From Protaetiibacter mangrovi (GTDB taxonomy: Bacteria > Actinomycetota > Actinomycetes > Actinomycetales > Microbacteriaceae), in assembly GCF_024752305.1 (NCBI RefSeq), contig NZ_JANTHX010000008.1:320825-384824 (forward strand): a DNA stretch of 64,000 bases, read 5' to 3'. Below the pieces are notes generated by a model. The model ran no database searches. It saw only the letters and a list, made by a program, of their open reading frames with translations, and was not told where the DNA came from. Shown one piece after another: positions 1-64,000 of the stretch; the first letter of the stretch is position 1; each line of letters begins with the position of its first letter. A program made the position numbers and the translations under genes.

Positions 1-704
1 GCGACGTGGCGCTCATCGTGCTCGCGGCGATCGTCATCTCGTTCCTGATCAAGACCTTCCTGATCCGCTCGTTCTACATCCCCTCGGAGTCGATGGAGGA
101 CACCCTCCTCGTGAACGACCGCATCATCGTGAACCAGCTCGAGCCGGATCTCACCCCGATCGAGCACGGCGACATCGTGGTGTTCACCGACCCGGGCGGC
201 TGGCTCGACCCGGTGGCGCTGCCGCCGCAGGATCCGATCTCGGGCTTCTTCGAGTGGCTCGGCTCGATCGTCGGGCTCACGGCCCCCGACTCGAACGACC
301 ACCTCATCAAGCGGGTGATCGGCCTGCCCGGCGACCACGTCACGTGCTGCAACGACTTCGGGCAGATGTCGGTGAACGGCGTCGCCCTCGACGAGTCGTC
401 CTATGTGAAGCTCCCCGCGGGCGTCACCAAGGTCTCGCGCGACGACTTCGACGTGACCGTGCCCGACGGCTCTCTCTGGGTGATGGGCGACAACCGCTGG
501 AACTCGCGGGACTCGCGCTACAACCGCGACAAGCCGGGCAACGGCTTCGTGCCGATCAGCGACGTCGTGGGGCGCGCGGTGCTCATCTCGTGGCCCGTCG
601 ACCGCTGGACGTGGCTCGACAACTACCCGATCGTGTTCGAGGGCGTCGAGAACGGCGGCACCCCCACGCCCGCGCCGACCGAGACGGGCACCTCGGGCGG
701 ATGA
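1..704 (+). CDS. lepB: Signal peptidase I, N-terminus cut by window edge
   Basis: Type I signal peptidase (family S26), which removes signal peptides from Sec/Tat-exported proteins at the outer face of the membrane. The reading frame is open to the first base, so the true start lies upstream; residues here are counted from the GTG at 6. A hydrophobic anchor is followed by PSESMEDTL with nucleophile Ser29, the general-base Lys102 in HLIKRVIGLPGD, and the conserved MGDNR-x-S-DSR box near residues 162-172. It belongs to the conserved actinobacterial lepB-rnhB block and its stop overlaps the rnhB start (ATGA). The Ser/Lys dyad separates it from the second, SipW-type peptidase of this window at 55110. 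Confidence 0.95.
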   Translation, partial: DVALIVLAAIVISFLIKTFLIRSFYIPSESMEDTLLVNDRIIVNQLEPDLTPIEHGDIVVFTDPGGWLDPVALPPQDPISGFFEWLGSIVGLTAPDSNDHLIKRVIGLPGDHVTCCNDFGQMSVNGVALDESSYVKLPAGVTKVSRDDFDVTVPDGSLWVMGDNRWNSRDSRYNRDKPGNGFVPISDVVGRAVLISWPVDRWTWLDNYPIVFEGVENGGTPTPAPTETGTSGG

Positions 705-1366
705 CGGTCGCCGATCCGACGCTGCGCGTGGAGCGGACGCTCTTCCGCGAGGGCGCCGCGCTCGTGATCGGATGCGATGAGGTCGGCCGCGGCGCGATCG
801 CCGGCCCGGTCGCGGTGGGGCTCGGCGTCTTCCTGCCCGACGTGCGACGGATGCCGTCGGGGCTGCGCGACTCGAAGCTGCTCTCCGAGCAGCGGCGTGA
901 GGAGCTGCATCCGCGGGTGCTCGGCTGGGCGCCGCACTCGGCGGTCGGGCTGGCCGACAACGCCGAGGTCGACCACCTCGGCATCGTCCCGGGTCTCGGG
1001 CTCGCGGCGACGCGGGCGCTCGAGGCGCTCGTGACCCAGGGGGTGCCCGTCGAGGCGGCGGTCGTGCTGCTGGACGGCTCCCACGACTGGCTGACCCCGG
1101 CGCTCGCCGGGTGGCCGGAGTCGTCGCGCCCGCACGTGATCACCCGCGTCAAGGCGGATCGCGACTGCGCGACCGTGGCGGCGGCATCCGTGCTGGCGAA
1201 GGTGCACCGCGACCGGCTGATGATCGAGGCGGATGCCGTGCACCCGGGCTACGAGTGGACGAGCAACAAGGGATACGCCTCGGCGACGCACTACGCCGCG
1301 ATCGACCGGATCGGCGCCTCCGCCCTGCACCGCTGGAGCTGGCTGCGCCAGCCCGCCCTGTTCTGA
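701..1366 (+). CDS. rnhB: Ribonuclease HII
   Basis: RNase HII cleaves the RNA strand of RNA-DNA hybrids and single ribonucleotides misincorporated into DNA. The 221-aa product opens with the hallmark GCDEVGRGAIAGPV (first catalytic Asp and Glu), followed by DSKLLS, LLDGSHDW (a further Asp), VKADRDCATVAAASVLAKVHRD and the C-terminal HPGYEWTSNKGYAS. Length and motif order are normal for the family. The ATG at 701 is chosen because it overlaps the lepB stop by four bases, which implies translational coupling. Confidence 0.95.
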   Translation: MTVADPTLRVERTLFREGAALVIGCDEVGRGAIAGPVAVGLGVFLPDVRRMPSGLRDSKLLSEQRREELHPRVLGWAPHSAVGLADNAEVDHLGIVPGLGLAATRALEALVTQGVPVEAAVVLLDGSHDWLTPALAGWPESSRPHVITRVKADRDCATVAAASVLAKVHRDRLMIEADAVHPGYEWTSNKGYASATHYAAIDRIGASALHRWSWLRQPALF

Positions 1367-1412
1367 CGCGCCCGGCTCCGAGCCGCAGCGCGCACAACTA
1401 GACTCGTCCCCG

Positions 1413-1736
1413 ATGGACGAGGACGAGTTCGACGACTACGACCGCGAGATGGAGCTCTCGCTGTATCGCGAGTACCGCGATGTGGTGGGTCAGTTCAAGT
1501 ACGTGATCGAGACCGAGCGGCGTTTCTACCTCGCCAACGACGTGACGCTCGAGCGTCACGACACCGAGCACGACTTCTACTTCGAGCTCACGATGACCGA
1601 CGTGTGGGTGTGGGACGTCTACCGCTCCGACCGCTTCGTCAAGAGCGTGCGCGTGCTCACCTTCAAGGACGTCAACGTCGAGGTGCGCGGCGACAAGGAC
1701 CTCGAGCTCCCCAAGGAGCTCGCGCTCGACGAGTGA
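1413..1736 (+). CDS. DUF2469 family protein
   Basis: A 107-aa acidic protein (start MDEDEFDDYD, then MELSLYREYRDVVGQFKYVIE and ERRFYLANDV) matching the DUF2469 family, which sits next to rnhB in most actinobacteria (Rv2901c in M. tuberculosis). The family has no established function. A TAGACT -10 box at 1399-1404 ends eight bases before the ATG, so the mRNA is probably leaderless. The last codons overlap the GTG of the next gene. Confidence 0.85.
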   Translation: MDEDEFDDYDREMELSLYREYRDVVGQFKYVIETERRFYLANDVTLERHDTEHDFYFELTMTDVWVWDVYRSDRFVKSVRVLTFKDVNVEVRGDKDLELPKELALDE

Positions 1737-2131
1737 CCGCGCCCGGTCCCTGCCCCTGCGGTTCCGGCCGCGACCACGCGGCGTGCTGCGGCCCGATCCA
1801 CGCGGGGCGGCCCGCTCCGACCGCCGAGGCGCTCATGCGCTCGCGCTTCAGCGCCTTCGCGCTCGGCGACGCCGCGTACCTGCTGCGCTCGTGGCATCCG
1901 TCGACCCGGCCCGCGGTGCTCGACCTCGACGACGTCGTCGTGTGGCGCAGGCTGCAGATCGTCGACACGGATGCGGGAGGGCCGGACGACGCGGAGGGCG
2001 TCGTGGAGTTCCGCGCCTCGTACCGCGGACCGGAGGGCGCCGGCCTCCTCCACGAGCGGTCGCGCTTCGTGCGCCACGACGGGCGCTGGGTCTACCTGGA
2101 CGTCGTCACGGGGTGGGCGCCGGGCACGTGA
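1733..2131 (+). CDS. YchJ-like protein with N-terminal SEC-C motif
   Basis: A 132-aa protein of the YchJ/UPF0225 type. Residues 4-20 hold the zinc-binding SEC-C pattern (CPCGSG, then ACCGP), followed by the family region AEALMRSRFSAFALGDAAYLLRSWHP and the end block SRFVRHDGRWVYLDV. The function is not established; SEC-C motifs bind zinc and often mediate protein contacts. The GTG at 1733 overlaps the stop of the DUF2469 gene. The 3' end overlaps the convergent gene on the other strand by 26 bp. It lies between DUF2469 and yraN, where many relatives have no extra genes. Confidence 0.85.
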   Translation: MTAPGPCPCGSGRDHAACCGPIHAGRPAPTAEALMRSRFSAFALGDAAYLLRSWHPSTRPAVLDLDDVVVWRRLQIVDTDAGGPDDAEGVVEFRASYRGPEGAGLLHERSRFVRHDGRWVYLDVVTGWAPGT

Positions 2132-3200
2132 TCCCCGGCGGGTAGACGCCGTAGCCGCGACCCTCCGGGTCGAGCGTCATCCCGAGGTAGTTCTTGTAGA
2201 AGGCGACGTGCGCCGAGAAGCCGGTGTGCACGTGCATCATGTCGGTCGGGTCGTCGTATTCGGCGTAGGTGCCGACGAGCGCCGCACGCACCGGCTTGCC
2301 GCTGCCGGTCGCGAAGAGCGCGCCGAAGCTCGCCGCGTTGATGGAGCAGAACGCCCACTTCAGGTAGGTGAACTTCAGCGTGATCGTGGAGCGCGACGGG
2401 AACGGGCCGAGCTTCGCGACGAGCCAGCCCTCCAGGTAGTCGACGTCCTCCTTGGTCACGGCGTCGAGGGTGAGCACCTTGTCGTCGCGAACCCCCGTCG
2501 ACGCGTAGCCCTTCGCGTGCTCCATCGCCCACATCGAGTGGTGGTGCACGGGCGGGAACGAGCACCCCCACGCCCAGGTGTAGCCGTCGGAGGCGAACGC
2601 GGCCCGGAACAGCGCGACGGCCGCGGCGTCCTGGGTGGGCGCCTGGAAGTCGTACGCCATCCGCGAGTCCTTGTCGTTCGGGTTGCGCTGGGTGGGGCCG
2701 AGCTTCACCTTCACGGTCATCGGCCCCGCGCCCGTGGAGGGCACGGGCAGCTCGGGCTCCCGGTCGTCCCAGGTGTTGACGAGGATGACGCCGCCGGCCC
2801 AGCCGTGGCCGAAGAAGCTGAGCTCCCGCAGCGTGCCCGGGTCGTTCGCTCCGATGTCGCGCACGGCCGCGTAGACGTCGAGGATCGACATCACCTTCCA
2901 CGAGCCGGGCTTGAGCGTCGTGTGGGTGAGGCCGGCCGCATCCGTGAAGGTCGTGTAGCTCGCCTTCGTCACGGGGTCGAAGGTCGCCACGGCCGTCGCC
3001 GTCTCGGTCTTCTTGCCGCCCGGATAGCTCACGTCGACCCGCGTGACCTTGCCGCCGCGCACATCCATCATGAGGAACCGCAGCGGCTCCTTGGCTCGGT
3101 TCAGGGTGGTGAGGTGCTTGCGCCGGTTGTCGGCGATCAGCTGGAAGTCGACGCCCTTGAACTCCCAGTCGACACCGGCGACGAGGATGTGGGTGCGCAT
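2106..3200 (-). CDS. Unknown 364-aa protein with a His/Cys pattern like clan CD peptidases
   Basis: I do not recognise this family. What is visible: the start MRTHILVAGVDWEFKG, a hydrophobic strand ending in FFGHGW (His132), then about 80 residues later a second strand ending in AWGC (Cys213). Hydrophobic strand plus His-Gly, then hydrophobic strand plus Gly/Ala-Cys, is the arrangement of clan CD (caspase-like) cysteine peptidases, but this is an inference from motif spacing only. There is no signal peptide or membrane segment, so it is probably cytoplasmic or carried by another secretion route. It starts 19 bp after the stop of the 927-aa gene, so the two form one operon. It overlaps the convergent ychJ-like gene by 26 bp. 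Confidence 0.7.
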   Translation of the reverse strand: MRTHILVAGVDWEFKGVDFQLIADNRRKHLTTLNRAKEPLRFLMMDVRGGKVTRVDVSYPGGKKTETATAVATFDPVTKASYTTFTDAAGLTHTTLKPGSWKVMSILDVYAAVRDIGANDPGTLRELSFFGHGWAGGVILVNTWDDREPELPVPSTGAGPMTVKVKLGPTQRNPNDKDSRMAYDFQAPTQDAAAVALFRAAFASDGYTWAWGCSFPPVHHHSMWAMEHAKGYASTGVRDDKVLTLDAVTKEDVDYLEGWLVAKLGPFPSRSTITLKFTYLKWAFCSINAASFGALFATGSGKPVRAALVGTYAEYDDPTDMMHVHTGFSAHVAFYKNYLGMTLDPEGRGYGVYPPGITCPAPTP

Positions 3201-3219
3201 CGACGACTCCGGGTTCCGG

Positions 3220-6003
3220 TCACTCGTCCGGTTGCCAGTCCTCGCCGACCTTCTTCCACGCCGGCAGGGCGTCGTCGGCGCGGAGCTTGGCGAGGGTGGT
3301 GGGGAGCCGCACGAGCCAGGGGTCGCCGACCGGCACCTCGTCGCCGGGGGCACCCGTCGCCTCCTGGATCTCCTTGACGATCGGCACGTACAGCGAGCTC
3401 GAGATGTCGGGGGCGGGCCCGCCATTCCAGATCTTGCCGGTCTCGAGGTAGTGGATGACGGCCGCCTCGAAGCCGGGCCGCACCGGGAAGACGACGCGTC
3501 CCGCCCCGGCGCGCAGGAAGTCGGCGAACAGCGGATCGACGTCGTCGAGCAGCAGCCGCCGGTTCCAGGCGGGCTTCCAGCCCCAGAAGTACGGGTAGAA
3601 GAAGTAGATCAGGTGCTCCCACTCGAAGGCCTGCTCGAAGAAGCGCACGTAGGGCATCTGCGCGGCGGTGCGTGCCAGGTTCGGCTGCGGATGGCCCTGC
3701 GCCGAGACCTCGAGGGCGCCGAAGGCGTCGAACTGCTGCGCGGTCAGCAGCGTGATGCACTGCTTGCGCAGCTCCGCGGCCACGATGCGGGCGTTCCACC
3801 CGGGGTTGCGCCCGGAGATCACGACACCGGCCGCCGCCTCCGCCTCGGCGACCTTCGACTCGTACTGCTGCTGCTTCGCGAGGTAGCCCTGGGTGAGCGC
3901 GGCGTGCGTCTTGAGACGCCAGGTGAGCATCGCCCGCTCGGTGCGCTCGCAGAAGATCTCGATCGTGGCCGCGAAGTCGCGCAGCTTCCAGCCGAAGGTC
4001 GAGATCGAGACCGAGCCGACCTCGCCCGCCATGTCGACGTAGGTCGATGCGGTGAAGACGTCGAGCGAGTTGTTGCCGATGATGAGGTACCAGACGGCGC
4101 CGTCGTACACGTACCAGGCGGCGGTCCACAGCGCGTACTTGGCGCGGTAGCCGTCGTCGATCACGATGTCGGCCGAGCTGCTCGACTCGTACGGATCCTG
4201 GGGCATCGTGCCGCCGAGCGCCTTGCTGACGGTCTTGACCGGCGCCGGCGGCGCCTCGATGCCCGTCACGTCGTAGCGCTGCGCCCAGAGCGCGTAGTTC
4301 GACTCGGTCACGTCGGTGGGCTTCAGCGTGAAGGGGACCGGGGGCGTGAAGGTCTCGCCGTCGAGCTTGCCCTTCGTCTCGGCGACCATGAACGCCGTCG
4401 CGGGCTCCGGCACGGTGACGTCGAAGAGCATCCGCTTGCCGTAGTTGTAGACCTGGGCCTCGAGCACCTTGTCGACCCACTGGTAGACGCCGGAGATGTT
4501 GCCGGCGCCGGTCGTGTTGTCGAAGCCGTGCGAGTACTTCTCCTCGAACTCGCTGATGGTCGTGGTGCTGCGGCGCTCGAGCACGCGCTCCACCACCTTG
4601 CTGACCGAGCGCGAGACGACGTCCTTGCTGAACTCGGACGCCTGCCGCGTCGACTCCTCGCTCGAGTGGCTCGTGGCGATGCTCGCGTCGGCCTTCACCT
4701 CGACGAAGGGCCCGTACTTGGCGTCCACCGCGATGCCGGCCTTGAACTGGGTGTCGTCCTTGATGGTCGCGTCGGTCTCCCGCTTGAGCGAGAAGCGGTC
4801 GGTCGACTGGGTGTCGCGCTCCTCCTCCTTGGTGGTCTCCGATTCGGTGAGGATCGTGGTCTCGGTGCGGTCGAGGCGCCGCGTCTCGCGACTCATGTGC
4901 TCGGACTTCAGCACGTTCTCGACGTGCGCGAGCTCGCCGCCCTCGTAGCGCAGCACGTGCTCCTTGACGAGCAGCAGGTCGCCCACGCCGACCGGGCGGA
5001 TCTCGCCGTGGCCGGTCGGCATCGCCGCCCCCGGCCGGCCGACGAGGTCGGTCGCGGCGGGCTCGGGCACCAGGAGGCTGCCGAGCCGGGTGAGCGAGAT
5101 GGTCGACTCGAGCGGCTGCGCGATGCTGCTCGAGAGCTGCACCCGCGTCTCGCTGAGGGTGTTCATGATGGTCGGCAACGGCACGGAGGTCGCGTCGATG
5201 CCGAGTCCGCGCAGGGTGGAGGTGACCTTGGCGGGAAGCTTCTGCACCGTCGCCGGCGCCAGCATCCACGGGTTGCTGGCCACGGCCGACTCGGCGACCG
5301 CGGCGTCCGCGTCGTCCGCGGCTGCGCGGGGTGCCGCGGCGCGCGCACGGCTCGTGCCGCGCGGGGTGTTCGCCCGATCGACGACGAAGCCGCCCGCGGG
5401 CACCTTGCCGAGCGCGGAGAGGGCGGCGTCGATGCGCTGGATCTGGGCCGCGATCCGGGGGTCCGGCTCCTTCGGCTCCTCGGGTGCGGGCGGCTCCTCG
5501 TGGTCGTCGTCGGGCTTCGCCGGCGGATCGAGCGGCACCACGAGCGGGCGCAGCCGCACCTCGGCGGCGCCTTCGGCGATGCGGCGGATCGCGTCGAACC
5601 CCTGCGCCGCGAGGGCGAGTCCGCGGGCGTCGACCTCGGCGGAGCCCGACAGCACCTTGACGGCGACGAGGGTGTCGTCGATGCGGGCGACGGCGGGGTC
5701 GAACGCCGGGTCGGCGACGAGCTGCTGCGCCGTGCGCTGGGTGCGCTCCTCGACGAGCGCGGCGGCCGCATCCGCGTCGAGCACCGAGGTGCCGATGGCG
5801 GCGGCGACGTCGCGTGCGAGGCCGCCGAGCGGCACCTGCTCGATCGTGTGCACGGCGTCCTTCGCGGCGAGCACCGCGGCCGCCTGGCGTCGCGCCTTCG
5901 GCCCGTCCGCGGGGTCCACCTTGTCGGAGGTGAGCACGCGGATGTCGCCCGACACCGGGAGGTCGGCGGGTCGCATCATGAGGAAGCGGAAGAGGTCGTC
6001 CAT
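3220..6003 (-). CDS. Unknown 927-aa protein, operon with putative peptidase-like protein
   Basis: A large protein of no family I can name. Regions seen: an alpha-helical N-terminus (1-155), a Pro/Glu/Asp linker (about 159-182), a Ser/Thr-rich middle, a charged helical stretch near 370-470 rich in Glu, Arg and Thr (TESETTKEEERD), a block NISGVYQWVDKVLEAQVYNYGKR near 500-525 (quoted as the segments NISGVYQWVDK and VYNYGKR), and an aromatic C-terminal domain with FFYPYFWGWKP near 800. There is no signal peptide or membrane segment. Size, helix content and lack of export signal suggest a structural or scaffold protein. It is the first gene of a two-gene operon, divergent from tetR across a promoter region containing a run of 16 G. 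Confidence 0.75.
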   Translation of the reverse strand: MDDLFRFLMMRPADLPVSGDIRVLTSDKVDPADGPKARRQAAAVLAAKDAVHTIEQVPLGGLARDVAAAIGTSVLDADAAAALVEERTQRTAQQLVADPAFDPAVARIDDTLVAVKVLSGSAEVDARGLALAAQGFDAIRRIAEGAAEVRLRPLVVPLDPPAKPDDDHEEPPAPEEPKEPDPRIAAQIQRIDAALSALGKVPAGGFVVDRANTPRGTSRARAAAPRAAADDADAAVAESAVASNPWMLAPATVQKLPAKVTSTLRGLGIDATSVPLPTIMNTLSETRVQLSSSIAQPLESTISLTRLGSLLVPEPAATDLVGRPGAAMPTGHGEIRPVGVGDLLLVKEHVLRYEGGELAHVENVLKSEHMSRETRRLDRTETTILTESETTKEEERDTQSTDRFSLKRETDATIKDDTQFKAGIAVDAKYGPFVEVKADASIATSHSSEESTRQASEFSKDVVSRSVSKVVERVLERRSTTTISEFEEKYSHGFDNTTGAGNISGVYQWVDKVLEAQVYNYGKRMLFDVTVPEPATAFMVAETKGKLDGETFTPPVPFTLKPTDVTESNYALWAQRYDVTGIEAPPAPVKTVSKALGGTMPQDPYESSSSADIVIDDGYRAKYALWTAAWYVYDGAVWYLIIGNNSLDVFTASTYVDMAGEVGSVSISTFGWKLRDFAATIEIFCERTERAMLTWRLKTHAALTQGYLAKQQQYESKVAEAEAAAGVVISGRNPGWNARIVAAELRKQCITLLTAQQFDAFGALEVSAQGHPQPNLARTAAQMPYVRFFEQAFEWEHLIYFFYPYFWGWKPAWNRRLLLDDVDPLFADFLRAGAGRVVFPVRPGFEAAVIHYLETGKIWNGGPAPDISSSLYVPIVKEIQEATGAPGDEVPVGDPWLVRLPTTLAKLRADDALPAWKKVGEDWQPDE

Positions 6004-6079
6004 CGCGGGCTCCTGTCTGATCCACCGCAGTCGCGGTCTGCGGATGAGGAGGGGCGAGCCGGCTCCCTGATACCGGGGC

Positions 6080-6095
6080 GGGGGGGGGGGGGGGG
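6080..6095. repeat. Homopolymer run of 16 G
   Basis: Sixteen consecutive G residues on the plus strand between the divergent starts at 6003 (minus) and 6133 (plus). Such a tract is prone to slipped-strand mispairing and, lying 77 bp upstream of the 927-aa gene, could change promoter or leader length. The exact length may also be a sequencing estimate. Confidence 0.9.
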
Positions 6096-6106
6096 CTTGC
6101 GAGGCT

Positions 6107-6127
6107 AAATGTTAGTGACTAACATTT
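6107..6127. promoter_or_regulatory. TetR-type operator, perfect 10-bp inverted repeat
   Basis: AAATGTTAGT and ACTAACATTT form a perfect 10-bp inverted repeat around a single central G. It ends five bases before the GTG of the tetR gene. The TTAGT-N-ACTAA core is the usual form for TetR regulators that control a neighbouring ABC exporter, so autorepression of the 6133-8188 operon is likely. It may also affect the divergent operon. Confidence 0.85.
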
Positions 6128-6132
6128 GATGC

Positions 6133-6702
6133 GTGCCGACCGAGATCGCCCCCACCGCGCGCTCCGCGCGAACCCGCGCCCGCATCCTCGAGACCGCCCT
6201 CGCGCTGTTCGCCGAGCACGGCTACGACCAGGTCACCGTGGGGCGCATCGCCTCGGCGGTGGGAATCAGCGAGATGACCTTCTTCCGCCACTTCCCCGCG
6301 AAGGACGCCCTCGTCGTCGACGACCCCTACGACCCGCTCATGGCCGAGCACGTCGGGCGCCAGCCGCGCGAGCTGCCGCTGCTGGCACGGATCGCGGGCG
6401 GCGTGCGGGCGGCGTGGGGTGCCGTGCCGCAACCGGATGCCGCCGTCGTGCGCACCCGGCTGCGGATCGCCGCCGCCTCGCCGACCCTCCGCGGCGCCAC
6501 CCGGCAGGCGACCGAGGAGTCGGCGCGTGCGGTCACCGACGCCCTGGTCGCCGCGGGGGCCGAACCGGTGGAGGCGCGCATCGCCGCGACCGCGGTCTTC
6601 GCGGGGGTCACCGAGGCGCTCCTGGTGTGGGCCGAGCGCGACGACCTCGCACTCGGCGACGCGCTCGAGGGGGCGCTCGCGGTGCTGGAGGGCGCCCGAT
6701 GA
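6133..6702 (+). CDS. TetR-family transcriptional regulator
   Basis: A 189-aa one-component repressor. Residues about 15-62 form the helix-turn-helix (ILETALALFAEHGYDQVTV, then IASAVGISEMTFFRHFPAK); the Ala-rich C-terminal half is the ligand-binding and dimerisation domain. The start is the GTG at 6133, immediately behind a 21-bp palindrome that is almost certainly its own operator, so the transcript has little or no leader. The stop overlaps the ATG of the ABC ATPase. By context it represses the exporter and releases it when a transported compound binds. The ligand cannot be told from the sequence. Confidence 0.92.
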   Translation: MPTEIAPTARSARTRARILETALALFAEHGYDQVTVGRIASAVGISEMTFFRHFPAKDALVVDDPYDPLMAEHVGRQPRELPLLARIAGGVRAAWGAVPQPDAAVVRTRLRIAAASPTLRGATRQATEESARAVTDALVAAGAEPVEARIAATAVFAGVTEALLVWAERDDLALGDALEGALAVLEGAR

Positions 6703-7430
6703 GCGGCATCGAGGCGGTCGGCGCGACCCGGCTGTTCGCCGGGGGAGCGGGCGTGCGCGGTGTCGACCTGCGGGTCGAGGAGGGGCGCATCCACGCGCTC
6801 GTGGGGCTCAACGGCGCGGGCAAGTCGACGCTCATGCGGCTGCTGCTCGGGATGCTGACCCCGCAGTCGGGAACGGTGCGCCTCGCGGGCCTCGACCCGC
6901 GTGCCTCGGGAACGGCGCTCGGAGCCCTCGTGGGCCACCTCGTCGAGTACCCGCTCGCGTACGGGGAGCTCACGGGACGGGCGAACCTCGAGCTCGGCGC
7001 GCGCCTGCACGGGGTCGCGGGGCCGCGCATCCCGCAGACCGTCGACGCGGTGCTCGACGAGCTCGGACTGCGCCGGTACGCCGAGGTGCGCGCCCGCCGG
7101 ATGTCGCTCGGCAACCGGCAGCGCCTGGGCCTGGCCTCGGCGCTGCAGCACCACCCGCGCGTGATCGTGCTCGACGAGCCCACCAACGCGCTCGACCCCT
7201 CGGGCGTCATCCTGCTGCGCGAGGCGCTGCTGCGTCGGGCGGCCGCGGGCGCCGCCGTGCTCGTGTCGAGCCACCACCTCGACGAGGTGGCGCGCATCGC
7301 CGACGACATCACCGTCATCAACGCGGGCCGGGTGATCGGCGGCCTGACCCCGGGCGACCGCGAGCTCGAGCACGCCTTCTTCGAGCTCGTGCACGCCGAC
7401 GACCTGGCGCGCGAGGAGGTGCCGGCATGA
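6699..7430 (+). CDS. ABC transporter ATP-binding protein
   Basis: A 243-aa ABC-2-type ATPase that powers the permease encoded next. Motifs: Walker A GLNGAGKST near residue 35, Q-loop region, signature MSLGNRQRLGLA near 130, Walker B VIVLDEPTNALD near 150 and the switch His in SSHHLDE. The signature is SLGNR rather than the canonical SGGQ, common in drug/antibiotic exporters of actinobacteria. Both ends overlap the neighbouring genes by four bases (ATGA), so tetR, the ATPase and the permease are translationally coupled. Confidence 0.93.
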   Translation: MSGIEAVGATRLFAGGAGVRGVDLRVEEGRIHALVGLNGAGKSTLMRLLLGMLTPQSGTVRLAGLDPRASGTALGALVGHLVEYPLAYGELTGRANLELGARLHGVAGPRIPQTVDAVLDELGLRRYAEVRARRMSLGNRQRLGLASALQHHPRVIVLDEPTNALDPSGVILLREALLRRAAAGAAVLVSSHHLDEVARIADDITVINAGRVIGGLTPGDRELEHAFFELVHADDLAREEVPA

Positions 7431-8188
7431 CCGGCTTCGGCTCCGCGCTGCGGGTGGAGTGGCGCAAGGCCCGGGCCTCCCGCGTGGTCGCGGCGACCGC
7501 CCTGCTGACGATCGCGGGCATCGCGACGATCGTGCTCTCGTTCCGCGGTGTGGCCGCCTCGGGAGACCCGCAGCTCATCGCCAAGCTCGGCGAGGCGGGG
7601 GCGGCGCCCGGATGGCCGGGGCTGCTCGCGATCGCACTGCAGGTGTCGGCGCCCGCACTGCTGCTCGGCATCACCGTGCTGCACAGCTGGCTCGCGGGGC
7701 GCGAGTTCGCCGACGGCACCGTCACGGGGCTCTACGCGCTCTCGGTGGGGCGCGGGCAGCTGGCATCCGCGAAGCTGCTGCTGGGCGTGCTCGTGGCCGC
7801 GGGCATGGGCGTCGCGCTCGCCGCGGTGCTGCTCGTCGGCGGGCTGCTGCTCGGCTACGGCCCGCCCGCGACGGCGGATGCGGCGGTGCTCGCGCGGGTC
7901 GCCCTGCTCGCGCCGTTCAGTGCGGTCGTGGCCACCCCGGTCGCCCTCGCGGCGACCCTCGGACGCGGTCTGCTGGCGGGGGTGGCGACCGGGTTCGTGC
8001 TGCTCGCGGGCGCGCAGGTGCTCGTGGTGGCGGGCGCGGGAGCCTGGTTCCCGGTCGCCGCGCCGGCGCTGTGGGCGCTCGACCCGGCATCCGTCTCCGG
8101 TGCCGCCGTCGCGGTGGCGCTCGCCGCGGGGGCGCTGGTGGCCGCGCTCACCGCGCTCGTGTGGCGGCGGCTGCAGCTCGACCGCTGA
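7427..8188 (+). CDS. ABC-2 type permease
   Basis: A 253-aa membrane protein with six predicted hydrophobic segments, the start MTGFGSALRVEWRKARASR (basic and cytoplasmic) and the block LAGREFADGTVTGLYALSVGR typical of ABC-2 permeases. It forms the membrane part of an exporter with the ATPase at 6699. The substrate is unknown; the TetR control suggests a toxic or signalling compound. The gene ends one base before the convergent stop of the small membrane protein at 8190. Confidence 0.88.
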   Translation: MTGFGSALRVEWRKARASRVVAATALLTIAGIATIVLSFRGVAASGDPQLIAKLGEAGAAPGWPGLLAIALQVSAPALLLGITVLHSWLAGREFADGTVTGLYALSVGRGQLASAKLLLGVLVAAGMGVALAAVLLVGGLLLGYGPPATADAAVLARVALLAPFSAVVATPVALAATLGRGLLAGVATGFVLLAGAQVLVVAGAGAWFPVAAPALWALDPASVSGAAVAVALAAGALVAALTALVWRRLQLDR

Positions 8189-8189
8189 C

Positions 8190-8408
8190 TCAGCCCGCGA
8201 CGAGCGCCCAGACGCCGAGCACCGCCGAGGCGGCCGCGAGCAGCATCGCGACGGCCACCAGCGCCTGGTGCACGCGCAGGAACCGCGTCGGGCGGCCGGC
8301 CTCGTCGTGCGCCCGCGGGTCGCGGGCCACCCGCTTCAGGAAGGTCGGCCAGGTGAGCACGTTGAAGACGGCGCTGACGAGCAGCAGGATGCCGAGGGCG
8401 ACGATCAC
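8190..8408 (-). CDS. Small two-helix membrane protein
   Basis: A 72-aa protein with two hydrophobic helices (about 3-20 and 48-70) separated by a basic loop (FLKRVARDPRAHDEAGRPTR). The pattern FNVLTWPTFLKR recalls the actinobacterial SCO4848-type small membrane proteins, but I hold that match loosely. The start codon is GTG at 8408. It is convergent with the ABC permease and lies downstream of the acetyltransferase gene, nine bases away, so the two may share a transcript. Confidence 0.7.
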   Translation of the reverse strand: MIVALGILLLVSAVFNVLTWPTFLKRVARDPRAHDEAGRPTRFLRVHQALVAVAMLLAAASAVLGVWALVAG

Positions 8409-8417
8409 GGATCGAGC

Positions 8418-8903
8418 CTAGGCGCCCTCCCGCAGCTCCATCCGCCGGCACGGGAACGGCAGCGAGCCGCCTTCGCCGATCTCGGCGTCGTAGCTGAACC
8501 CGCCCGCATCCGTCCAGCCCTCGCGCTCGTAGAAGCGCCGGGCGCGTGCGTTGCCGACCGCGACGGCGAGCCACGGCACGGCGTGCCCGTCCGCGCGCAC
8601 CTGCTCCGCGGCGTCGCGCAGCAGACGCGAGGCGACGCCGGAGCCGCGGAACGCCGCATCCACGTAGACCTGGTCGACCTCGTCGCCGTGCAGCATCGTG
8701 AAGCCGGCGATCGCGCCGTCGATCTCGGCGACCCGGGTGCGGTCGAGGGCGGCGGCGACCCGCGGCACGAACGCCTCGCGGGTGCGATGCGCGAGCAGCT
8801 CGGGCGGCGCGTCGGCGAGGTGCCCGTCGCGCCATCCCGCGGCCCAGATGTCGACGATGCGTTCGGCGTCGGCCGCGACGGCGGGACGGATCAGCTCGCT
8901 CAC
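8418..8903 (-). CDS. GNAT-family N-acetyltransferase
   Basis: A 161-aa acetyltransferase. The acetyl-CoA pyrophosphate-binding loop is visible as FRGSGVASRLL near residues 85-95, preceded by DQVYVDAAF and followed by GNARARRFYEREGW, the usual C-terminal motif. The substrate is unknown. The GTG at 8903 is chosen because a TACCGT -10 box lies about seven bases upstream. The gene is divergent from the VOC-family gene, and the two promoters fit into 36 bp. Confidence 0.88.
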   Translation of the reverse strand: MSELIRPAVAADAERIVDIWAAGWRDGHLADAPPELLAHRTREAFVPRVAAALDRTRVAEIDGAIAGFTMLHGDEVDQVYVDAAFRGSGVASRLLRDAAEQVRADGHAVPWLAVAVGNARARRFYEREGWTDAGGFSYDAEIGEGGSLPFPCRRMELREGA

Positions 8904-8939
8904 CTGTCCCACGGTAGACCCGGGCGCTAGCCTGACCAG

Positions 8940-9335
8940 ATGTCCGGACTCGTTCCCTATCTCCTGTTCGGCGGCGACGCCCGCGAGGTGCTCACGCGCT
9001 ACCACGAGATCTTCGGCGGTGAGCTGATCCTCCACAGCTACGCCGACTTCGGCCGCGAGGACGGCCCGGGCGCGGCGATCGCGCACGGCATGCTGCAGGG
9101 GCCGGTCACCCTGTTCGCCGCCGACGCCGCGGAAGGCGAGGCGACCTTCCGGATGACGGGGGCGATGTTCTCGCTGCTCGGCACCGCCGACCCGGCGACG
9201 CTCGAGGTCTGGTTCGAGGCGCTCGCCGAGGGCGGCGAGGTGCTCGACCCGCTGCAGCTGCGCGCCTGGGGCGACCACGACGGACAGGTGCGCGACCGCT
9301 TCGGCGTGCACTGGCTCATCGGCTTCCAGGGGTGA
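8940..9335 (+). CDS. VOC-superfamily protein (PhnB/glyoxalase-like)
   Basis: A 131-aa protein with the start MSGLVPYLLFGGDAREVLTRYHE, MLQGPVTLFAAD in the middle and the end DRFGVHWLIGF, the order seen in PhnB/YjdN-type vicinal-oxygen-chelate proteins. Members bind a metal and act in glyoxalase, dioxygenase or resistance roles; none can be assigned here. A TAGCCT -10 box at 8928-8933 ends six bases before the ATG, so the message is probably leaderless. Confidence 0.85.
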   Translation: MSGLVPYLLFGGDAREVLTRYHEIFGGELILHSYADFGREDGPGAAIAHGMLQGPVTLFAADAAEGEATFRMTGAMFSLLGTADPATLEVWFEALAEGGEVLDPLQLRAWGDHDGQVRDRFGVHWLIGFQG

Positions 9336-9427
9336 GCGGCTCCTCCCCAGCCTCGACCACGTCGACGGGTTCACAGATCGGCTGAGCTCGCCCCGGCCGC
9401 GACGGGCCGCCCGACAGGCTCTCCCGC

Positions 9428-9784
9428 ATGGCGGCGAAAGACGACTTGGGCAGGCGCGGCGAGCGGATCGCCGAGAGGCATCTGGTGGCGCGCGGGTATC
9501 GGCTCGTCGAGCGCAACTGGCGGTGCCGGCAGGGTGAGATCGACCTCGTCCTGCGTGACGGCGACGCCCTCGTCTTCGTCGAGGTGAAGACCCGCAGCAC
9601 CATGGCCTTCGGGCATCCGTTCGAGGCGATCACCCCGGTGAAGCTCGCGCGACTGCGCCGGCTCGCGGGCGCGTGGTGTTCCGCGCACCCGCGGGATCGC
9701 GGTCGCATCCGAATCGACGCGGTCGCGGTGCTCGTGCCGCGTGGTGCCGAGCCGAGCGTCGAGCACCTCGTGGGGATCTTCTGA
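9428..9784 (+). CDS. YraN-family putative endonuclease
   Basis: A 118-aa UPF0102/YraN protein, a small fold related to Holliday-junction resolvases. The motif chain is visible: [29 protein letters not shown] (Glu-Ile-Asp of the nuclease core) and [15 protein letters not shown] (Glu-x-Lys). It is found beside comM and dprA in many bacteria. The stop overlaps the comM ATG, so translation of comM was coupled to it before the insertion. Confidence 0.92.
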
Positions 9785-10707
9785 TGGGGGTGGGTCGCGC
9801 GCACGCGGTCGCGCTGCTCGGGCTCGACGGCGCACCGGTCGAGATCGAGGCCGACACCGCGAGCGGTCTTCCGGCCTTCGTGCTCGTGGGGCTTCCGGAT
9901 GCCGCCCTCGGCGAGGCGAAGGCGCGGGTGCGCTCGGCGATCGGCAACAGCGGCTTCTCGTTCCCCGGCGGCCGCGTCACGGTCAACCTCTCGCCGGCGT
10001 CGCTGCCGAAGACCGGTTCCGCCTTCGACCTCGGCATCGCCCTCGCCGTGCTGGCCGCCGAGGGGTGGGTCGCGCCGGAGTCCGTGGCCGGGGTCGTGCA
10101 TCTCGGGGAGCTGGGTCTCGACGGGCGGCTCCGACCCTCCCGCGGCATCCTGCCGATGGTGCTGGCGGCCGAACGGGCCGGATTCGACACGGTGCTCGTG
10201 CCGGTCGGCAACGCCGACGAGGCGGCGCTCGTGCCGGGCATGCGGGTGGTGCCGGTCGCGAGCCTGCGCGCCGCGGCGATCTGGCACGGCGCCGAGCTCG
10301 AACCGGTCGAGGTGGAGCCCCTGCTGCCGGTGCAGGGGGCGGCGGTGCCCGACGACGCCGGCGACCTCGCCGAGGTGATCGGCAACCGCGACGCCGTCGA
10401 GGCGGTGCAGGTCGCCGCTGCGGGCGGGCATCACATGTTCCTGCTGGGGCCGCCCGGCGCCGGCAAGACGATGATCGCCACGCGGCTGCCCGGCATCCTG
10501 CCCGACCTCGACGAGCGCGCCGCCATCGAGGTCAGCTCGATCCGCTCGCTCGCCGGCGTCCCGGTCGGGCGCTCGCTCGCCACCCGGCCGCCGCTCGAGG
10601 CGCCCCACCACTCGGCGTCGCCCGCGGCGATCGTCGGCGGGGGCAGCGGGGTCATCCGGCCGGGCGCGGCGGCCCGTGCCGCCCACGGCATCCTGTTCCT
10701 CGACGAG
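9784..10707 (+). pseudogene. comM: comM 5' fragment, interrupted by integrated element
   Basis: The N-terminal 308 codons of ComM (YifB, Mg-chelatase-like AAA+ helicase that extends branch migration during natural transformation). Visible: the start [49 protein letters not shown] and Walker A LLGPPGAGKTMIATRLPG. The fragment ends exactly at the Walker B sequence ILFLDE, where the mobile element enters. The 3' part resumes at 19631; joined without the element the protein would be about 509 aa, the normal ComM length. There is no stop codon after the junction: the frame runs on through the integrase to 12261. Confidence 0.93.
10701..10707. other. attL core of the integrated element
   Basis: CGACGAG, shared with 19630-19636. 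The left flank continues into comM and the right flank is element sequence. In the rejoined comM this heptamer encodes the Walker B Asp-Glu. The likely crossover dinucleotide is GA at 10705-10706. Confidence 0.8.
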
Positions 10708-10740
10708 TCGAGGGACACCAGAACGCGCCATAATCGGCGG

Positions 10741-12261
10741 ATGGAGAAGAGAGCCGTCCTGTACTGCCGAGTATCGCGCAGCACCGACGAGTCGGTCAGC
10801 ACCAGCAGGCAGGAGCGCGAGCTCCGGGAGCTGGCCGCGGCGGAGGGCTGGCCCGTGGTGGCCGTCTACACCGACGAGGGCGTGACGGGCACCAGGGACC
10901 GCGAGAACGCCGACGCGGCGCTGGACGCGGTGGCCCGCGGCGACGCCGACGCGCTGCTGGTCTGGGAGATGAGCCGGTGGAGCCGCATGGGGCTGGGCGC
11001 CGTGGCGCGGCTCGTCGGCGTGCTCCGCGACCGCCCTGGCTCGCTGTTCGTGGCCAAGAAGGAGGGACTGCGGAGCGACCAGCCCGCCTTCGGCATCATG
11101 GCGGCCGTCGTGGCCGAGGTCGCGGCGATGGAGGCCGAGGGCACCCGCGACCGCATCCTCTCGATGCGGCGGCACGTGCTGTCGGCCACCGACCCCGCGG
11201 AGATGCGCTGGCTCGGCGGCGCGGTGCCGTTCGGCTACCGCCCGGCGGGGCGCCCCGGCGGCGGCAAGACGCTCGTGCCCGACGACTCCGAGGCCCAGTA
11301 CGCCCGCGAGGGGGCGCGGCGGCTGGCCGCCGGGGCCCGCATCACGGACGTGACCCGCTGGCTCGACGCCGAGGGCGTCGCCACGCCGCAGAGCGCGGCC
11401 CGAAGGGCCAGGCAGGCCGGCGAGGCGCACGAGGGGCTGGACCGCGGGCGATGGCGCGTCACCACGGTCCGCAAGCTGTTTCAGTCGCCGACGCTCATCG
11501 GCCGCACGACGCGGAGGGAGCGTGCCGGCACGCGCGCAGACGGCTCGCCCGTGTGGGAGTACCGCGCCGTGGCCGACGAGCACGGGATGCCGATCACGCG
11601 GTGGGAGCCGCTGCTCGACCCCGGGACGTTCGCGGCCGTGCAGGAGCGCTTCAGGACCCGCGGGCCCAACGAGGGCCGTAGGGCCGCGTCGTGGCTGTCG
11701 GGCCTGCTGTACTGCGGCCTCTGCGGGTCGGTGATGTACGCGGCGCGGCGCGACGGCGGCAGGGCCGACGCGTTCCGGTGCGCCAACAAGGCGTTCCCGA
11801 ACGCGCAGTGCCCCGGCGTCAGCATCTCGCGCCCCGCGGCAGAGGCCCACATGGAAGCCACGATCCTCCGCATGGTCGGGCACCTCGCGGAGTACCGAGT
11901 CTCCGAGACGGCGGAGGGCCCGGACCAGGGCGAGCTCGACGGCGTGGCGCAGGCGATCGCCGACGTGCAGGGCGCCCTGGCGCAGGACGGGGCCGACTAC
12001 GCGGAGCTGCTGCCGCGGCTCGACGCGCTGAAGGGGCGCCGGCGCGCGCTTCTCGACGCGCCGCGCAGGACCAGGCGCACCAGGACGCCCACGGGCCGCA
12101 CGCTCGCTGAGGCCTGGCGCGCCGACGACGCCCAGGCGCGGCGGCACCTAGTCGAGGACATGCTCGACTCGGTGACGGTCGCGAAGGCTGCGCGCGGGGC
12201 CCGCGACGCCGCGGAGCGCATGGATCCGCTGTGGATCGAGCACCCGGTGGAGGACGACTGA
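10741..12261 (+). CDS. Large serine recombinase (integrase)
   Basis: A 506-aa site-specific recombinase that integrates the element. Residues 4-150 form the resolvase catalytic domain with AVLYCRVSRS (nucleophile Ser12), followed by a recombinase DNA-binding domain (VPFGYRP near 165, TTVRKLFQSPTLIGR near 245) and a zinc-ribbon domain with a coiled coil near 320-360 (CGLCGSVMYA, then FRCAN and CPG). A CATAAT -10-like box at 10729-10734 lies six bases before the ATG, so it may be expressed leaderless from the attL end. The frame is also open upstream into the comM 5' half, so a ComM-integrase fusion from translation out of yraN-comM is possible. Confidence 0.93.
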   Translation: MEKRAVLYCRVSRSTDESVSTSRQERELRELAAAEGWPVVAVYTDEGVTGTRDRENADAALDAVARGDADALLVWEMSRWSRMGLGAVARLVGVLRDRPGSLFVAKKEGLRSDQPAFGIMAAVVAEVAAMEAEGTRDRILSMRRHVLSATDPAEMRWLGGAVPFGYRPAGRPGGGKTLVPDDSEAQYAREGARRLAAGARITDVTRWLDAEGVATPQSAARRARQAGEAHEGLDRGRWRVTTVRKLFQSPTLIGRTTRRERAGTRADGSPVWEYRAVADEHGMPITRWEPLLDPGTFAAVQERFRTRGPNEGRRAASWLSGLLYCGLCGSVMYAARRDGGRADAFRCANKAFPNAQCPGVSISRPAAEAHMEATILRMVGHLAEYRVSETAEGPDQGELDGVAQAIADVQGALAQDGADYAELLPRLDALKGRRRALLDAPRRTRRTRTPTGRTLAEAWRADDAQARRHLVEDMLDSVTVAKAARGARDAAERMDPLWIEHPVEDD

Positions 12262-12271
12262 AGCTGAAAGT

Positions 12272-12334
12272 CCGCTGAACGCGCGCGCCACGCGACGGCG
12301 CGGCCGTACGCTACCTGGACGCCCGCTGAACGCG
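12272..12334. repeat. Two direct repeats CCGCTGAACGCG around a possible promoter
   Basis: CCGCTGAACGCG occurs at 12272-12283 and 12323-12334. A TACGCT -10-like box (12306-12311) lies between the copies, and the second copy sits in a small hairpin (GCCCGC/GCGGGC). This is the stretch just upstream of the 125-aa gene, so the repeats may bind a regulator of that gene. Confidence 0.6.
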
Positions 12335-12354
12335 GGCTGAGCAAAGGGAGCGGC

Positions 12355-12732
12355 GTGGGCATGCGGATCAGGACAGAGGCGGTGCCTCGCGAGGCGAGGC
12401 GCAGGCTCGCGGCGGAGGGCAAGGACAGGCGCCGAGAGGCCGACGGCTCGTGGACCCTGGTGGTCCCGGCGGCGGGGCCCCAGGTGGACAACGCCCCACG
12501 GCGGGTCGTCGGGCTCAACGAGCTGGGGGAGCCCCAGTGGTGGCCGTCGCACCGGGACTGGGCGGACGCCAGCGCGGAGCCCGAGCCCGAGGACAGGCTG
12601 GCGGCACCACGCGACGGCGCTGGCCTCGCGGCGAGGGTGGCCAGGGGCGCGGCGGCCAGGAGGGCGCGGGACGACGCACGGAGGGCGGCGGCGATCGAGC
12701 GCGACTGGCAGCGCAGGGCCGCGGAGCGCTGA
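12355..12732 (+). CDS. Hypothetical element protein, 125 aa
   Basis: I do not recognise this protein. It is basic and rich in Arg, Ala and Glu, with a central block VVGLNELGEPQWWPSHRDW and a long charged helix at the C-terminus (about 85-125). A ribosome binding site AAAGGGAG lies six bases before the GTG at 12355; an ATG at 12361 is the alternative. Position directly after the integrase gene is where small directionality factors are often found, but nothing in the sequence proves that role. Confidence 0.6.
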   Translation: MGMRIRTEAVPREARRRLAAEGKDRRREADGSWTLVVPAAGPQVDNAPRRVVGLNELGEPQWWPSHRDWADASAEPEPEDRLAAPRDGAGLAARVARGAAARRARDDARRAAAIERDWQRRAAER

Positions 12733-12805
12733 GACGCCAGCAACCCTCCCGGCGGCGCGCGGCAGGTTCAGACGCAACGAGCCACACCACCAAACGGAGG
12801 ACGAG

Positions 12806-13057
12806 ATGCAGAACAAGAACCTGGACGCGGCGATCAAGGCCGTCAGCGCCGAGCAGGGCGCCGAGGTCGCGAGCGAGGACGTGACCGACTACCTGGCCCG
12901 CGTCGACGAGCTCATCGCGGCGGCGCAGGCGCTGAAGGCGCCGCACCGCAAGGCGATCGCGGCCGAGGCGTCGCGGAAGTCGCGCGCCAAGAAGGCCGCC
13001 GAGGTCGAGGCCATGAGGGCGCGCCTCGCGGAGCTGGAGGCGTCCGCCGCGAAGTGA
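12806..13057 (+). CDS. Small helical element protein, 83 aa
   Basis: An 83-aa protein of unknown function, predicted almost wholly helical, with a Lys/Ala/Glu-rich C-terminal coiled coil (KSRAKKAAEVEAMRARLAELE). A strong ribosome binding site (CGGAGGA) precedes the ATG. It is followed within 20 bp by a hairpin terminator. By size and charge it could be a DNA-binding or regulatory protein. Confidence 0.6.
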   Translation: MQNKNLDAAIKAVSAEQGAEVASEDVTDYLARVDELIAAAQALKAPHRKAIAAEASRKSRAKKAAEVEAMRARLAELEASAAK

Positions 13058-13071
13058 CGGCCAGCGGCGAG

Positions 13072-13107
13072 AGGCCCCCGAGCCCCGGCGACCGGGACCG
13101 GGGGCCT
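13072..13107 (+). terminator. Hairpin terminator after the 83-aa gene
   Basis: A perfect 9-bp stem, AGGCCCCCG (13072-13080) with CGGGGGCCT (13099-13107), followed by TTCGTCTT. It ends the integrase-side operon before the methyltransferase promoter. Confidence 0.65.
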
Positions 13108-13299
13108 TCGTCTTGCCCTCGGAGCCGCCGGTGACGATCTGGGACGCTTTCGCCAGCCCGGAGGCCGGAAGCAAGGGCGGCGGGCCCCGAGGCCCCAGAA
13201 CGCGACACGCCGAGGCGCGAAGCCCGGTAGCCGCCTGGGACTGGTAACTCCCGGCGCGCCGGCGCCGCGGTTGTCCGACCCGCCGGCTACAGTGGCAAC

Positions 13300-13980
13300 A
13301 TGTCCCAGCGCCCCCGCCTCCTTGACCTGTTCTGCTGCGCCGGAGGCGCCGGGATGGGGTACCACCGCGCCGGCTTCGAGGTCGTCGGAGTCGACATCGA
13401 CCCGCAGCCGAACTACCCGTTCAAGTTCATCCAGCACGACGCGCTGACGCTCGACGCGGAGTTCCTGGCGTCGTTCGACGCGGTGCACGCGTCGCCGCCC
13501 TGCCAGTCGTACTCCGACCTGGCGAAGCGGAACGGGAACGCACACATGTGGCCGCGGCTGATCGAGCCGGTGCGCGAGATGCTGGAAGGCCTCGGCGTCC
13601 CGTACATCATCGAGAACGTCGAGGGCGCGCCGCTGCTGGACCCGGTGGTGTTGTGCGGGACGATGTTCCCCGGACTCCGCGTGATCCGCCACCGCCTGTT
13701 CGAGTCGAACATCGACCTGACGGCGCCGGAGCACGGGAAGCACCCGCTGGTCTTCACGCACGACAAGCGCAAGGCGCACTACGGGAAGCTCGACCAGAAC
13801 ACGTCGTTCGTGCAGGTGACGGGCGGCGGCAACTGCTCGATCGCCAACGCCAAGGATGCGCTCGGCATCGACTGGATGAACAAGCACGAGCTGAACGAGT
13901 CGATCCCGCCGGCGTACACGGAGTACCTCGGCGCGTCGCTCATGCGCGCCGTCATGCAAGGGGAGCAGCGCGCCGCCTAA
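13300..13980 (+). CDS. C5 cytosine DNA methyltransferase
   Basis: A 226-aa enzyme that methylates carbon 5 of cytosine in DNA. Motif I is LLDLFCCAGGAGMGYHRAGF at the N-terminus, motif IV is ASPPCQSYSDL with the catalytic Cys68, and motif VI is IIENVEGA with Glu105. It is short for the family and has little room for a target recognition domain, as in other phage-encoded versions. TACAGT at 13288-13293 ends six bases before the ATG, so it has its own leaderless promoter. An HNH nuclease gene starts ten bases downstream; together they may be a restriction-modification pair. Confidence 0.9.
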   Translation: MSQRPRLLDLFCCAGGAGMGYHRAGFEVVGVDIDPQPNYPFKFIQHDALTLDAEFLASFDAVHASPPCQSYSDLAKRNGNAHMWPRLIEPVREMLEGLGVPYIIENVEGAPLLDPVVLCGTMFPGLRVIRHRLFESNIDLTAPEHGKHPLVFTHDKRKAHYGKLDQNTSFVQVTGGGNCSIANAKDALGIDWMNKHELNESIPPAYTEYLGASLMRAVMQGEQRAA

Positions 13981-13990
13981 GATCTGCTGC

Positions 13991-14566
13991 GTGGCGGCTG
14001 ACAGCGCGAAGGCGAAGATCCGGGCGCACTTCCGCGCGCACCAGGGCGAGGTCGTCAAGGGCAAGGAGCTGGCGGCGCTGGTCCAGCCCGTGGGGGAGTG
14101 GGCGCGCCGCGTGCGCGAGCTCCGCGACGAAGAGGGCTGGCCGATCCAGACCCAGAACGACCGGCAGGACCTGAAGCCCGGCGAGTACATGCTTGTGGGG
14201 GAGCCGCCGGAGAAGTCGAACGAGGCGTTCAAGCGCGGCATCTCGCAGAAGCTGCGGGCCGAGGTCCTCGACCGCGACGGCTTCACGTGCCAGATGTGCG
14301 GCAAGGCCGCGGGCGAGCTCGACCCCGACACCAGTAGGCCAGTGCGGCTGCACATCGGTCACATCGTGGACAAGGTGTACGGCGGCAAGGACGAGCTCGC
14401 GAACCTCCGGACTCTGTGCTCGACGTGCAATCAGGGTGCGAAGAACATCACGACGGAGAAGCCGTCCACGATCTGGCTACTTGCGCAGGTGCGGCGCGCC
14501 GGGAACGGCGAGCAGCAGGCCGTCTACGAGTGGCTGGCCAGCAAGTACGGCCCGAAGGCCGACTAG
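13991..14566 (+). CDS. HNH endonuclease paired with the methyltransferase
   Basis: A 191-aa nuclease. Residues 1-75 look like a winged-helix domain (ELAALVQPVGEWARRVRELR, then LKPGEYMLVG); residues about 90-155 form an HNH domain with zinc-binding cysteines (FTCQMCGKA, then LCSTCNQGAKN) and the active-site block LHIGHIVDKVYGGKDELANL. The wing-plus-HNH arrangement occurs in some type II restriction enzymes. The GTG start lies ten bases after the methyltransferase stop, so they are co-transcribed. The stop overlaps the convergent stop at 14563. A general phage HNH enzyme is the alternative. Confidence 0.85.
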   Translation: MAADSAKAKIRAHFRAHQGEVVKGKELAALVQPVGEWARRVRELRDEEGWPIQTQNDRQDLKPGEYMLVGEPPEKSNEAFKRGISQKLRAEVLDRDGFTCQMCGKAAGELDPDTSRPVRLHIGHIVDKVYGGKDELANLRTLCSTCNQGAKNITTEKPSTIWLLAQVRRAGNGEQQAVYEWLASKYGPKAD

Positions 14567-15114
14567 GCAGACTCCGCTGACCGCCGCGCGCGGTCGAACG
14601 CGTCGAGGACGCGCCGGGCGGCGTCGCGAGCGCTCGGGACCGGCGTGCAGTCGATGAACGCGGCGACGTCGGCCAGGGCGGAGCGGTCCGACAGCGCGCG
14701 GCCCGCGAGGGAGCCGACGTACGCGAACTCCGAGTCCTCGAGCGTCACGGGCAGGTACATCGTGGACAGGGACCGCGGGGGCGGCATCGTCGCGGGGTCG
14801 TAGAAGTGGGCCCCGGCGATGGCGCGGTCGAGCAGGGCCACGACCTCGGCGTCGCCGGCGGCCTCTGCCTCGGCGCGGTACCGGCGCCAGATGCGCAGGA
14901 AGCTGGCCAGGTGGCGCGGCGACGGCAGAGGGTGCCGCTCCTGGCGGACGACCATGGCCTCGACCTGACCCCGCGCGAATCGGCGGACGGAGGGGTGCGT
15001 CGTCGTGATGAGGATCGGGAGCACGCGGTGCAGCGCCCGGTACGGGTGCTTGCCGAGGAACAGGGCCGCGGACTCGCGGGCGCTGTCCGCGTCGGCCAGC
15101 TCGTCTGGGGTCAC
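14563..15114 (-). CDS. Hypothetical element protein, 183 aa
   Basis: A 183-aa mostly helical protein of unknown function. It has ESAALFLGKHPYRALHRVLP near the start and FLRIWRRYRAEAEAAGDAEVVALLD in the middle. No signal peptide, zinc site or membrane segment is seen. Its GTG start overlaps the stop of the 113-aa gene by four bases (GTGA), so the two are coupled. It is the last gene of the leftward operon and is convergent with the HNH nuclease gene. Confidence 0.65.
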   Translation of the reverse strand: MTPDELADADSARESAALFLGKHPYRALHRVLPILITTTHPSVRRFARGQVEAMVVRQERHPLPSPRHLASFLRIWRRYRAEAEAAGDAEVVALLDRAIAGAHFYDPATMPPPRSLSTMYLPVTLEDSEFAYVGSLAGRALSDRSALADVAAFIDCTPVPSARDAARRVLDAFDRARRSAESA

Positions 15115-15452
15115 GCGGCGGCCGCGTCCGCGGGGTCGGGCGCGCCGAGCCAGCGGTCGTGCGCGCGGGTCAGTTCGCGGGCGACCTCGTCCAGGTCCTC
15201 GCACGCGGAGACGAGCGCGGCCTCCGCGCTGCCCCAGGCGTTGCGGAGCTGCTGGCGGCGCCGGTCCGCGACGATCGCCGGGGTCGGGTCCGAGACGGTG
15301 CCCTTGCCGCGCTCCGTGGTGTCCTCGCGGGGCCTGGGCGCCTGGCCCATGCGGTAGGTGTCGCCCTCCGTTTCCGCCAGCAGGGCGACGAGGGAGAGGT
15401 AGGTCGCGACGATCGCCTTGAGGCGAGCGCGCTGTTCTGCGTGGGTGGTCAA
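15111..15452 (-). CDS. Hypothetical element protein, 113 aa
   Basis: A 113-aa helical protein of unknown function, with ARLKAIVATYLSLVALLAETEGD at the N-terminus and a second helix RRQQLRNAWGSAEAALVSACEDLDEVARELTRAHDRW (quoted in part as AWGSAEAALVSACEDL). The start is a TTG at 15452, chosen because an AGAGGA ribosome binding site lies seven to eight bases upstream. It is coupled to the 183-aa gene by a four-base overlap. Confidence 0.6.
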   Translation of the reverse strand: MTTHAEQRARLKAIVATYLSLVALLAETEGDTYRMGQAPRPREDTTERGKGTVSDPTPAIVADRRRQQLRNAWGSAEAALVSACEDLDEVARELTRAHDRWLGAPDPADAAAA

Positions 15453-15513
15453 GACGGGGTCCTCTCGTGGATGGCGTGGAAGTGGGGGAGCCTGGCGGGC
15501 ACTGCGAAGCGAG

Positions 15514-15759
15514 TCATGCGCGAGCCGCCCTGGCAGCCGCGATGCACCCGTAGCACCGGGTGTCGAGGCCGTCGCGCTCGCGGGTGCGGTCCGGGAAGGC
15601 GTGGAAGGGCAGGGAGCGGCGGCACCTGGCGCAGGTCTTCAGGCCGCCGGGGCGCAGGCGGCGGCGGTCGCGCTCGACCTGCCAGGGCTCGCGCGCAACG
15701 TTGCGGGCGCGTCGGCGGCGCTGGCGCTCGCCGTCTGACTCGGGGGTGCGGCGGTCCAT
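15514..15759 (-). CDS. Small zinc-knuckle protein, 81 aa
   Basis: An 81-aa basic protein. The N-terminal half is rich in Arg, and the C-terminal half has two Cys-x2-Cys pairs (CARCRRSLPFHAF, then CYGC) spaced like a zinc ribbon. It resembles the 76-aa protein at 15866 in the same operon. The start ATG at 15759 follows a GAGGGGT ribosome binding site. Proteins with this pattern are common in actinobacterial phages; the function is unknown. Confidence 0.6.
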   Translation of the reverse strand: MDRRTPESDGERQRRRRARNVAREPWQVERDRRRLRPGGLKTCARCRRSLPFHAFPDRTRERDGLDTRCYGCIAAARAARA

Positions 15760-15806
15760 GGGACCCCTCTCTCGTGCAGTTGAGGCGGCGTCGGGCCGCG
15801 AAAAGG

Positions 15807-15842
15807 CGCCCGCGACGGGGGAGCTATGGCCCGTCGCGGGCG
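15807..15842 (-). terminator. Rho-independent terminator on the minus strand
   Basis: A perfect 13-bp stem: CGCCCGCGACGGG (15807-15819) pairs with CCCGTCGCGGGCG (15830-15842) around a 10-base loop. On the minus strand it is followed by CCTTTTCGC. It sits between the 76-aa and 81-aa genes and should reduce or end transcription coming from the capsid side. Confidence 0.8.
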
Positions 15843-15865
15843 TCAAGATCGATCGTGCCGCGGGA

Positions 15866-16096
15866 TCAGGCCGCGGCAGCGGTCCCCGGGATGCTCCGGG
15901 CTTCGGCCGCGCGGTGGCGGCGGACGGCCTCGCGGGCGAGCTCGCGGCCGCGCTCCGTGGCGCGCCACTGGCGCTGCCGCTCCGCCTTGCACCCCTTGCA
16001 GAATCCCTCGCGGCCTGTCGCGGACTTGGCGTGGCGGGCGAAGAGGTCCGCAGGCTTGGTGGCGCCGCACCGGGCGCAGGTCAGCTGGTCGTTCAT
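15866..16096 (-). CDS. Small zinc-knuckle protein, 76 aa
   Basis: A 76-aa basic protein with CARCGATKPADLFAR and FCKGCKAERQRQW, two Cys-x2-Cys pairs forming a probable zinc knuckle, followed by a basic helix. It is similar in plan to the 81-aa protein at 15514, so the two may be paralogues. The ATG at 16096 has a GGGAG ribosome binding site. The role is unknown; nucleic-acid binding is plausible. Confidence 0.65.
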   Translation of the reverse strand: MNDQLTCARCGATKPADLFARHAKSATGREGFCKGCKAERQRQWRATERGRELAREAVRRHRAAEARSIPGTAAAA

Positions 16097-16112
16097 CGTC
16101 AGTCTCCCGAGG

Positions 16113-16271
16113 TCAGGACAGGTTGTGGCGCGCCTCGCCGAGGTCGCGCAGGGCCTGGCCAGCGTCCGCCGCGGAGGCCGGGTCCTCGGCGCGGGACAGC
16201 AGCGACTGAAGGGCCAGCTCCACACGATTGAGGGCGGTCTGGGCGGCGACAATCTGAGAGGGCGTGGGCAC
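16113..16271 (-). CDS. Small helical protein, 52 aa
   Basis: A 52-aa protein made of two helices (IVAAQTALNRVELALQSLLS and GQALRDLGEARHNLS). The GTG at 16271 is favoured over longer starts because AGGAGG lies seven bases upstream. It is sixteen bases from the start of the 76-aa gene, in the same operon. The function is unknown. Confidence 0.55.
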   Translation of the reverse strand: MPTPSQIVAAQTALNRVELALQSLLSRAEDPASAADAGQALRDLGEARHNLS

Positions 16272-16457
16272 GGGGCCTCCTGTGGCTAGAACGGACGTAC
16301 CGGTGTCGGCGGCAGTGGGTGGGCGCCCCACCAGGGGATACGCGATGGGGTGGCCCCTCAGGGGGGATACGTGAAGTTGCCGGGCGAGCTGCCTGGCCGC
16401 CGCCGTCCGCAGGTTTCGGGCGCCCCTAGCCCGCGGGGCGAGGTCGCGGAGACCGGC

Positions 16458-16772
16458 TCACCACCGCTCGCTGAGCAGGCCGAGCGCGGGAGGTCCGTCG
16501 CCGCGGTCGCCGCGCTTCTGGTTGCAGAGCAGGTGCGACGAGCGCAGGTTGCCCGGGTCCTCGCGCAGCTCGGGCGACCGCGAGTGCGGCACGACGTGGT
16601 CCACGCTGAAGGAGCCGGGGTCGGGCCACTGCAGGTCGTAGTCGATCGGCTGACCGCAGAGCCAGCAGGGCAGGCGCATGTCGCGCTGCCGCCGCTTGAG
16701 CCGCGTCCAGACCGAGCCGGTGCGGCCCGCGTTGGGGCGGCCCGGCACCCCGGGGGGCGTCGCGCGCGGCAT
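16458..16772 (-). CDS. HNH endonuclease, 104 aa
   Basis: A small HNH nuclease of the type found next to packaging genes of HK97-like phages. It has the zinc site LPCWLCGQPI, the active-site block SFSVDHVVPHSRSPEL and LLCNQKRGDR with the final conserved residues. In phages such proteins help the terminase cut DNA during packaging; no terminase is present here, so it may work with a helper phage's enzyme. The ATG at 16772 has a GGGAGG ribosome binding site; a longer reading frame begins at 16805. Confidence 0.85.
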   Translation of the reverse strand: MPRATPPGVPGRPNAGRTGSVWTRLKRRQRDMRLPCWLCGQPIDYDLQWPDPGSFSVDHVVPHSRSPELREDPGNLRSSHLLCNQKRGDRGDGPPALGLLSERW

Positions 16773-16862
16773 GGTGCCTCCCGGCGCAGGGGCCCCGGGG
16801 GGCATGAAGTAGGACCCGCGCCGGGGAGCTCAGCGACGATTCACCGGCGCGGGGGTCTGTGG

Positions 16863-16895
16863 GGCGGCGCGACCCGGGTCAGGGGCCGCGCCGCC
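16863..16895 (-). terminator. Possible hairpin terminator after the capsid gene
   Basis: GGCGGCGCG (16863-16871) pairs with CGCGCCGCC (16887-16895) just past the capsid stop. No T-run follows on the minus strand, so this may instead be an mRNA 3' stabiliser. Confidence 0.35.
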
Positions 16896-16929
16896 GGGTC
16901 AGTTCGTCCCCGTGACCAGGGGGTGGCGG

Positions 16930-18039
16930 CTACGCCGCGAGGTCGATCTTGGCGATCGCCTGCGACGCGTAGACGTCGAAGTTCGCCCGCATCTCGGTGC
17001 GGAACTGGACCTCGTTGACCGTGAAGCCGGACGACTTGTCCTGCTCGGTCTGAATGCCCTGCCGGTCCACCGAGACACCGAGGCGGTCGGTCGCGAGCGC
17101 GAGCGCCGTGCCGGCGGTCACGTCGGGCGAGAGCAGCGTCGGGATGCCCCAGACGACCGGCTGCGCGGGCGAGCCGGCCAGGAACGGCCCGTCGCCGTAG
17201 TAGCGCTCCTCGGCGTCCTTCGACTTCCGCAGGGCGTGGTAGTCCGCGGGGTTCAGCACCAGCAGCGAGGGCGAGTAGCCCGCGTCGCTGACGGCGGCGA
17301 GGCCGTCGTAAATGCTGTCGGCCGGGGTGTCGGCGGCGGCGACGTTCTGGATGCCGGGCGTGGCGAGGAACGTGTCCACGCCGAGCTTGGTCGCGCGGCG
17401 GACGACGATGTCGCGGAGCTCGGTGTCCACGAACGTCTCCAGGGACGAGTTGTCGGCCAGGAGGTACTTGTCGATCGGCTCGCTCAGGGTCGCGATGACC
17501 TGCAGCTCGCCCTCGACCTCGGCGACGGTCAGGACGCTGACCGGCTTCTCCTCGCCCGCGGGCACGACGTCGGCGCCCGAGGTGCGGACGGTCTGGCGCA
17601 GGGTGGTGTACTTGCGCGAGCCGCGCTCGGTGGCCTGGATGACCGAGAGCAGGCCGAAGCCCGTCTGGCCGAGGCGGATCGGCTCGGGGTCGAGGGCGAC
17701 GGGGATGCCGTCGCTGCCGGAGGCCACGAGGGCCTTGACGCCGCGGCCCGCGACGGCCTTGGCGGTCTTCGCGAGGTTGACGTAGCCCTTGCGGCCCGTC
17801 TCGACGCCGGTGATGTTGCCGTCGAGGTCGGCCTCGACCACGCCGCCAGCCATCTCGGCGAGGCTCGCCGCGGCCTTCTCGCCGCGGTCGATGGCGGTCT
17901 TGAGCTCCATCGCGCGCTGCGACTTCCGCTCGATGGTGTCGCACTCGGCGTCGGTGAGGCTGCGGCCCTTCGACTTGACGTCGGCCACGAGGGCCTGCAG
18001 CTCGGCCTGGATGGCCTTCAGTTCGGACTTGGGGTCCAT
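16930..18039 (-). CDS. HK97-fold phage major capsid protein
   Basis: A 369-aa major capsid protein. Residues 1-65 form a charged coiled coil (ELKAIQAELQALVADVK, then ERKSQRAMELKTAIDR), which corresponds to the delta/scaffold domain that is clipped off in HK97. The shell domain follows, with DTELRDIVVRRATKLGVDTFL, PSLLVLNPADYHALRK, PVVWGIPTLLS and the end NFDVYASQAIAKIDL, all typical of this fold. The usual partners (protease, portal, terminase) are absent. A ribosome binding site (GGGAG) precedes the ATG. In a satellite this protein could build small capsids that exclude a helper's genome. Confidence 0.93.
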   Translation of the reverse strand: MDPKSELKAIQAELQALVADVKSKGRSLTDAECDTIERKSQRAMELKTAIDRGEKAAASLAEMAGGVVEADLDGNITGVETGRKGYVNLAKTAKAVAGRGVKALVASGSDGIPVALDPEPIRLGQTGFGLLSVIQATERGSRKYTTLRQTVRTSGADVVPAGEEKPVSVLTVAEVEGELQVIATLSEPIDKYLLADNSSLETFVDTELRDIVVRRATKLGVDTFLATPGIQNVAAADTPADSIYDGLAAVSDAGYSPSLLVLNPADYHALRKSKDAEERYYGDGPFLAGSPAQPVVWGIPTLLSPDVTAGTALALATDRLGVSVDRQGIQTEQDKSSGFTVNEVQFRTEMRANFDVYASQAIAKIDLAA

Positions 18040-18354
18040 GGTGTTCTCCCGTGAGTAGGAAGCGATTCGCGCCGCGTGGGCGCGCTGGATCGCCTACCTC
18101 GCGGACCGTGGACGCGGGCTGCGCCGGCCGTCGCGCTCCTGCGCCTCGGGCCTTGCGGTCGTCGCCTGCGTTCGGCTGGCTGGCTCGACGCGCTCCTGCG
18201 CGCCGATCGGCTGTGCCGGCCTCGGGAGGGCCGGTGGTCTGTGGGGGCGCGGTTTCCTCGCCCACCTACTAAGTGACTCGTGGAGGCGGGCCGAGGCGGA
18301 CCCGGGGAGCAGCGGCGCCCGCAATCCCGTGGAACCCCGGGCTACGGTTGGCGC
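18040..18354. other. Non-coding stretch upstream of the capsid gene
   Basis: About 315 bp with no credible gene. In phages the protease and portal would lie here. It holds the ribosome binding site of the capsid gene, a relatively AT-rich patch at 18266-18276 (CTACTAAGTGA), and on the plus strand a TACGGT -10 box (18342-18347) for the small zinc-ribbon gene. Confidence 0.5.
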
Positions 18355-18480
18355 GTGGACGAGGACCGGGACGACGGGCTCGGGGCGCCGAACTGCCCGC
18401 GTTGCCTCACGCCGATGGAGGCCGCGGGGGACGCGGCGCCGCGGTGGGAGTGCGGGTCCTGCGGGCTGGTCAGGCTGTAG
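18355..18480 (+). CDS. Small zinc-ribbon protein, 41 aa
   Basis: A 41-aa product starting at GTG: acidic N-terminus (VDEDRDDG), then NCPRCLTPMEAAG and WECGSCGLVRL, i.e. two Cys-x2-Cys pairs forming a zinc ribbon. TACGGT at 18342-18347 ends seven bases before the GTG, matching the leaderless pattern of this genome. It is encoded opposite to the capsid operon, and its stop overlaps the convergent HNH-like gene by 11 bp. The zinc pattern is why I call it real despite its size. Confidence 0.55.
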   Translation: MDEDRDDGLGAPNCPRCLTPMEAAGDAAPRWECGSCGLVRL

Positions 18481-19177
18481 CGGCGCCGAGCAGCTCGGCC
18501 ACGCGCTCGGGGGAGAGGCCGTTCGCCGGGCCCCAGTCGCGGAGGTCGCGGGCGCCCTTGGAGCGCTGGTGCGCGGTGCAGATCGGCGCGAGGTTCGCCG
18601 GAGCAGAGTCGCGGGACGCGGCCCACGGGACCAGGTGGTCCACGGTGCTCGCGGTGCCGCCGCAGACGTAGCAAGACCAGGAGAACGCGGGCCCCCAGCG
18701 CGACTCGCAGCGCGAGCGCAGGACCGCGGGGACGCGCGTGGACCGCGCGTAGCCGTCGCCTAGGTAGGGGTCGGAGCCGCGGTCGGCGGGCCAGGCCGCG
18801 AAGGGGTCGGGGCGCACGCCGTCGAGCTCGGGCAGGCGGCGTGCGACACGGCGCATCCCGCGGTAGGAGCGCTCGGCGGCGCGGCAGTCGTCGCAACGGC
18901 AGCCCGCGGCGTAGTGGCGGCGGGTGCCGTGCGGCTCTTCGGCGGGGTCGGCCAGCTCCGGCGTCGCCGGCAGGATGCCGCGGAAGCCGCGGACGCCACG
19001 CCGCTTGCCCTCGGCGGCCCCGGCGGCGCGGAGGGCGTCGAGGACCTGGCGCGACGAGGGCCGCGGGCGACCGGCCCAGTCGGACCAGGCCCACGCGGCG
19101 CGGAGCGCGTCGGCGCGCGAGGTCCAGGCGCCGGGGCCGGCGCTGAGGTCGAAGACCTCGGGAAGGTGGCTGAGCAT
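18470..19177 (-). CDS. HNH-like protein, 235 aa, first gene of the capsid operon
   Basis: A 235-aa protein in two parts. The middle has a Cys cluster HYAAGCRCDDCRAAERSYRGM seen in actinophage proteins. The C-terminal part looks like an HNH nuclease: SWSCYVCGG, TVDHLVPWAASRDSAPANL and PICTAHQRSK. The ATG at 19177 is favoured by a nearby CGGAG; a TTG at 19219 would add 14 residues. A TACAGT -10 box (19264-19259, minus) lies about 80 bases upstream. It is the promoter-proximal gene of the leftward operon that leads to the capsid. Confidence 0.75.
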   Translation of the reverse strand: MLSHLPEVFDLSAGPGAWTSRADALRAAWAWSDWAGRPRPSSRQVLDALRAAGAAEGKRRGVRGFRGILPATPELADPAEEPHGTRRHYAAGCRCDDCRAAERSYRGMRRVARRLPELDGVRPDPFAAWPADRGSDPYLGDGYARSTRVPAVLRSRCESRWGPAFSWSCYVCGGTASTVDHLVPWAASRDSAPANLAPICTAHQRSKGARDLRDWGPANGLSPERVAELLGAATA

Positions 19178-19320
19178 CGGGGCTCCGAGAGGACGGGCGG
19201 ACGGGCGGAAGTTCTGCAACGTGTCTGTGCCTGGGAGCCGCGCCGGAGCGCCACACGCACTGTACGCCGAGCCCGCGACGCCGCAGCAGGGCGCGCGGCA
19301 CGGCGTCAGCGTACCGCCGA

Positions 19321-19422
19321 GGGGGCACTTTGTGACGCAGGGGGCACTTTGTGGTTGGCGGCCTTCGGGGGCGAAACTGGCTCCTGACCTAGGGTTTCTC
19401 CGGTGGGGGGCACTTTGTGGTT
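19321..19422. repeat. Three direct repeats GGGGGCACTTTGTG
   Basis: Copies start at 19321, 19340 and 19406; the last two extend identically to GGGGGCACTTTGTGGTT. Each has a small dyad CAC-TTT-GTG. Spacing is 19 and 66 bp, too irregular for a CRISPR array. They lie upstream of the capsid-operon promoter and probably bind a regulator or a replication protein. Confidence 0.8.
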
Positions 19423-19567
19423 ATGCATATGCGAAGTAGACGCAATCGAGGCCGAAACTGCCCTAACTGCCCTGAGCGAGGGCGGCGGGCGGCTCCGCGT
19501 CCCCGGCGAACTGTTGCGATCCGGGCTCGTTCGGTGGTTCGGTGCGGAGGGAGGGGCCTGTCGGAAG

Positions 19568-19596
19568 TCGCCCTAACCGCCCTAACCGCCCTGAAG
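19568..19596. repeat. Iteron-like CGCCCTAAC repeats
   Basis: CGCCCTAAC occurs twice in tandem followed by CGCCCTGAA. A related pair (TGCCCTAAC, TGCCCTGAG) lies about 110 bp to the left. The cluster ends 34 bp before the attR core. Confidence 0.6.
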
Positions 19597-19629
19597 GCCG
19601 GGCGGCGACAGGTGCTTCTGAGTGTCGCA

Positions 19630-19636
19630 CGACGAG
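19630..19636. other. attR core of the integrated element
   Basis: CGACGAG shared with 10701-10707. The left flank is element sequence (starting GTGTCGCA at 19622), and the right flank is the comM 3' part. The likely crossover dinucleotide is GA at 19634-19635. Confidence 0.8.
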
Positions 19637-20242
19637 GCGCCGGAGTTCGCCCCATCGGCTCTCGACAGCCTGCGGCAACCCCTCGAGTCCGGGGTCATCA
19701 CCATCTCGCGGGCGGCCGCGACCGCCAGCTTCCCCGCACGCTTCCAACTCGTCCTCGCAGCCAACCCCTGCCCGTGCGGCAACGCGGGGGTGCGCGACGC
19801 CGAGTGCACCTGCACGCCGTTCCTGCGTCGCAGATACCTCGGGCGGTTGTCGGGGCCGCTGCTCGACCGCGTCGACATCCAGCTCGACGTCCCGCGCATC
19901 ACGGCGGCCCAGCTGCGCACCACCCGGGAGTCGCCCACCACCTCCTCGGCCGCCGCCCGTGCGCGCGTCGCCGAGGCGCGCGACCGAGCCGCGAGGCGCC
20001 TGACCGAGCGGCCTTGGCGCGTGAACGCGCACGCTCCCGGCACCTGGTTGCGGCGTGAGGGGGCGCCCGAGCCGGGCGCGACCGCGGGGCTCGATCGGGC
20101 GCTCGAGCGCGGCGCGCTCACCATGCGCGGCTACGACCGGGTGCTGCGGGTCGCGTGGACCCTCGCCGACCTCGACGGTGTCGACCGCCCGGGGCTCGAC
20201 CAGATCGGTCGCGCCCTCTACCTCAGGAAGGCCGCCGCATGA
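19631..20242 (+). pseudogene. comM: comM 3' fragment
   Basis: The C-terminal 203 codons of ComM, starting at the Walker B Asp-Glu: DEAPEFAPSALDSLRQPLES, then FQLVLAANPCPCGNAG with the conserved zinc-type cysteines, the arginine-finger region LLDRVDIQLDV and the C-terminal GYDRVLRVAWTLADLDG. A GTG at 19622 inside element DNA could start translation in frame (residues VSHDEAPE), giving a fragment without the Walker A half. The stop overlaps the dprA ATG, so translation of this fragment may still be needed for coupling to dprA. Confidence 0.9.
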
Positions 20243-21480
20243 GCATCCTCGGCATCGCCGACGCCACCGTCGCGTCCCTCGTGCGCCCGCTCACCGATCC
20301 GCAGCACGACCGCGACGCGGTGGCCGAGCGCTTCGCGCGTGCCACCTGGACGGCGATCGTCGAGCCCGGCGACGGCGTCGCGGGTGCCGTCGTCGCGGCA
20401 CTGGGAGCCGAGGCGGCGCTCGCCGCCCTCCTCGACGACCGGGCCGGCCGCCTCCTGCTCCACGCCCTCGACGAGCACGGGGTGGAGCTCGACCCGGGGG
20501 AGCTCGACGACGGCATCGCGCGGTGGACGCCACGTATCTCGAAGTCCGACGCCCTGCTCGCCCTGCGGCAGGGTGCCCGGTTCGCCCTGTCGCTCGTGGT
20601 ACCGGGCGATCCCGACTGGCCGGCGGCGCTCGACGACCTCGGCGTGCACGCACCCCTCGCGCTCTGGCTGCGCGGCGATCGCTCGGCCCTCGGCTCGCTC
20701 GGACGGGCCGTCGCGATCGTCGGCGCGCGGGCCGCCACCGGGTACGGCGAGCACGTCACGATCGAGCTGGCCTCGGGGCTCGCCGACCGCGGATACGCGA
20801 TCGTGTCGGGGGCGGCCTACGGCATCGACGGTGCCGCGCACCGGGCGGCGCTCGCGAGCCGGGCGGACACCGTCGCGTTCCTGGCCGGGGGCCTCGACCG
20901 CTTCTACCCGTCCGGCCACGAGGCGCTGCTCGGGCGCATCGTCGAGCACGGCGCCGCCATCTCCGAGGTCCCCTGCGGCGTCGCGCCCACCAAGTGGCGC
21001 TTTCTGCAACGCAATCGCTGCATCGCGGCCGCCGGCCTCGCGACCGTCGTGGTCGAGGCCGGCGCGCGATCCGGATCGCTCAACACCGCCGGCCACGCCG
21101 CGGCCCTCGGCCGCCCGCTCGGCGCCGTTCCGGGTCCGGTCACGAGCTCCGCGTCCGCCGGCTGCCACCGGCTGCTGCGGGAGTACGACGCGGTGTGCGT
21201 CACCACCGCCGACGAGATCGCCGAACTCGCGCCGCTGCCCGAGGCGGCGCATCCGACCGTCGAGCGGGCGGATCAGGAGGGGATCCGCCCGGCCGCGGAC
21301 CCCACCGGGACCCGCATCCGCCTGCTCGACGCCCTCGCACCGCGCAGTCCGCGCACCCCCGAGAAGATCGCCGCCCTGTCCGGGCTCGCGGTCGACCGCG
21401 TGCGCGCCGAGCTCGGGCTGCTCGCGCTCGACGGGGCCGTGCGCGAACGGGGAGGAGGGTGGGTGCGGGCTGCGCCGTGA
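20239..21480 (+). CDS. dprA: DNA-processing protein DprA
   Basis: A 413-aa DprA/Smf protein, which loads RecA onto incoming single-stranded DNA in natural transformation. The Rossmann core is clear: VAIVGARAATGYGEHVTIELASGLADRGY (quoted in part: VAIVGARAATGYG), SGAAYGIDGAAHRAAL, VAFLAGGLDRFYPSGHEALL, FLQRNRCIAAAG, VVVEAGARSGSLNTAGHA and GAVPGPVTS. A C-terminal winged-helix segment (TPEKIAALSGLAVDRVRAEL) completes it. The ATG overlaps the stop of the interrupted comM, so the insertion may reduce its expression unless the element provides a promoter. Confidence 0.94.
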   Translation: MSILGIADATVASLVRPLTDPQHDRDAVAERFARATWTAIVEPGDGVAGAVVAALGAEAALAALLDDRAGRLLLHALDEHGVELDPGELDDGIARWTPRISKSDALLALRQGARFALSLVVPGDPDWPAALDDLGVHAPLALWLRGDRSALGSLGRAVAIVGARAATGYGEHVTIELASGLADRGYAIVSGAAYGIDGAAHRAALASRADTVAFLAGGLDRFYPSGHEALLGRIVEHGAAISEVPCGVAPTKWRFLQRNRCIAAAGLATVVVEAGARSGSLNTAGHAAALGRPLGAVPGPVTSSASAGCHRLLREYDAVCVTTADEIAELAPLPEAAHPTVERADQEGIRPAADPTGTRIRLLDALAPRSPRTPEKIAALSGLAVDRVRAELGLLALDGAVRERGGGWVRAAP

Positions 21481-21483
21481 CGC

Positions 21484-22512
21484 TCAGTCGCGAGCGTCGA
21501 TGCGTCGCCGGATCGCCAAGGATGCGGCACCCGCCGCGAGCAGGGCACCCGCCGCGAGGAGGGCGATGCTCGACTCGGCACCCGTCTCGGCGAGCGCCGG
21601 CTCGGCCGCGGCCGGGACGACCGGGGCGGGCAGCGACCACGTGAAGGTCACGAAACCCGCGCCGGAGTTGGTTCCCGCGGTGCCGGACAGGCCGTCGGCG
21701 AGGAAGCCCGCGCCACCGCCGCCCGCGCCCACCACGTAGAGGGGGTTCTCGTCCACGTCGACGCGGGTGATGCCGCCGCCACCGCCGCCGAACAACCCGC
21801 TGCCGCCGGCGCCGCCGGTGTGCGTCGCCGCCAGATCCGGGGTTCCCGCGGTGCCGCCCGCGCCGCCCGCACCGAGCGTGATCACCGCCGCCGACATGAC
21901 GGCATCCGACCCGGTGCCGCCGCCGACGATCGACCCCGTCCCGCCGGTGCCCGCGGTCGCGGTCGCGCCGAGCCCGCCGGCGTAGGGGGAGAGCCCGTCG
22001 CCGCCCGCGGCGACACCCGCGGATGTCGGTGCCCCGCCTGCGCCACCCGGGTAGGTGGCGAAGATCTGGTCGGGGTCGGCGAGATCGAGCCGACCCGCGT
22101 AGCCCGCCTCGCCACCACCGCCCGCGACCACCAGGAGCGTCGAGTCGCCGACGCCGAGAGCGCTGCCCTCGCCGCTGCCGCCGACGACGAATCCGAGAGT
22201 CCGGCCGGCGTACGCGGTGCCGAGATCGACCGTCGTCGAACCGCCCGCACCGCCGACCGCGTCGGGGAGCACTGCCGACGCCACCGCGGCGACGCCGCCC
22301 GCGCCACCGGCCACGGTGACCGTCAACGAGGTGATGTCGGCGGGGATCGCGAGGGTGCCCGCACCCGTCGTGTCGATGGTCGTCACGCACGCGCTCACGC
22401 AGTCGGCGGCCGGCGAGGAATCCGCGACGGCGGCGGAGGCGGCGGATGCGGAGGCGAAGAGCACCCCGGCGGCGACGAGCGTCGCCCCCGCGGTCGAGAG
22501 GCGGCTGGTCAT
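21484..22512 (-). CDS. Glycine-rich secreted surface protein with LAxTG anchor
   Basis: A 342-aa cell-surface protein. A signal peptide (MTSRLSTAGATLVAAGVLFA, then SASAASAA) is followed by a Gly/Ala-rich body with many GGAGG runs and by a C-terminal sorting signal: LAETG, a hydrophobic helix and a basic tail RRRIDARD. LAxTG is the motif of class E sortases in actinobacteria. Gly-rich repeats suggest a structural or adhesive role. The gene is convergent with dprA and divergent from the metallophosphoesterase; an inverted repeat GGTGACG/CGTCACC (22529-22551) lies between the divergent starts. Confidence 0.85.
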   Translation of the reverse strand: MTSRLSTAGATLVAAGVLFASASAASAAVADSSPAADCVSACVTTIDTTGAGTLAIPADITSLTVTVAGGAGGVAAVASAVLPDAVGGAGGSTTVDLGTAYAGRTLGFVVGGSGEGSALGVGDSTLLVVAGGGGEAGYAGRLDLADPDQIFATYPGGAGGAPTSAGVAAGGDGLSPYAGGLGATATAGTGGTGSIVGGGTGSDAVMSAAVITLGAGGAGGTAGTPDLAATHTGGAGGSGLFGGGGGGITRVDVDENPLYVVGAGGGGAGFLADGLSGTAGTNSGAGFVTFTWSLPAPVVPAAAEPALAETGAESSIALLAAGALLAAGAASLAIRRRIDARD

Positions 22513-22584
22513 GGGTCGGGTCCCGTCCGGTGACGCTCGGGCGTCGTCACCAGCGACAACAGTAGTGGCGGATAGAGTGCCGCC

Positions 22585-23520
22585 ATGGTCCAACTCGGAC
22601 AGCACGCGCCCCCCGTTCATGTGGTCGCGCACATCAGCGACACCCACCTGCTGGGCGGCGGCAAGCCGCTCTACGGTGCGGTCGACACCGAGGCCACGGT
22701 GGCCCGCGCCTTCGCGCAGCTGGAGCGCAGCGGCGCCCGGCCCGAGGCGATCGTCATCACCGGCGACCTCGCCGACCTGGGCGAGCCCGACGCCTACCTG
22801 CGCCTGAAGGCCCACGTCGAGCCGGCAGCCGAGCGGATGGGGTCGCGCGTCATCTGGGTCATGGGCAACCACGACGAACGCGAGCCGTTCGCCGAACTGC
22901 TGATGGGCGAGGAACCGACGAACGCACCCCAGGATCGCGTCCACGACGTGAACGGGCTGCGCATCATCGCGCTCGACTCGACCGTGCCCGGCTACCACCA
23001 CGGCGACCTCGACCCCGCCCAGCTCGCGTGGCTGCGCGAGCAGCTCTCCACCCCCGCGCCGCACGGCACCCTGCTCGCACTGCACCATCCGCCCATCCCG
23101 ACCCCCGTCGAGCTGATGGCGGTCCTCGAGCTCGACCATCAGGCCGAGCTCGCCGACGTCGTCCGCGGCTCCGACGTGCGCGCGGTGCTCGCCGGCCACC
23201 TGCACTACTCGACCACCGGCACCTTCGCCGGGGTCCCGGTCTCGGTCGCCTCCGCGACCTGCTACACGATCGACACGAGCGCCGAACCGGGCACCCTCGC
23301 CGGCATCGACGGCGGGCAGACCTTCAACCTCGTGCACGTCTACGACGACCAGGTGGTGCATTCGATCGTGCCCGTCGGCGACGCGCGCCGCGTCGCCGGG
23401 TTCTCGGGGGCGTTCCTCGACGCGCTCGCCGAGATGACGCCGACCGAGCGCCGGGAGGCGTTCTCCAACAAGCGATCCACCTTCAACCTCGAAGACCACC
23501 TGCGCGCCCAGGGCAGTTGA
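22585..23520 (+). CDS. Metallophosphoesterase, cyclic-nucleotide phosphodiesterase type
   Basis: A 311-aa calcineurin-like phosphoesterase of the class III cyclic-nucleotide phosphodiesterase (CpdA) type. All metal-ligand motifs are present: HISDTHLLGG, ITGDLADLGEPDAY, VMGNHDERE, ALHHPPIP and AGHLHYS. It acts on phosphodiesters in the cytoplasm; cAMP is likely but not proven. TAGAGT at 22573-22578 ends six bases before the ATG, so the transcript is probably leaderless. Confidence 0.9.
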   Translation: MVQLGQHAPPVHVVAHISDTHLLGGGKPLYGAVDTEATVARAFAQLERSGARPEAIVITGDLADLGEPDAYLRLKAHVEPAAERMGSRVIWVMGNHDEREPFAELLMGEEPTNAPQDRVHDVNGLRIIALDSTVPGYHHGDLDPAQLAWLREQLSTPAPHGTLLALHHPPIPTPVELMAVLELDHQAELADVVRGSDVRAVLAGHLHYSTTGTFAGVPVSVASATCYTIDTSAEPGTLAGIDGGQTFNLVHVYDDQVVHSIVPVGDARRVAGFSGAFLDALAEMTPTERREAFSNKRSTFNLEDHLRAQGS

Positions 23521-23575
23521 TCGCGGGTTGTCAAGCGGCGAGCGCCCGTCGTCCGCGCGGCGTATGGTCGCCTCC

Positions 23576-24004
23576 ATGAGGGACCACATCGCACGTGCAG
23601 AACTCGACATCCCCGCATCACCGGAGCGCGTCTGGGAGCTGCTCACCCAGCGGGGGCCGGATCCCGACGTCATGTTCGGCGCCGAGGTCATCAGCGACTG
23701 GACCCCGGGGGCGAGCATCCGCTGGGTCGGCGAGTGGGAGGGCAGCAGCTTCGAGGACCGCGGCGAGATCCTCGAACTCGACCCCCCGTATCGGCTGCTC
23801 GTCACGCACTTCAGCCCCCTGAGCGGCGAGGCCGACGTGCCCGAGAACCATCATCACCTGGCGTTCCTGCTGCAACGGCTCGGCCCCGACGCGACCCACG
23901 CCGTCATCGAGCAGGGCGGCAACGCCAGCGCGGATGCCGCCGCGCATTCGGCGGCCAACTGGCAGGCCATGCTCGACGGCCTCGCGCGCGCCGCCACGCG
24001 GTGA
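23576..24004 (+). CDS. SRPBCC/AHSA1-type lipid-binding-fold protein
   Basis: A 142-aa START-like protein: ELDIPASPERVWELLTQ at the N-terminus, DWTPGASIRWVGEWEG in the middle and a C-terminal helix AANWQAMLDGLA, as in activator-of-Hsp90-like (AHSA1) family members. The role is unknown; relatives bind hydrophobic ligands. The ATG at 23576 is chosen over upstream starts because TATGGT (23563-23568) ends seven bases before it and would place transcription start at the ATG. Confidence 0.85.
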   Translation: MRDHIARAELDIPASPERVWELLTQRGPDPDVMFGAEVISDWTPGASIRWVGEWEGSSFEDRGEILELDPPYRLLVTHFSPLSGEADVPENHHHLAFLLQRLGPDATHAVIEQGGNASADAAAHSAANWQAMLDGLARAATR

Positions 24005-24029
24005 CGCAGGCCGGTGACACGATGGCCGC

Positions 24030-24935
24030 ATGCGAGTGCGGGCGGCCGTCGACGAGTTCCTCGCCGAGCTGAGAATCGAGCGCGGGTACTCGCGCCACAC
24101 CGTGCGCGCCTACGGGGGCGACCTCGCCGACCTGGTCGCGTTCGCCGAGGCGCTCGGCCAGCCCGACGCCTCCGAGCTCGACCTCGAGACGCTGCGCGAC
24201 TGGGTGTGGCGCGGGTCGCAGTCGGGTCTCGCCGCGTCGACGCTGGGCCGCCGGGTGTCGTCCGCACGCTCGTTCACCGCGTGGCTCGCGCGACGCGGCG
24301 TCGTCGCCCCGGACCCCGGGCTTCGGCTGCGCACCCCGCGCGCGGGGCGCCGGCTGCCGCGCGTGCTGACGCGCGCGCAGATGGACGCCCTGCTCGAGCG
24401 GCTGCAGGAGGCCGCCGCGGAGGGTGACCCGGTCGCCCTCCGCGACCTCGCGATCATCGAACTGCTCTACGCATCCGCGTTGCGCGTGAGCGAGCTCGTG
24501 GGGCTCGACCTCGACGACGTGGATCGCACCGGTCGCACGGTGCGGGTGCTCGGCAAGGGCGCGAAGGAGCGGGTGGTGCCGTACGGGGCGCCCGCGGCGC
24601 GCGCCCTCGACGACTACCTCGACCGCGGGCGTCCCGCGCTCGCGTCGGCGGGCTCCGGTCCGGCGCTGCTGCTCGGCGCGCGCGGCGGTCGCCTCGGCAC
24701 CCGCACCGTCTACGAGCTGGTCGCGCGCGAACTGCACGAACTGCCCGGTTCCGGCCCGGCGGGACCGCACGCGCTCCGCCACACGGCCGCGACCCACCTG
24801 CTCGACGGCGGGGCCGATCTGCGCATCGTGCAGGAGCTGCTCGGGCACGCGAGCCTGGCGACCACGCAGCTGTACACGCACGTCTCCACCGAGCGCCTGC
24901 GCGAGAGCTACCGCCTCGCGCATCCGCGCGCCTGA
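24030..24935 (+). CDS. xerC: Tyrosine recombinase XerC
   Basis: A 301-aa tyrosine recombinase that, with XerD, resolves chromosome dimers at dif. The N-terminal SAM-like domain (FLAELRIERGYSRHTVRAYG) is followed by the catalytic domain with the full set of residues: Arg152 (ALRVSEL), Lys176 (GKGAKER), His247 and Arg250 (HALRHTAATHLL), His273 (LGHAS) and Tyr282 (LYTHVS). Its position in the comM-dprA-xerC-rpsB block marks it as the host housekeeping enzyme, not the integrase of the nearby element. Confidence 0.94.
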   Translation: MRVRAAVDEFLAELRIERGYSRHTVRAYGGDLADLVAFAEALGQPDASELDLETLRDWVWRGSQSGLAASTLGRRVSSARSFTAWLARRGVVAPDPGLRLRTPRAGRRLPRVLTRAQMDALLERLQEAAAEGDPVALRDLAIIELLYASALRVSELVGLDLDDVDRTGRTVRVLGKGAKERVVPYGAPAARALDDYLDRGRPALASAGSGPALLLGARGGRLGTRTVYELVARELHELPGSGPAGPHALRHTAATHLLDGGADLRIVQELLGHASLATTQLYTHVSTERLRESYRLAHPRA

Positions 24936-24942
24936 GCGCGGC

Positions 24943-25248
24943 TCAGAGCGAGCCGAGGATGCGTGCGCGCGTCTGCTCGTACTCGGCGTCGTCGATGAGT
25001 CCCGCGGCGCGCAGCCGCTCCAGCTCGGCGAGTCGCTCCTCGACGCTCCGCTCGGCGGCCAGGGCCTGCGAGTCGAGCACCTTGGCCTGCAGCTCGGTCT
25101 GCATCGTGAGCGGGTTGTGACCGAGGTCCGCTGCCTTCTTGGCGTTGACGATCGCGACCACGATCACGCCGATGATCCCGAGGATCACGACGGTGGTCAC
25201 GAGACCGAACACGGCGCTGAACTCCGGGGGAGGCGCGAGAGGATCCAT
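24943..25248 (-). CDS. Membrane protein with C-terminal SHOCT domain
   Basis: A 101-aa protein with one N-terminal transmembrane helix (VFGLVTTVVILGIIGVIVVAIV, quoted here in part as VTTVVILGIIGVIVV) and a C-terminal SHOCT motif: RLAELERLRAAGLIDDAEYEQTRARIL. SHOCT domains promote oligomerisation. The ATG at 25248 is preferred; a longer frame starts at 25293. It is convergent with xerC by a few bases. Confidence 0.85.
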   Translation of the reverse strand: MDPLAPPPEFSAVFGLVTTVVILGIIGVIVVAIVNAKKAADLGHNPLTMQTELQAKVLDSQALAAERSVEERLAELERLRAAGLIDDAEYEQTRARILGSL

Positions 25249-25289
25249 GCGCTCATCCTGGCGAGTCCCGGGCCCGAAGTGAAGACGGC

Positions 25290-25739
25290 TCACGGAGGCA
25301 GCAGCACCGCGCGCGGCTGGCCCCCGAGGAACAGCAGCGGCGACACGTACGCGCCGTCGATGCGCACGCCGAAGTGCAGGCAGGCTCCACCGGCGCAGTG
25401 CCCCGCCTGCAGCGTGCCGATCAATTGCCCGCGGTGCACGACGTCGCCCGCGTGGAGTGCGGTGACCACCGGCTCGTAGCTCGAGAGCACCCCGCCGCCG
25501 TGGTCGATCGACAGCACGGGCCGGTCCACGACGACGCCCACGTAGTGCACCACCCCGTCGGCGGGCGCACGCACGACCTCACCCTCGGCGGCCCGGATGT
25601 CGACCCCGCGGTGTCCGGCCGCGTACGGGGTCGCGGGTGCGAGGTAGGCCCGGGCGATCGGATGCGGCGACGCTATCGGCCACGCCCACAGGGCCGCCGC
25701 GGCCGCGGCGGCGGCGAGACGACGGACGGGGACGCGCAT
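25290..25739 (-). CDS. Secreted M23-family peptidase (LytM)
   Basis: A 149-aa secreted metallopeptidase of the M23 (LytM) type, likely cutting peptidoglycan cross-links or regulating amidases. A signal peptide (MRVPVRRLAAAAAAAALWAW) leads into HRGVDIRAAEGEVVRAPADG (zinc ligands His and Asp) and the second motif CLHFGVRIDGAYVSPL. In the usual HLHF block the first His is replaced by Cys-Leu-His, leaving one His visible. It is the mature domain only, without a long coiled coil. Confidence 0.88.
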   Translation of the reverse strand: MRVPVRRLAAAAAAAALWAWPIASPHPIARAYLAPATPYAAGHRGVDIRAAEGEVVRAPADGVVHYVGVVVDRPVLSIDHGGGVLSSYEPVVTALHAGDVVHRGQLIGTLQAGHCAGGACLHFGVRIDGAYVSPLLFLGGQPRAVLLPP

Positions 25740-25829
25740 CCGTCGATCGTGGTGCCGTCCGCTCCGGATGCGGGGGCGGACGGCACCGGATCGGGACACG
25801 ACCGACGTTCGACGGTGGGGGAGGGGACG

Positions 25830-26660
25830 TCAGAACAGCTCGGCCACGGTCCGGCCGAACAGCTCGTCCGGATCCTGATCGAGACCACGCCGGGCGAACC
25901 AGGCGCACACGTTCCGGCAGTCGCGTTCGAGCAGCGACATCCCGTTCGGGTTCGCGATGACGTCGACCAGCTGCGGCAGGTCGATCACGACCACCCGACC
26001 GCGGTGCACGAGCAGGTTGTAGGCCGACAGGTCGCCGTGGGCCCAGCCGGCCCGCGCGAATCCGAGCAGGATCCGCTCGACCTGGTCGTACAGCTCCGCG
26101 AGCTCGTCGCCCGTCGCGGCGGTCTGCGCGAGCCGCGGCGCACCGGCGCCGCCCTCGCCGATGAACTCGAGCAGCAGCTCGGTGCCGTCGACCTGCACCG
26201 GGTAGGGCACCGGAAGTCCGAGCTCGTACGCCCGCACGAGCGCCCCGAACTCGGCGTTCGCCCACGCGACCGCGGCGACCGAGCGCCCATAGGCCGTGCC
26301 GCGCTCGACGGCGCGCTGGTCGCGGCTGCGCCGCTCGATGCGGCCCTCGCGGTACACCCCCGAGCGATGGAAGTCGCGGTGCTCGGGGGAGCGGTAGCGC
26401 TTGGCCGCGAGCAGCACGGACTCGGCGGGGTCGTCGGGCACGGCGCGTTCGACGAGGAACACGTCGGCCTCCTTGCCGGTCTTGAGCACGCCGAGCTCGG
26501 TGTCGATCGCCGCCGCGGAGGTGACGACCCACGCGGGCCACGGCTGCGGACCGCGTTCGGATGGGGTGATGGCCGGCCAGGTCGACCAGCGCTGTCCGTC
26601 GCCGGGTTCGGCGTCGGAGAAGGTGGGGACGACGAAGTCGTCGCCGAAGAAGTTGTTCAC
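25830..26660 (-). CDS. RIO-type serine protein kinase
   Basis: A 276-aa kinase of the bacterial RIO1 type. It has GVLKTGKEADVFLVE (flexible loop), AAKRYR (ATP-binding Lys), catalytic WAHGDLSAYNLLVH, and the metal-binding VVVIDLPQLVD, in which D-L-P replaces the DFG of ordinary kinases, as is normal for RIO proteins. Archaeal and eukaryotic RIO kinases act in ribosome maturation; this gene lies near rpsB, but a link is only suggested by position. The GTG at 26660 (VNNFFGDDF) is favoured. A 20-codon frame lies just upstream. Confidence 0.88.
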   Translation of the reverse strand: MNNFFGDDFVVPTFSDAEPGDGQRWSTWPAITPSERGPQPWPAWVVTSAAAIDTELGVLKTGKEADVFLVERAVPDDPAESVLLAAKRYRSPEHRDFHRSGVYREGRIERRSRDQRAVERGTAYGRSVAAVAWANAEFGALVRAYELGLPVPYPVQVDGTELLLEFIGEGGAGAPRLAQTAATGDELAELYDQVERILLGFARAGWAHGDLSAYNLLVHRGRVVVIDLPQLVDVIANPNGMSLLERDCRNVCAWFARRGLDQDPDELFGRTVAELF

Positions 26661-26695
26661 GTGATGGCTTCCGGATGGGGAGGCCAGCGCGCGGA

Positions 26696-26758
26696 TCAGC
26701 GGGCGGCGGCCTCGGGGGTGAGGGTCGGGTTCGGGGACACGACGACGACGGCGTTCAT
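26696..26758 (-). CDS. Putative 20-aa upstream peptide
   Basis: A short frame starting at ATG 26758 with a strong purine-rich ribosome binding site (GAGGGAGGGA). The product is MNAVVVVSPNPTLTPEAAAR. It ends 35 bases before the GTG of the RIO kinase gene. It may be a leader peptide controlling the kinase gene or a free microprotein; there is no direct proof of translation. Confidence 0.35.
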   Translation of the reverse strand: MNAVVVVSPNPTLTPEAAAR

Positions 26759-26846
26759 GGTGCGCTCCCTCCCTCACGACGCCACGGGCCATCCGGGCGG
26801 CTCACAGGATAACCCCTCGCCCGCGCCGTGTACAGCCGCGCGCTGC

Positions 26847-27041
26847 TACACTGGCGTCAGCATCCGCTTCGGCGGGTGACTTCGCGTGCCCATCGCACAC
26901 GGCTCAACTCCTTCGGTCCGCCTCGCACGAGGCGGCGGACGCGCGCCGGGGCACCAGGGATCGCGACCATCCGGTCGCGGCACACAACTGAGAAACCGCA
27001 GAGCCGGCGTCGCCGCGCCCTGCGAGGAAAGGAATGCGGCT
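26847..27041 (+). promoter_or_regulatory. rpsB promoter and structured leader
   Basis: TACACT at 26847-26852 is a good -10 box. The transcript would carry about 180 bases before the rpsB ATG. Two clear hairpins are seen: CGCCTC/GAGGCG near 26919-26934 and GCGACC/GGTCGC at 26961-26976. Long structured leaders before rpsB often serve autoregulation by ribosomal protein S2; that function is inferred. Confidence 0.6.
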
Positions 27042-28049
27042 ATGGCCGTCGTCACCATCCGCCAGCTGCTCGACAGCGGCGTCCACTTCGGACACCAGAC
27101 CCGTCGCTGGAACCCGAAGGTCAAGCGCTTCATCCTGACGGAGCGCTCCGGCATCCACATCATCGACCTGCAGCAATCGCTCGCCTACATCGACAAGGCC
27201 TACGACTACGTCAAGGAGACGGTCGCCCACGGCGGCACCATCCTGTTCGTCGGCACCAAGAAGCAGGCCCAGGAGGCCATCGCCGAGCAGGCGACCCGCG
27301 TCGGCCAGCCGTACGTCAACCAGCGTTGGCTCGGCGGTCTGCTCACCAACTTCCAGACGGTCTCCAAGCGCCTCGCGCGCATGAAGGAGCTCGAGGAGAT
27401 CGACTTCGACGACACGACGAAGGGCTTCACCAAGAAGGAGCTCCTCATCAAGAAGCGCGAGCTCGACAAGCTGCACAAGACCCTGGGCGGCATCCGCAAC
27501 CTCACCAAGACCCCGAGCGCCATCTGGGTCGTCGACTCCAAGCGCGAGCACCTCGCGGTCGACGAGGCCACCAAGCTCGGCATCCCGGTGATCGGCATCC
27601 TCGACACCAACGCCGACCCCGACGAGCTGCAGTACCCGATCCCGGGCAACGACGACGCGATCCGCTCGGTGGGCCTGCTCACCCGCATCATCGCCGACGC
27701 CGCGGCCGAGGGCCTCATCCAGCGCCACCAGAAGCCCGAGGCCGAGGGCAACGTCTCCGCCGTCGAGCCGCTGGCCGAGTGGGAGCGCGAGCTGCTCGAG
27801 GCCTCGAGCAACCCCGAGTCGGTCGCCGAGAAGATCGAAGAGGTCGACGGTCGCGTCGACGGTGACGTCGAGGCCGGTGCCGAGAAGGTCGCCGAGGTCG
27901 TCGAGGCCGAGACCCCGACCGCCGAGAACGACGCGGATGCCGCGGTCGCCGAGAAGGCCGAGGAGGCTGCGGCCGAGGAGGCCGCCGCCGAGCCCGCCAA
28001 GAAGCCGGCGGCCAAGAAGACGGCCGCCAAGGCCGCGGCCGCCGAGTAA
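27042..28049 (+). CDS. rpsB: 30S ribosomal protein S2
   Basis: Ribosomal protein S2, 335 aa: [56 protein letters not shown] and [24 protein letters not shown] are all diagnostic. After the S2 fold (about 260 aa) comes an acidic Ala/Glu/Lys-rich tail ending in [13 protein letters not shown], a common actinobacterial extension. The ATG is preceded by GAGGAAAGGA. tsf follows 40 bp downstream in the same operon. Confidence 0.97.
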
Positions 28050-28089
28050 TCCACCCGAACCCACGAACGAACAGCTAAGGAACACATCC

Positions 28090-28917
28090 ATGGCCAACTT
28101 CAGCCTGGAAGACGTGAAGGCCCTGCGCGAGCGCCTCGGCACCGGCATGGTCGACACCAAGAACGCTCTCGTCGAGGCCGATGGCGACATCGAGAAGGCC
28201 GTCGAGATCCTGCGCCTCAAGGGTGCGAAGGGCAACGCGAAGCGTGCCGACCGCTCCACGAGCGAGGGCCTCGTCGCCGTCGTCGAGTCGGCCACCGCCG
28301 TGACGCTCATCGAGCTCGCCTGCGAGACCGACTTCGTCGCCAAGAACGAGAAGTTCGTGGCGCTCGCCGAGAAGGTCGTCGGCGCGCTCGCCGACTCCGG
28401 CGCCGAGACCGTCGACGCGGCCCTCGCGGTCGCCGTCGACGGCGGCACGGTCGGCTCCCTCATCGAGGACCAGGCGGCGACCATCGGCGAGAAGATCGAG
28501 CTGCGTCGTGTGGCGCGCATCGCCGGTGAGAAGTTCGCCGTCTACCTGCACCGCACCTCGAAGGACCTGCCGCCGCAGATCGGCGTCGTCGTGTCCTACA
28601 CCGGTGACGACGCGGAGACCGCGCGCTCGATCGCGCAGCACATCTCCTTCGCCGACCCGACCTACCTGGCCCGTGAGGACGTGCCCGAGGCCGAGGTCGA
28701 GAACGAGCGCCGCATCGTCGAGCAGATCAGCCGCGAGGAGGGCAAGCCGGAGGCCGCCCTCCCGAAGATCGTCGAGGGTCGCCTCGGTGCGTTCTTCAAG
28801 CAGGTCGCCCTGCTCGAGCAGGACTACGCGCGCGACAACAAGCTCAACGTCGGCAAGGTCATCGCCGACGCGGGCCTCACCGTGAACGGGTTCGCCCGCT
28901 TCAAGGTCGGCGCCTAA
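28090..28917 (+). CDS. tsf: Elongation factor Ts
   Basis: EF-Ts, 275 aa, the GDP/GTP exchange factor of EF-Tu. N-terminal UBA-like domain: FSLEDVKALRERLGTGMVDTKNAL. Then CETDFVAKNEKF (the Thr-Asp-Phe-Val contact with EF-Tu) and the C-terminal LLEQDYARDNKLNVGKVI. AAGGAA lies before the ATG. It is followed by a strong hairpin terminator. Confidence 0.97.
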   Translation: MANFSLEDVKALRERLGTGMVDTKNALVEADGDIEKAVEILRLKGAKGNAKRADRSTSEGLVAVVESATAVTLIELACETDFVAKNEKFVALAEKVVGALADSGAETVDAALAVAVDGGTVGSLIEDQAATIGEKIELRRVARIAGEKFAVYLHRTSKDLPPQIGVVVSYTGDDAETARSIAQHISFADPTYLAREDVPEAEVENERRIVEQISREEGKPEAALPKIVEGRLGAFFKQVALLEQDYARDNKLNVGKVIADAGLTVNGFARFKVGA

Positions 28918-28930
28918 GCAGCACCGCATC

Positions 28931-28962
28931 CGGGCCCGGTCTCCTCGCGGAGGCCGGGCCCG
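28931..28962 (+). terminator. Terminator after tsf
   Basis: CGGGCCCGG (28931-28939) pairs with CCGGGCCCG (28954-28962), extended by CTCC/GGAG at the loop. TTCGCGTCT follows. Confidence 0.75.
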
Positions 28963-29117
28963 TTCGCGTCTCCGCGGCATCGGCTCGGAGGCTGTCCCCC
29001 CCCACCCCCCGAACGGGTCACGCTCGCCGATTCGCGCGGGTGCGGCGGAACCGATAGCTTCGGAGGGATCGCGGTGCCGCGGTCCGAATCCGAACCCGAA
29101 TCCGAACCGGAGTATCC

Positions 29118-30365
29118 GTGAACCGCCGCACCTCTGCACTGCTCGTCGCGCCCATCGCCCTCGGTCTCGTCGCGGTCGCCGCGGCCCTGCCGGCATCCGC
29201 CGACACCGACGACATCACCGGCGGCAACATCCTCTGGAGCAACGTCGACGACGGAAGCCCCTTCATCTCGGACGCCGAGAGCTACTACCCGGACCTGCTC
29301 GGTTCGGGCGTCGCGCTGCCCTTCGGATGGACGGGTGACGCGCTGGACGGCATCCCCGAGGGATCCATCCGGGTCGGCGGCGAGAACATCTCGTGGACGT
29401 CCGTTCCGGGCGGATCGGGATGGGTCTCCGGCGGGCTCAGCTCGTTCCAGTACGCGGGCGTCTCGACCTCGTACGAGATCGACGCCCTGCTCGAGATCCA
29501 GGGCAACTACGCCCGATGGACCTTCACGCCGGTGTCGGGCCCCGCCGACACCTTCGAGATGGTCGCCAACCTCGGTTCCGACGGCTACCAGGACGCGACC
29601 GTGGTGACGGCCAACAGCGCCGTCGTCTCGTCCGATCAGAACGCCGCCGACCCGGTGATCGGATACTGGTTCAGCGGGCCTTCGGGCACGCTCGACGTTC
29701 CCGACAGCTCGGGTGGGTCAAATGATGACGTGACCTGGACCGCGGAGACGAGCGGACCGATCGTGGCCATTCTGGCGCTCCAGGACTATGCGCCGTGCGC
29801 CGAGGCGACCGCGACCGCCGAGATGGTCGCCCGCGTCGCGAACCTGAACGGCACCTTCGGCCAGTCGATCGAGGGCGCCCTCGAGTGCGCCACGGTCGCC
29901 ACCCCGGCCGCCCTGTCGCAGGGGACCGCCGCCTCGCAGTCGCTGCCCGTGACCATCGACCCGACGATCGACCCCTGGATGGCCGACTCGTGGCAGCTCG
30001 AGGACCGTGGTTCCTACCTCTCCGACCCGACGGTCGTCGGCAGCGCCTTCGTCGGTGCTCCTGCCGGCCTCACCTTCGCGTTCGACCCCGCCACCTCGCA
30101 GGTCACGATGTCGGGCACGCCCACCGCGGCCGGCACGACCGAGGTGACGATGGTGCTCTACCTCACAGATGTCGAGGACTACATCTACGAGGTGCCGGGC
30201 AACGGCTACCCGCTGGTCGCGCACTTCACCGTCACCGTCGGCGCGCCGACGCTCGCCGCCACGGGCACGGATTCCGGTCCCTGGCTCGCGGTCGGCGGCA
30301 TGCTGGTGCTGCTCGGCGCCGGAGCCCTCGGCGCAGCGCGCGCCTCACGTCGCCGCGCAGCCTGA
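29118..30365 (+). CDS. Secreted LAxTG surface protein (first of a paralogous pair)
   Basis: A 415-aa exported protein of unknown function. Signal peptide MNRRTSALLVAPIALGLVAV to about residue 29 (PASA), then a beta-rich body with ALLEIQGNYARWTF, LQDYAPCAEATA (one of two conserved cysteines) and a putative Ig-like segment (GLTFAFDPATSQVTMSGTPT). The C-terminus is a sorting signal: LAATG, a hydrophobic helix and RRRAA. The gene at 30525 has the same layout and shared phrases, so the two arose by duplication. A 12-bp tandem repeat lies just before the GTG start. Confidence 0.85.
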   Translation: MNRRTSALLVAPIALGLVAVAAALPASADTDDITGGNILWSNVDDGSPFISDAESYYPDLLGSGVALPFGWTGDALDGIPEGSIRVGGENISWTSVPGGSGWVSGGLSSFQYAGVSTSYEIDALLEIQGNYARWTFTPVSGPADTFEMVANLGSDGYQDATVVTANSAVVSSDQNAADPVIGYWFSGPSGTLDVPDSSGGSNDDVTWTAETSGPIVAILALQDYAPCAEATATAEMVARVANLNGTFGQSIEGALECATVATPAALSQGTAASQSLPVTIDPTIDPWMADSWQLEDRGSYLSDPTVVGSAFVGAPAGLTFAFDPATSQVTMSGTPTAAGTTEVTMVLYLTDVEDYIYEVPGNGYPLVAHFTVTVGAPTLAATGTDSGPWLAVGGMLVLLGAGALGAARASRRRAA

Positions 30366-30375
30366 CCTGTCCGCA

Positions 30376-30412
30376 GAGGGGCCCCGACGCCAGGACGGTG
30401 TCGGGGCCCCTC
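30376..30412 (+). terminator. Strong terminator between the paralogous surface-protein genes
   Basis: A perfect 13-bp stem: GAGGGGCCCCGAC (30376-30388) with GTCGGGGCCCCTC (30400-30412), 11-base loop. Confidence 0.75.
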
Positions 30413-30524
30413 CGCGCATCCGGACGGATCGGTCCACCCCCGCACGGGGTGTCCGGGGTGGTCGGACGCGCTCGCCCGAGTGGTTAGTGTCGAAGTACCC
30501 GATCCGTCTGCACCCTGGAGCACC

Positions 30525-31718
30525 GTGCCCACCACCCGCCGCACCGCCGCGCTGTCCACCGTCCTCGCCTTGACCGCAGCATCCGTGCTCGCCCTCGGGG
30601 CGGCACCCGCCTCGGCTGCGACCTCGGACGTCGTCACCCCGGGGCTGCAGTGGACCGCGGTCGACGACAACGCCCTCACGATCGGCGACGTGGCCCCGCG
30701 CTACCGCGACGTCGCGGGCACCGGGATCGACATCGACGGCTACGGGTCGCTCTCGGGTCTGTTCACCTCGCTCACGGCCTCCTACGGCCCCATGACGGGC
30801 GTCCCGGTCACGATCACCCCGGTGAGCGCGGTCTACCTCGACGACGGGCTCACGAGCATCACGGCCGACGGCTACGTCGACTTCGGCGACGGCCGCGACA
30901 TCTCCGTCGACCTCACGCTCGAGATCCAGGGCTCGTACGCCCGCTGGAGCTTCGACGCGAGCTCGCTCGGCCCCGCCACGCTGACGGCGACCGGTCAGCT
31001 GACGTCCGGCGACGACTCCGTCGGCATCGCCTCCGGCGTGCAGAGCGCCACCGTGACGAGCGGCGGCGCCACGCTGCGGCCGGTGCTCGGGATGGTGACC
31101 GAGGGCACCGGACGGGCGTTCACGGTGAGCTCGTCGGGCCTCGTCTCCTTCACGATGCCGAGCGGCCAGCTCAGCACCTTCACGCTGGCGGTGGAGGATT
31201 TCGCGCCCTGCGCCCGCACCGCCGCCATCACCGACATGGATGTGCGGCTCGCGACCCTCGCCGCCTCCTTCGGCGGCGAGATCGCCCCCGCGACGGGCTC
31301 CGGCTGCGTCTCGATCGCGCCCGCCGCCGCGTTCCCGACCGGCACGCCGACCGACCAGTCGCTCGCCGTGACCCTCGACCCCGCCGTCTCGACGACGGGA
31401 CTCACGGTGGGCACCGCCGGTCTTCCGAGCGGCCTCGCCCTCGTCTTCGACCCCGCGACCTCGCGGCTGCGCCTCACCGGGACGGCGGCCGAGGGCAGCT
31501 ACGACGTGACGGTCGTGTTCTCGTCCGCGGGCGGAGCGGGCGGCAGCGCCCCGATGACGGTCACGCTGGCTCTCGAGGTGACGGCCGCCCCGGCGGCCGC
31601 GGCACCCGAGCTCGCCGCGACCGGCGCCGACGCCTGGCCGGGGCTCCTCGCCGGGTTCGCTCTCGTGCTGCTCGGCGCCCTCGCCGTGGCGGTGCGTCGG
31701 CGCACTGCGCGGGGCTGA
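30525..31718 (+). CDS. Secreted LAxTG surface protein (second of a paralogous pair)
   Basis: A 397-aa exported protein of unknown function, paralogous to the 415-aa protein upstream: signal peptide (TAALSTVLALTAASVLALGA, ending ASA), then TLEIQGSYARWSF, VEDFAPCARTA and GLALVFDPATSRLRLTGTA at matching positions, and the anchor LAATG, hydrophobic helix, RRRTARG. The GTG at 30525 is chosen because the signal peptide begins there; TAGTGT at 30485-30490 is a fair -10 box. Confidence 0.85.
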   Translation: MPTTRRTAALSTVLALTAASVLALGAAPASAATSDVVTPGLQWTAVDDNALTIGDVAPRYRDVAGTGIDIDGYGSLSGLFTSLTASYGPMTGVPVTITPVSAVYLDDGLTSITADGYVDFGDGRDISVDLTLEIQGSYARWSFDASSLGPATLTATGQLTSGDDSVGIASGVQSATVTSGGATLRPVLGMVTEGTGRAFTVSSSGLVSFTMPSGQLSTFTLAVEDFAPCARTAAITDMDVRLATLAASFGGEIAPATGSGCVSIAPAAAFPTGTPTDQSLAVTLDPAVSTTGLTVGTAGLPSGLALVFDPATSRLRLTGTAAEGSYDVTVVFSSAGGAGGSAPMTVTLALEVTAAPAAAAPELAATGADAWPGLLAGFALVLLGALAVAVRRRTARG

Positions 31719-31796
31719 TCGCCTCCGTCGGGATGGGCGCTGCTCGGGTACTCTGAATCCGGCCCACCGGCCGCATCCCCCTTCGGAAGGACCCCC

Positions 31797-32528
31797 ATGC
31801 CGAACCGTCGCCGTCGCGTCCTGCTCAAGCTCTCGGGTGAGGCGTTCGGCGCCGGATCGCTCGGGGTGAACCCGGACGTCATCGCCGGGATCGCGAAGGA
31901 GATCGCCGCCGCCACACCGGCCGGAGCGGACGACCCGGACGGCGTCGAGGTGGCCGTGGTCGTCGGCGGCGGCAACTTCTTCCGCGGGGCGGAGCTCAGC
32001 CAGCGCGGCATGGACCGCGGGCGCGCCGACTACATGGGCATGCTCGGCACCGTCATGAACGCTCTCGCCCTGCAGGACTTCCTCGAGCAGGCCGGCGCCC
32101 AGGTGCGCGTGCAGTCGGCGATCGCGATGACCCAGGTGGCCGAGCCGTACATCCCGCTGCGCGCCGAGCGCCACCTCGAGAAGGGTCGTGTGGTCATCTT
32201 CGGCGCCGGCGCCGGGCTGCCGTACTTCTCCACCGACACGGTGAGCGCCCAGCGCGCCCTCGAGATCGGCGCGGATGCCGTGCTGGTCGCCAAGAACGGC
32301 GTCGACGGCGTCTACGACGACGACCCGCGCAAGAACCCCGCCGCGAAGAAGCTCGAGAGCATCAGCTACCAGCAGGCGCTCGTGCAGGGCCTCAAGGTGG
32401 TCGACTCGACCGCGTTCAGCCTGTGCATGGACAACGGGATGCCGATGCACGTCTTCGGTATGGAGCCCGCCGGCAACATCACGAAGGCGATCCGCGGCGA
32501 CCACATCGGCACCCTGGTCACGGCGTAG
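31797..32528 (+). CDS. pyrH: Uridylate kinase
   Basis: UMP kinase, 243 aa, which phosphorylates UMP to UDP for pyrimidine nucleotide synthesis. The amino-acid-kinase fold shows [57 protein letters not shown] and [13 protein letters not shown]. The ATG has an upstream GGAAGG. Its stop (TAG) shares a base with the GTG of the DUF3097 gene. Confidence 0.97.
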
Positions 32529-33343
32529 TGGCCGACCGCTACGGCGAGGACGTGCTCGCGGGCGACTGGCGCGCCCGCGGACGCACGGTCGTGCCGCAGG
32601 TCGAGGCCGTGCGCGAGCTCGTGGTCGAGCTCGCCGACGGCTTCGTGGGCGCCGTCGTCGGGGTCGAGAAGGGCAACGTCGGTCTCGAGGACCGGCACGA
32701 CCGGGTGCGGTGGTTCCCGCTCGGCGGGGGGTTCCTCGTCGACGGCGAGCCGGTGGTGCTCGTGGCGCCGAAGGCGGCCGTGCAGGGGCGTTCGTACACC
32801 GCATCCGGTTCTCGCGCGGCGGCCCCGCAGCGCGCTCGGGTGGCCCGGGCCAGCCGTATCTACGTCGAGGGACGGCACGACGCCGAGCTCGTCGAGAAGG
32901 TGTGGGGTGCCGACCTGCGCGTCGAGGGCATCGTGGTCGAGTACCTCGAGGGCGTCGACCACCTGCCCGCACTGCTCGCCGAGCGGCGGCCCGGACCCGA
33001 CGCGCGCGCGGGGGTGCTCGTCGACCACCTGGTGCCGGGCTCCAAGGAGTCGCGGATCGCGGCACAGGTGACGGGGGAGCACGTGCTCGTCGTCGGTCAC
33101 CCCTTCATCGACGTGTGGCAGGCGGTGCGGCCGGAGCGGCTCGGCATCCGCGCCTGGCCGGTGGTGCCGCGCGGCGTCGAGTGGAAGCACGGCGTGTGCG
33201 AGGCGCTCGGCTGGCCGCACGCCGACCAGGCGGACATCGCCGCCGCCTGGCAGCGCATCCTGGGTTCCGTCCGCAGCTACACCGACCTCGAGCCCGCCCT
33301 GCTCGGCCCCGTCGAGCACCTCATCGACTTCGTCTCCACCTGA
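32528..33343 (+). CDS. DUF3097 protein with TOPRIM-like core
   Basis: A 271-aa actinobacterial protein. An N-terminal beta-rich part ([21 protein letters not shown], then [25 protein letters not shown]) is followed by a TOPRIM-like domain: [18 protein letters not shown] (Glu), [17 protein letters not shown] (Asp) and [20 protein letters not shown] domains cut, join or prime nucleic acids, but the activity of DUF3097 is unknown. The GTG overlaps the pyrH stop, so the two genes are coupled. It lies between pyrH and frr, a position that is often kept. Confidence 0.85.
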
Positions 33344-33358
33344 GTTCCCGGCCGAACG

Positions 33359-33418
33359 CTGCAGCGGTCGTCGGCGCGCGCCGGGTATTCCTGCAGCGGC
33401 ACTCGAAGGGCTGCAGCG
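33359..33418. repeat. Three copies of CTGCAGCG upstream of frr
   Basis: CTGCAGCG at 33359-33366, 33391-33398 and 33411-33418, 32 and 20 bp apart, in the 125-bp gap before frr. A TAGGCT -10-like box follows at 33428-33433. Confidence 0.7.
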
Positions 33419-33468
33419 TTTGGCAACTAGGCTTGGGGGGAACTGCTGCGACACCGAAGGAGCCCCCC

Positions 33469-34023
33469 GTGATCAGTGACGTCCTCGCCGAGGCGAAGGA
33501 GAAGATGACCCGGGCCGTCGAGGTCGCCAAGGACGACTTCGCCACCGTGCGCACCGGCCGCGCGAACCCCGCGCTGTTCCAGAAGATCATGGTCGACTAC
33601 TACGGCACCCCGACGCCGCTCGGGCAGCTCGCGGGCCTGCAGAACCCCGAGGCGCGCACCCTCGTCATCACGCCCTACGACAAGTCGGCGCTCAAGGAGA
33701 TCGAGAAGGCGATCGTCAACTTCCCGAACCTCGGCGCGAACCCGAGCAACGACGGCAACATCGTGCGCGTCACCATGCCCGAGCTCACCGAGGAGCGCCG
33801 CAAGGAGTACGTGAAGCTCGTGCGGGCCAAGGGCGAGGATGCGAAGATCGCCATCCGCAACGTGCGCCGCAAGGCGAAGGACGACCTCGACGCCCTGCTC
33901 AAGGAGGTCGGCGAGGACGACGTGGCGCGCGCCGAGAAGGAACTCGACACGCTGACCAAGAACCACGTCGACCAGATCGACGTGGCCCTCAAGCACAAGG
34001 AAGCCGAGCTGCTCGAGGTCTGA
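33469..34023 (+). CDS. frr: Ribosome recycling factor
   Basis: RRF, 184 aa, which splits the post-termination ribosome together with EF-G. Diagnostic stretches: [76 protein letters not shown] and a C-terminal helix with [16 protein letters not shown]. The start is GTG with AGGAG eight bases upstream. The stop overlaps the cdsA ATG by one base. Confidence 0.97.
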
Positions 34024-34997
34024 TGGACGACGACCCCGGGGGCGTCGACGCCCCTCAGAAGCGCACCCCGCGCACGGAGTTCGAGGCCCGCGCCCAGCAG
34101 ACGCGCGCCGAGTTCGAGGCCCACGCGCAGCACGCGCGCGACCAGTTCGACCAGGCGCAGGAGAAGATCCGGGAACGCACCGGGCGCAACCTGCTCGCCG
34201 CGATCGCGATCGGCGTGGTGCTCGGCGGCATGCTGCTGGTGAGCCTGCTGTTCTACACCTGGCTCTTCATCCCGTTCGCGGCCCTGCTCGTGGGCTTCAC
34301 CGCATGGGAGCTCGCCACGGCGCTGCGTCGCGACGGCCGCGACGTGCCGCGGGTGGGCTCGATCCTGGTGGGCGTCGCGGTCGTGCCGATCGCGTTCTTC
34401 TTCCACGTGCCGGGCCTGTGGCTCGCCGTCATCGGCGCCGTCGTCGTGATCACCGTGTGGCGGCTCGTGGAGCTGCTGCGCCCCAGCCACCGCGGGCCCG
34501 CATCCGCGGTGCTCGCCGACATCGGCGCCGGGCTGTTCGTGCAGCTGTACGTGACGTTCCTCGCCGGGTTCTACGTGGTGCTCGCGGGCGACGAGGGCGG
34601 CCAGTGGTGGGTGCTCGCGGCCCTCATCATCGTGGTGACGAGCGATGTCGGCGCCTATGCCGCCGGCCTCAGCTTCGGGCGGCACAAGCTCGCCCCGAAG
34701 ATCAGCCCCGGCAAGACCTGGGAGGGTTTCGCGGGCGCGGCGATCGTGTCGATGGCGGCCGGCACCCTGCTCGCCTGGCTCATGCTCGACCAGCCCTGGT
34801 GGGAGGGCACCATCATGGGCCTCGTGCTGATGCTCGTCGGCACGATGGGCGACCTCACCGAGTCGCTCATCAAGCGCGAGCTCGGCATCAAGGACATCTC
34901 GGGCTGGCTGCCCGGGCACGGCGGCTTCCTCGACCGGCTCGACTCGATCCTGCCCTCCGCCGCGGTGGCGTACGCGTTCTTCCTGATCTTCCACTGA
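34023..34997 (+). CDS. cdsA: Phosphatidate cytidylyltransferase
   Basis: CDP-diacylglycerol synthase, 324 aa, which makes CDP-DAG for phospholipid synthesis in the membrane. About eight hydrophobic segments follow a 60-aa charged cytoplasmic N-terminus with the repeated phrase EFEARAQQTRAEFEAHAQH, predicted coiled coil. The family signature is clear: DLTESLIKRELGIKDIS and GWLPGHGGFLDRLDS near the C-terminus. It is co-transcribed with frr. Confidence 0.95.
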   Translation: MDDDPGGVDAPQKRTPRTEFEARAQQTRAEFEAHAQHARDQFDQAQEKIRERTGRNLLAAIAIGVVLGGMLLVSLLFYTWLFIPFAALLVGFTAWELATALRRDGRDVPRVGSILVGVAVVPIAFFFHVPGLWLAVIGAVVVITVWRLVELLRPSHRGPASAVLADIGAGLFVQLYVTFLAGFYVVLAGDEGGQWWVLAALIIVVTSDVGAYAAGLSFGRHKLAPKISPGKTWEGFAGAAIVSMAAGTLLAWLMLDQPWWEGTIMGLVLMLVGTMGDLTESLIKRELGIKDISGWLPGHGGFLDRLDSILPSAAVAYAFFLIFH

Positions 34998-35020
34998 TCC
35001 GCCCCCGGTAGCATGTGCGG

Positions 35021-35572
35021 GTGAGCATGACCTTCCCCCGCGCGCGCAAGGGGCGCCCCGGCTACGACATCGACGAGGTCGAGGACTTCCTCGAGGACGC
35101 GCGCCGCGCGTACACCGCCGAGAACCCCGAGGTGTCGATCGTGACGGCCGACAGCATCCGCACCACGGCGTTCTCGATGCGCAAGGGCGGCTACTCGACG
35201 ACGCACGTGGATGCGGCCCTCGAGCGCCTGGAGGACGCGTTCGCCGCCCGGGAGCGCGAGCGCCAGATCGCCCGCGAGGGCGACGAGGCCTGGTACGCGC
35301 AGGCGCGCGGCACCGCGCAGGAGATCCTCGACCGGGTGGTGCGGCCGACCGGCAAGAGGTTCCAGCGGGTCACCTTCCTCACCATCGGCTACTCCGTGAA
35401 AGACGTCGACGCCTTCGCCGACCGCATCGCCGGCTACTTCCAGAGCGGTGCGGCGTTGACCCCCGACGACATCCGCACGGTGGCCTTCCGGGCGCAGCGC
35501 GGCGGCTACCGCGAGGCGCAGGTCGACTACCTGCTCGACACCGTCACACGGGTGATGCTGGCGGTGCGCTGA
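35021..35572 (+). CDS. DivIVA-domain-containing protein
   Basis: A 183-aa protein with two DivIVA-type repeats: FPRARKGRPGYDIDEVEDFLEDARRAY with TTAFSMRKGGYSTTHVDAALERLE, and again FLTIGYSVKDVDAFADRIAGYF with FRAQRGGYREAQVDYLLD. DivIVA proteins bind curved membrane and place growth or division machinery; this short form lacks the long coiled coil. The GTG at 35021 is chosen because TAGCAT (35009-35014) ends six bases before it. GTG 35015 and ATG 35027 are alternatives. Confidence 0.85.
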   Translation: MSMTFPRARKGRPGYDIDEVEDFLEDARRAYTAENPEVSIVTADSIRTTAFSMRKGGYSTTHVDAALERLEDAFAARERERQIAREGDEAWYAQARGTAQEILDRVVRPTGKRFQRVTFLTIGYSVKDVDAFADRIAGYFQSGAALTPDDIRTVAFRAQRGGYREAQVDYLLDTVTRVMLAVR

Positions 35573-35634
35573 CCCCTGTTCGGGGCGCGCGCTCCCATGG
35601 CCTTCCCGGGATGCGTCGCTACACTGGTGCGACT

Positions 35635-36288
35635 GTGAGCGGATATCGGCGCCGGGGGGTCACTCCTGTGCCGCCCGAGGGGGCGGTCGCGGTCGCGCGC
35701 GCCCGCACGAGCGGCGCCGTCCGGCCCCGGTGGGTGCTCGGCACCTTCGCCTACCTCGCCTCGATGGGGCTCATCGCCGCGCTGCTGGTGGAGCCGACCG
35801 GTCTCAGCTCGGCAGCCACGCTCGCCGCGGCGAACGACCCGGTGGCCGGTGGGGACCTCGAGGGTCAGACCGTGCTCGTGGCCGACGACGCCGCATCCGA
35901 CGCGACGGCGCGCGACGGCTTCGACGTCGTGAAGCCGAAGCCCAAGCCGACCGCCGCCGTCGCCCCCGCCGTGGGCGTGCCCGACCCGGGCACCGCGCAG
36001 GCGATCGCCTACGAGATGGTGATGGCACGCGGCTGGAGCCAGGGCGAGTTCGACTGCCTCGTGGCGTTGTGGAACAAGGAATCCCACTGGAACGTCTACG
36101 CCCACAACAAGAGCTCGGGTGCCTACGGCATCCCGCAGGCGCTCCCGGGCACCAAGATGGCCACGGCGGGCGCCGACTGGGCCACCAACCCGACCACCCA
36201 GATCACCTGGGGTCTCGGCTACGTCTCGGGGCGCTACGGCACCCCCTGCGTCGCGTGGGGCCACTCGCAGGCCAAGGGCTGGTACTGA
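35635..36288 (+). CDS. Secreted lysozyme-fold (SLT-like) protein
   Basis: A 217-aa exported protein. A transmembrane or signal segment (WVLGTFAYLASMGLIAALLV) is followed by a Pro/Ala linker and a C-terminal lysozyme-like domain: EFDCLVALWNKESHWNVYA (catalytic Glu), SSGAYGIPQALPGTKMA, WATNPTTQITWGLGYVSGRYG. It probably cleaves peptidoglycan glycan strands. The GTG at 35635 is chosen because a TACACT -10 box (35620-35625) overlaps any longer frame. Confidence 0.9.
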   Translation: MSGYRRRGVTPVPPEGAVAVARARTSGAVRPRWVLGTFAYLASMGLIAALLVEPTGLSSAATLAAANDPVAGGDLEGQTVLVADDAASDATARDGFDVVKPKPKPTAAVAPAVGVPDPGTAQAIAYEMVMARGWSQGEFDCLVALWNKESHWNVYAHNKSSGAYGIPQALPGTKMATAGADWATNPTTQITWGLGYVSGRYGTPCVAWGHSQAKGWY

Positions 36289-36321
36289 TCCGGCTCCCCT
36301 GAGCGCTCGATACGATCGAGC

Positions 36322-38079
36322 ATGGACTACGCCCTCGTCGCGATCGCCGGGATCGCCGCCATCGTCGCCGCCGCCGCGTGGGGTCCTCGGCTCGGTGTGG
36401 CGGCGCCGCTGATCCTCGTCGTCCTCGGCGTCGTCTACAGCCTGATCCCCGGCGTCCCGCCGATCGACATCGAGCCGGACATCATCCTGATGGGGGTGCT
36501 CCCGCCGCTGCTGTACGCGGCCGCGATCACCGTGCCCATCGTCGACTTCCGTCGCAACCTCTCGACGATCACCGTGCTCTCGGTGCTGCTCGTCGTGGTG
36601 AGCGCCCTCGTGACCGGCTCGGTGCTGTTCATGCTGCTGCCCGACCTGAACCTGGCGGCGGCGATCGCGCTCGGCGCGGTCATCTCCCCGACGGATGTGG
36701 TCGCCGCCACCGCGATCGCCAAGCGGATGGGGTTGCCGGCCCGGCTGGTGTCGATCCTGGAGGGCGAGGGGCTCGTCAACGACGCGACCGCTCTGGTGCT
36801 GCTGCGCACCGCGATCGCGGCGACCGCGGCGACCGCATCCGGGGCGGATGTGATCGCCTGGAACGCGATCGCCGCGTTCTTCTACGCCGTGTTCGTGGCG
36901 ATCGCGATCGGTGTGGTGGTGGGGATCGCCGCCGTGTGGGTGCGGCGCCGTCTCGACAACCCGATGCTCGACACGGCGATCTCGTTCGCGGTGCCGTTCA
37001 TCGCCTACATCCCGGCGGAGGAGCTGCACGGTTCGGGAGTGATCTCGGTGGTCGCGGCGGGCCTCTACAGCGGTCACCAGAGCGCGAAGGCCTTCACGGC
37101 CCAGTCGCGGATCTCGGAGCGCTTCAACTGGCGCACCGTGCAGTTCGTGCTCGAGAACGGCGTCTTCCTGCTGATGGGGGCGCAGATCTCCACCATCATC
37201 GCCGACGTCGAATCGGACGAGCTGCCCATCCATCAGGCTGTGCTGCTCGGGCTGCTCATGACGGCGCTGCTCATCGCGGTGAGATACGTCTTCGTCTGGC
37301 CCCTGATCTTCGTGATGCGGCGCCAGCAGCAGCGCTTCGAGGAGCAGGACTCGATGCTGTCGCGCGCGCTCGAACGCATCCAGGGCATGGTCGGCGGCAG
37401 CGATCGATTCGAGCGGCGACGACAGGGGGTCGAGCGCCGCATCGACCGGCGCCGGAACGACATCGTGCAGTTGCGGGCCGAGGGTCTCGGCTGGCGCGGC
37501 GGCATCGTGCTCGGCTGGGCCGGGATGCGCGGCGTGGTGACGCTCGCGGCGGCGCAGTCCCTGCCGCGCAGCACCCCCTACTACGAGCAGCTCGTGCTGA
37601 TCGCGTTCACGGTCGCCGTCGTGACGCTGCTCGTTCAGGGCGGCACACTGCCCTGGGTGATCCGCTGGACCGGCATCCGGGGGAGCGACCGCGTCGCCGA
37701 CCGCCGCGAGCTCGCCACGCTGCTCGAGGAGATGTCGACCGCCGGAGTCTCGGTGCTGGACGCCGAGGAGGTGACCGTCGAGGGGGTGCCCGTGGATCCG
37801 GCCGTCGTCGAGCGGGTGCGCGAGGACACCCTGCTCGCCACCCAGTCCGCCTGGGAGCGCGCGGAGCAGGCCGATCAGGACGACGCCCTCGCGAACTCCC
37901 CGCACCAGCAGTACCGGCGGTTGAGGCGCGAGGTGCTGGCCGCCGAGCGTGCCGTGCTGCTCGACGCGCGTTCCCGCGGCTCCTACCCTTCGCGCATCCT
38001 GCAGCGCGCCCAGGCGCTGCTCGACCTGGAGGACGCCCGCCTGCAGCAGATCGACACCGGAGGCCGCGCGGAGGAGTAG
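36322..38079 (+). CDS. Na+/H+ antiporter (CPA1/NhaP type)
   Basis: A 585-aa cation:proton antiporter with about 12 hydrophobic segments in residues 1-435. Ion-binding elements: VISPTDVVAATAI (Asp) and ILEGEGLVNDATALVL (Asn-Asp). WAGMRGVVTLAAAQSLP near residue 400 is also typical. The C-terminal 150 residues form a soluble, charged regulatory domain. TACGAT at 36311-36316 lies five bases before the ATG, fitting a leaderless transcript. Confidence 0.93.
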   Translation: MDYALVAIAGIAAIVAAAAWGPRLGVAAPLILVVLGVVYSLIPGVPPIDIEPDIILMGVLPPLLYAAAITVPIVDFRRNLSTITVLSVLLVVVSALVTGSVLFMLLPDLNLAAAIALGAVISPTDVVAATAIAKRMGLPARLVSILEGEGLVNDATALVLLRTAIAATAATASGADVIAWNAIAAFFYAVFVAIAIGVVVGIAAVWVRRRLDNPMLDTAISFAVPFIAYIPAEELHGSGVISVVAAGLYSGHQSAKAFTAQSRISERFNWRTVQFVLENGVFLLMGAQISTIIADVESDELPIHQAVLLGLLMTALLIAVRYVFVWPLIFVMRRQQQRFEEQDSMLSRALERIQGMVGGSDRFERRRQGVERRIDRRRNDIVQLRAEGLGWRGGIVLGWAGMRGVVTLAAAQSLPRSTPYYEQLVLIAFTVAVVTLLVQGGTLPWVIRWTGIRGSDRVADRRELATLLEEMSTAGVSVLDAEEVTVEGVPVDPAVVERVREDTLLATQSAWERAEQADQDDALANSPHQQYRRLRREVLAAERAVLLDARSRGSYPSRILQRAQALLDLEDARLQQIDTGGRAEE

Positions 38080-38113
38080 CCGGGCCGTTCCGCGGGTTTC
38101 GTAGAATCGGAGC

Positions 38114-38407
38114 ATGTCCCCGTCGCGTCGCCCCCGCCGCCGCGACCAGGAGCCCGAGCCTCTCGACGTGGAACGCATCCTCGGGGGTGCGAAGCACACC
38201 GAGACGCGCCGCGACGGCACGTGGAACGTGCAGCCCCAGAGCGCCGCATCCGCCGTGAAGGAGTACGTCTGCCCCGGATGCGGTCTCGGTATCGCGGTCG
38301 GCACCGCCCACCTGGTGGCCTGGCGCGCCGACGGGCTCTTCGGCGAGGAGGACGACCTGGCCGCCCGGCGGCACTGGCACACCCACTGCTGGAGGATCCG
38401 CACGTGA
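38114..38407 (+). CDS. Conserved small protein with CxxC and His/Cys motif
   Basis: A 97-aa protein found in many actinobacteria, function unknown. It has ETRRDGTWNVQ, KEYVCPGCGLGIAVGTAHLV and RRHWHTHCWRIR, i.e. a probable zinc site made of CPGC and HTHC. A TAGAAT -10 box (38102-38107) ends six bases before the ATG. The stop overlaps the GTG of the hydrolase gene, so they are coupled. Confidence 0.8.
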   Translation: MSPSRRPRRRDQEPEPLDVERILGGAKHTETRRDGTWNVQPQSAASAVKEYVCPGCGLGIAVGTAHLVAWRADGLFGEEDDLAARRHWHTHCWRIRT

Positions 38408-39123
38408 CCATCGCCATCACCGGCGGCGTCGAACTGCCCGCGTTCCGTGAGGACGTCGAGCTGCGCACCGCCGACGGACTCACGCTCGTGGGCGAGCTGG
38501 CGCTGCCCGAGACCGCCGACCCGGTCGCGACGCTCGTGTGCCTGCACCCGCTGCCGACGCACGGCGGTTTCATGGACTCCCACATCATCCGCAAGGCGGC
38601 CGCCCGGCTGCCGGCGCTCGCCGACGTGGCGGTGCTGCGGTTCAACTTCCGCGGCGTCACCTCGCCGCGCGGCACGAGCGAGGGCTCCTTCGGCGATGGT
38701 GTGGACGAGCGGCACGACCTGGCCGCCGCGATGGCGCTCGTGGCGCAGCGGCAGCTGCCGCATCCGTGGCTCGTCGGCTGGTCGTTCGGTACCGAGGTGG
38801 CGCTCAAGTGGGGCCTCGAGCACCCGGTCGAGGGCGCCATCCTGCTGTCGCCGCCGCTGCGCCGCACCACCGAGCCGGAGCTCGCCGCCTGGGCCGGCAG
38901 CGGCAAGCGCCTCGTCGCGGTGGTGCCCGAGCACGACGACTACCTGAAGCCCCCCGAGGCGACCGCGCGTTTCGCCGCCGCCGTTCCGGAGGCCGAGGTG
39001 GTGGCCGTCGACGACGGCAAGCACCTGTGGGTGGGGGAGAAGCAGACCGCGCGCGTGCTCACCGAGATCGTGCGCGTCGTGAACCCCGCGGCCCTGCCGC
39101 TGCCGACGGAGTGGCCGGTCTAG
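38404..39123 (+). CDS. Alpha/beta hydrolase
   Basis: A 239-aa alpha/beta-hydrolase. The nucleophile elbow is LVGWSFGTEVALKWGL (Ser in G-W-S-F-G), preceded by the oxyanion strand LVCLHPLPTHGGFMDS and NFRGVTSPRGTSEG. A late Asp (VPEHDDYLKP) and His (DDGKHLWVG) complete a plausible triad. It resembles the dienelactone-hydrolase-like esterases; the substrate is unknown. It is coupled to the 97-aa gene. Confidence 0.88.
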   Translation: MTIAITGGVELPAFREDVELRTADGLTLVGELALPETADPVATLVCLHPLPTHGGFMDSHIIRKAAARLPALADVAVLRFNFRGVTSPRGTSEGSFGDGVDERHDLAAAMALVAQRQLPHPWLVGWSFGTEVALKWGLEHPVEGAILLSPPLRRTTEPELAAWAGSGKRLVAVVPEHDDYLKPPEATARFAAAVPEAEVVAVDDGKHLWVGEKQTARVLTEIVRVVNPAALPLPTEWPV

Positions 39124-39180
39124 CGCAGCCCTCCTCGTCGACGACGGGATGCATCGCGACGTCTACGACCCGAGTTCGGG

Positions 39181-40128
39181 GTGTTCGGTGTGCGCGAGGC
39201 GGCCATGGGTGTCGCTTCGGCGTTCGGGTTCACGGGTGCGTGGACGGATGAGGCGACCAGGCTGGTGTATCTGCGGGCGAGGGACTACGACCCCTCGACC
39301 GCCCAGTTTCTGCAGGTGGATCCGGCGGTCGACGACACGCACCAGCCGTACGCGTATGCCTACAACAACCCGTTGCTGTGGACGGATCCGAGTGGTCTCG
39401 ACGTGTGGGGAGACATCGGTGCGGGCGTCCTGGCGTTCGGTGCCGGGGTGCTGGATGATCTGACGTTCGGGGCGTCGTCGGCGATCCTGGGGGCGATCAT
39501 CCCGGGTTATGACTGCTTCACGCAGTCGAACCCGTGGTTCGCTGCGGGTCAGATGGTGTCGGCGGTCGTGTCGACGGCGCTGCTGGTGGCGACCGGTGTC
39601 GGTGCGGTGATCGCGGCCGCGAAGCTGGTGGCGAAAGTCGGGTTGAAGGTGGCCGCGAGGGCGGCCGCGGCGACGATCAAGACCACCGTGAAGTCCGCCG
39701 TCCAGAGCGTGAAATCGCTCGCGGCGTCCGGAGGAAGTCAGCTCTCGGGCGTCGCGCGACGTCTGGTCACTGACGATCGAGGCGAGATCGACCTCGGCGC
39801 GATCACTCGGGCGGATAGCGGACAGACTGAAGTCGTGGAGAGGTGGATGTCACGGGCGGAGCTTGAGGCCACGCAGAGTAGCGGGCTTGTGCGAGGGGGC
39901 CGCGATGGTAGTCATTTCGTGACTGACAGTGCGAACTCCAGCGCCCAGCGCGCTCGTCTTCGTCTTGCACTCCCGCAGACGCCCGAAGTCCGAGTAAGGA
40001 TGGAAGTCCCGCAGGGCGCCTTTGGACGACCTCGGTTCGTGCGGCCAGATTTCGGTATGCCGGGAGGCGGAATGGAGAGAACCGCGACCGGACCTGTTCC
40101 GTGCAAGATCTTGTGTGTATGGGAGTGA
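39181..40128 (+). CDS. Orphan Rhs C-terminal toxin module
   Basis: A 315-aa piece of an Rhs polymorphic toxin. Residues 18-76 are the end of the Rhs core (TGAWTDEATRLVYLRARDYDP, AQFLQVDPA, YAYAYNNPLLWTDPSGLD), after which the variable toxin part begins. The last 100 residues read VERWMSRAELEATQSSGLVRGG, SHFVTDSANSSAQRARLRLAL and FGMPGGGMERTATG, a pattern I associate from memory with ADP-ribosyltransferase-type (TreTu-like) Rhs toxins. The long YD-repeat shell is missing, so this is a displaced C-terminal cassette. The start codon is uncertain (GTG 39181, GTG 39190 or ATG 39205). Confidence 0.8.
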   Translation: MFGVREAAMGVASAFGFTGAWTDEATRLVYLRARDYDPSTAQFLQVDPAVDDTHQPYAYAYNNPLLWTDPSGLDVWGDIGAGVLAFGAGVLDDLTFGASSAILGAIIPGYDCFTQSNPWFAAGQMVSAVVSTALLVATGVGAVIAAAKLVAKVGLKVAARAAAATIKTTVKSAVQSVKSLAASGGSQLSGVARRLVTDDRGEIDLGAITRADSGQTEVVERWMSRAELEATQSSGLVRGGRDGSHFVTDSANSSAQRARLRLALPQTPEVRVRMEVPQGAFGRPRFVRPDFGMPGGGMERTATGPVPCKILCVWE

Positions 40129-40133
40129 CTTGT

Positions 40134-40469
40134 ATGTGGCTATCAGTTGGCGATGAGCTATTGATGACGGTTTCAGATCCGTTTCCGATCGCAGGACACG
40201 TTGTACTTGCCCGCGTCGCGGCGACCCACGGGGATTCAGCCCTCGTCAATCTTCAGCCGCCGCTTTCGTATGAGGATCAGGAGTACTCCGCATCAGTTGT
40301 GCAGCCGCGACATTCACCGATCGGCGACTCTCCGATCGCCATCAACGGGGTGGGCATAGGCGACTATGCGATTGATTCGAGACTTGACTGGTGGTCATCC
40401 GACCAGAGAGTACGGGGGTTCCGGTTCGTCGGTACCGTCGAGCTCACAACTCGTTCTGGCGGGGGATGA
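40134..40469 (+). CDS. Putative immunity protein for the Rhs toxin
   Basis: A 111-aa protein starting MWLSVGDELLMTVSDPFP five bases after the toxin stop, the usual position of an immunity gene. I recognise no family with certainty. The GC content is visibly lower than that of its neighbours, as in transferred toxin-immunity cassettes. The 3' end overlaps the convergent AI-2E gene by 26 bp and the last residues (TTRSGGG) are low-complexity, so the native end may have been lost at the junction. Confidence 0.6.
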   Translation: MWLSVGDELLMTVSDPFPIAGHVVLARVAATHGDSALVNLQPPLSYEDQEYSASVVQPRHSPIGDSPIAINGVGIGDYAIDSRLDWWSSDQRVRGFRFVGTVELTTRSGGG

Positions 40470-41505
40470 TGACCTGCTTGACGATGATGAGGATCGACGC
40501 GGCGACGGGGATCGCGACGAGGGCGCCGAGGATGCCGAGCAGGGTGCCGCCCGCGAGGGCCGCGATGACGACGACGACGCCCGGCACCTTGACGGCGCGG
40601 TTCATGATGTTGGGGCTCAGCACGTAGGCCTCGACCTGCATGTAGACGAGGTACCAGATGCCCACGATGAGCACCGCCGGCCACCCGTCGAACAGCCACA
40701 CGAGCGCGGTGATGATGACCGATCCGGAGATCGTGCCGACGAGCGGCACGAGCGAGAACAGGAACGCGATGAACGCCAGCAGGGCGGCATACTCGATCGG
40801 GTCGCCGAGGATCCAGCCGAGCACGTTCAGGAACAGGAACGTCAGGATGCCGTTGCAGGCGCCGAGCGCCGCCTGGCCGACGACGTAGCGGCCGACCGAG
40901 CTCGAGATCTGCTCCGAGATGTCGATGAAGCGCTCGCGGCGGCTCGCGGGCACCAGCTGGTACATGGCGCGCTTGATGCTCGACAGCGATGAGACGAAGT
41001 AGAGCATCAGGATGAGCACGATGAGGCCGCCGAAGACGCCGCTCGCGACCGTGAAGACGGTGTTCAGCACGCCCGAGGTGATGTTCTGCAGGTTGTCGGT
41101 GAACCACTTCTGCACGTTGGTGACCACGTCGTCGTAGGCGAGCCACGGGATGGTCGCCGACCACCACTCGCGCAGCACGTCCTGCTCGGTGATCGACTCG
41201 ACGAGCTTCGGCACCTGCGTGATCAGGTTGCCGACCTGGTCGGCGATCACCGGGATGATGGCGAAGATGAAGCCGGCGAACACGCCCAGGATCCCCGCGA
41301 GCACGATGACGATCGCGAGGGGCCGGGGGACCTTGTGCTTCTCGAGGAACGACACCGCAGGGTCGACGCCGAGGGCGAGGAAGAGCGCGGCGCCCACGTA
41401 GGTGAGGATCGTCGCGAGGTTGCCGATTCCGACGCCCAGCACGATCGCGACGAGCACGCCGAGACCGCCGAACAGTCCCAGTCGGAACGCGTTCTGGATC
41501 TTCAT
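40444..41505 (-). CDS. AI-2E family transporter
   Basis: A 353-aa multi-pass membrane protein of the AI-2E/PerM family, with about eight hydrophobic segments, NIMNRAVKVPGVVVVIAAL and GGTLLGILGALVAIPVAA near the C-terminus. Members export small molecules or act as Na+/H+ antiporters; the name does not prove AI-2 transport. The ATG at 41505 is preferred to 41511 because the ribosome binding site GGAGGGG is then about six to eight bases away. Confidence 0.9.
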   Translation of the reverse strand: MKIQNAFRLGLFGGLGVLVAIVLGVGIGNLATILTYVGAALFLALGVDPAVSFLEKHKVPRPLAIVIVLAGILGVFAGFIFAIIPVIADQVGNLITQVPKLVESITEQDVLREWWSATIPWLAYDDVVTNVQKWFTDNLQNITSGVLNTVFTVASGVFGGLIVLILMLYFVSSLSSIKRAMYQLVPASRRERFIDISEQISSSVGRYVVGQAALGACNGILTFLFLNVLGWILGDPIEYAALLAFIAFLFSLVPLVGTISGSVIITALVWLFDGWPAVLIVGIWYLVYMQVEAYVLSPNIMNRAVKVPGVVVVIAALAGGTLLGILGALVAIPVAASILIIVKQVIIPRQNEL

Positions 41506-41554
41506 CGCCATCCCCTCCGACCCGCCTGCCGCGGGGTCAGGGACAGGCTATCCG

Positions 41555-43879
41555 TCAGCCCTCGGCCTGAGCGTGCGCGGTGCGGCGCGTGTTCTCGTCG
41601 GTCTCGCCGTCCGCCTGCTCGTCGAGCGTCTCCGGCTCGACGGGCGCCTCGAGCTCGGCCGCGGCGGGCGACTCGTCGGCGGGCACCGGGAAGTCGTCGC
41701 CCGGCACCGAGAACGCGCCCGCGCCGGCGAGCAGCCCGCGCAGGTTCTCGAAGTAGCCGGCGACCGCCTCGCGCTCGACGCGGATCTTCGCGAGGCGCTC
41801 CTCGGCGTCGGCGATGAGCGTCTTCGCCTGCTTCTCGGCATCGGCCACGAGCTTCTTCGCGGTCGCCTCGGCGTCGCGGGTGGTCGCGGTGGCGGCCTCA
41901 CGGGCGTCGTCGACGATCTTGCGCGCCTCGGCGATGCCGTCCGTCTGCAGCGCGTCGACCTCGGCGCGCTTCTCGGCGGCCCGAGCGGATGCCTCCTGCA
42001 GCTGCGTGGTCGCCTCGTCGAGGTACTTCTGGGTGGTGGCCGCGGCCTCCTGGTGCTTGGCCAGGTAGTCCTTCTCGGCCTCGTCGCGGCGGGCGGCCAG
42101 CTCCACGTCGAGGTCGGCGCGCGCCTGCTCGGCCTGGGCGGCGAGGCGCGTCGTCAGCTCGTCGGTCTCGTGCGCGACACGGGCGGCGTGCGCCTCCTGC
42201 TCGGCGGTGATCTCCGCGCGGATGCGGGCGGCATCCCGCGCGCCGTCGGCGCGCAGCTTGTCGACCTCGGTCGTCGCGGCGTGACGCAGCTGCGCCACCT
42301 CCTGCTCGGCCTCGGCGCGGCGGGTGGCGAGCTCGGCCTCGAGCGCCTCGCGACCGGCGGCGAGCTCGGCGGCCCAACCCTCGCGTCCCGCGGTCTCCTC
42401 GGTCTCCCAGGCGGCCCGCGCGGTGGCGAGCTCGGTCTCCTGCGCGGTGCGCGACTGGCCGAGCTCGGCGGCGAGCGCCTTGCGGCTCGTGCGCAGCTCC
42501 GTCTCGAGCACCTTGCGACCGTTCGCGAGCTCGGCGTCGTGGGTCTCGCGCTCGGCGGTGAGAGCGGTGTCGTGAGCCGCACGGGCGGAGGCGAGCTCCG
42601 CCTCCTGCGTCGCCTTCGCCGAGTCGAGGTCGGTCTGCTGCTGCTCGCGGGCGGCGGCCAGCTCGGCGTCGTGCGCGGCGCGAGAGGATGCCAGCTCGGC
42701 CGCGAGGGCGGCGCGGGCGGTCGCGAGCTCCTGCTCGAGCTCGGTGCGCGCCGTCGCGGTGTCGCGGGCGATGCCGGCGGCGGTGCTGTCACAGTCGGCG
42801 GTGAGCGCCGCGTTCGTCGACTCGACCTCGGCCGCGAGTTGCGCGCGGGTGCGCACGAGCTCGTCGTCCAGCTCGGCGCGCAGGCGCGTGAGCTCGGTCT
42901 CGAGGGCGGCCCGACGGTCGGCGATCTCGGTCTCGAGGGCGGCGCGCCGGCTCGTGGTGTCGGTCTCGAGCTGCGCGCGGGCGGTCGCGATCTCGGTGTC
43001 GAGGGCGGCGCGCTCGGCGGCGGTGCTCGCCTCCAGCTCGGCGCGCGCCTTGCGGGTGTCGGCCGCGAGGGCCGCGCCGGCGGCCTCGGTGTCGATGCGC
43101 AGCGCCTCGCGCGCCTGGGCGGTCTCGCGCTCGAGGTCGGTGCGGCCCTGCTCGAGGTCGTGCTCGAGCTGGGCGCGGCGGCCGGCGTCCTCGGCCTCGA
43201 ACTCGGCGCGACCCCGCTCGGTGTCGCGGGCGAGCGCGGCTGCCGCGTCGCGCGCCTCGGCGACCTCGCGCTGGGCCACGACCTTGAGCTCGGCGATCTC
43301 GCGCTCGGCCTCGGCGCGCTGGGCGGCCACCTCGCGGCGTCCCGCGGCGCGGGTCTCGGCGACCTCGGTCGCGACGGCGCCGCGGATGGCGGCGGCCTCG
43401 CGCATCGCCTCCTGCACGGTGGCCTCGGCGTCCGACGACGCGCGGGTCACCACCGCCTCGGCCTCCTCGCGGGCGCCGGTGAGGATGCGGTCGGCCTGCG
43501 CCTGCGCGTCCGACACGAGGCGGCCGGCGGTGTCGGCGGCATCCGAGCGGAGCGAATCGACCTCGTGCTGCACGGTCGCGCGCAGCTTCTCGGCGTCGAT
43601 GTCGGCCTGGGCGATGAGGCGGGTGGACTGCTCCTCCGCGACCCGGAGCGTGTTCTCGAGCTTCGTGCCGAGGCCCGCGTAGGTGGGGCTGCCCACCTCG
43701 TCGAGCTCGGCCTGCAGATCCTCGGCGAGGGCCTGGAGGCGCTTGACCTCCTTGAGGGCGTCGGTGCGGTCGCTGTTCGCCTTGATGAGGTCGCGCCGGA
43801 GCGTGCCGACCGCCTGGTCGACCTCGTCCTTCTTGTAGCCGCGAAGCTCGGTGGTGAATCCCGCGTCGTCTGCCGCCAC
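41555..43879 (-). CDS. Long DivIVA-like coiled-coil protein (Scy/FilP-like)
   Basis: A 774-aa protein. The N-terminus is DivIVA-like (GFTTELRGYKKDEVDQAVGT), followed by about 650 residues of Ala/Glu/Arg/Thr-rich coiled coil with many near-repeats of AALETE, RAELE and TARAQLE, then an acidic disordered tail (VPADESPAAAELEAPVEPE). The layout resembles the Streptomyces polarity scaffold Scy and its relative FilP, which organise tip growth. The GTG at 43879 lies six bases after GAGGA. A TACACT -10 box (43949-43944, minus) lies upstream, with a LacI-type palindrome about 30 bp further. Confidence 0.85.
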   Translation of the reverse strand: MAADDAGFTTELRGYKKDEVDQAVGTLRRDLIKANSDRTDALKEVKRLQALAEDLQAELDEVGSPTYAGLGTKLENTLRVAEEQSTRLIAQADIDAEKLRATVQHEVDSLRSDAADTAGRLVSDAQAQADRILTGAREEAEAVVTRASSDAEATVQEAMREAAAIRGAVATEVAETRAAGRREVAAQRAEAEREIAELKVVAQREVAEARDAAAALARDTERGRAEFEAEDAGRRAQLEHDLEQGRTDLERETAQAREALRIDTEAAGAALAADTRKARAELEASTAAERAALDTEIATARAQLETDTTSRRAALETEIADRRAALETELTRLRAELDDELVRTRAQLAAEVESTNAALTADCDSTAAGIARDTATARTELEQELATARAALAAELASSRAAHDAELAAAREQQQTDLDSAKATQEAELASARAAHDTALTAERETHDAELANGRKVLETELRTSRKALAAELGQSRTAQETELATARAAWETEETAGREGWAAELAAGREALEAELATRRAEAEQEVAQLRHAATTEVDKLRADGARDAARIRAEITAEQEAHAARVAHETDELTTRLAAQAEQARADLDVELAARRDEAEKDYLAKHQEAAATTQKYLDEATTQLQEASARAAEKRAEVDALQTDGIAEARKIVDDAREAATATTRDAEATAKKLVADAEKQAKTLIADAEERLAKIRVEREAVAGYFENLRGLLAGAGAFSVPGDDFPVPADESPAAAELEAPVEPETLDEQADGETDENTRRTAHAQAEG

Positions 43880-43978
43880 GTGCACTCCTCGATCGGGGAA
43901 AACGGTCGTTCCGGGTCCGCCGTACCGGCGGAGAACCCTCCCGAGTGTAATCGGCGCGGGGGTCCGACGCCTCCGCGG

Positions 43979-43990
43979 GGGAGCGCTCCC
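43979..43990. promoter_or_regulatory. LacI-type palindrome GGGAGCGCTCCC
   Basis: A perfect 12-bp palindrome between the divergent promoters of the coiled-coil gene (minus) and the 614-aa gene (plus, TAACCT at 44051-44056). It shares the core of the site at 51324, but lacks the outer T and A, so it may be weaker or bind another LacI-family regulator. Confidence 0.45.
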
Positions 43991-44171
43991 GGTCAGGGGA
44001 CTCCCAGGGGGCTTTCGGGGGGCGTCCGGGGTAACCGAGGGGGCGTCCGCTAACCTGGGGTGTCTTTGCCTGCTGCCCCCGTCGACCCCCGACGGCGGAG
44101 GTTCTCCGCCCGGATGCCGTGCGGCGGATCGCGCGGAGCCTTCCGCGTGGCAGCTCGAGAGGAGTACATCC

Positions 44172-46016
44172 GTGCGATTCGTGATCGCGATCGTGCTGTT
44201 CGTCGTCGCCGCAGTGTCCATCGGCCTCGGCGTCGCGCAGCGCACCATCCTGCAGGGCCCCGACCACCTCACGGCGTCGATCGCCGCGACCGGCGGCGCC
44301 CCCTTCGTCGTCATCGACGGCGCGACCCTCAACGCCAACCCCGGCGCGCAGCTCGTGCAGGTGACCGGATCGGGCACCGACCCGGTCTTCATGGCCTACG
44401 GCCGCACCGACGACGTGCACGCCTGGCTCGAGGGCGAGCAGGCGGTCGAGATCTCGTACGACGCGGTCGCGGGTGAGCTCACCACCGCCCCGCTCGCCTC
44501 CCAGGACGGCGGCGAGACCGAGCAGCCGACCGCCCCCGCCACGGATGCGGCCACGCCGGCACCGAGCGACGCGGCCGCCGACACGAGCGACGCGGCGACC
44601 GACGACGCGGCGACCGACGACACCGCGGCGGAGGGCGTCTCGCCCTCCGGAAGCGACCTGTGGATCCAGGAGTTCGACGGCGAGGGCTCGCTGGTGCGCA
44701 AGATCAACGCCCCCGCCGACGTCTCCGTGCTGATCGCGACCGACGGCACCGCCGCCGCGCCCGCCGCCCTCTCCGTCACCTGGCCGCTCGACAACTCGAC
44801 GCCCTGGTCGGGACCGCTCGTCGTGGGCGGCATCGCCGCCCTGCTGCTCGGCCTCGTCGCCCTCATCTGGGCCCTCGTGCACGCCCGTCGCCGCCACGGC
44901 CCGCGCCGCAAGACGCCGAAGATGCCGAAGCCGCCGAAGCCCGCGCAGCTGAAGCCCGCGCCGCGTCGCGACGCGATCACCGCCGGCGAGACCCACGGAC
45001 GCCGCCGGGCGTTCGCCGCGCTGCCGCTGCTGCTCGTCGGCGCTCTCGCGTTGTCCGCGTGCACGGCCGACGGCGGCGCCGCTCCGACCGCGCAGCCGAC
45101 GAGCACCGACGCCGCGGTCGCGGCCGTCGACCCGCCCGTCGTCACGAAGCAGCAGTTCACGCGCATCGTGAGCCGGGTCGCCGACGTGGTCGCCCAGGCC
45201 GACGAGTCCCGCGACGCCGCCCTCGCCGCGACCCGTCTCGACGGTCCCGCCCTGGGCCTCCGGCAGGCGAACTACACGGCCCGCGGCGTGGACTCCGGTG
45301 TCGCCGCGGTCGCCGCGTTCCCCTCGGGCGAGGTGAGCCTGATCCTGCCGCAGCAGCAGCACGACTGGCCCCGCGCGGTCTTCGCCGCGATCGCCGACGC
45401 CGACGGCAACGACTACGGCGTCATGTTCGTGCAGGACACCCCCCGCGACCCGTACAAGGTGCACTACATCGCGCGCCTCACCCAGTCGATCCCGGAGGTC
45501 GCACCCATCGAGCTGGGCGCCTCCCGCTACCCGACCGACTCGAAGCTGCTGGCCTTCCCGCCGTCGCAGCTGGCGGTCGAATACGGCGACGTGCTCATCA
45601 ACGGCGACTCCTCGCAGTACGCCGAGCACTTCGACGAGACCGACGACCTGCTGCAGGAGGCCGTCGGGGCCGGATACAAGCAGAAGCGCATCGCCGATCT
45701 GCAGAACGCGGTCGTGGGCTACACGAGCAGCCTCGGCGACGACACCCCGATCGCCTTGGCCACGAACGACACCGGCGCGATCGTCGCGGTCGATCTGCGC
45801 GAGACCGAGACGGTCAAGCCGGCCGAGACCGGTGCCGCCGTCAGCCCGAAGGGTGCGGTGAAGGCGCTCTCGCAGAAGCAGACGACGACGAAGGGGATCG
45901 CCGCCGAGTACGGCATGCAGATCCTGTTCTACGTGCCGCCGGCCACGGCATCCGACCCCCAGGTGCGCATGCTCGGGTTCACACAGGGCCTCATGGCGGC
46001 GAGCGAAGTACCGTAG
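44172..46016 (+). CDS. Membrane protein with an internal lipobox, 614 aa
   Basis: A 614-aa protein in three parts. An N-terminal helix (FVIAIVLFVVAAVSIGLGVA) and an exported domain of about 190 residues end in a second helix (VVGGIAALLLGLVALIWALV). A short basic cytoplasmic linker (RRRHGPRRKTPKMPKPPKP) leads to a third hydrophobic segment with lipobox ALSAC (Cys297), followed by a 317-aa exported domain. It looks like a fusion of a two-helix membrane protein and a lipoprotein. An in-frame ATG at 44922 (M251) could start the lipoprotein alone. The function is unknown. Confidence 0.75.
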   Translation: MRFVIAIVLFVVAAVSIGLGVAQRTILQGPDHLTASIAATGGAPFVVIDGATLNANPGAQLVQVTGSGTDPVFMAYGRTDDVHAWLEGEQAVEISYDAVAGELTTAPLASQDGGETEQPTAPATDAATPAPSDAAADTSDAATDDAATDDTAAEGVSPSGSDLWIQEFDGEGSLVRKINAPADVSVLIATDGTAAAPAALSVTWPLDNSTPWSGPLVVGGIAALLLGLVALIWALVHARRRHGPRRKTPKMPKPPKPAQLKPAPRRDAITAGETHGRRRAFAALPLLLVGALALSACTADGGAAPTAQPTSTDAAVAAVDPPVVTKQQFTRIVSRVADVVAQADESRDAALAATRLDGPALGLRQANYTARGVDSGVAAVAAFPSGEVSLILPQQQHDWPRAVFAAIADADGNDYGVMFVQDTPRDPYKVHYIARLTQSIPEVAPIELGASRYPTDSKLLAFPPSQLAVEYGDVLINGDSSQYAEHFDETDDLLQEAVGAGYKQKRIADLQNAVVGYTSSLGDDTPIALATNDTGAIVAVDLRETETVKPAETGAAVSPKGAVKALSQKQTTTKGIAAEYGMQILFYVPPATASDPQVRMLGFTQGLMAASEVP

Positions 46017-46021
46017 TCGTC

Positions 46022-46939
46022 GTGACCGATCTGCCCACCGCGAACCTGCGCGGCGCCGTCGACCTGTCCGGACTCGTGCGACGGGCGGCCGAGCCGCCCC
46101 GCGGCGACCGACCCGCGGGGGAGGCGGGCGCCTCGGCGATCGTCTTCGACACCTCGGACGCCGAGTTCCAGGGGGTGCTCGAGCTGTCGGCGCGCGTGCC
46201 GGTCGTCGTCGAGTTCGTCGCCCCGGGGCTCGCGCCGGCGCTTCCCCCCGTCGTCGAGTCGTACGGCGGGCGCCTGGTGCTCGCGATCGTCGACGGCACG
46301 GTGAACCCGCAGCTCGCGCAGGCGTTCCAGGTGCGCGAGGTGCCGACGGTCGCCGCCGTCATCGGCGGACGCCCCGTCAACCTGTTCGTCGGCATCCCCT
46401 CGGATGCGGAGGTGCGGCAGGTCTTCGACGAGCTGCTGCAGCTCGCGGCCGAGAACGGCGTGACCGGCACGGTCCCCGTCGGCGACGCGCCGGAAGGCGA
46501 GAAGGCGGAGCCCGCCCCCGAGCCGCTGCCGCCGCACCACCAGGAGGCCTTCGACGCGATCTCGGCGGGCGACTACCCCACGGCGATCGCCGAGTACCGC
46601 AAGGCCATCGTCGAGAACCCCCGAGACCAGCTCGCCGTCGCCGGACTCGCCCAGGTGTCGCTGCTCGATCGGCTCACGGGCGCCACCGCGGCCGAGATCC
46701 GCGATGCCGCCGCCGCGGGTCCGGGCGACGTCGACGCCCAGCTCGCGGTCGCCGACCTCGACGTGAGCGGCGGGCACCTCGACGACGCGTTCGGTCGCCT
46801 GCTCGACCTGTTCGCCGGTGCGGCGCCCGCCGAGCGCGAGATCATCCGCACCCGCCTGCTCGACTACTTCGAGATCGCCGGCGGGGAGGATCCGCGCGTC
46901 ATCGTGGCCCGTGGTCGCCTGGCCTCGTTGCTGTACTGA
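46022..46939 (+). CDS. Thioredoxin-fold protein with TPR domain, no CxxC (CnoX/YbbN-like)
   Basis: A 305-aa protein with a thioredoxin-like domain (residues 40-150: VPVVVEFVAPGLAPALPPVV, VREVPTVAAVIGGRPVNLFVG) and a helical TPR region (HHQEAFDAISAGDYPTAIAEYRKAI and onward). The plan equals CnoX/YbbN, a chaperedoxin that protects proteins from oxidation. The redox site is absent: where WCGPC is expected the sequence has APGLAPA, with no cysteine. It should act as a holdase or scaffold rather than an oxidoreductase. The GTG lies five bases after the previous stop. Confidence 0.85.
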   Translation: MTDLPTANLRGAVDLSGLVRRAAEPPRGDRPAGEAGASAIVFDTSDAEFQGVLELSARVPVVVEFVAPGLAPALPPVVESYGGRLVLAIVDGTVNPQLAQAFQVREVPTVAAVIGGRPVNLFVGIPSDAEVRQVFDELLQLAAENGVTGTVPVGDAPEGEKAEPAPEPLPPHHQEAFDAISAGDYPTAIAEYRKAIVENPRDQLAVAGLAQVSLLDRLTGATAAEIRDAAAAGPGDVDAQLAVADLDVSGGHLDDAFGRLLDLFAGAAPAEREIIRTRLLDYFEIAGGEDPRVIVARGRLASLLY

Positions 46940-46942
46940 CCC

Positions 46943-49108
46943 TCAACCGCGCTCGAGATAGAGGGCGGCGAGCGGGGGGAGCGTGAGCTCCACCGAGGCC
47001 GGCTGCCCGTGCCAGGGCTCGTCGCCCGCGGTCACGCGCCCGTAGTTGCCGACGCCCGAGCCGCCGAAGCTCGTCGCATCCGAGTTGAGCGCCTCGACCC
47101 ACTCGCCCGCCGCGGGGAGTCCCACACGGTACGGACCGACGGGGTTGCCGCCGAAGTTGACGATGCACACCAGCTCGCGGCCGTCCCGGGCCCGGCGCAC
47201 GAACGCGACCACGTTGGCACCCGGGTCGCTCGTGATCCACTGGAAGCCGGCCGGATCGGCGTCGAGCTCCCACAGGGCGGGATGCTCCCGGTAGACCCGG
47301 TTGAGCTGCCGCACGAGGTCGGCGAGCCCCTGGTGCACCGGCTGATCGAGGATCCACCAGTCGAGCCCCCGCTGCTCCGACCACTCGGACGGCTGCCCGA
47401 ACTCCGAGCCCATGAAGAGCAGCTGCTTGCCCGGGTGCGCCCACATGAACGCCAGATACGCGCGCACGTTCGCGAGCTTCTGCCACTGGTCGCCCGGCAT
47501 CTTCGCCAGCAGCGAGCCCTTGCCGTGCACGACCTCGTCGTGGCTGATCGGCAGCAGGAAGCTCTCGCTGAAGGCGTACAGGAACGAGAAGGTGATGTCG
47601 CCGTGGTGATCGCCGCGCCACATCGGGTCCTCGTGCATGTACTGCAGCGAGTCGTGCATCCAGCCCATGTTCCACTTGAGCCCGAAGCCGAGGCCGCCCT
47701 CGCTCGTCGGGTGGGTGACCCCGGGGAACGAGGTCGACTCCTCGGCGATCATCACGATGCCCGGGTTGCGCTTGTAGGCGGTCGCGTTGACCTCCTGCAG
47801 GAACGAGATCGCCTCGAGGTTCTCGCGTCCGCCGTGGATGTTCGGAACCCACTCCCCGGCCTTGCGGGAGTAGTCGCGGTAGAGCATGCTCGCCACCGCA
47901 TCCACCCGCAGCCCGTCGATGTGGAACTCCTCGAGCCAGTACAGCGCGTTCGCCACGAGGAAGTTGCGCACCTGGGAGCGCCCGAAGTCGAACACGAGGG
48001 TGCCCCAGTCGGGGTGCTCGCCCACGCGAGGGTCCGCATGCTCGTAGAGGGCCTCGCCGTCGAAGCGTGCGAGCGCCCACTCGTCCTTGGGGAAGTGCGC
48101 CGGCACCCAGTCCATGATCACGCCGAGCCCCGCCTGGTGCAGCCGGTCGACGAGGTAACGGAAGTCGTCCGGATGCCCGAAGCGGCTGGTCGGGGCGTAG
48201 TACCCGGTGACCTGGTATCCCCACGAGCCGCCGAACGGGTGCTCGGCGAGCGGCATGAACTCGACGTGCGTGAAGCCGAGCCCGGTCACGTAGTCGATGA
48301 GCTCGTCGGCCGCCTGCCGGTAGGAGAGCCCCGGACGCCACGAGCCGAGATGCAGCTCGTAGACGCTCATCGGGCCCTGGTGCGGGTCGCGTGCCGCGCG
48401 GGACGACATCCATCCGGCGTCGCCCCACAGGTACTGCGAGTGCCCCACGACCGAACCGGTGGACGGCGGCACCTCGGTGTAGCGCGCCAGGGGGTCGGCG
48501 CGCTTCACCCATTCGCCGGATGGCGTGAGCAGCTCGAACTTGTAGATGCCGCCGGGACCGACGCCCGGGGCGAACAGCTCCCACACCCCGTTGTCGTCGA
48601 GGCGGCGCATGGCGTGGCCCGTGCCGTCCCACGAGTTGAAGTCGCCGATCACCCGCACCGCCTGGGCGTGCGGGGCCCACACGACGAAGCCGGTGCCGTC
48701 GACGCCCTCGTGCTGCTTCACATGAGCGCCGAAGACGTGCCAGAGCTGCTCGTGGCGCCCCTCGCCCCACAGGAACAGGTCGACCTCGCCGATCGACGGC
48801 ACGAAGCGGTAGGGGTCGTCGCTCAGCCAGTCGGGCGCGCCCGCATAGGCGGTGCGCACGCGATGCGCCTGCCCGGCGCCCGGAAGGTACCCCTGCCAGA
48901 GCCCGCGGTCGAGGTGGGCGAGCGCCACCTCGGTGCCGTCGGCCCGCACCGCGGTCACAGACTCGGCGAGCGGGCGGATCACCCGCACCACCCAGCCGTC
49001 GCCGAGGGCGTGCTGGCCGAGCCAGTCGTGGGGACGCGGATGCCGGGCCTCGACGAGGCTCGCGACGAGGCCCGGGTCCAGCGGCGGCAGCGAGGAGCGG
49101 GCGGGCAT
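46943..49108 (-). CDS. glgB: 1,4-alpha-glucan branching enzyme
   Basis: GlgB, 721 aa, makes alpha-1,6 branches in glycogen and in the maltosyl polymer of the GlgE pathway. Two N-terminal carbohydrate-binding-like domains precede the GH13 core: VYELHLGSWRP, VEFMPLAEHPFGGSWGYQ, DGLRVDAVASMLYRDYSR (nucleophile Asp), MIAEESTSFPGVT (Glu) and LPISHDEVVHGKGSL. The ATG is one base after the glgE stop, so glgE-glgB is an operon. The gene ends three bases from the convergent TPR gene. Confidence 0.96.
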   Translation of the reverse strand: MPARSSLPPLDPGLVASLVEARHPRPHDWLGQHALGDGWVVRVIRPLAESVTAVRADGTEVALAHLDRGLWQGYLPGAGQAHRVRTAYAGAPDWLSDDPYRFVPSIGEVDLFLWGEGRHEQLWHVFGAHVKQHEGVDGTGFVVWAPHAQAVRVIGDFNSWDGTGHAMRRLDDNGVWELFAPGVGPGGIYKFELLTPSGEWVKRADPLARYTEVPPSTGSVVGHSQYLWGDAGWMSSRAARDPHQGPMSVYELHLGSWRPGLSYRQAADELIDYVTGLGFTHVEFMPLAEHPFGGSWGYQVTGYYAPTSRFGHPDDFRYLVDRLHQAGLGVIMDWVPAHFPKDEWALARFDGEALYEHADPRVGEHPDWGTLVFDFGRSQVRNFLVANALYWLEEFHIDGLRVDAVASMLYRDYSRKAGEWVPNIHGGRENLEAISFLQEVNATAYKRNPGIVMIAEESTSFPGVTHPTSEGGLGFGLKWNMGWMHDSLQYMHEDPMWRGDHHGDITFSFLYAFSESFLLPISHDEVVHGKGSLLAKMPGDQWQKLANVRAYLAFMWAHPGKQLLFMGSEFGQPSEWSEQRGLDWWILDQPVHQGLADLVRQLNRVYREHPALWELDADPAGFQWITSDPGANVVAFVRRARDGRELVCIVNFGGNPVGPYRVGLPAAGEWVEALNSDATSFGGSGVGNYGRVTAGDEPWHGQPASVELTLPPLAALYLERG

Positions 49109-49109
49109 C

Positions 49110-51119
49110 TCAGCGTCCCTTCTGCGGTTCGACCGCGAGGATGTGCACGGGCTCCGTGAACGCGTCGAGCCGCACGTAGTCGGCATCCGTCCACGTCCAG
49201 CGGGCACCGGTGACCAGATCCCGCACCCCGAAGGTGTCGCCCGGCCGCATGCCGATCGCCTCGAGGTCGAGGTAGACGGTGGTCTCGCGCACCGAGTGCG
49301 GGTCGACGTTCGCCACCACCAGGATCGTGTCGGGCCGGCCGGTGGCGGTGAACTCCCCGGCCAGGTGCTTCGAGTAGACGAGGATCGCGTCGTCGTCCGA
49401 CCAGTGGATGCGGAGGTTGCGCAGCTGGGTGAGCGCCGGGTGCTCGTGGCGGATGCGGTTGAGCATCGTCAGGTACGGCGCGAGGCTCTGCCCCGACGCC
49501 TCGGCGGCGGCCCAGTCGCGGTGCTTGTACTCGTACTTCTCGTTGTCGATGTTCTCTTCCGAGCCCGGCCGGGCGACATCCTCGAACAGCTCGTAGCCGG
49601 CGTAGACGCCCCAGCTCGGCGACCCGGTGGCGGCGATCGCGGCACGCACCTTGTAGGCGGCGCGGCCGCCGAACTGCAGGTACTCGGTGAGGATGTCGGG
49701 GGTGTTCACGAACAGGTTCGGCCGCAGGTAGTCGGCCGACTCGCCCGCGATCCCCGACAGGAACTCCTCGAGCTCCTCCTTGGTGTTGCGCCAGGTGAAG
49801 TAGCTGTACGACTGGTGGAAGCCGGCGCCCGCGAGCGAGTGCAGCATCGCGGGACGGGTGAACGCCTCGGCGAGGAACACCACCTCCGGGTGCTGGTCGG
49901 CGACCTCGCCGAGCAGCCACTCCCAGAAGTCGAGCGGCTTGGTGTGCGGGTTGTCGACGCGGAAGATGCGCACGCCGCGCGAGATCCACAGCTCCACGAT
50001 CCGCAGCACCTCGGCGCGGATGCCCTCCGGGTCGCGGTCGAAGTTGATCGGGAAGATGTCCTGGTACTTCTTCGGCGGGTTCTCCGCGTACGCGATGGAG
50101 CCGTCCGGTCGCTGGGTGAACCACTCGGGGTGCTCGGCGACCCAGGGATGGTCGGGGGAGGCCTGCAGCGCGAGGTCGAGCGCCACCTCGAGCCCGTTCG
50201 CCTCCGCCTGCCGCACGAAGTGGCGGAAGTCGGCGAGCGTGCCGAGGTCGGGGTGGATGGCGTCGTGCCCGCCCTCGGCCGACCCGATGGCCCACGGGCT
50301 GCCCGGGTCGTGCGGTCCCGCGACCGTGGAGTTGTTGGGGCCCTTGCGATGGCTCGAGCCGATGGGGTGGATGGGCGGCAGGTAGACGACGTCGAAGCCC
50401 ATCGCGGCGACGCCCGGCAGGCGCTTCGCGGCGGTGCGGAAGGTGCCCGACTTCCAGGTGCCGTCCTTGAGACGGCGGGCGCCCTCCGAGCGGGGGAAGA
50501 ACTCGTACCAGGCGCCCACCGCGGCGCGCGCGGTCTCGACGACGAGCTCGACGCTCTCGGACACGGTCACGAGCGAGCGCACGGGGTGCCGGTGCAGCTG
50601 AGCGGCCAGCCGGCGGTCCGCGGCGACCTTGAGGCGGTCTGCGGGGGCGGCGGTTGCGTCGAGGAGCGCGGTGCGCGCATCCGTCGCGATCTTGCCGGGA
50701 ACACGTTCGAGCAGCTCGGCGCCCATCGCGAACACGAGCTCGGGGTCGTCGCCCGCGCCGATCTTGACCGGGGCGACGTGCAGCCAGCTCGCCCAGTCGT
50801 CGGCGAAGCCGCGCACCCGCCAGGTGTAGTCGCCGGTCTCGGGCAGCCGGAGGTCGGCCCGCCAGCGGTCGGTGCCCGCGCCGACGAGCCGCATGGCGTG
50901 CACGGTCTCGGCTCCGTGCGGGTCGGTGAGCAGCAGCTCGGCGCCGATCACGCCGTGACCCTCCCGGAAGACGGTCGCCTCGAACGGCACGACCTCGCCC
51001 AGGTAGCTCTTCGCGGGCCATCGGCCCTCGGGCTGCCGGGGGCTCAGATGCCGGATCGGGATGCGCCCGATCCGGGCCCACCGCACCGGTGCGGCGTCGG
51101 ATGTGGGATCGGAGGGCAC
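49110..51119 (-). CDS. glgE: Maltose-1-phosphate maltosyltransferase
   Basis: GlgE, 669 aa, a GH13_3 enzyme that transfers maltosyl units from maltose-1-phosphate to an alpha-1,4-glucan. Typical blocks: VYLPPIHPIGSSHRKGPNNS, ENPPKKYQDIFPINFDRDPEG, RIFRVDNPHTKPLDFWEW (nucleophile Asp) and VFLAEAFTRPAMLH (Glu). GlgE is largely an actinobacterial enzyme. A TreS-Pep2 partner is not in this window. The GTG at 51119 follows a TACGGT -10 box with six to seven bases between, so the operon mRNA is probably leaderless. Confidence 0.96.
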   Translation of the reverse strand: MPSDPTSDAAPVRWARIGRIPIRHLSPRQPEGRWPAKSYLGEVVPFEATVFREGHGVIGAELLLTDPHGAETVHAMRLVGAGTDRWRADLRLPETGDYTWRVRGFADDWASWLHVAPVKIGAGDDPELVFAMGAELLERVPGKIATDARTALLDATAAPADRLKVAADRRLAAQLHRHPVRSLVTVSESVELVVETARAAVGAWYEFFPRSEGARRLKDGTWKSGTFRTAAKRLPGVAAMGFDVVYLPPIHPIGSSHRKGPNNSTVAGPHDPGSPWAIGSAEGGHDAIHPDLGTLADFRHFVRQAEANGLEVALDLALQASPDHPWVAEHPEWFTQRPDGSIAYAENPPKKYQDIFPINFDRDPEGIRAEVLRIVELWISRGVRIFRVDNPHTKPLDFWEWLLGEVADQHPEVVFLAEAFTRPAMLHSLAGAGFHQSYSYFTWRNTKEELEEFLSGIAGESADYLRPNLFVNTPDILTEYLQFGGRAAYKVRAAIAATGSPSWGVYAGYELFEDVARPGSEENIDNEKYEYKHRDWAAAEASGQSLAPYLTMLNRIRHEHPALTQLRNLRIHWSDDDAILVYSKHLAGEFTATGRPDTILVVANVDPHSVRETTVYLDLEAIGMRPGDTFGVRDLVTGARWTWTDADYVRLDAFTEPVHILAVEPQKGR

Positions 51120-51323
51120 GTTTCGACCGTACCGCCTCCGGGGTGGCGTGCGGATGAGCGATCGGGGTACAAGGGTGCCCGTAGAACGGGAGGTCTGTCC
51201 GCCGTGGCACCCATCCGCGGGTGGAACGCCACCCACTGTACCCCGGAATCCACCCTGAACGTCACCTGTGTAAGTGACCAGAATGGACTGAAATGCCTGG
51301 TCAGAAGGCTATTGGCGTCGAAA

Positions 51324-51339
51324 GTGGGAGCGCTCCCAC
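51324..51339. promoter_or_regulatory. Perfect palindrome containing a CelR/CebR-type operator
   Basis: GTGGGAGCGCTCCCAC is a perfect 16-bp palindrome. Its inner 14 bases, TGGGAGCGCTCCCA, are the published operator of the LacI-family cellobiose regulators CelR (Thermobifida) and CebR (Streptomyces). It lies 30 bp upstream of the -35 box of the fibre locus. No LacI-family gene is present in the window. Confidence 0.75.
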
Positions 51340-51369
51340 GCCCCCCGCAGTGGGGCGGCCTCGTCCCCT

Positions 51370-51397
51370 TTGTCCGCCTTATGGAGGACCGTAGATT
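51370..51397 (+). promoter_or_regulatory. Promoter of the fibre locus
   Basis: TTGTCC (51370-51375) and TAGATT (51392-51397) with a 16-bp spacer; the most complete -35/-10 pair I see in the window. Confidence 0.6.
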
Positions 51398-51544
51398 GAG
51401 TGCAGTGGGGGATAGACAACATGACCCGCTCCACGACGGCCTGCGCAGGGCGCCGACCGGAACACAACCCGACGACATGACGTGCCTCCGGCGCGCCCTG
51501 CGTCATGCGCAACCCGACATCCACCCCGAAAGGCACAACCCGAA

Positions 51545-52171
51545 ATGAACAAGAACATCAAGGCGTCGATCGCCATCGCGGCAGGCGTGATCCTGCTCAT
51601 GGGCGGCGCCGGTTCGCTCGCCTACTGGAACGACTCGGTCAACGTCGGCCCCGCGTCCGGGAGCAACTCGATCAGCGCGGGCACCCTCTCGGTCGCCGCG
51701 GTGAACGCCGGCACCTGGACCAAGGCGTTCTACAACGCCAGCAACACCCAGGTCGTCGCCCCCGCCACCGTCTCGCCCCTCTCGGGCGTGTCGATCGTGC
51801 CGGGCAACCGACTCGTCTACACCCAGACGTTCAACATCACCGCCACCGGCCAGGACCTGTGGTTCACGATCGGCACCACCAACGGCGCCGTCTCGGGCAC
51901 CACCGCCAGCGCCGCCGACACCGCGCTCGCGCTCGCGATCAACAACTCGACCAACAGCTCGATCTCGGTCGGCAGCGTGACCGGCGGCAACGTCGTGGCC
52001 GCCACCACGCCGGGCGTCTACAAGGTGAACTCGAGCGCCGGCCCGTCGACCATCACGGTCACCTGGACGGTCGACTTCCCGTTCGGCGCCTCGGCGTCCA
52101 ACACCAGCAAGCTGGGCTCCGTCTCGCTGAGCCAGGGTGCCATCACCCTGACCCAGGTCGCGGCCCCGTAA
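51545..52171 (+). CDS. Alternate-signal-peptide exported protein (TasA/CalY-like fibre subunit)
   Basis: A 208-aa exported protein. The signal region MNKNIKASIAIAAGVILLMG, followed by GAGSLAYWNDSVNV, is the SipW-dependent alternate type seen in TasA/camelysin-like and RER_14450-like proteins. The mature part is a Thr/Ser/Ala-rich beta protein with VVAPATVSPLSGVSIVPGNRL and no cysteines. It is the first gene of the locus and is followed by a hairpin, which would make it the most abundant product: a likely major fibre subunit. Confidence 0.82.
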   Translation: MNKNIKASIAIAAGVILLMGGAGSLAYWNDSVNVGPASGSNSISAGTLSVAAVNAGTWTKAFYNASNTQVVAPATVSPLSGVSIVPGNRLVYTQTFNITATGQDLWFTIGTTNGAVSGTTASAADTALALAINNSTNSSISVGSVTGGNVVAATTPGVYKVNSSAGPSTITVTWTVDFPFGASASNTSKLGSVSLSQGAITLTQVAAP

Positions 52172-52177
52172 GACGGT

Positions 52178-52214
52178 CGGTCCGGGGACCCCACCCTGCC
52201 GGATCCCCGGACCG
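52178..52214 (+). terminator. Intra-operon hairpin after the first fibre gene
   Basis: CGGTCCGGGGA (52178-52188) pairs with TCCCCGGACCG (52204-52214), an 11-bp stem with a 15-base loop and no T-run. It may act as a partial terminator or an mRNA stabiliser that raises the ratio of the first gene. Confidence 0.5.
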
Positions 52215-52244
52215 CCATCCCTCCCCCCGAACGACGACGCTGAG

Positions 52245-52874
52245 ATGACGAGAACGATGAACCCGAACCGGAGAGCACGCGGCCGCTACCGCGCCGCCCC
52301 GGGCGTCGTCTCGTCCTCTCGGCGTCGTCCCCGTCTGCGCCTGCGGTTGCCGGGCATCCGCACCCTGCTCGGTGCGACCGCCGCGCTCTCGATCGGCGTC
52401 GGTGGCGCGGTCGTCGCGGCGGGCGGCAGCTACGCCTACCTCAACGCGACCGTCGCCGTCGGCGACGGCGGCAGCATCGCCTCGGGCACCGCCGCCCTCA
52501 CGCTCACCCGGGGAGCCGGCGCCGCGACCTCGGCGCTCACCATCCCCGCCGCCGTGTACGCCGGCATGCTGCCGGGCGACATCGTGAACCAGAGCATCAC
52601 CCTCACCAACGCGGGCAACACGACCCTGCTCGTCACGGCATCCGCCACCTCGGACGGCGCCTGGGACACCCGCGTCGCCTCCGGAGCGTGCCCCGCGACC
52701 CAGCTCGGCACCACCGCGCTCGGCACCACCCCGGTCTCCTACGCCACCCTCGCCGCGGCCGGCACCTCGACCGTGTGCCTGCAGGTCGTGCTGCCCGCAT
52801 CCGCGCCGGCGGCGACCATGAACACCTCGATCACCTACACCGTGACCTTCGACGGGACGCAGGTGGCCTCATGA
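52245..52874 (+). CDS. Exported protein with alternate signal peptide (second fibre-locus subunit)
   Basis: A 209-aa protein. A long basic N-terminus (RRPRLRLRLPGIR) precedes the hydrophobic core TLLGATAALSIGVGGAVVAA and the motif GGSYAYLNATVAV, equivalent to SLAYWND of the first gene. The mature part has beta-sandwich phrases (LPGDIVNQSITLTNAGNTTL) and two cysteines (GACPATQ, TVCLQV). It probably joins the fibre as a minor or anchoring subunit. The ATG at 52257 is an alternative start. The stop overlaps the next ATG by four bases. Confidence 0.8.
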   Translation: MTRTMNPNRRARGRYRAAPGVVSSSRRRPRLRLRLPGIRTLLGATAALSIGVGGAVVAAGGSYAYLNATVAVGDGGSIASGTAALTLTRGAGAATSALTIPAAVYAGMLPGDIVNQSITLTNAGNTTLLVTASATSDGAWDTRVASGACPATQLGTTALGTTPVSYATLAAAGTSTVCLQVVLPASAPAATMNTSITYTVTFDGTQVAS

Positions 52875-54292
52875 GGATCGGACGGATCGGGCGCGGGGCG
52901 AGGATCTCCCTCGTCGCCGGCATCGCCGCCTTCAGCGTGCTCGCCGGAACCGGCGCCGGATGGGCGTACTGGAGCGCCCAGGCGAGCTCCACGACCACCC
53001 TCGCCGCCGCGAACCTCACCGTCACCAGCAGCGGCTTCGCCGCGAGCACGCTCGGCAACGAGAACGTGACCGCGGCGGGCGCCTCCTCGCTCTCCACCAC
53101 GGGCAGCATCACCCTCACCAACTCCACCGTCACCTCGAGCACGCAGATCCAGACGCTCAGCGTGACCTTCTCGCGCGCGTCGGGCGACACCACCCTCGCC
53201 GGCGCGACCACGCTGACGGTCTGGCCGGTCGCCTCGGCGGCGAACTGCACCGCGACCGCCATCCCCACCGGGGCCACCTCGGCGAGCTGGTCGGCCGGCG
53301 TCACGGTGTCGACACCGCTGGCGGCGGGCAACTCGGCGATCTACTGCCTGCGCAACACGGTGGCGGATCGGCAGAGCATCTCCGCGGCGAGCGGAACCCG
53401 CAGCTTCACCCCGCAGGCCGCGGCGACCCTCACGGTGGGCAACTTCACCGGTACGGCGACGCCGACGAGCACCGTGCAGAGCCAGTACATCTACCCCCTG
53501 CAGCAGATCTCGGCCGGCTACTGGTGGTACGTCACCCTCGCGTCGACCACCTGGTGCTGGGACGTCAGCGGCCAGGCCACCACGAGCGGTTCGCAGCTCA
53601 TCTCGTTCGCCTGCAAGAACGGCACCGACGCCAACCAGGACTTCCGCTACGTCGACGGCGACGGAGACGGCTACGGCAACTTCCAGCCCCGCCACGCGAC
53701 GAACCTGCGGGTCGCCGCGGCGAACTCCACGACGTCCGGATCGGCCGTCGACATGCGCACCGCGGACGACGCATCCGCCCTGCAGCAGTGGCAGCCGCAG
53801 CTCGTGAGCGGCAGCGGGGCGTCGGGCACCTATCAGTTCGTCAACAAGTACTCGGGGCTGTGTCTCACGATGCCGGCGACGAGCACGGGTGCGGCCACGC
53901 AGACCACATGCGCGGGCAGCTCCTCCCAGCGGTTCACCTTCACCCAGCGGTCGGCCGTGCAGCTGACCAGCCTGAGCTGCACCAGCACGGGCAGCGGCAA
54001 CGGTCGCACCGCGACGTACAGCTGGACCTCCGACTGGGCGGGCGGCGGCTACACCGTGCAGGCCCAGCAGACCTCGACGAGCGCCTGGCAGACCATCGCG
54101 AGCGCGAGCGGCGCCGGCGCCACCTCGGCGGGCGTCCCCGCGCCGATCGGAACCCCGCTCACGAGCTGGGGATCGGGCACCTACAACGTGCGGATCCTCA
54201 ACGTCGACGGTGCCGTCGTCGGCACGGACACCATCACCGTGAGCGCCCAGTACGCCTTCATCTTCTTCCAGTACTACTACGCGGGGTGCTGA
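52871..54292 (+). CDS. Exported ricin-type lectin protein of the fibre locus
   Basis: A 473-aa exported protein. The signal region ISLVAGIAAFSVLAGTGAGW, then AYWSAQASS, is of the alternate type. An N-terminal beta domain of about 170 residues is followed by a ricin-type beta-trefoil (ISAGYWWYVTLASTTWCWDV, LRVAAANSTTSG, YQFVNKYSGLCLTMPATSTG, SSQRFTFTQR) and a C-terminal beta domain ending in aromatic residues (AFIFFQYYYAGC). The lectin should bind polysaccharide and could give the fibre an adhesive tip. It is coupled to the genes on both sides. Confidence 0.82.
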   Translation: MRIGRIGRGARISLVAGIAAFSVLAGTGAGWAYWSAQASSTTTLAAANLTVTSSGFAASTLGNENVTAAGASSLSTTGSITLTNSTVTSSTQIQTLSVTFSRASGDTTLAGATTLTVWPVASAANCTATAIPTGATSASWSAGVTVSTPLAAGNSAIYCLRNTVADRQSISAASGTRSFTPQAAATLTVGNFTGTATPTSTVQSQYIYPLQQISAGYWWYVTLASTTWCWDVSGQATTSGSQLISFACKNGTDANQDFRYVDGDGDGYGNFQPRHATNLRVAAANSTTSGSAVDMRTADDASALQQWQPQLVSGSGASGTYQFVNKYSGLCLTMPATSTGAATQTTCAGSSSQRFTFTQRSAVQLTSLSCTSTGSGNGRTATYSWTSDWAGGGYTVQAQQTSTSAWQTIASASGAGATSAGVPAPIGTPLTSWGSGTYNVRILNVDGAVVGTDTITVSAQYAFIFFQYYYAGC

Positions 54293-54294
54293 CG

Positions 54295-55113
54295 GTGCGG
54301 CGGCCGGGACTCCTCGCCGGGGCCATCGCGGTTCCGCTCGCCCTCGTCGGCATCCTCACCGCCTCGCCGGCGGGTGCCGCGAGCGATCCGATCGGCCTGT
54401 CCTCCGACGGAGTGAGCTTCTCCGCCGGATATCCGGGCCAACTGTTCGGCGGGGTCGCCGTCGTGCCGGGGGGCACCGCGACCCGCTCCTTCTGGGTCAA
54501 GAACCAGGAGGCGTCGGCGGGCAACCTCGCGGTCGCCATCCGCGACGTCGGCGGCGACGACGGCGTCTTCATCTCCGCGCTCTCCGTGACCGCCGAGGCG
54601 GGCGTCATGACGGGGCCCACCGTCGGCTTCGAGGACGTCGACCCCTGCACCCAGATCCTCGGCGGCGTGCAGCTCGCCCCCGGTTCCGTCGTGCGCGTCG
54701 ACGTCTCGCTCAGCCTCGCCGGCACCCTGAGCGGTCTCGAGGCGCAGGCCGCGATCGGCGCGTTCGACCTCGTGGTCGTGCTGCGCAGCGCCGAGGTGGC
54801 GGCGCCCGATCCGTGCGCGGCCCAGCCCGTGGAAGCGCCCCCGGCACCTCCCGCGGGAGGGCCGACGACCCCGACCCCCGAGTTCACCGACAGCGAGACC
54901 GTGCCCGGATCCGGCGGAGCGGTCGCCGATCCGGCGCCCACGCCCACCCCGTCGCCGCTGCCGGACACCGGCGACGAGACCACCGACCCGACGGCGTGGA
55001 ACACCGCCCGCCTCTACCAGGAGTACTTCGTCGCCGGGTGGCTGCTGGCCTTCGTTCTGGGGGGCGGCTACGCCTGGTTCCGTGGACGCCGACGTGAAAG
55101 GATCCCCGAATGA
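54295..55113 (+). CDS. Surface protein with LPxTG-like anchor (fibre locus)
   Basis: A 272-aa protein with a conventional signal peptide (RRPGLLAGAIAVPLALVGIL, then TASPAGAASD), a beta-rich domain of about 170 residues, a Pro/Thr-rich stalk (APPAPPAGGPTTPTP) and LPDTG followed by a hydrophobic helix and the tail RGRRRERIPE. It may anchor the fibre to the cell envelope. The LPDTG motif lies about 20 residues before the helix, more than usual, so sortase use is likely but not certain. GTG 54286 is the other possible start. The stop overlaps the sipW start. Confidence 0.75.
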   Translation: MRRPGLLAGAIAVPLALVGILTASPAGAASDPIGLSSDGVSFSAGYPGQLFGGVAVVPGGTATRSFWVKNQEASAGNLAVAIRDVGGDDGVFISALSVTAEAGVMTGPTVGFEDVDPCTQILGGVQLAPGSVVRVDVSLSLAGTLSGLEAQAAIGAFDLVVVLRSAEVAAPDPCAAQPVEAPPAPPAGGPTTPTPEFTDSETVPGSGGAVADPAPTPTPSPLPDTGDETTDPTAWNTARLYQEYFVAGWLLAFVLGGGYAWFRGRRRERIPE

Positions 55114-55757
55114 GCGAGCGGCGTGCGGCTCGGGACGCGCAGAAGAAGGACCACGGCCTCCTCTACTACATCGGGGTCGGGCTCAGCTGGGGCGTGCTCG
55201 CGCTCGTCGCGCTGATCGCCGCCCTCGTCGTGGTCGTTCCGGCCGTCGCGCAGGCGACGCCGTACACGATCCTCACGAGCTCGATGGAGCCGAACTACCC
55301 GCCCGGCACCCTGGTGATCGTCAAGCCGATCGCGACCGACGACATCCGGATCGGCACCGTCATCACCTACCAGCTCGAGTCGGGCGAGCCCGAGGTCGTG
55401 ACCCACCGGGTCGTGCAGATCGTGCAGCCGAACCTGCCGGGTGGCGAGAAGAGCTTCGTCACCAAGGGCGACGCCAACAGCCAGGCCGACCCGAACCCCG
55501 TCAAGCCCGTGCAGATCCGCGGCGCCGTCTGGTACGCGGTGCCGTGGATCGGATGGGTCAACAACCTGGTCAACGGCGACATGCGCTCGATCATCATCCC
55601 CGTGGTCGCCGGGTTCCTCTTCCTCTACGGCGGGTGGCTCATCGTCTCGAACCGCCTCGAGAAGCGGAAGAAGCGCCGCACGGAGGAGCTGGCGGCGCAG
55701 GAGGCGGCAGGCCAGGAGGAGCTCGCCCGCTACGCGCCGCCCGGCCCCTCGGCCTGA
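55110..55757 (+). CDS. SipW/ER-type signal peptidase
   Basis: A 215-aa signal peptidase I of the SipW (endoplasmic reticulum) type. Nucleophile Ser58 is in TSSMEPNYPPGTLV, and the general base is His99 in VVTHRVVQI where bacterial LepB has Lys. The conserved VTKGDANSQADPNPV follows. Helices at both ends (about 20-48 and 165-185) span the membrane. SipW in Bacillus processes TasA and TapA, so this enzyme most likely matures the three alternate-signal proteins encoded just upstream. Its ATG overlaps the previous stop. Confidence 0.93.
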   Translation: MSERRAARDAQKKDHGLLYYIGVGLSWGVLALVALIAALVVVVPAVAQATPYTILTSSMEPNYPPGTLVIVKPIATDDIRIGTVITYQLESGEPEVVTHRVVQIVQPNLPGGEKSFVTKGDANSQADPNPVKPVQIRGAVWYAVPWIGWVNNLVNGDMRSIIIPVVAGFLFLYGGWLIVSNRLEKRKKRRTEELAAQEAAGQEELARYAPPGPSA

Positions 55758-55815
55758 GCGGCGCCCGTCGCCGCCACGACATCGGGCCGTAACCCGGTGA
55801 CCCTAGGCTGACGTC

Positions 55816-58374
55816 GTGAAGGCCATCCGTCGGTTCACCGTCCGCACCGTGCTCCCCGACGTGCTCGCGCCGCTCGAGGAGCTCGCCGCGAACCTGCGCT
55901 GGTCGTGGCATCAGCCGACGCTCGAACTGTTCCGCGACATCGCGCCCGAGCTGTGGGACGAGCTCGGCAAGGATCCGTACGGGCTGCTCGGCGAGGTGCA
56001 GCCCGCCCGACTCGCCGAGCTCGCGGCCGACGAGGCGTTCGTCGGTCGCGCGGTCGCGCTGCGCGACGAGCTGCGCGCCTACCTCGGCGCACCGCGCTGG
56101 TACCAGGGGCTCGGATCCCACGCACCGGCCACCGTCGCCTACTTCTCGCCCGAGTTCGGCATCGCGGATGCGCTCCCGCAGTACTCGGGCGGCCTCGGCA
56201 TCCTGGCGGGCGACCACCTGAAGGCCGCGTCGGATCTCGGCGTGCCGATCGTCGGCGTCGGACTGTTCTACCGCGCCGGCTACTTCCGCCAGGCCATCTC
56301 GCGGGAGGGCTGGCAGCTCGAGAGCTACCCGGTGCTCGACCCCGACGGACTGCCGATGAGCGTGCTGCGCGCCCCCGACGGCACCGCCGCCCAGGTCGTG
56401 CTCGCCCTGCCCGACGGCAAGGCGCTCACCGCGCGGATCTGGCTGCTTGCGGTCGGCCGGGTGCCGTTGCTGCTGCTCGACACGGACGTGCCCGAGAACC
56501 CCGAGGAGCTGCGCTCGGTCACCGATCGCCTGTACGGCGGGGGCGGGGAGCATCGGCTGCTGCAGGAGCTGCTGCTCGGCATCGGGGGAGCGCGCGCGGT
56601 GGGGATCTACGCCCGGCTGGCGGGCATCCCCGAGCCCACCGTCTTCCACACCAACGAGGGCCACGCCGGCTTCCTCGGCCTCGAGCGCATCCGCGAGCTC
56701 GTCGGCGACGGCCTCTCGTTCGCCGAAGCGCTCGAGGTGGTGCGCGCGGGCACCGTGTTCACCACCCATACACCGGTGCCGGCGGGCATCGACCGCTTCG
56801 AGGCGCCGCTCGTCGAGCGCTACTTCTCGACCGAGCTGCTGCCCGGGGTCGACGCGGCCGACGTGCTCGCCCTCGGCGCCGAGGACTACGAAGGCGGTGC
56901 GGCCGACACGTTCAACATGGCCGTGATGGGCCTGCGCCTCGCACAGCGCGCCAACGGCGTCTCGCTGCTGCACGGCGCCGTCAGCCGACAGATGTTCGGC
57001 GCACTCTGGCCCGGGTTCGACAGCGAGGAGGTGCCGATCACCTCGATCACCAACGGCGTGCACCCGGCCACCTGGACCGATCCGCGGGTGCGCGCGCTCG
57101 CCGCCTCGAAGCTCGGCACCGACGATGCGACCGCGTGCGACTGGACCACCGACGCGGTGACCGACGCCGAGCTGTGGCGGCTGCGGGGCGAGCTGCGCGC
57201 CCAGCTCGTGGCCGATGCCCGGCGCCGGATGGCGGCCGCCTGGGAGGAGCAGAACCCCGGGGTGCCCGCACCGCCCTGGTACCGCGAGCTGTTGTCGCCC
57301 GAGGTGCTGACGATCGGCTTCGCCCGCCGCGTGCCCACCTACAAGCGGCTCACCCTCATGCTGCAGGACCCGGACCGCCTGCGCGCCCTGCTCACCGACC
57401 CCGACCGCCCGGTGCAGCTGGTCGTCGCGGGCAAGTCCCACCCGGCCGACGACGGCGGCAAGCGGCTCATCCAGCTGCTCGTCGAGTTCTCGCAGGACCC
57501 CGAGGTGCGCGGGCGCATCGTGTTCCTGCCCGACTACGACATCGGCATGGCCCAGACGCTCTACCCAGGCTGCGACGTGTGGCTCAACAACCCCCTGCGC
57601 CCCCTCGAGGCCTGCGGCACCTCGGGCATGAAGGCGGCCCTCAACGGATCGCTCAACCTCTCGATCCTCGACGGATGGTGGAGCGAGTTCCACGACGAGC
57701 ACAACGGCTGGGCGATCCCGTCGGCGGACTCCGCGGGCGACGCGGCCGAGCGCGACGCGCTCGAGGCCGCCGCGATGTACGACCTGATCGAGCACCAGAT
57801 CGCCCCCCGCTTCTACGACCGCGGGGCGGACGGCGTGCCCGCCGCCTGGGTCGCCGACATCCGTCACACGCTCGCGACCCTGTCGCCGGCGCTCTCGGCC
57901 GAGCGCATGGTGCGCGAGTACGTCGAGCGCCTGTACCTGCCGGCCGCCGCATCCGAGACCGCGATCACGAGCGGCGACTACTCGGCGGCGCGGGAGCTGG
58001 CCGCCTGGGTGGCCCGCGTGCGGGGCGCCTGGCCGGAGGTGCACGTGGCGCACGTCGAGTCGGGCGGCGTGGACGCGTCACCCCACGTCGGCGAGGAGCT
58101 GCGGGTGCGCGCCTTCGTCGAACTCGGCGACCTCGGCCCCGACGACGTCGCGGTCGAGCTCGTGCACGGTCGTCCGCGGGCGGGGGAGGAGCTGGGCGAC
58201 GCCCACGTCGTGCCCCTCGAGCTCGAGAGCCACGACCTCGGCAAGCCCGCGGTCTACACCGGCTCGCTACGGTTCGAGCGCGCGGGCGCCTTCGGCTACA
58301 CCGTGCGCGTCGTGCCGCGGAACGCGCTGTTCGCCTCCGACGCGGAGCTCGGCCTGGTCGCCCTCGCGGGGTAG
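55816..58374 (+). CDS. glgP: Alpha-glucan (glycogen) phosphorylase
   Basis: An 852-aa phosphorylase that releases glucose-1-phosphate from alpha-1,4-glucans. N-terminal ELAANLRWSWHQPTLELFRD, then YFSPEFGIADALPQYSGGLGILAGDHLK and the phosphate/PLP region ITNGVHPATW, EACGTSGMKAALNGSLNLS (PLP Lys606) and GWWSEFHDEHNGW. This is the shorter GlgP subfamily found in actinobacteria and archaea. A TAGGCT -10 box (55804-55809) ends six bases before the GTG, so the transcript is probably leaderless. It is convergent with the ybaK-like gene. Confidence 0.95.
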   Translation: MKAIRRFTVRTVLPDVLAPLEELAANLRWSWHQPTLELFRDIAPELWDELGKDPYGLLGEVQPARLAELAADEAFVGRAVALRDELRAYLGAPRWYQGLGSHAPATVAYFSPEFGIADALPQYSGGLGILAGDHLKAASDLGVPIVGVGLFYRAGYFRQAISREGWQLESYPVLDPDGLPMSVLRAPDGTAAQVVLALPDGKALTARIWLLAVGRVPLLLLDTDVPENPEELRSVTDRLYGGGGEHRLLQELLLGIGGARAVGIYARLAGIPEPTVFHTNEGHAGFLGLERIRELVGDGLSFAEALEVVRAGTVFTTHTPVPAGIDRFEAPLVERYFSTELLPGVDAADVLALGAEDYEGGAADTFNMAVMGLRLAQRANGVSLLHGAVSRQMFGALWPGFDSEEVPITSITNGVHPATWTDPRVRALAASKLGTDDATACDWTTDAVTDAELWRLRGELRAQLVADARRRMAAAWEEQNPGVPAPPWYRELLSPEVLTIGFARRVPTYKRLTLMLQDPDRLRALLTDPDRPVQLVVAGKSHPADDGGKRLIQLLVEFSQDPEVRGRIVFLPDYDIGMAQTLYPGCDVWLNNPLRPLEACGTSGMKAALNGSLNLSILDGWWSEFHDEHNGWAIPSADSAGDAAERDALEAAAMYDLIEHQIAPRFYDRGADGVPAAWVADIRHTLATLSPALSAERMVREYVERLYLPAAASETAITSGDYSAARELAAWVARVRGAWPEVHVAHVESGGVDASPHVGEELRVRAFVELGDLGPDDVAVELVHGRPRAGEELGDAHVVPLELESHDLGKPAVYTGSLRFERAGAFGYTVRVVPRNALFASDAELGLVALAG

Positions 58375-58375
58375 C

Positions 58376-58846
58376 TCAGCGCGCGATGTCGGCGACGACC
58401 GCGTCGGTGGCGCGCACCAGATCCGCCGGCGCCAGCCCCAGGTCGAAACCGCGGCGGCCACCCGAGACGTAGACCACGTCCCACAGCTCGGCGGTCTCGT
58501 CGAGCACCGTCTCGTGGCGGGTCTTCTGACCGATCGGGCTGATGCCGCCCACCACGTAGCCGGTGCGCTTCTCGGCGAGCGCCGGGTCGGCCATCACCGC
58601 CTTCTTGCCGCCGACCGCCGCGGCGAGGGCCTTCAGGTCGAGCTTGCCCGTCACCGGGACGATGCCCACCACGAGCCGTCCGTCGACGTCGGCGAGCAGC
58701 GTCTTGAACACCTGGTCCGGGTCGAGACCGAGCGCGGTCGCCGCCTCCATGCCGAAGTCGCGGTTGCCCGGGTCGTGCGTGTAGGCGTGTTCGCTGAACG
58801 GGATGCCGGCCGCCGTCAGCGCCGCCGTCGCGGGGGTGCCCGCCAT
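58376..58846 (-). CDS. ybaK: Cys-tRNA(Pro)/Cys-tRNA(Cys) deacylase, YbaK/EbsC
   Basis: A 156-aa YbaK-family editing enzyme that removes mischarged Cys from tRNA(Pro). Signature stretches: AATALGLDPDQVFKTLLADVDG (Lys of the active site), VVGIVPVTGKLDLKALAAAVG, KRTGYVVGGISPIGQK and a C-terminal VVYVSGGRRGFDLGLAPADL. The ATG shares a base with the glgX stop, so the two are co-transcribed. Confidence 0.93.
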   Translation of the reverse strand: MAGTPATAALTAAGIPFSEHAYTHDPGNRDFGMEAATALGLDPDQVFKTLLADVDGRLVVGIVPVTGKLDLKALAAAVGGKKAVMADPALAEKRTGYVVGGISPIGQKTRHETVLDETAELWDVVYVSGGRRGFDLGLAPADLVRATDAVVADIAR

Positions 58847-60891
58847 CAGTCCGCGCGGAACAGCAGCATCGAGGTGGGCGACATCGCCAGCTCCTCGCCC
58901 GGGCGGTGCACGCCCTCGATGCCGCTGATGTCGTCGTGGCCCGAGTCCCACAGCAGCGTGTAGCGCTCGACGCCCTCGTGCGCCGGGAGGGTGACCGTGA
59001 CATCCGTCTCGAGGCCGTGCACCACCAGCAGGATGCGGTTGAACTCCTCGAACTCCGGCGTCGACGCCGCGAGGTACTGCAGGGTGCGCTCCTCGGGCGA
59101 GTCCCAGTCCTCGAGGGTCATCGTCTCGCCGTCCTTGTTGTACCAGTCCATCTGGCTGGCCGACGGCGTCGTCTCGCCCCAGCGCCCGAAGCGCACCGGG
59201 CGCAGCGCCGGGTTCTCGCGGCGCAGGCGGATGAGGGTCTTGACGACCTCGAAGAGGTCCTCCTGCCACTCGTTGCGGTCCCAGCTGAGCCAGGTGAGCT
59301 CGGAGTCGTGGCAGTAGGCGTTGTTGTTGCCGCGCTGCGTGCGACCGAACTCATCACCCGCCGTGAGCATCGGGATGCCCGCCGACAGCACGAGCGTGCC
59401 GAGCAGGTTGCGCACCGCCTTGCGCCGGATCGCCTGGATCTCCTCGTCGGAGGTGGGGCCCTCGACGCCGTGGTTGAACGACTTGTTGTCGTTCGAGCCG
59501 TCGCGGTTGTTCTCGCCGTTGCCCAGGTTGTGCTTGCGGTCGTACGCGACGAGGTCGGCCGCCGTGAAGCCGTCGTGGGCGGTCACGAAGTTGACGGATG
59601 CGAGCGGCCCGCGCTCCAGCGCGAACACGTGGTTCGAGCCCGCGAGGCGTCGCGCGAGCGAGCCGATGCCCTCGCTCGCACTGCCCGTGGCGCGGGCCTG
59701 CGCGACGTCGCGCAACCAGAAGTTGCGCATCCGGTCGCGGTAGCCGTCGTTCCACTCCGACCAGCCGCCCGGGAAGTTGCCGACCTGCCAGCCGCCCATG
59801 CCCACATCCCAGGGCTCGGCGATCATCTTGACCCCCTGCAGGGCCGGATCGTCGATGATGGCGTGCAGCAGAGGATGGTCGCGGGTGAACTCCGCACCCT
59901 CGCCGCGCCCCAGGGTGGCCGCGAGATCGAAGCGGAACCCGTCGACCTGCACCTCGTTCGCCCAGTAGCGCAGCGAGTCGAGCACGAGGCGCTGGGCGGC
60001 GGGCAGCTCGTAGTCGAGCGTGTTGCCGCATCCGGTGGTGTCGATGTACTGGCCGTCGGGCGTCTGGCGGTAGTAGTTCGCGTTGTCGATGCCGCGGAAC
60101 GAGCTGGTCGGACCCCCGCGCCCCTCCTCGGCCGTGTGGTTGTAGACGACGTCGAGGATCACCTCGATGCCCGCCGCGTGCAGCAGCTTCACCATGCCCT
60201 TGAACTCGCGCAGCACGGCGCCCGTACCGCCGACCTGGGCCGCGCGGGTGGCGTAGGCGGCGTGCGGGGTGAAGAAGTTCAGGGTGTTGTAGCCCCAGTA
60301 GTTGACGAGGCCCATCTTGGTGAGCCGCTGCTCGGAGACGAACTGGTGCACCGGCAGCAGTTCGACCGCGGTGACGCCGAGCTCGGTGAGGTAGGCGATC
60401 GTCGACGGATGCGCCAGGCCGGCGTAGGTGCCGCGCAGCTCCTCGGGCAGCTCCGGGTTGAGAGCCGTCAGCCCCTTCGTGTGGGCCTCGTAGATGACGG
60501 TGTGGTCGAGCGGGATCGCCGGCTTCGCGACCCCGCCCCAGTCGAAGGAGTCGTCCTGCACGTAGCTGCGCCAGGCACCGTCGCGCGTGCGGGTGAGGCC
60601 GCGCGCGTAGGGGTCGAGCAGGTAGCGGTCGACGTCGAAGTCGTGGGTGGGCCCGTCGGGGCCGTCGACGCGCAGCGCGTACGGGGCGCCCGGGGTGAGC
60701 GACCGGGTGCTGGCCGACCAGACGTCGCCCTCGCCGCGGGTGAGCGGCACCCGCTTGGCGACCCAGCTCGAGTCCTTCTCGTCGAAGATGCACAGCTCGA
60801 CCGAGGTGGCGCTCGCGCTCCAGACCCGGATCTCGCCGCCGCGCGAGGTGAGGTGCACGCCGAGGTTCCTGAGCGGATCGGCGGGCGACAT
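58846..60891 (-). CDS. glgX: Glycogen debranching enzyme
   Basis: GlgX, 681 aa, an isoamylase-type GH13_11 enzyme that removes alpha-1,6 branches left by GlgP. N-terminal CBM48 domain (NLGVHLTSRGGEIRVWSASA), then the core: VIYEAHTKGLTALNPELPEE, VVYNHTAEEGRGGPTSSFRG, VDGFRFDLAATLGRG (nucleophile), KMIAEPWDVGMGGWQVGNFP (Glu) and TAHDGFTAADLV. The ATG at 60891 follows a TAACCT -10 box about seven bases upstream. It should work with GlgP, encoded convergently. Confidence 0.95.
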   Translation of the reverse strand: MSPADPLRNLGVHLTSRGGEIRVWSASATSVELCIFDEKDSSWVAKRVPLTRGEGDVWSASTRSLTPGAPYALRVDGPDGPTHDFDVDRYLLDPYARGLTRTRDGAWRSYVQDDSFDWGGVAKPAIPLDHTVIYEAHTKGLTALNPELPEELRGTYAGLAHPSTIAYLTELGVTAVELLPVHQFVSEQRLTKMGLVNYWGYNTLNFFTPHAAYATRAAQVGGTGAVLREFKGMVKLLHAAGIEVILDVVYNHTAEEGRGGPTSSFRGIDNANYYRQTPDGQYIDTTGCGNTLDYELPAAQRLVLDSLRYWANEVQVDGFRFDLAATLGRGEGAEFTRDHPLLHAIIDDPALQGVKMIAEPWDVGMGGWQVGNFPGGWSEWNDGYRDRMRNFWLRDVAQARATGSASEGIGSLARRLAGSNHVFALERGPLASVNFVTAHDGFTAADLVAYDRKHNLGNGENNRDGSNDNKSFNHGVEGPTSDEEIQAIRRKAVRNLLGTLVLSAGIPMLTAGDEFGRTQRGNNNAYCHDSELTWLSWDRNEWQEDLFEVVKTLIRLRRENPALRPVRFGRWGETTPSASQMDWYNKDGETMTLEDWDSPEERTLQYLAASTPEFEEFNRILLVVHGLETDVTVTLPAHEGVERYTLLWDSGHDDISGIEGVHRPGEELAMSPTSMLLFRAD

Positions 60892-60948
60892 GCCCTCTAG
60901 GTTAGGTGGTGCGCGTGACGGTCTTGTAAACGCGAACAGGAGGCCCCC
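60892..60948. promoter_or_regulatory. Divergent promoter region of glgX and the cysteine desulfurase gene
   Basis: 57 bp. The minus strand carries TAACCT (60904-60899), seven bases before the glgX ATG. The plus strand carries the ribosome binding site AGGAGG (60938-60943) of the desulfurase gene. Confidence 0.6.
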
Positions 60949-62112
60949 GTGGCGGTCTATCTCGACCACGCCGCCACCTCGCCGATGCCCGACGAGGTGC
61001 TCGCGGCGTACACGGATGCGCTGAGGCTGGTCGGGAATCCGTCGTCGATCCACGGCGCCGGGCAGGCGGCGCGCGAGCTGCTGGAGACCGGACGCGAGGA
61101 GCTCGCGCGCGCGCTCGACGCCGACCCGGTCGAGGTGGTGCTGACGAGCGGCGGGACCGAGTCGATCAACCTCGCCGTGAAGGGCATGTTCTGGGCCGCC
61201 CGGGCACAGGATCCGCGCCGTTCGCGGGTGCTCGTGCCGCGGGGCGAGCACCATGCGACCCTCGACGCGGTCGAGTGGCTCGCGCGGCACGAGGGGGCGC
61301 AGCTCGAGTGGATCGAGCTGGACGCCGAGGGCCGCATCCGGCTGGACGCCCTCGACTCGGCGCTCGCGGCGGCCTCCGGGGAGGTCGCGCTCGTGACGGC
61401 GCTGTGGGCCAACAACGAGGTCGGCACCCTGCAGCCGGTCGCCGAGCTGGTGGCGCTCGCGCACGCCCACGGGGTGCCGGTGCACCTCGACGCGGTGTCC
61501 GCCTTCGGGCAGGTGCCGGTGCGGGTGCACGAGGTGGAGGCGGACGCCGTGTCGGTCTCGGCGCACAAGGTCGGCGGCCCGGTGGGGGTGGGCGCGCTCG
61601 TGCTCGCCCGCACGGCGACCGTCGAGCCGCTGCTGCACGGCGGCGACCAGCAGCGCGGACGATCCGGCACCCAGGATGCGGCGGGTGCCGCGGCGTTCGC
61701 GGTCGCGGCGTCGCGGGCGGTGGCGGAGGTGCCGCTCACGCGCGTGGCGGCGCTGCGGGATCGTCTCGTCGCGGGGGTGCTCGCGACCGTCGACGGCGCC
61801 GTGCTGCGCGGGGCGCCGGGGGAGGGGCGTCTTCCGGGCAACGCCCACTTCACGTTCGCGGGCGCCGACGGCGACGCCCTGCTCTACCTGCTCGACGCAT
61901 CCGGCATCGCCGTGTCGACGGGCTCCGCCTGCCAGGCCGGGGTGCCCGAGCTCTCGCACGTGCTCATCGCGATGGGCGTGCCGGAGCCCGAGGCCCGCGG
62001 CGCCCTGCGGATCACCCTCGGTCACGACTCGGGCGACGCGGACGTCGACGCGTTCCTCGCCGCCCTGCCGGCCGCCGTCGCGGGTGCCCGCGCCGCCGCA
62101 TCCGCGTCCTGA
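60949..62112 (+). CDS. Cysteine desulfurase (NifS/IscS-like)
   Basis: A 387-aa PLP enzyme that takes sulfur from cysteine. YLDHAATSPMP at the start, LTSGGTESINLAVKG, HHATLDAVEWL (His), VSAHKVGGPVGVGALV (PLP Lys207) and STGSACQAGVPELSHVL (sulfur-carrying Cys328 on the flexible loop). In actinobacteria this paralogue usually stands near mnmA for tRNA thiolation; the downstream neighbour here is a surface protein instead. The start is a GTG behind AGGAGG. Confidence 0.92.
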   Translation: MAVYLDHAATSPMPDEVLAAYTDALRLVGNPSSIHGAGQAARELLETGREELARALDADPVEVVLTSGGTESINLAVKGMFWAARAQDPRRSRVLVPRGEHHATLDAVEWLARHEGAQLEWIELDAEGRIRLDALDSALAAASGEVALVTALWANNEVGTLQPVAELVALAHAHGVPVHLDAVSAFGQVPVRVHEVEADAVSVSAHKVGGPVGVGALVLARTATVEPLLHGGDQQRGRSGTQDAAGAAAFAVAASRAVAEVPLTRVAALRDRLVAGVLATVDGAVLRGAPGEGRLPGNAHFTFAGADGDALLYLLDASGIAVSTGSACQAGVPELSHVLIAMGVPEPEARGALRITLGHDSGDADVDAFLAALPAAVAGARAAASAS

Positions 62113-62210
62113 CCCGCCCCCGGACTGGGGGAGACGTGGCGACCCGCGCGGCGCTCCGCGATCTCTAGAGTGAGTCGACTCCGTCCACCCTCGACGAAAT
62201 CCGAGCCCTC

Positions 62211-63830
62211 ATGACCCTCACCCGTCCGCGTTCCCTCGCCATCGCGCTGCTCGTCGGCGCGCTCGTCGCGATCGGGGGTGTCGCACCCGCGCAGGCGGAC
62301 ACCCCCCACGGGACGATCCGGGGCAGTCTGAGCTTCGACAGCGGCAGCGGAACCCAGAGCGTCGGCGCGCAGCTCACGGCGACCAACCTGGCGACCGGTG
62401 ACGTGACCTCCCAGGGGTACCTCGCCGGATACTCGCTGTACCTCACGCCCGGCCGGTACCTGGTCGAGGCGCGGTTCGAGTGCCCCACCGGCACGCCGTG
62501 CATCACCTCGCTGTGGGCGGGGAACACCCCGTACCGTTCCCAGTCGCAGGTCGTGACGGTGACGGACGGCGTGGAGACGTTCGTCGACTTCGTCACCCGA
62601 CCCGGCGGCACGATCGGCGGAACCGTGGCCGACGCCACGGATGGCGCGGTGGGCTCGCTCGCCGCCCAGGCCCACCTGATCGACTCGGTCAGCGGCGACC
62701 TCACCCAGTGGTCGGCGAAGGCGATCGTCACCGCCGGGGGCGGCTACACGATCACCGGCGTGCCGGCCGGCGACTACCTCGTGCGCTTCGTGCCGGCCGG
62801 ATTCGCGCTCGCCGGTGCCGAGTACTGGAACGACGCCGACTGGATCGTCGACTCCGAACTCGTCACGGTGTCCGACGAGGCGACGCCGGTCACCGGCATC
62901 GACGGCACCGTCGGAGACGCGGGCGTCTACTCGTCCCGCTTCTCGGGTGCGGACCGCTTCCAGATGGCGGTCGGCATCTCCCAGCTGTACTCGCCCGGCA
63001 TCGACGTCGTGTTCGTCACCAACGGCCTCAACTTCCCCGACGCGCTGAGCGCCGGCCCGCTCGGTGCCGCCTACGGCGGGCCGATCCTGCTCGTCACGCC
63101 GACCTCGGTGCCCTCCTCGGTGGCGACCGAGCTCGCACGCCTGCAGCCGGCGAACATCGTGGTCGTGGGCGGCGTCAACTCGGTGAGCCCCGCGGTGTTC
63201 TCGCAGCTCGCGGGCTACACCGACAACATCAGCCGCGTCGACGGTGCGGACCGCTTCGCCGCGTCGCGCAACCTCGTCAGCACGGGCTTCGACACCTCCG
63301 ACACCGTCTACATCGCGACCGGCCACAACTTCCCGGATGCGCTCGCGGCGGGAGCCGCGGCGGCGTTCGAACACGCCCCGGTGGTGCTCGTCGACGGGCA
63401 CGCGACCTCCGTCGACGCGGCCACGGCCCAGCTGCTCGCACAGCTCGAGACGAAGCGCATCATCGTGGTCGGCGGACCCGCGAGCGTGACCCCCGGCCTC
63501 GTCGCGTCGCTGAGCGGCCTGCCCGGCGTCGGCGAGGTGGTGCGGCGCTCCGGCTCCGACCGCTTCGAAGCTGCCGCCTCGCTGAACCAGGCGACCTTCC
63601 CGGTCGCCGACACGGTGATGCTCGCGACGGGGCTGAACTTCCCCGACGCGCTCGCGGGCGGACCCCTCGCCGGCGGATGGCAGGCGCCCATCTACCTCGT
63701 GCAGCGCGACTGCGTGCCGATGAGCGTGATCTCCGAGATCGTGCGGTTGCAGCCGCACGAGATCGACGTGCTCGGCGGCCCCAACTCGGTCAGCGACGCG
63801 GTCATGACGCTCACCCCCTGCGGCGTCTGA
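62211..63830 (+). CDS. Secreted protein with three cell-wall-binding repeats (CWB2)
   Basis: A 539-aa exported protein. The signal peptide (SLAIALLVGALVAIGGVAPA) is followed by two beta-rich, carboxypeptidase-regulatory-like domains (residues about 35-240: GTIRGSLSFDSG, GGTIGGTVADATDG) and three CWB2 repeats, each with a phrase like RFSGADRFQMAVG, VVFVTNGLNFPDALSAGPLG, NIVVVGGVNSVS. CWB2 repeats bind anionic cell-wall polymers without covalent linkage. TAGAGT at 62166-62171 is a probable -10 box. Confidence 0.9.
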   Translation: MTLTRPRSLAIALLVGALVAIGGVAPAQADTPHGTIRGSLSFDSGSGTQSVGAQLTATNLATGDVTSQGYLAGYSLYLTPGRYLVEARFECPTGTPCITSLWAGNTPYRSQSQVVTVTDGVETFVDFVTRPGGTIGGTVADATDGAVGSLAAQAHLIDSVSGDLTQWSAKAIVTAGGGYTITGVPAGDYLVRFVPAGFALAGAEYWNDADWIVDSELVTVSDEATPVTGIDGTVGDAGVYSSRFSGADRFQMAVGISQLYSPGIDVVFVTNGLNFPDALSAGPLGAAYGGPILLVTPTSVPSSVATELARLQPANIVVVGGVNSVSPAVFSQLAGYTDNISRVDGADRFAASRNLVSTGFDTSDTVYIATGHNFPDALAAGAAAAFEHAPVVLVDGHATSVDAATAQLLAQLETKRIIVVGGPASVTPGLVASLSGLPGVGEVVRRSGSDRFEAAASLNQATFPVADTVMLATGLNFPDALAGGPLAGGWQAPIYLVQRDCVPMSVISEIVRLQPHEIDVLGGPNSVSDAVMTLTPCGV

Positions 63831-63856
63831 CGGGGGTCGGTACGAGAGGAGCCGAG

Positions 63857-64000
63857 ATGTCCCGACTCGGGGTGGTTCGGGCGATGGCGACGGCGATGCT
63901 GCTCGCCATCCCGTTCGCGGTCACGGCGAGCCCGGCCGTGGCGCTGAACCCCGCGGGAACCCTGATCGTCTCGGTCGTGCGGGGTGCGAGCCCCGTGTCC
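63857..64000 (+). CDS. Secreted protein, C-terminus cut by window edge
   Basis: The first 48 codons of an exported protein: MSRLGVVRAMATAMLLAIPF, then AVTASPAVALNPAG, a typical signal peptide with cleavage after AVA. GAGAGGAG lies before the ATG. It follows the CWB2 protein by 26 bp in the same direction and may form an operon with it. The mature part cannot be judged from the 20 residues present. Confidence 0.7.
   Translation, partial: MSRLGVVRAMATAMLLAIPFAVTASPAVALNPAGTLIVSVVRGASPVS

What the first reader, a model, noticed from the sequence alone, without database searches (positions are those of the whole stretch)
2106..6003. Unrecognised two-gene operon: large helical protein plus peptidase-like protein
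A 927-aa protein with helical, Ser/Thr-rich and aromatic domains is co-transcribed with a 364-aa protein with His132 (FFGHG) and Cys213 (AWGC) placed like the dyad of clan CD peptidases. Neither matches a family I can name, neither has an export signal, and they sit where many relatives have no genes between DUF2469 and yraN. A scaffold or sensor with a caspase-like partner would fit a defence or programmed-death system, or a secreted effector pair.
Basis: inference. Interest (0 to 1): 0.65.

Follow-up and report, generated by a model that had tools for sequence, protein, structure and literature searches.

The report
Mobile predicted-protease and large-protein gene pair
An actinobacterium carries a rare, horizontally acquired two-gene cassette that encodes a predicted caspase-clan protein-cutting enzyme and a large uncharacterised partner protein whose relatives, in bacteria, archaea and phages, are paired with other enzymes such as phospholipases, which suggests an undescribed kill-or-defend module.

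Summary
The two genes are real (927 aa at 3220-6003 and 364 aa at 2106-3200, minus strand, 19 nt apart). They were acquired as one block: all eight other species of the genus lack the small gene, and one shows the empty site. Neither protein matches Pfam, NCBIfam, PHROGs, PADLOC or a PDB sequence. The 364-aa family has seven known members. All lie next to a relative of the 927-aa protein, and His132 and Cys213 are the only invariant His and Cys. A low-confidence AlphaFold model still returns clan CD peptidases of family C11 as its top seven structural matches, so the clan CD guess is supported. It is not C11 proper: C11's conserved Asp two residues before the Cys is an invariant Trp here. The 927-aa protein belongs to a wide, unnamed family in bacteria, haloarchaea and phage contigs. 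Elsewhere its neighbour is a patatin phospholipase or an unknown protein. One relative pair sits inside a DISARM defence locus. I favour a conflict module (defence or programmed death) in which the large protein is constant and the small enzyme exchangeable. The fold call is moderately firm; the function is inference. A phage-derived or secreted toxin pair remains a live rival.

The parts
2106..3200 (-). 364-aa predicted clan CD (C11-like) cysteine peptidase; putative dyad His132/Cys213
   Evidence: alignment of 7 homologues; Foldseek/VIA top hits are C11 clostripains
2805..2807 (-). codon of His132 (SFFGHG), only invariant His of the family
   Evidence: coordinates computed from the ORF start at 3200
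2562..2564 (-). codon of Cys213 (AWGC), only invariant Cys of the family
   Evidence: coordinates computed from the ORF start at 3200
3201..3219 (-). 19-nt spacer with GGAG ribosome-binding site for the 364-aa gene
3220..6003 (-). 927-aa member of an unnamed large-protein family; conserved part is residues about 330-925
3859..4311 (-). central beta-sandwich domain, about residues 565-715 (the only confidently modelled part, pLDDT 54-87)
   Evidence: structural matches span model residues 287-389
4648..4770 (-). amphipathic Ser/Thr/Ala/Gly-rich beta-hairpin (residues 412-452) between two long predicted helices; possible membrane-inserting element
2106..6075 (.). acquired cassette (approximate right end): absent from the matching site in G058, where window 2102 and 6096 are about 40 bases apart
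6080..6095 (.). run of 16 G, 77 bp upstream of the 927-aa start; the only homopolymer of 9 or more in the window

Best explanation
A horizontally acquired two-gene conflict module. The small gene encodes a cysteine peptidase of the caspase-like clan CD fold (C11-like strand order, dyad His132/Cys213). The large gene encodes the constant partner: a multidomain protein with a helix-hairpin-helix segment, a beta-sandwich and a conserved aromatic C-terminal domain. In other lineages the same family is paired with other enzymes, such as patatin phospholipases. My most likely mechanism is this: on a trigger such as phage infection or damage, the large protein recruits, activates or is cut by the peptidase; the released activity, through proteolysis and possibly membrane insertion of the amphipathic hairpin, stops growth or kills the cell. 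Shown: adjacency in an operon-like arrangement, acquisition, linkage of every known small-family member to the large family, invariant dyad, exchangeable partner. Supported by a weak model: clan CD fold. Inferred: defence role, trigger, cleavage of the partner, membrane action.
For: Pairing: the small family has seven known loci (window, L002, L003, L004, L005, L033, L034); four were found by searching with the small protein alone, and all seven have the large gene next to it, with the order reversed in Ensifer and a 130-aa ORF between. Fold: Foldseek's three best hits and VIA's seven best (Z 7.5-5.6, next unrelated 5.0) are all C11 clostripains. The model's element order (b1-a1-b2-b3-b4-a2, then a strand ending at His132) matches PmC11, where extra strands follow b2 and His133 ends b5 (PMC4357240). 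A Gly beside the His is structurally conserved in clan CD (PMC4357240); Gly133 is present here. Partner exchange: patatin neighbours in Chryseobacterium-type loci and Natronorubrum; the Chryseobacterium-type patatins match PADLOC phospholipase effector profiles at about 1e-62 to 1e-61. Mobility and rarity: 1 of 9 genomes in the genus and 1 of 199 sampled in the family; an empty site; different neighbourhoods in different genera; phage contigs. Defence context: the Ensifer pair follows DrmD-DrmMI-DrmA-DrmB and precedes SIR2 and SMC-like genes; the Aulosira relative of the large protein is near type I restriction genes. Hairpin: high beta-moment in 14 of 15 members.
Against: The peptidase model has pLDDT 40 and only three similar sequences behind it. 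Profile comparison with C14, CHAT and C11 gave nothing, and the VIA output warns that Z under 8 can be a common arrangement. Most loci, including this one, lie among housekeeping genes, not defence genes. PADLOC finds neither protein. No toxin or immunity gene is evident. The large protein's function rests on no homology at all.
Confidence: 0.4

Rival explanations
1. Phage- or tail-derived effector pair: the large protein is a delivery, surface or pore protein that carries or exports a lytic enzyme (peptidase, patatin), as in tailocin or injection-system cargo or interbacterial toxins.
For: Two Bacteroidota-type phage contigs carry the family next to predicted tail sheath and tube genes, a D,D-peptidase-like gene, a patatin and a fibre-like protein (names read from sequence); a Photobacterium locus has a tail-collar protein just downstream; the variable partner looks like variable cargo; the hairpin could be pore-forming.
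Against: No tail, secretion or immunity genes beside the pair in the window, Microbacterium, Tsukamurella or Ensifer; no export signal by eye; no match in 50,697 phage records; wide spread including haloarchaea.
Confidence: 0.22
2. A self-contained regulated pore-former: the peptidase cleaves the large protein, which then inserts its hairpin in the membrane, in the manner of gasdermin systems but with an unrelated pore protein.
For: Linkage of every known small-family peptidase to the large protein; conserved amphipathic hairpin between long helices.
Against: Many relatives of the large protein have no peptidase neighbour, so cleavage cannot be general; the hairpin region was modelled at pLDDT about 40 or less; no membrane evidence.
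Confidence: 0.18
3. An ordinary physiological or stress-related protein-processing pair with no role in conflict.
For: Most loci are among housekeeping genes; in Sinorhizobium it keeps one place in two strains whose surroundings were read.
Against: Very patchy presence, mobile carriers, partner exchange, and a DISARM locus in Ensifer.
Confidence: 0.15
4. The 364-aa protein is not a peptidase: the conserved His/Cys and the weak C11 match are a coincidence of an alpha/beta fold.
For: Low-confidence model; no profile match.
Against: Seven of the seven best VIA hits belong to one clan CD family; the only invariant His and Cys of the family fall in the order and setting clan CD predicts.
Confidence: 0.2

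Closest known systems
Clan CD family C11 (clostripain, PmC11)
   Same: Predicted strand and helix order, a strand ending at His (132 here, 133 in PmC11), Cys later in the chain, Gly after the His
   Different: No Pfam C11 match; the C11 S1 Asp at Cys-2 (Asp177 in PmC11) is an invariant Trp211; 81 residues between His and Cys instead of 46; no export signal seen by eye
CHAT and C14 caspase-like peptidases in bacterial defence (for example TPR-CHAT Csx29, gasdermin operons)
   Same: Caspase-clan peptidase beside a larger partner; sometimes in defence loci
   Different: No sequence or profile similarity found; the partner family is different and unnamed
Defence systems with exchangeable effectors (CBASS, Avs)
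   Same: A constant component with alternative effector enzymes, including patatin phospholipases
   Different: No cyclase or NTPase module is part of the pair; the constant protein has no known signalling domain

Membership tests
Clan CD peptidases | Catalytic His then Cys at the ends of adjacent strands | tested here: inconclusive
   H132 and C213 are invariant in 7 homologues; the strand before H132 is modelled, the one before C213 is not; model pLDDT 40
Clan CD peptidases | alpha/beta/alpha caspase-like sandwich | tested here: inconclusive
   Top 7 VIA hits are C11, Z 7.5-5.6, aligned 105-180 residues, rmsd 3.5-6.2; low-confidence model
Clan CD peptidases | Gly next to the catalytic His | tested here: met
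   Gly133 in the window protein and 5 relatives; Ala in the Ensifer relative; criterion from PMC4357240
C11 (clostripain) | Match to Pfam PF03415 | tested here: not met
   No hit for the members scanned; no PF03415 match in this genome
C11 (clostripain) | Conserved S1 Asp two residues before the catalytic Cys | tested here: not met
   Trp211 is invariant in all 7; C11 has Asp177 before Cys179 (PMC4850288)
C14 caspase / CHAT | Family profile match | tested here: inconclusive
   No Pfam hit; profile-profile P-values 0.2-0.8, but the small-family profile is shallow (Neff 2.1); the C14 against CHAT control gave 91-93% probability
Known anti-phage systems | Match to PADLOC-DB models | tested here: not met
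   No meaningful hit for either protein (best Csx3 at 0.044)
Anti-phage systems (as a class) | Repeated location in defence islands | tested here: inconclusive
   Ensifer pair in DISARM and Aulosira near type I RM; other loci not
Anti-phage systems (as a class) | Protects against phage | not testable with these tools
   needs experiment
Bacterial gasdermin systems | Gasdermin pore protein cut by a partner protease | tested here: inconclusive
   No Pfam or PADLOC match for the large protein; whether those libraries hold a gasdermin model was not checked; cleavage not testable

The most novel reading that the evidence does not exclude
The 927-aa family is an undescribed, cross-domain (bacteria, archaea, phages) core component of a conflict system that works with exchangeable effector enzymes: a new clan CD peptidase family in some lineages and patatin lipases in others.
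Probability: 0.3. Interest if true: 0.78.

Novelty: new variant of a known kind. Interest (0 to 1): 0.55.

Why it matters
If right, it adds a new clan CD peptidase family with a predicted dyad and an unusual S1 position (Trp-Gly-Cys), and it gives a name-worthy identity to a large, widely spread protein family that no searched library covers. The exchange of a peptidase for a phospholipase beside one constant protein would make a general question testable: whether bacterial death and defence systems are assembled from one core and swappable killers. One point mutation (C213A) and one deletion would settle most of it.

Tried and rejected
Profile searches in Pfam, NCBIfam, PHROGs and PADLOC, and PDB sequence searches with single sequences and alignments: nothing. 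hhalign of the small family against C14, CHAT and C11 alignments: nothing, but the profile is too shallow to count as a refutation (the C11 sequence was cut wrongly and was redone). Structure of the large protein: only the central beta-sandwich was confident, and its matches (FlhE, Kex2/furin P-domain, viral capsid jelly-rolls, lambda gpJ, GOLD domains) are generic, so I draw no function from them. Searches of phage records with both proteins and with a Chryseobacterium relative: none. Tree of the large family: cannot tell whether the Ensifer pair is an old pairing or a partner exchange. Pfam scans of alternative neighbours (746, 713, 712, 799, 549, 344, 482, 469, 362, 387 aa): no domain above cut-off; a weak Ntox4 hit at 0.015 was not pursued. 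Paper searches found no description of the pair.

Full report
WHAT IS THERE. The minus strand holds a 927-aa gene (3220-6003) followed after 19 nt by a 364-aa gene (2106-3200), each with a good ribosome-binding site. Both have relatives in other genera under purifying selection (simple dN/dS about 0.33 and 0.37 against Microbacterium L002). The pair overlaps the 3' end of a YchJ-like gene by 26 bases and is divergent from a TetR gene at 6133.

ACQUISITION. The window lies in genome G000. None of the eight other genomes of the genus and none of 198 other sampled genomes of the family has the 364-aa gene. DNA comparison shows most genus members colinear up to about window 2105. In G058 the sequence then resumes at window 6096 after about 40 bases, so the cassette 2106 to about 6075 is missing as one block. 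Several other relatives resume at about 8195, so the site is a variable spot. The two Microbacterium relatives (70% identity) sit in different surroundings. I saw no integrase or obvious repeat at the junctions; they were read by eye only.

THE SMALL PROTEIN. Searches found seven members: window, two Microbacterium (L002, L003), Tsukamurella (L004), G869 (L033), G812 (L034) and Ensifer adhaerens (L005, 27% identity). All seven lie beside a member of the large family. In Ensifer the order is reversed, with a 130-aa ORF between. The order change with kept adjacency argues for a functional link. Across the seven, H132 is the only invariant His and C213 the only invariant Cys. Yet an unbiased search of the PDB put C11 clostripains in the first three Foldseek places (E 1.3e-3 to 2e-2) and in the first seven VIA places (Z 7.5 to 5.6, with the next unrelated chain at 5.0). 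The order of elements agrees with the PmC11 description: two extra strands after b2, then a helix, then a strand ending at the catalytic His (PMC4357240, PMC4850288). Invariant T311-Y312 after a predicted strand-like segment would suit the conserved aromatic of the S1 loop named there (inference). C11 proper is excluded as a label: no PF03415 match, and the S1 Asp at Cys-2 is an invariant Trp. The Trp-Gly-Cys motif suggests a P1 preference other than Arg/Lys (inference).

THE LARGE PROTEIN. Its residues 330-925 define a family with no entry in the libraries searched. Members were read in Actinomycetota, Sinorhizobium, Ensifer, Cupriavidus, Photobacterium, Chryseobacterium, the cyanobacterium Aulosira, the haloarchaeon Natronorubrum, and three viral-collection contigs. 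Most keep a short N-terminal motif (LFxFxxxRPP). The profile matched 8 of 394 genomes sampled in the class, two of them only in part. The one confident structural part is a beta-sandwich at about residues 565-715. Ahead of it lies a Ser/Thr/Ala/Gly-rich amphipathic hairpin between two long helices; its beta-moment is in the top tenth of the protein in 14 of 15 members. Such hairpins occur in pore-formers, but also elsewhere. The same segment occurs in otherwise different large proteins (L038, L039), so it is a mobile module.

PARTNERS. Outside the seven small-family loci the neighbour changes: patatin phospholipases in Chryseobacterium-type loci (matching PADLOC phospholipase effector profiles at about 1e-61) and in Natronorubrum, and various unknown proteins of 344-799 aa elsewhere. 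In Ensifer the pair lies directly after DrmD-DrmMI-DrmA-DrmB and before SIR2-like and SMC/LmuB-like genes, which is a DISARM island. In Aulosira the large gene is near type I restriction genes. Elsewhere the surroundings are ordinary.

READING. Constant large protein, exchangeable hydrolase, rarity, mobility, phage carriage and one clear defence-island locus fit a conflict module best. Shown: adjacency, acquisition, linkage, dyad conservation, partner exchange. Supported with a weak model: clan CD fold. Inferred: defence or death, activation by or cleavage of the large protein, membrane action. The main rival is a phage-derived or secreted effector pair, because the Bacteroidota-type contigs have the genes beside tail genes and lytic enzymes.

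LIMITS. The plasmid collection dominated the sampling of non-actinobacteria, so their plasmid location is partly a search effect. Only three similar sequences could be used for the peptidase model. The large gene is broken by a shift of frame in L003, L034 and one Sinorhizobium record (L015); I cannot say whether these are sequencing errors or decay.

Noticed in passing
window 6080-6095: A run of 16 G, the only homopolymer of 9 or more bases in the 64 kb, lies in the acquired DNA 77 bp upstream of the 927-aa gene; it could be a phase-variation tract or an assembly artefact.
   Followed up: partly
window about 10710-19630: Most genus relatives join 10710 directly to 19630 with about 10 bases of overlap; the 9 kb between look like a phage-derived element (cytosine methylase, HNH nuclease, capsid-like gene, read from sequence) inserted in what reads as a comM/yifB-like gene.
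   Followed up: partly
window 6107-6127: Palindrome AAATGTTAGTGACTAACATTT in front of the TetR gene, also present at the empty site in G058; it lies about 100 bp upstream of the 927-aa gene and might also affect its transcription.
   Followed up: no
upstream of the 927-aa gene in window, L002, L003, L034: A shared GTATCA element about 70 nt before the start codon, possibly a promoter part that travels with the cassette.
   Followed up: no
L003 about 8920, L034 about 10390-10440, L015 about 9600: The large gene is interrupted by frame shifts at three different places in three genomes.
   Followed up: partly
L039 (7322-10636) and L038 (7246-9789, minus): The helix-hairpin-helix segment of the large family is found in otherwise different 850-1100-aa proteins of unknown function.
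   Followed up: partly
L022, L023 (Bacteroidota-type viral contigs), L007 (Chryseobacterium plasmid): Conserved cluster of D,D-peptidase-like gene, patatin and large-family gene; on the viral contigs also a fibre-like protein, near tail sheath and tube genes.
   Followed up: partly
L005 12927-13316: A 130-aa ORF with a likely membrane helix (by eye) sits between the peptidase-like and large genes in Ensifer.
   Followed up: no

Follow-up and report, generated by a model that had tools for sequence, protein, structure and literature searches.

Does an actinobacterium build a surface fibre of the TasA type, and if so, from which subunits and on what base? Fibres of this type are known from work on Bacillus and archaea. 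The question is raised by a gene cluster within a 64,000-nucleotide stretch of DNA (the window) from the draft genome of Protaetiibacter mangrovi (G000; 2.98 Mb in 16 contigs), for which a preliminary description claimed a five-gene locus paralleling the tapA-sipW-tasA operon of Bacillus. All five open reading frames, here called A to E, were found on the plus strand, co-directional and packed into a tight operon. The gene span is corrected to 51545-55757, as the preceding segment (51120-51544) lies upstream of A and overlaps the start of a divergent glgE-type ORF.

Gene organisation, signal peptides and signal peptidase

The first two genes, A (51545-52171, 208 aa) and B (52245-52874, 209 aa), encode proposed fibre subunits and are separated by a gap of 73 nt. 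They are followed by C (52871-54292, 473 aa), a proposed tip adhesin, D (54286-55113, 275 aa), a proposed membrane-held base whose start codon is a GTG at 54286 or 54295, and E (55110-55757, 215 aa), a signal peptidase. B/C and D/E are joined by 4-nt ATGA overlaps and C/D by one of 7 nt, which makes translational coupling from B to E probable. A promoter and terminator scan of the locus DNA, which is 72% GC, returned nothing useful.

Three of the exported proteins had been described as sharing an alternate signal motif (SLAYWND, GSYAYLN, GWAYWSA), and alignment of the A, B and C families bears this out. The SipW-type signal of A (MNKNIKASIAIAAGVILLMGGAGSLAYW) scores 26.8 bits against TIGR04088 (SipW-cognate signal), above the cut-off, and the protein as a whole scores 96 bits (cut-off 60) against TIGR04089, the alternate signal-mediated exported protein family, which is matched by all 68 A relatives. 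Residues A26 and W28 are kept in 68 of 68 A proteins, A64 in at least 90% of 48 B proteins, and in the N-domains of 41 C proteins A32 is kept in all and W34 in at least 90%. The signals of B and C went unrecognised by signal models when single sequences were scored; since the motif positions are near-invariant across the families, the shared signal class of A, B and C is no chance likeness. The signal peptide of D is of the ordinary Sec type.

The His-type signal peptidase that had been proposed is likewise recovered in E, which scores 86.3 bits against TIGR02228 (curated cut-off 51.85), the SipW-class or ER-archaeal (Ser-His) type, and whose catalytic S58 and H99, together with D121, are invariant among eight aligned proteins. 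It falls below the cut-off of the Bacillus SipW equivalog NF046067 (73.5 bits vs 190). Its substrates are assumed from linkage, because the genome encodes two other SipW-class peptidases, at L052:7932-9045 (contig C4, ~585 kb) and L053:8638-10072 (contig C5, ~16 kb). Each of these genes is preceded by another whose small exported product gave a B-like match, and one of the two loci adjoins ATP synthase genes; they are separate mini-systems.

The arrangement A-B-C-(D)-E has been kept across the Microbacteriaceae. Seven further genomes of the same genus show the full order, and in them the operon sits between glgE/glgB and an alpha-glucan phosphorylase gene; one more genome from this genus gave no match to A. 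A scan of 84,980 species genomes with E, in which the best 80 E loci were taken and genes were mapped by chained gene call, recovered A-B-C-D-E in Salinibacterium, Cryobacterium, Frigoribacterium, Herbiconiux, Schumannella and others, A-B-C-E without D in Curtobacterium, Clavibacter and some Microbacterium, and other gene orders in Rhodococcus and Aeromicrobium. An E gene is found within 6 kb of A in 77 of the best 80 A places and within 2 kb of D in 49 of 53 places, most of the exceptions being on contigs with no E match. In a sample of 150 genomes from the family, profile matches numbered 67 for A, 50 for D and 100 for E, the last count including paralogues. The sets in Rhodococcus and Aeromicrobium (L093, L109, L128), in which A-E-D-B or a similar order precedes a long ORF with an E-like match and which are tandemly repeated in some cases, represent a different version of the system.

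Relationship of the subunits to TasA and archaeal pili

The parallel to the Bacillus operon appears to reach beyond gene layout, as the subunits themselves are related to TasA and to archaeal bundling pili. The evidence is clearest for B, which a profile of 48 relatives places in the TasA/camelysin superfamily (PF12389, TasA, AbpX). Run against 177,635 distinct PDB sequences, this profile ranked AbpX 9rhp, TasA 5of1, TasA 8aur and AbpX 9sj2 as its top four matches (E 0.0023-0.0068), with the matches after these (an antibody VHH and others) beginning at E 0.3. Among the 48 relatives, 26 match PF12389 (camelysin; best 4.7e-8), five match TIGR04090 (BsaA) and three weakly match NF046066 (TasA). 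Because B of the window by itself scores 12 bits against PF12389, under the cut-off of 22.5, its superfamily membership is assigned by the family profile. The domain contains two Cys residues that are invariant in the family. The B. subtilis TasA equivalog NF046066 matched none of A to D in the window.

The AlphaFold model of A contains a confident beta-sandwich (pLDDT ~93 over residues 41-208), preceded by an N-terminal stretch that is unordered up to residue ~40; residues ~28-46 are a candidate N-terminal donor segment. Its best Foldseek match among 350,542 PDB chains was the TasA fibre 8aur, a weak match (E 0.019, probability 0.84), and VIA gave matches of middling strength with tied scores, none above Z 6.1, with TasA not among the 50 matches listed. 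The model of D comprises a confident sandwich (residues 33-172), a disordered Pro-rich linker and a C-terminal TM helix (residues 243-270) with an Arg tail. Foldseek matched it best to the archaeal bundling pilus 7ueg (E 2.9e-4, probability 1.00), followed by the cannula fibre 9h8b (8.3e-4) and TasA 8aur (3.9e-3). VIA aligned D with 7ueg (Z 9.7, 143 residues, rmsd 9.3), the thread filament 7pnb (Z 8.9) and 8aur (Z 7.8, 129 residues, rmsd 3.4), in a list where unrelated sandwiches likewise reach Z 7 to 9 and which includes enzymes and MSP domains. TasA/pilus-like folds are thus predicted for both A and D, with the caveat that beta-sandwich folds readily match one another.

Sequence profiles of A, D and the C N-domain found no relative, and no TasA, among the PDB sequences, and D had no relevant family match in Pfam or NCBIfam. 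Profile-profile comparison (hhalign) linked the other subunits to the B family, at 96.8% for A, 98.9% for C and 95.6% for D, where the common signal contributes to the A-B score and to the C-B score; D compared with A gave 82.7%. A, C and D are therefore likely to be members of the same superfamily of TasA and archaeal donor-strand fibres.

The modular subunit C

The ricin-type lectin that had been claimed for one subunit is present in C, whose N-domain (residues ~1-190), related to B, is followed by the lectin and by a C-terminal Ig-like domain ending in Cys. The lectin, a beta-trefoil located at residues ~207-376 (53489-53998) by iterated profile search in C proteins, exceeds the cut-offs of both PF14200 (9.3e-10, 39.5 bits vs 25.6) and PF00652 (1.4e-9, 38.6 bits vs 29) and carries three QxW/F motifs, at 256, 305 and 353. 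Across 56 members of the C family the N-domain is constant and the distal modules vary, a ricin-type lectin occurring in 27, fn3 in 13, DUF11 in two and a cellulose-binding CBM_2 in one. The lectin is placed between the N-domain and the Ig-like domain in the group to which the window belongs; in Cryobacterium and others it occupies the extreme C-terminus, and it is missing from the C proteins of most Salinibacterium, Frigoribacterium and Curtobacterium. On the N-domain tree, lectin absence requires at least five changes, of which well-supported branches force two. A constant N-domain combined with variable distal modules and lectin changes is the pattern expected of an exchangeable adhesive tip. 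These sequence comparisons support C as a tip-like, lectin-bearing subunit with a swappable distal module, which would sit at the end of a fibre and bind glycans.

A putative donor-strand fibre and its base

In B. subtilis, SipW cuts TasA and TapA, and the N-terminal strand of TasA completes the sandwich of its neighbour to form the polymer (PMC9674648), the chain being started by TapA through strand complementation (PMC10151520). We consider it likely, by a reasonable margin of confidence, that the operon described here encodes a surface fibre of the TasA or archaeal-bundling-pilus type, assembled through donor strands with D at the base and C at the tip. In the proposed mechanism, A, B and C would be exported via Sec, and E would cut their SipW-type signals, freeing the mature N-termini as donor strands. 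Each strand would fill the open beta-sandwich of a neighbouring subunit, and the resulting polymerisation by donor-strand exchange would need neither an usher nor a sortase. D, with its ordinary signal and no N-terminal donor segment, would be tethered to the membrane through its C-terminal helix and act as base, acceptor and nucleation point, and C would cap the opposite end and display a glycan-binding domain, here the ricin-type lectin. Polymerisation, donor-strand exchange, polarity, the tip position of C and glycan binding are what we infer; for polarity, we rely on the modular end of C and the lack of an N-terminal aromatic/Asn segment in D. D is missing from about two thirds of the genomes sampled in the family, and thus more often than A, so that a base role for D would not be universal.

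A broader version of this model comes slightly short of an even chance. It takes base, shaft and tip as divergent copies of one TasA/archaeal-pilus fold, making the operon a complete actinobacterial donor-strand-exchange system in which D would be a membrane- or wall-held acceptor replacing TapA, and C a modular adhesin that exchanges its glycan-binding domain from lineage to lineage. Were this so, the system would be a Gram-positive, usher-free counterpart of the adhesin-tipped chaperone-usher pili.

The main alternative involves no fibre at all: the four exported proteins would be SipW-processed surface adhesins, assembling on the membrane protein D into a short stalk or a complex that does not polymerise. 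Four distinct subunits of like fold could form a defined hetero-oligomer, and the membrane anchor of D and the lectin of C are compatible with such an assembly. However, the known state of the relatives is a long fibre, and the signal class and its pairing with a peptidase are as in the TasA operon; we therefore judge a stalk or complex unlikely, though it deserves more weight than the other alternatives.

It is far less probable that the operon specifies a sortase-built, wall-linked pilus or a fibre anchored to the wall via D, a question that turns on the C-terminus of D. The protein contains an LPDTG sequence (residues 225-229, 54958-54972) and had been described as having a sortase-like anchor. 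It is of the anchor type, as its TM helix and Arg tail attest, but the sortase-like part of the claim did not hold: LPDTG is probably no working sorting signal, as it sits 18 residues ahead of the hydrophobic core, is LPHSG in one of the two nearest D relatives (L057) and absent from the other (L037), and D does not match the LPXTG anchor model PF00746. A juxtamembrane NTxR[LF]YQEY motif is conserved in D and its nearest relatives in place of LPDTG. Elsewhere in the family the picture differs, as about half of 41 D proteins have canonical LAxTG/LPxTG-TM-Arg tails: an LxxTG lies within 12 residues of the core in 15, and, read by eye, ~5 more are near-canonical (xxxTG), ~14 are of the NTxRxYQEY type and ~7 are neither. 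Judging from these tails, the D family is retained by either sortase-type or membrane-type means, and D of the window is most likely membrane-held. Owing to the canonical signals in other lineages, some members of the family may be attached to the wall. The genome does encode two sortases, but both are on other contigs, and A, B and C have no pilin-type sorting signals; with no such signals in these subunits and no sortase nearby, we rejected a sortase pilus. Thus, of the lectin-tipped, wall-attached fibre put forward in the preliminary description, the lectin-bearing, tip-like subunit stands, the fibre is retained as a model and attachment to the wall by sortase is set aside for this D. In two genomes of the genus with the operon at the same chromosomal site (G006 and G002; L041:7298-9571, L042:4433-6298), C belongs to a different clade and D carries a true LPYTG or LPFTG signal, as if the alleles there had been exchanged for others.

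That A and B are camelysin-type metalloproteases, as the PF12389 matches of 26 of the 48 B relatives might suggest (a family named Peptidase_M73 in Pfam), is barely credible and was rejected, because TasA of the same superfamily is structural and neither A nor B of the window has a histidine, so that no HExxH-type zinc site is possible.

The membrane-based fibre that we favour can be set beside three known systems. With tapA-sipW-tasA (8aur) it shares a SipW-class peptidase encoded beside SipW-signal substrates and subunits of the TasA superfamily, and the overlap of D with the start of E resembles that of tapA with the sipW start codon in B. subtilis (PMC10151520). It differs in having several TasA-like subunits instead of one, a lectin subunit and a proposed base that has an ordinary signal and is held in the membrane by its C-terminus, and it gave no TapA match in Pfam and NCBIfam, which may or may not hold a TapA model. 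The B. cereus sipW-calY1-BC1280(capP)-calY2 system makes a multi-subunit, sortase-independent heterofilament with a cell-surface assembly factor (PMC13082335), as the proposed fibre would be. CapP combines repeats with a DUF4047 N-domain that its AlphaFold model shows as helical, whereas a TasA/pilus-like sandwich is predicted for D, together with a TM anchor; unlike C, no lectin is mentioned for the B. cereus system (PMC13082335). The archaeal bundling pili AbpA/AbpX (7ueg, 9rhp) and threads (7pnb) are similar to it in predicted fold and in sequence profile but belong to another domain of life. They are donor-strand fibres of usher-less cells, and to our knowledge neither has a lectin tip. 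The NCBIfam models TIGR04089 and TIGR02228 describe the families of A and E and name the signal class only; they do not extend to B, C, D or the relationship to fibres.

The peptidase class, the A family (TIGR04089) and TasA fibres are already known; what is new is the multi-subunit set with its proposed lectin tip and TasA-like anchored base. We found no SipW/TasA-type system in actinobacteria in the open-access literature, subscription papers aside. The Microbacteriaceae include plant-associated and plant-pathogenic genera. If the model is correct, the TasA assembly principle is widespread in this family, with dedicated tip and base subunits, and could explain glycan adhesion and biofilm formation there; the four proteins are available for direct testing of donor-strand polymerisation in Gram-positives.

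Surface genes of a putative sortase type were encountered at two other places. The P. mangrovi genome has a likely sortase pilus locus on contig C10 (L054:5240-7860), beside ribosomal protein genes, in which the gene for a protein ending in LPFTGG adjoins a sortase gene. In the close relative Micrococcales bacterium 72-143 (L038:8663-13835, corresponding to the region upstream of A in L057), the fibre operon is immediately preceded by several LPxTG-type surface genes that look like a sortase pilus cluster, which suggests that this site collects surface genes.
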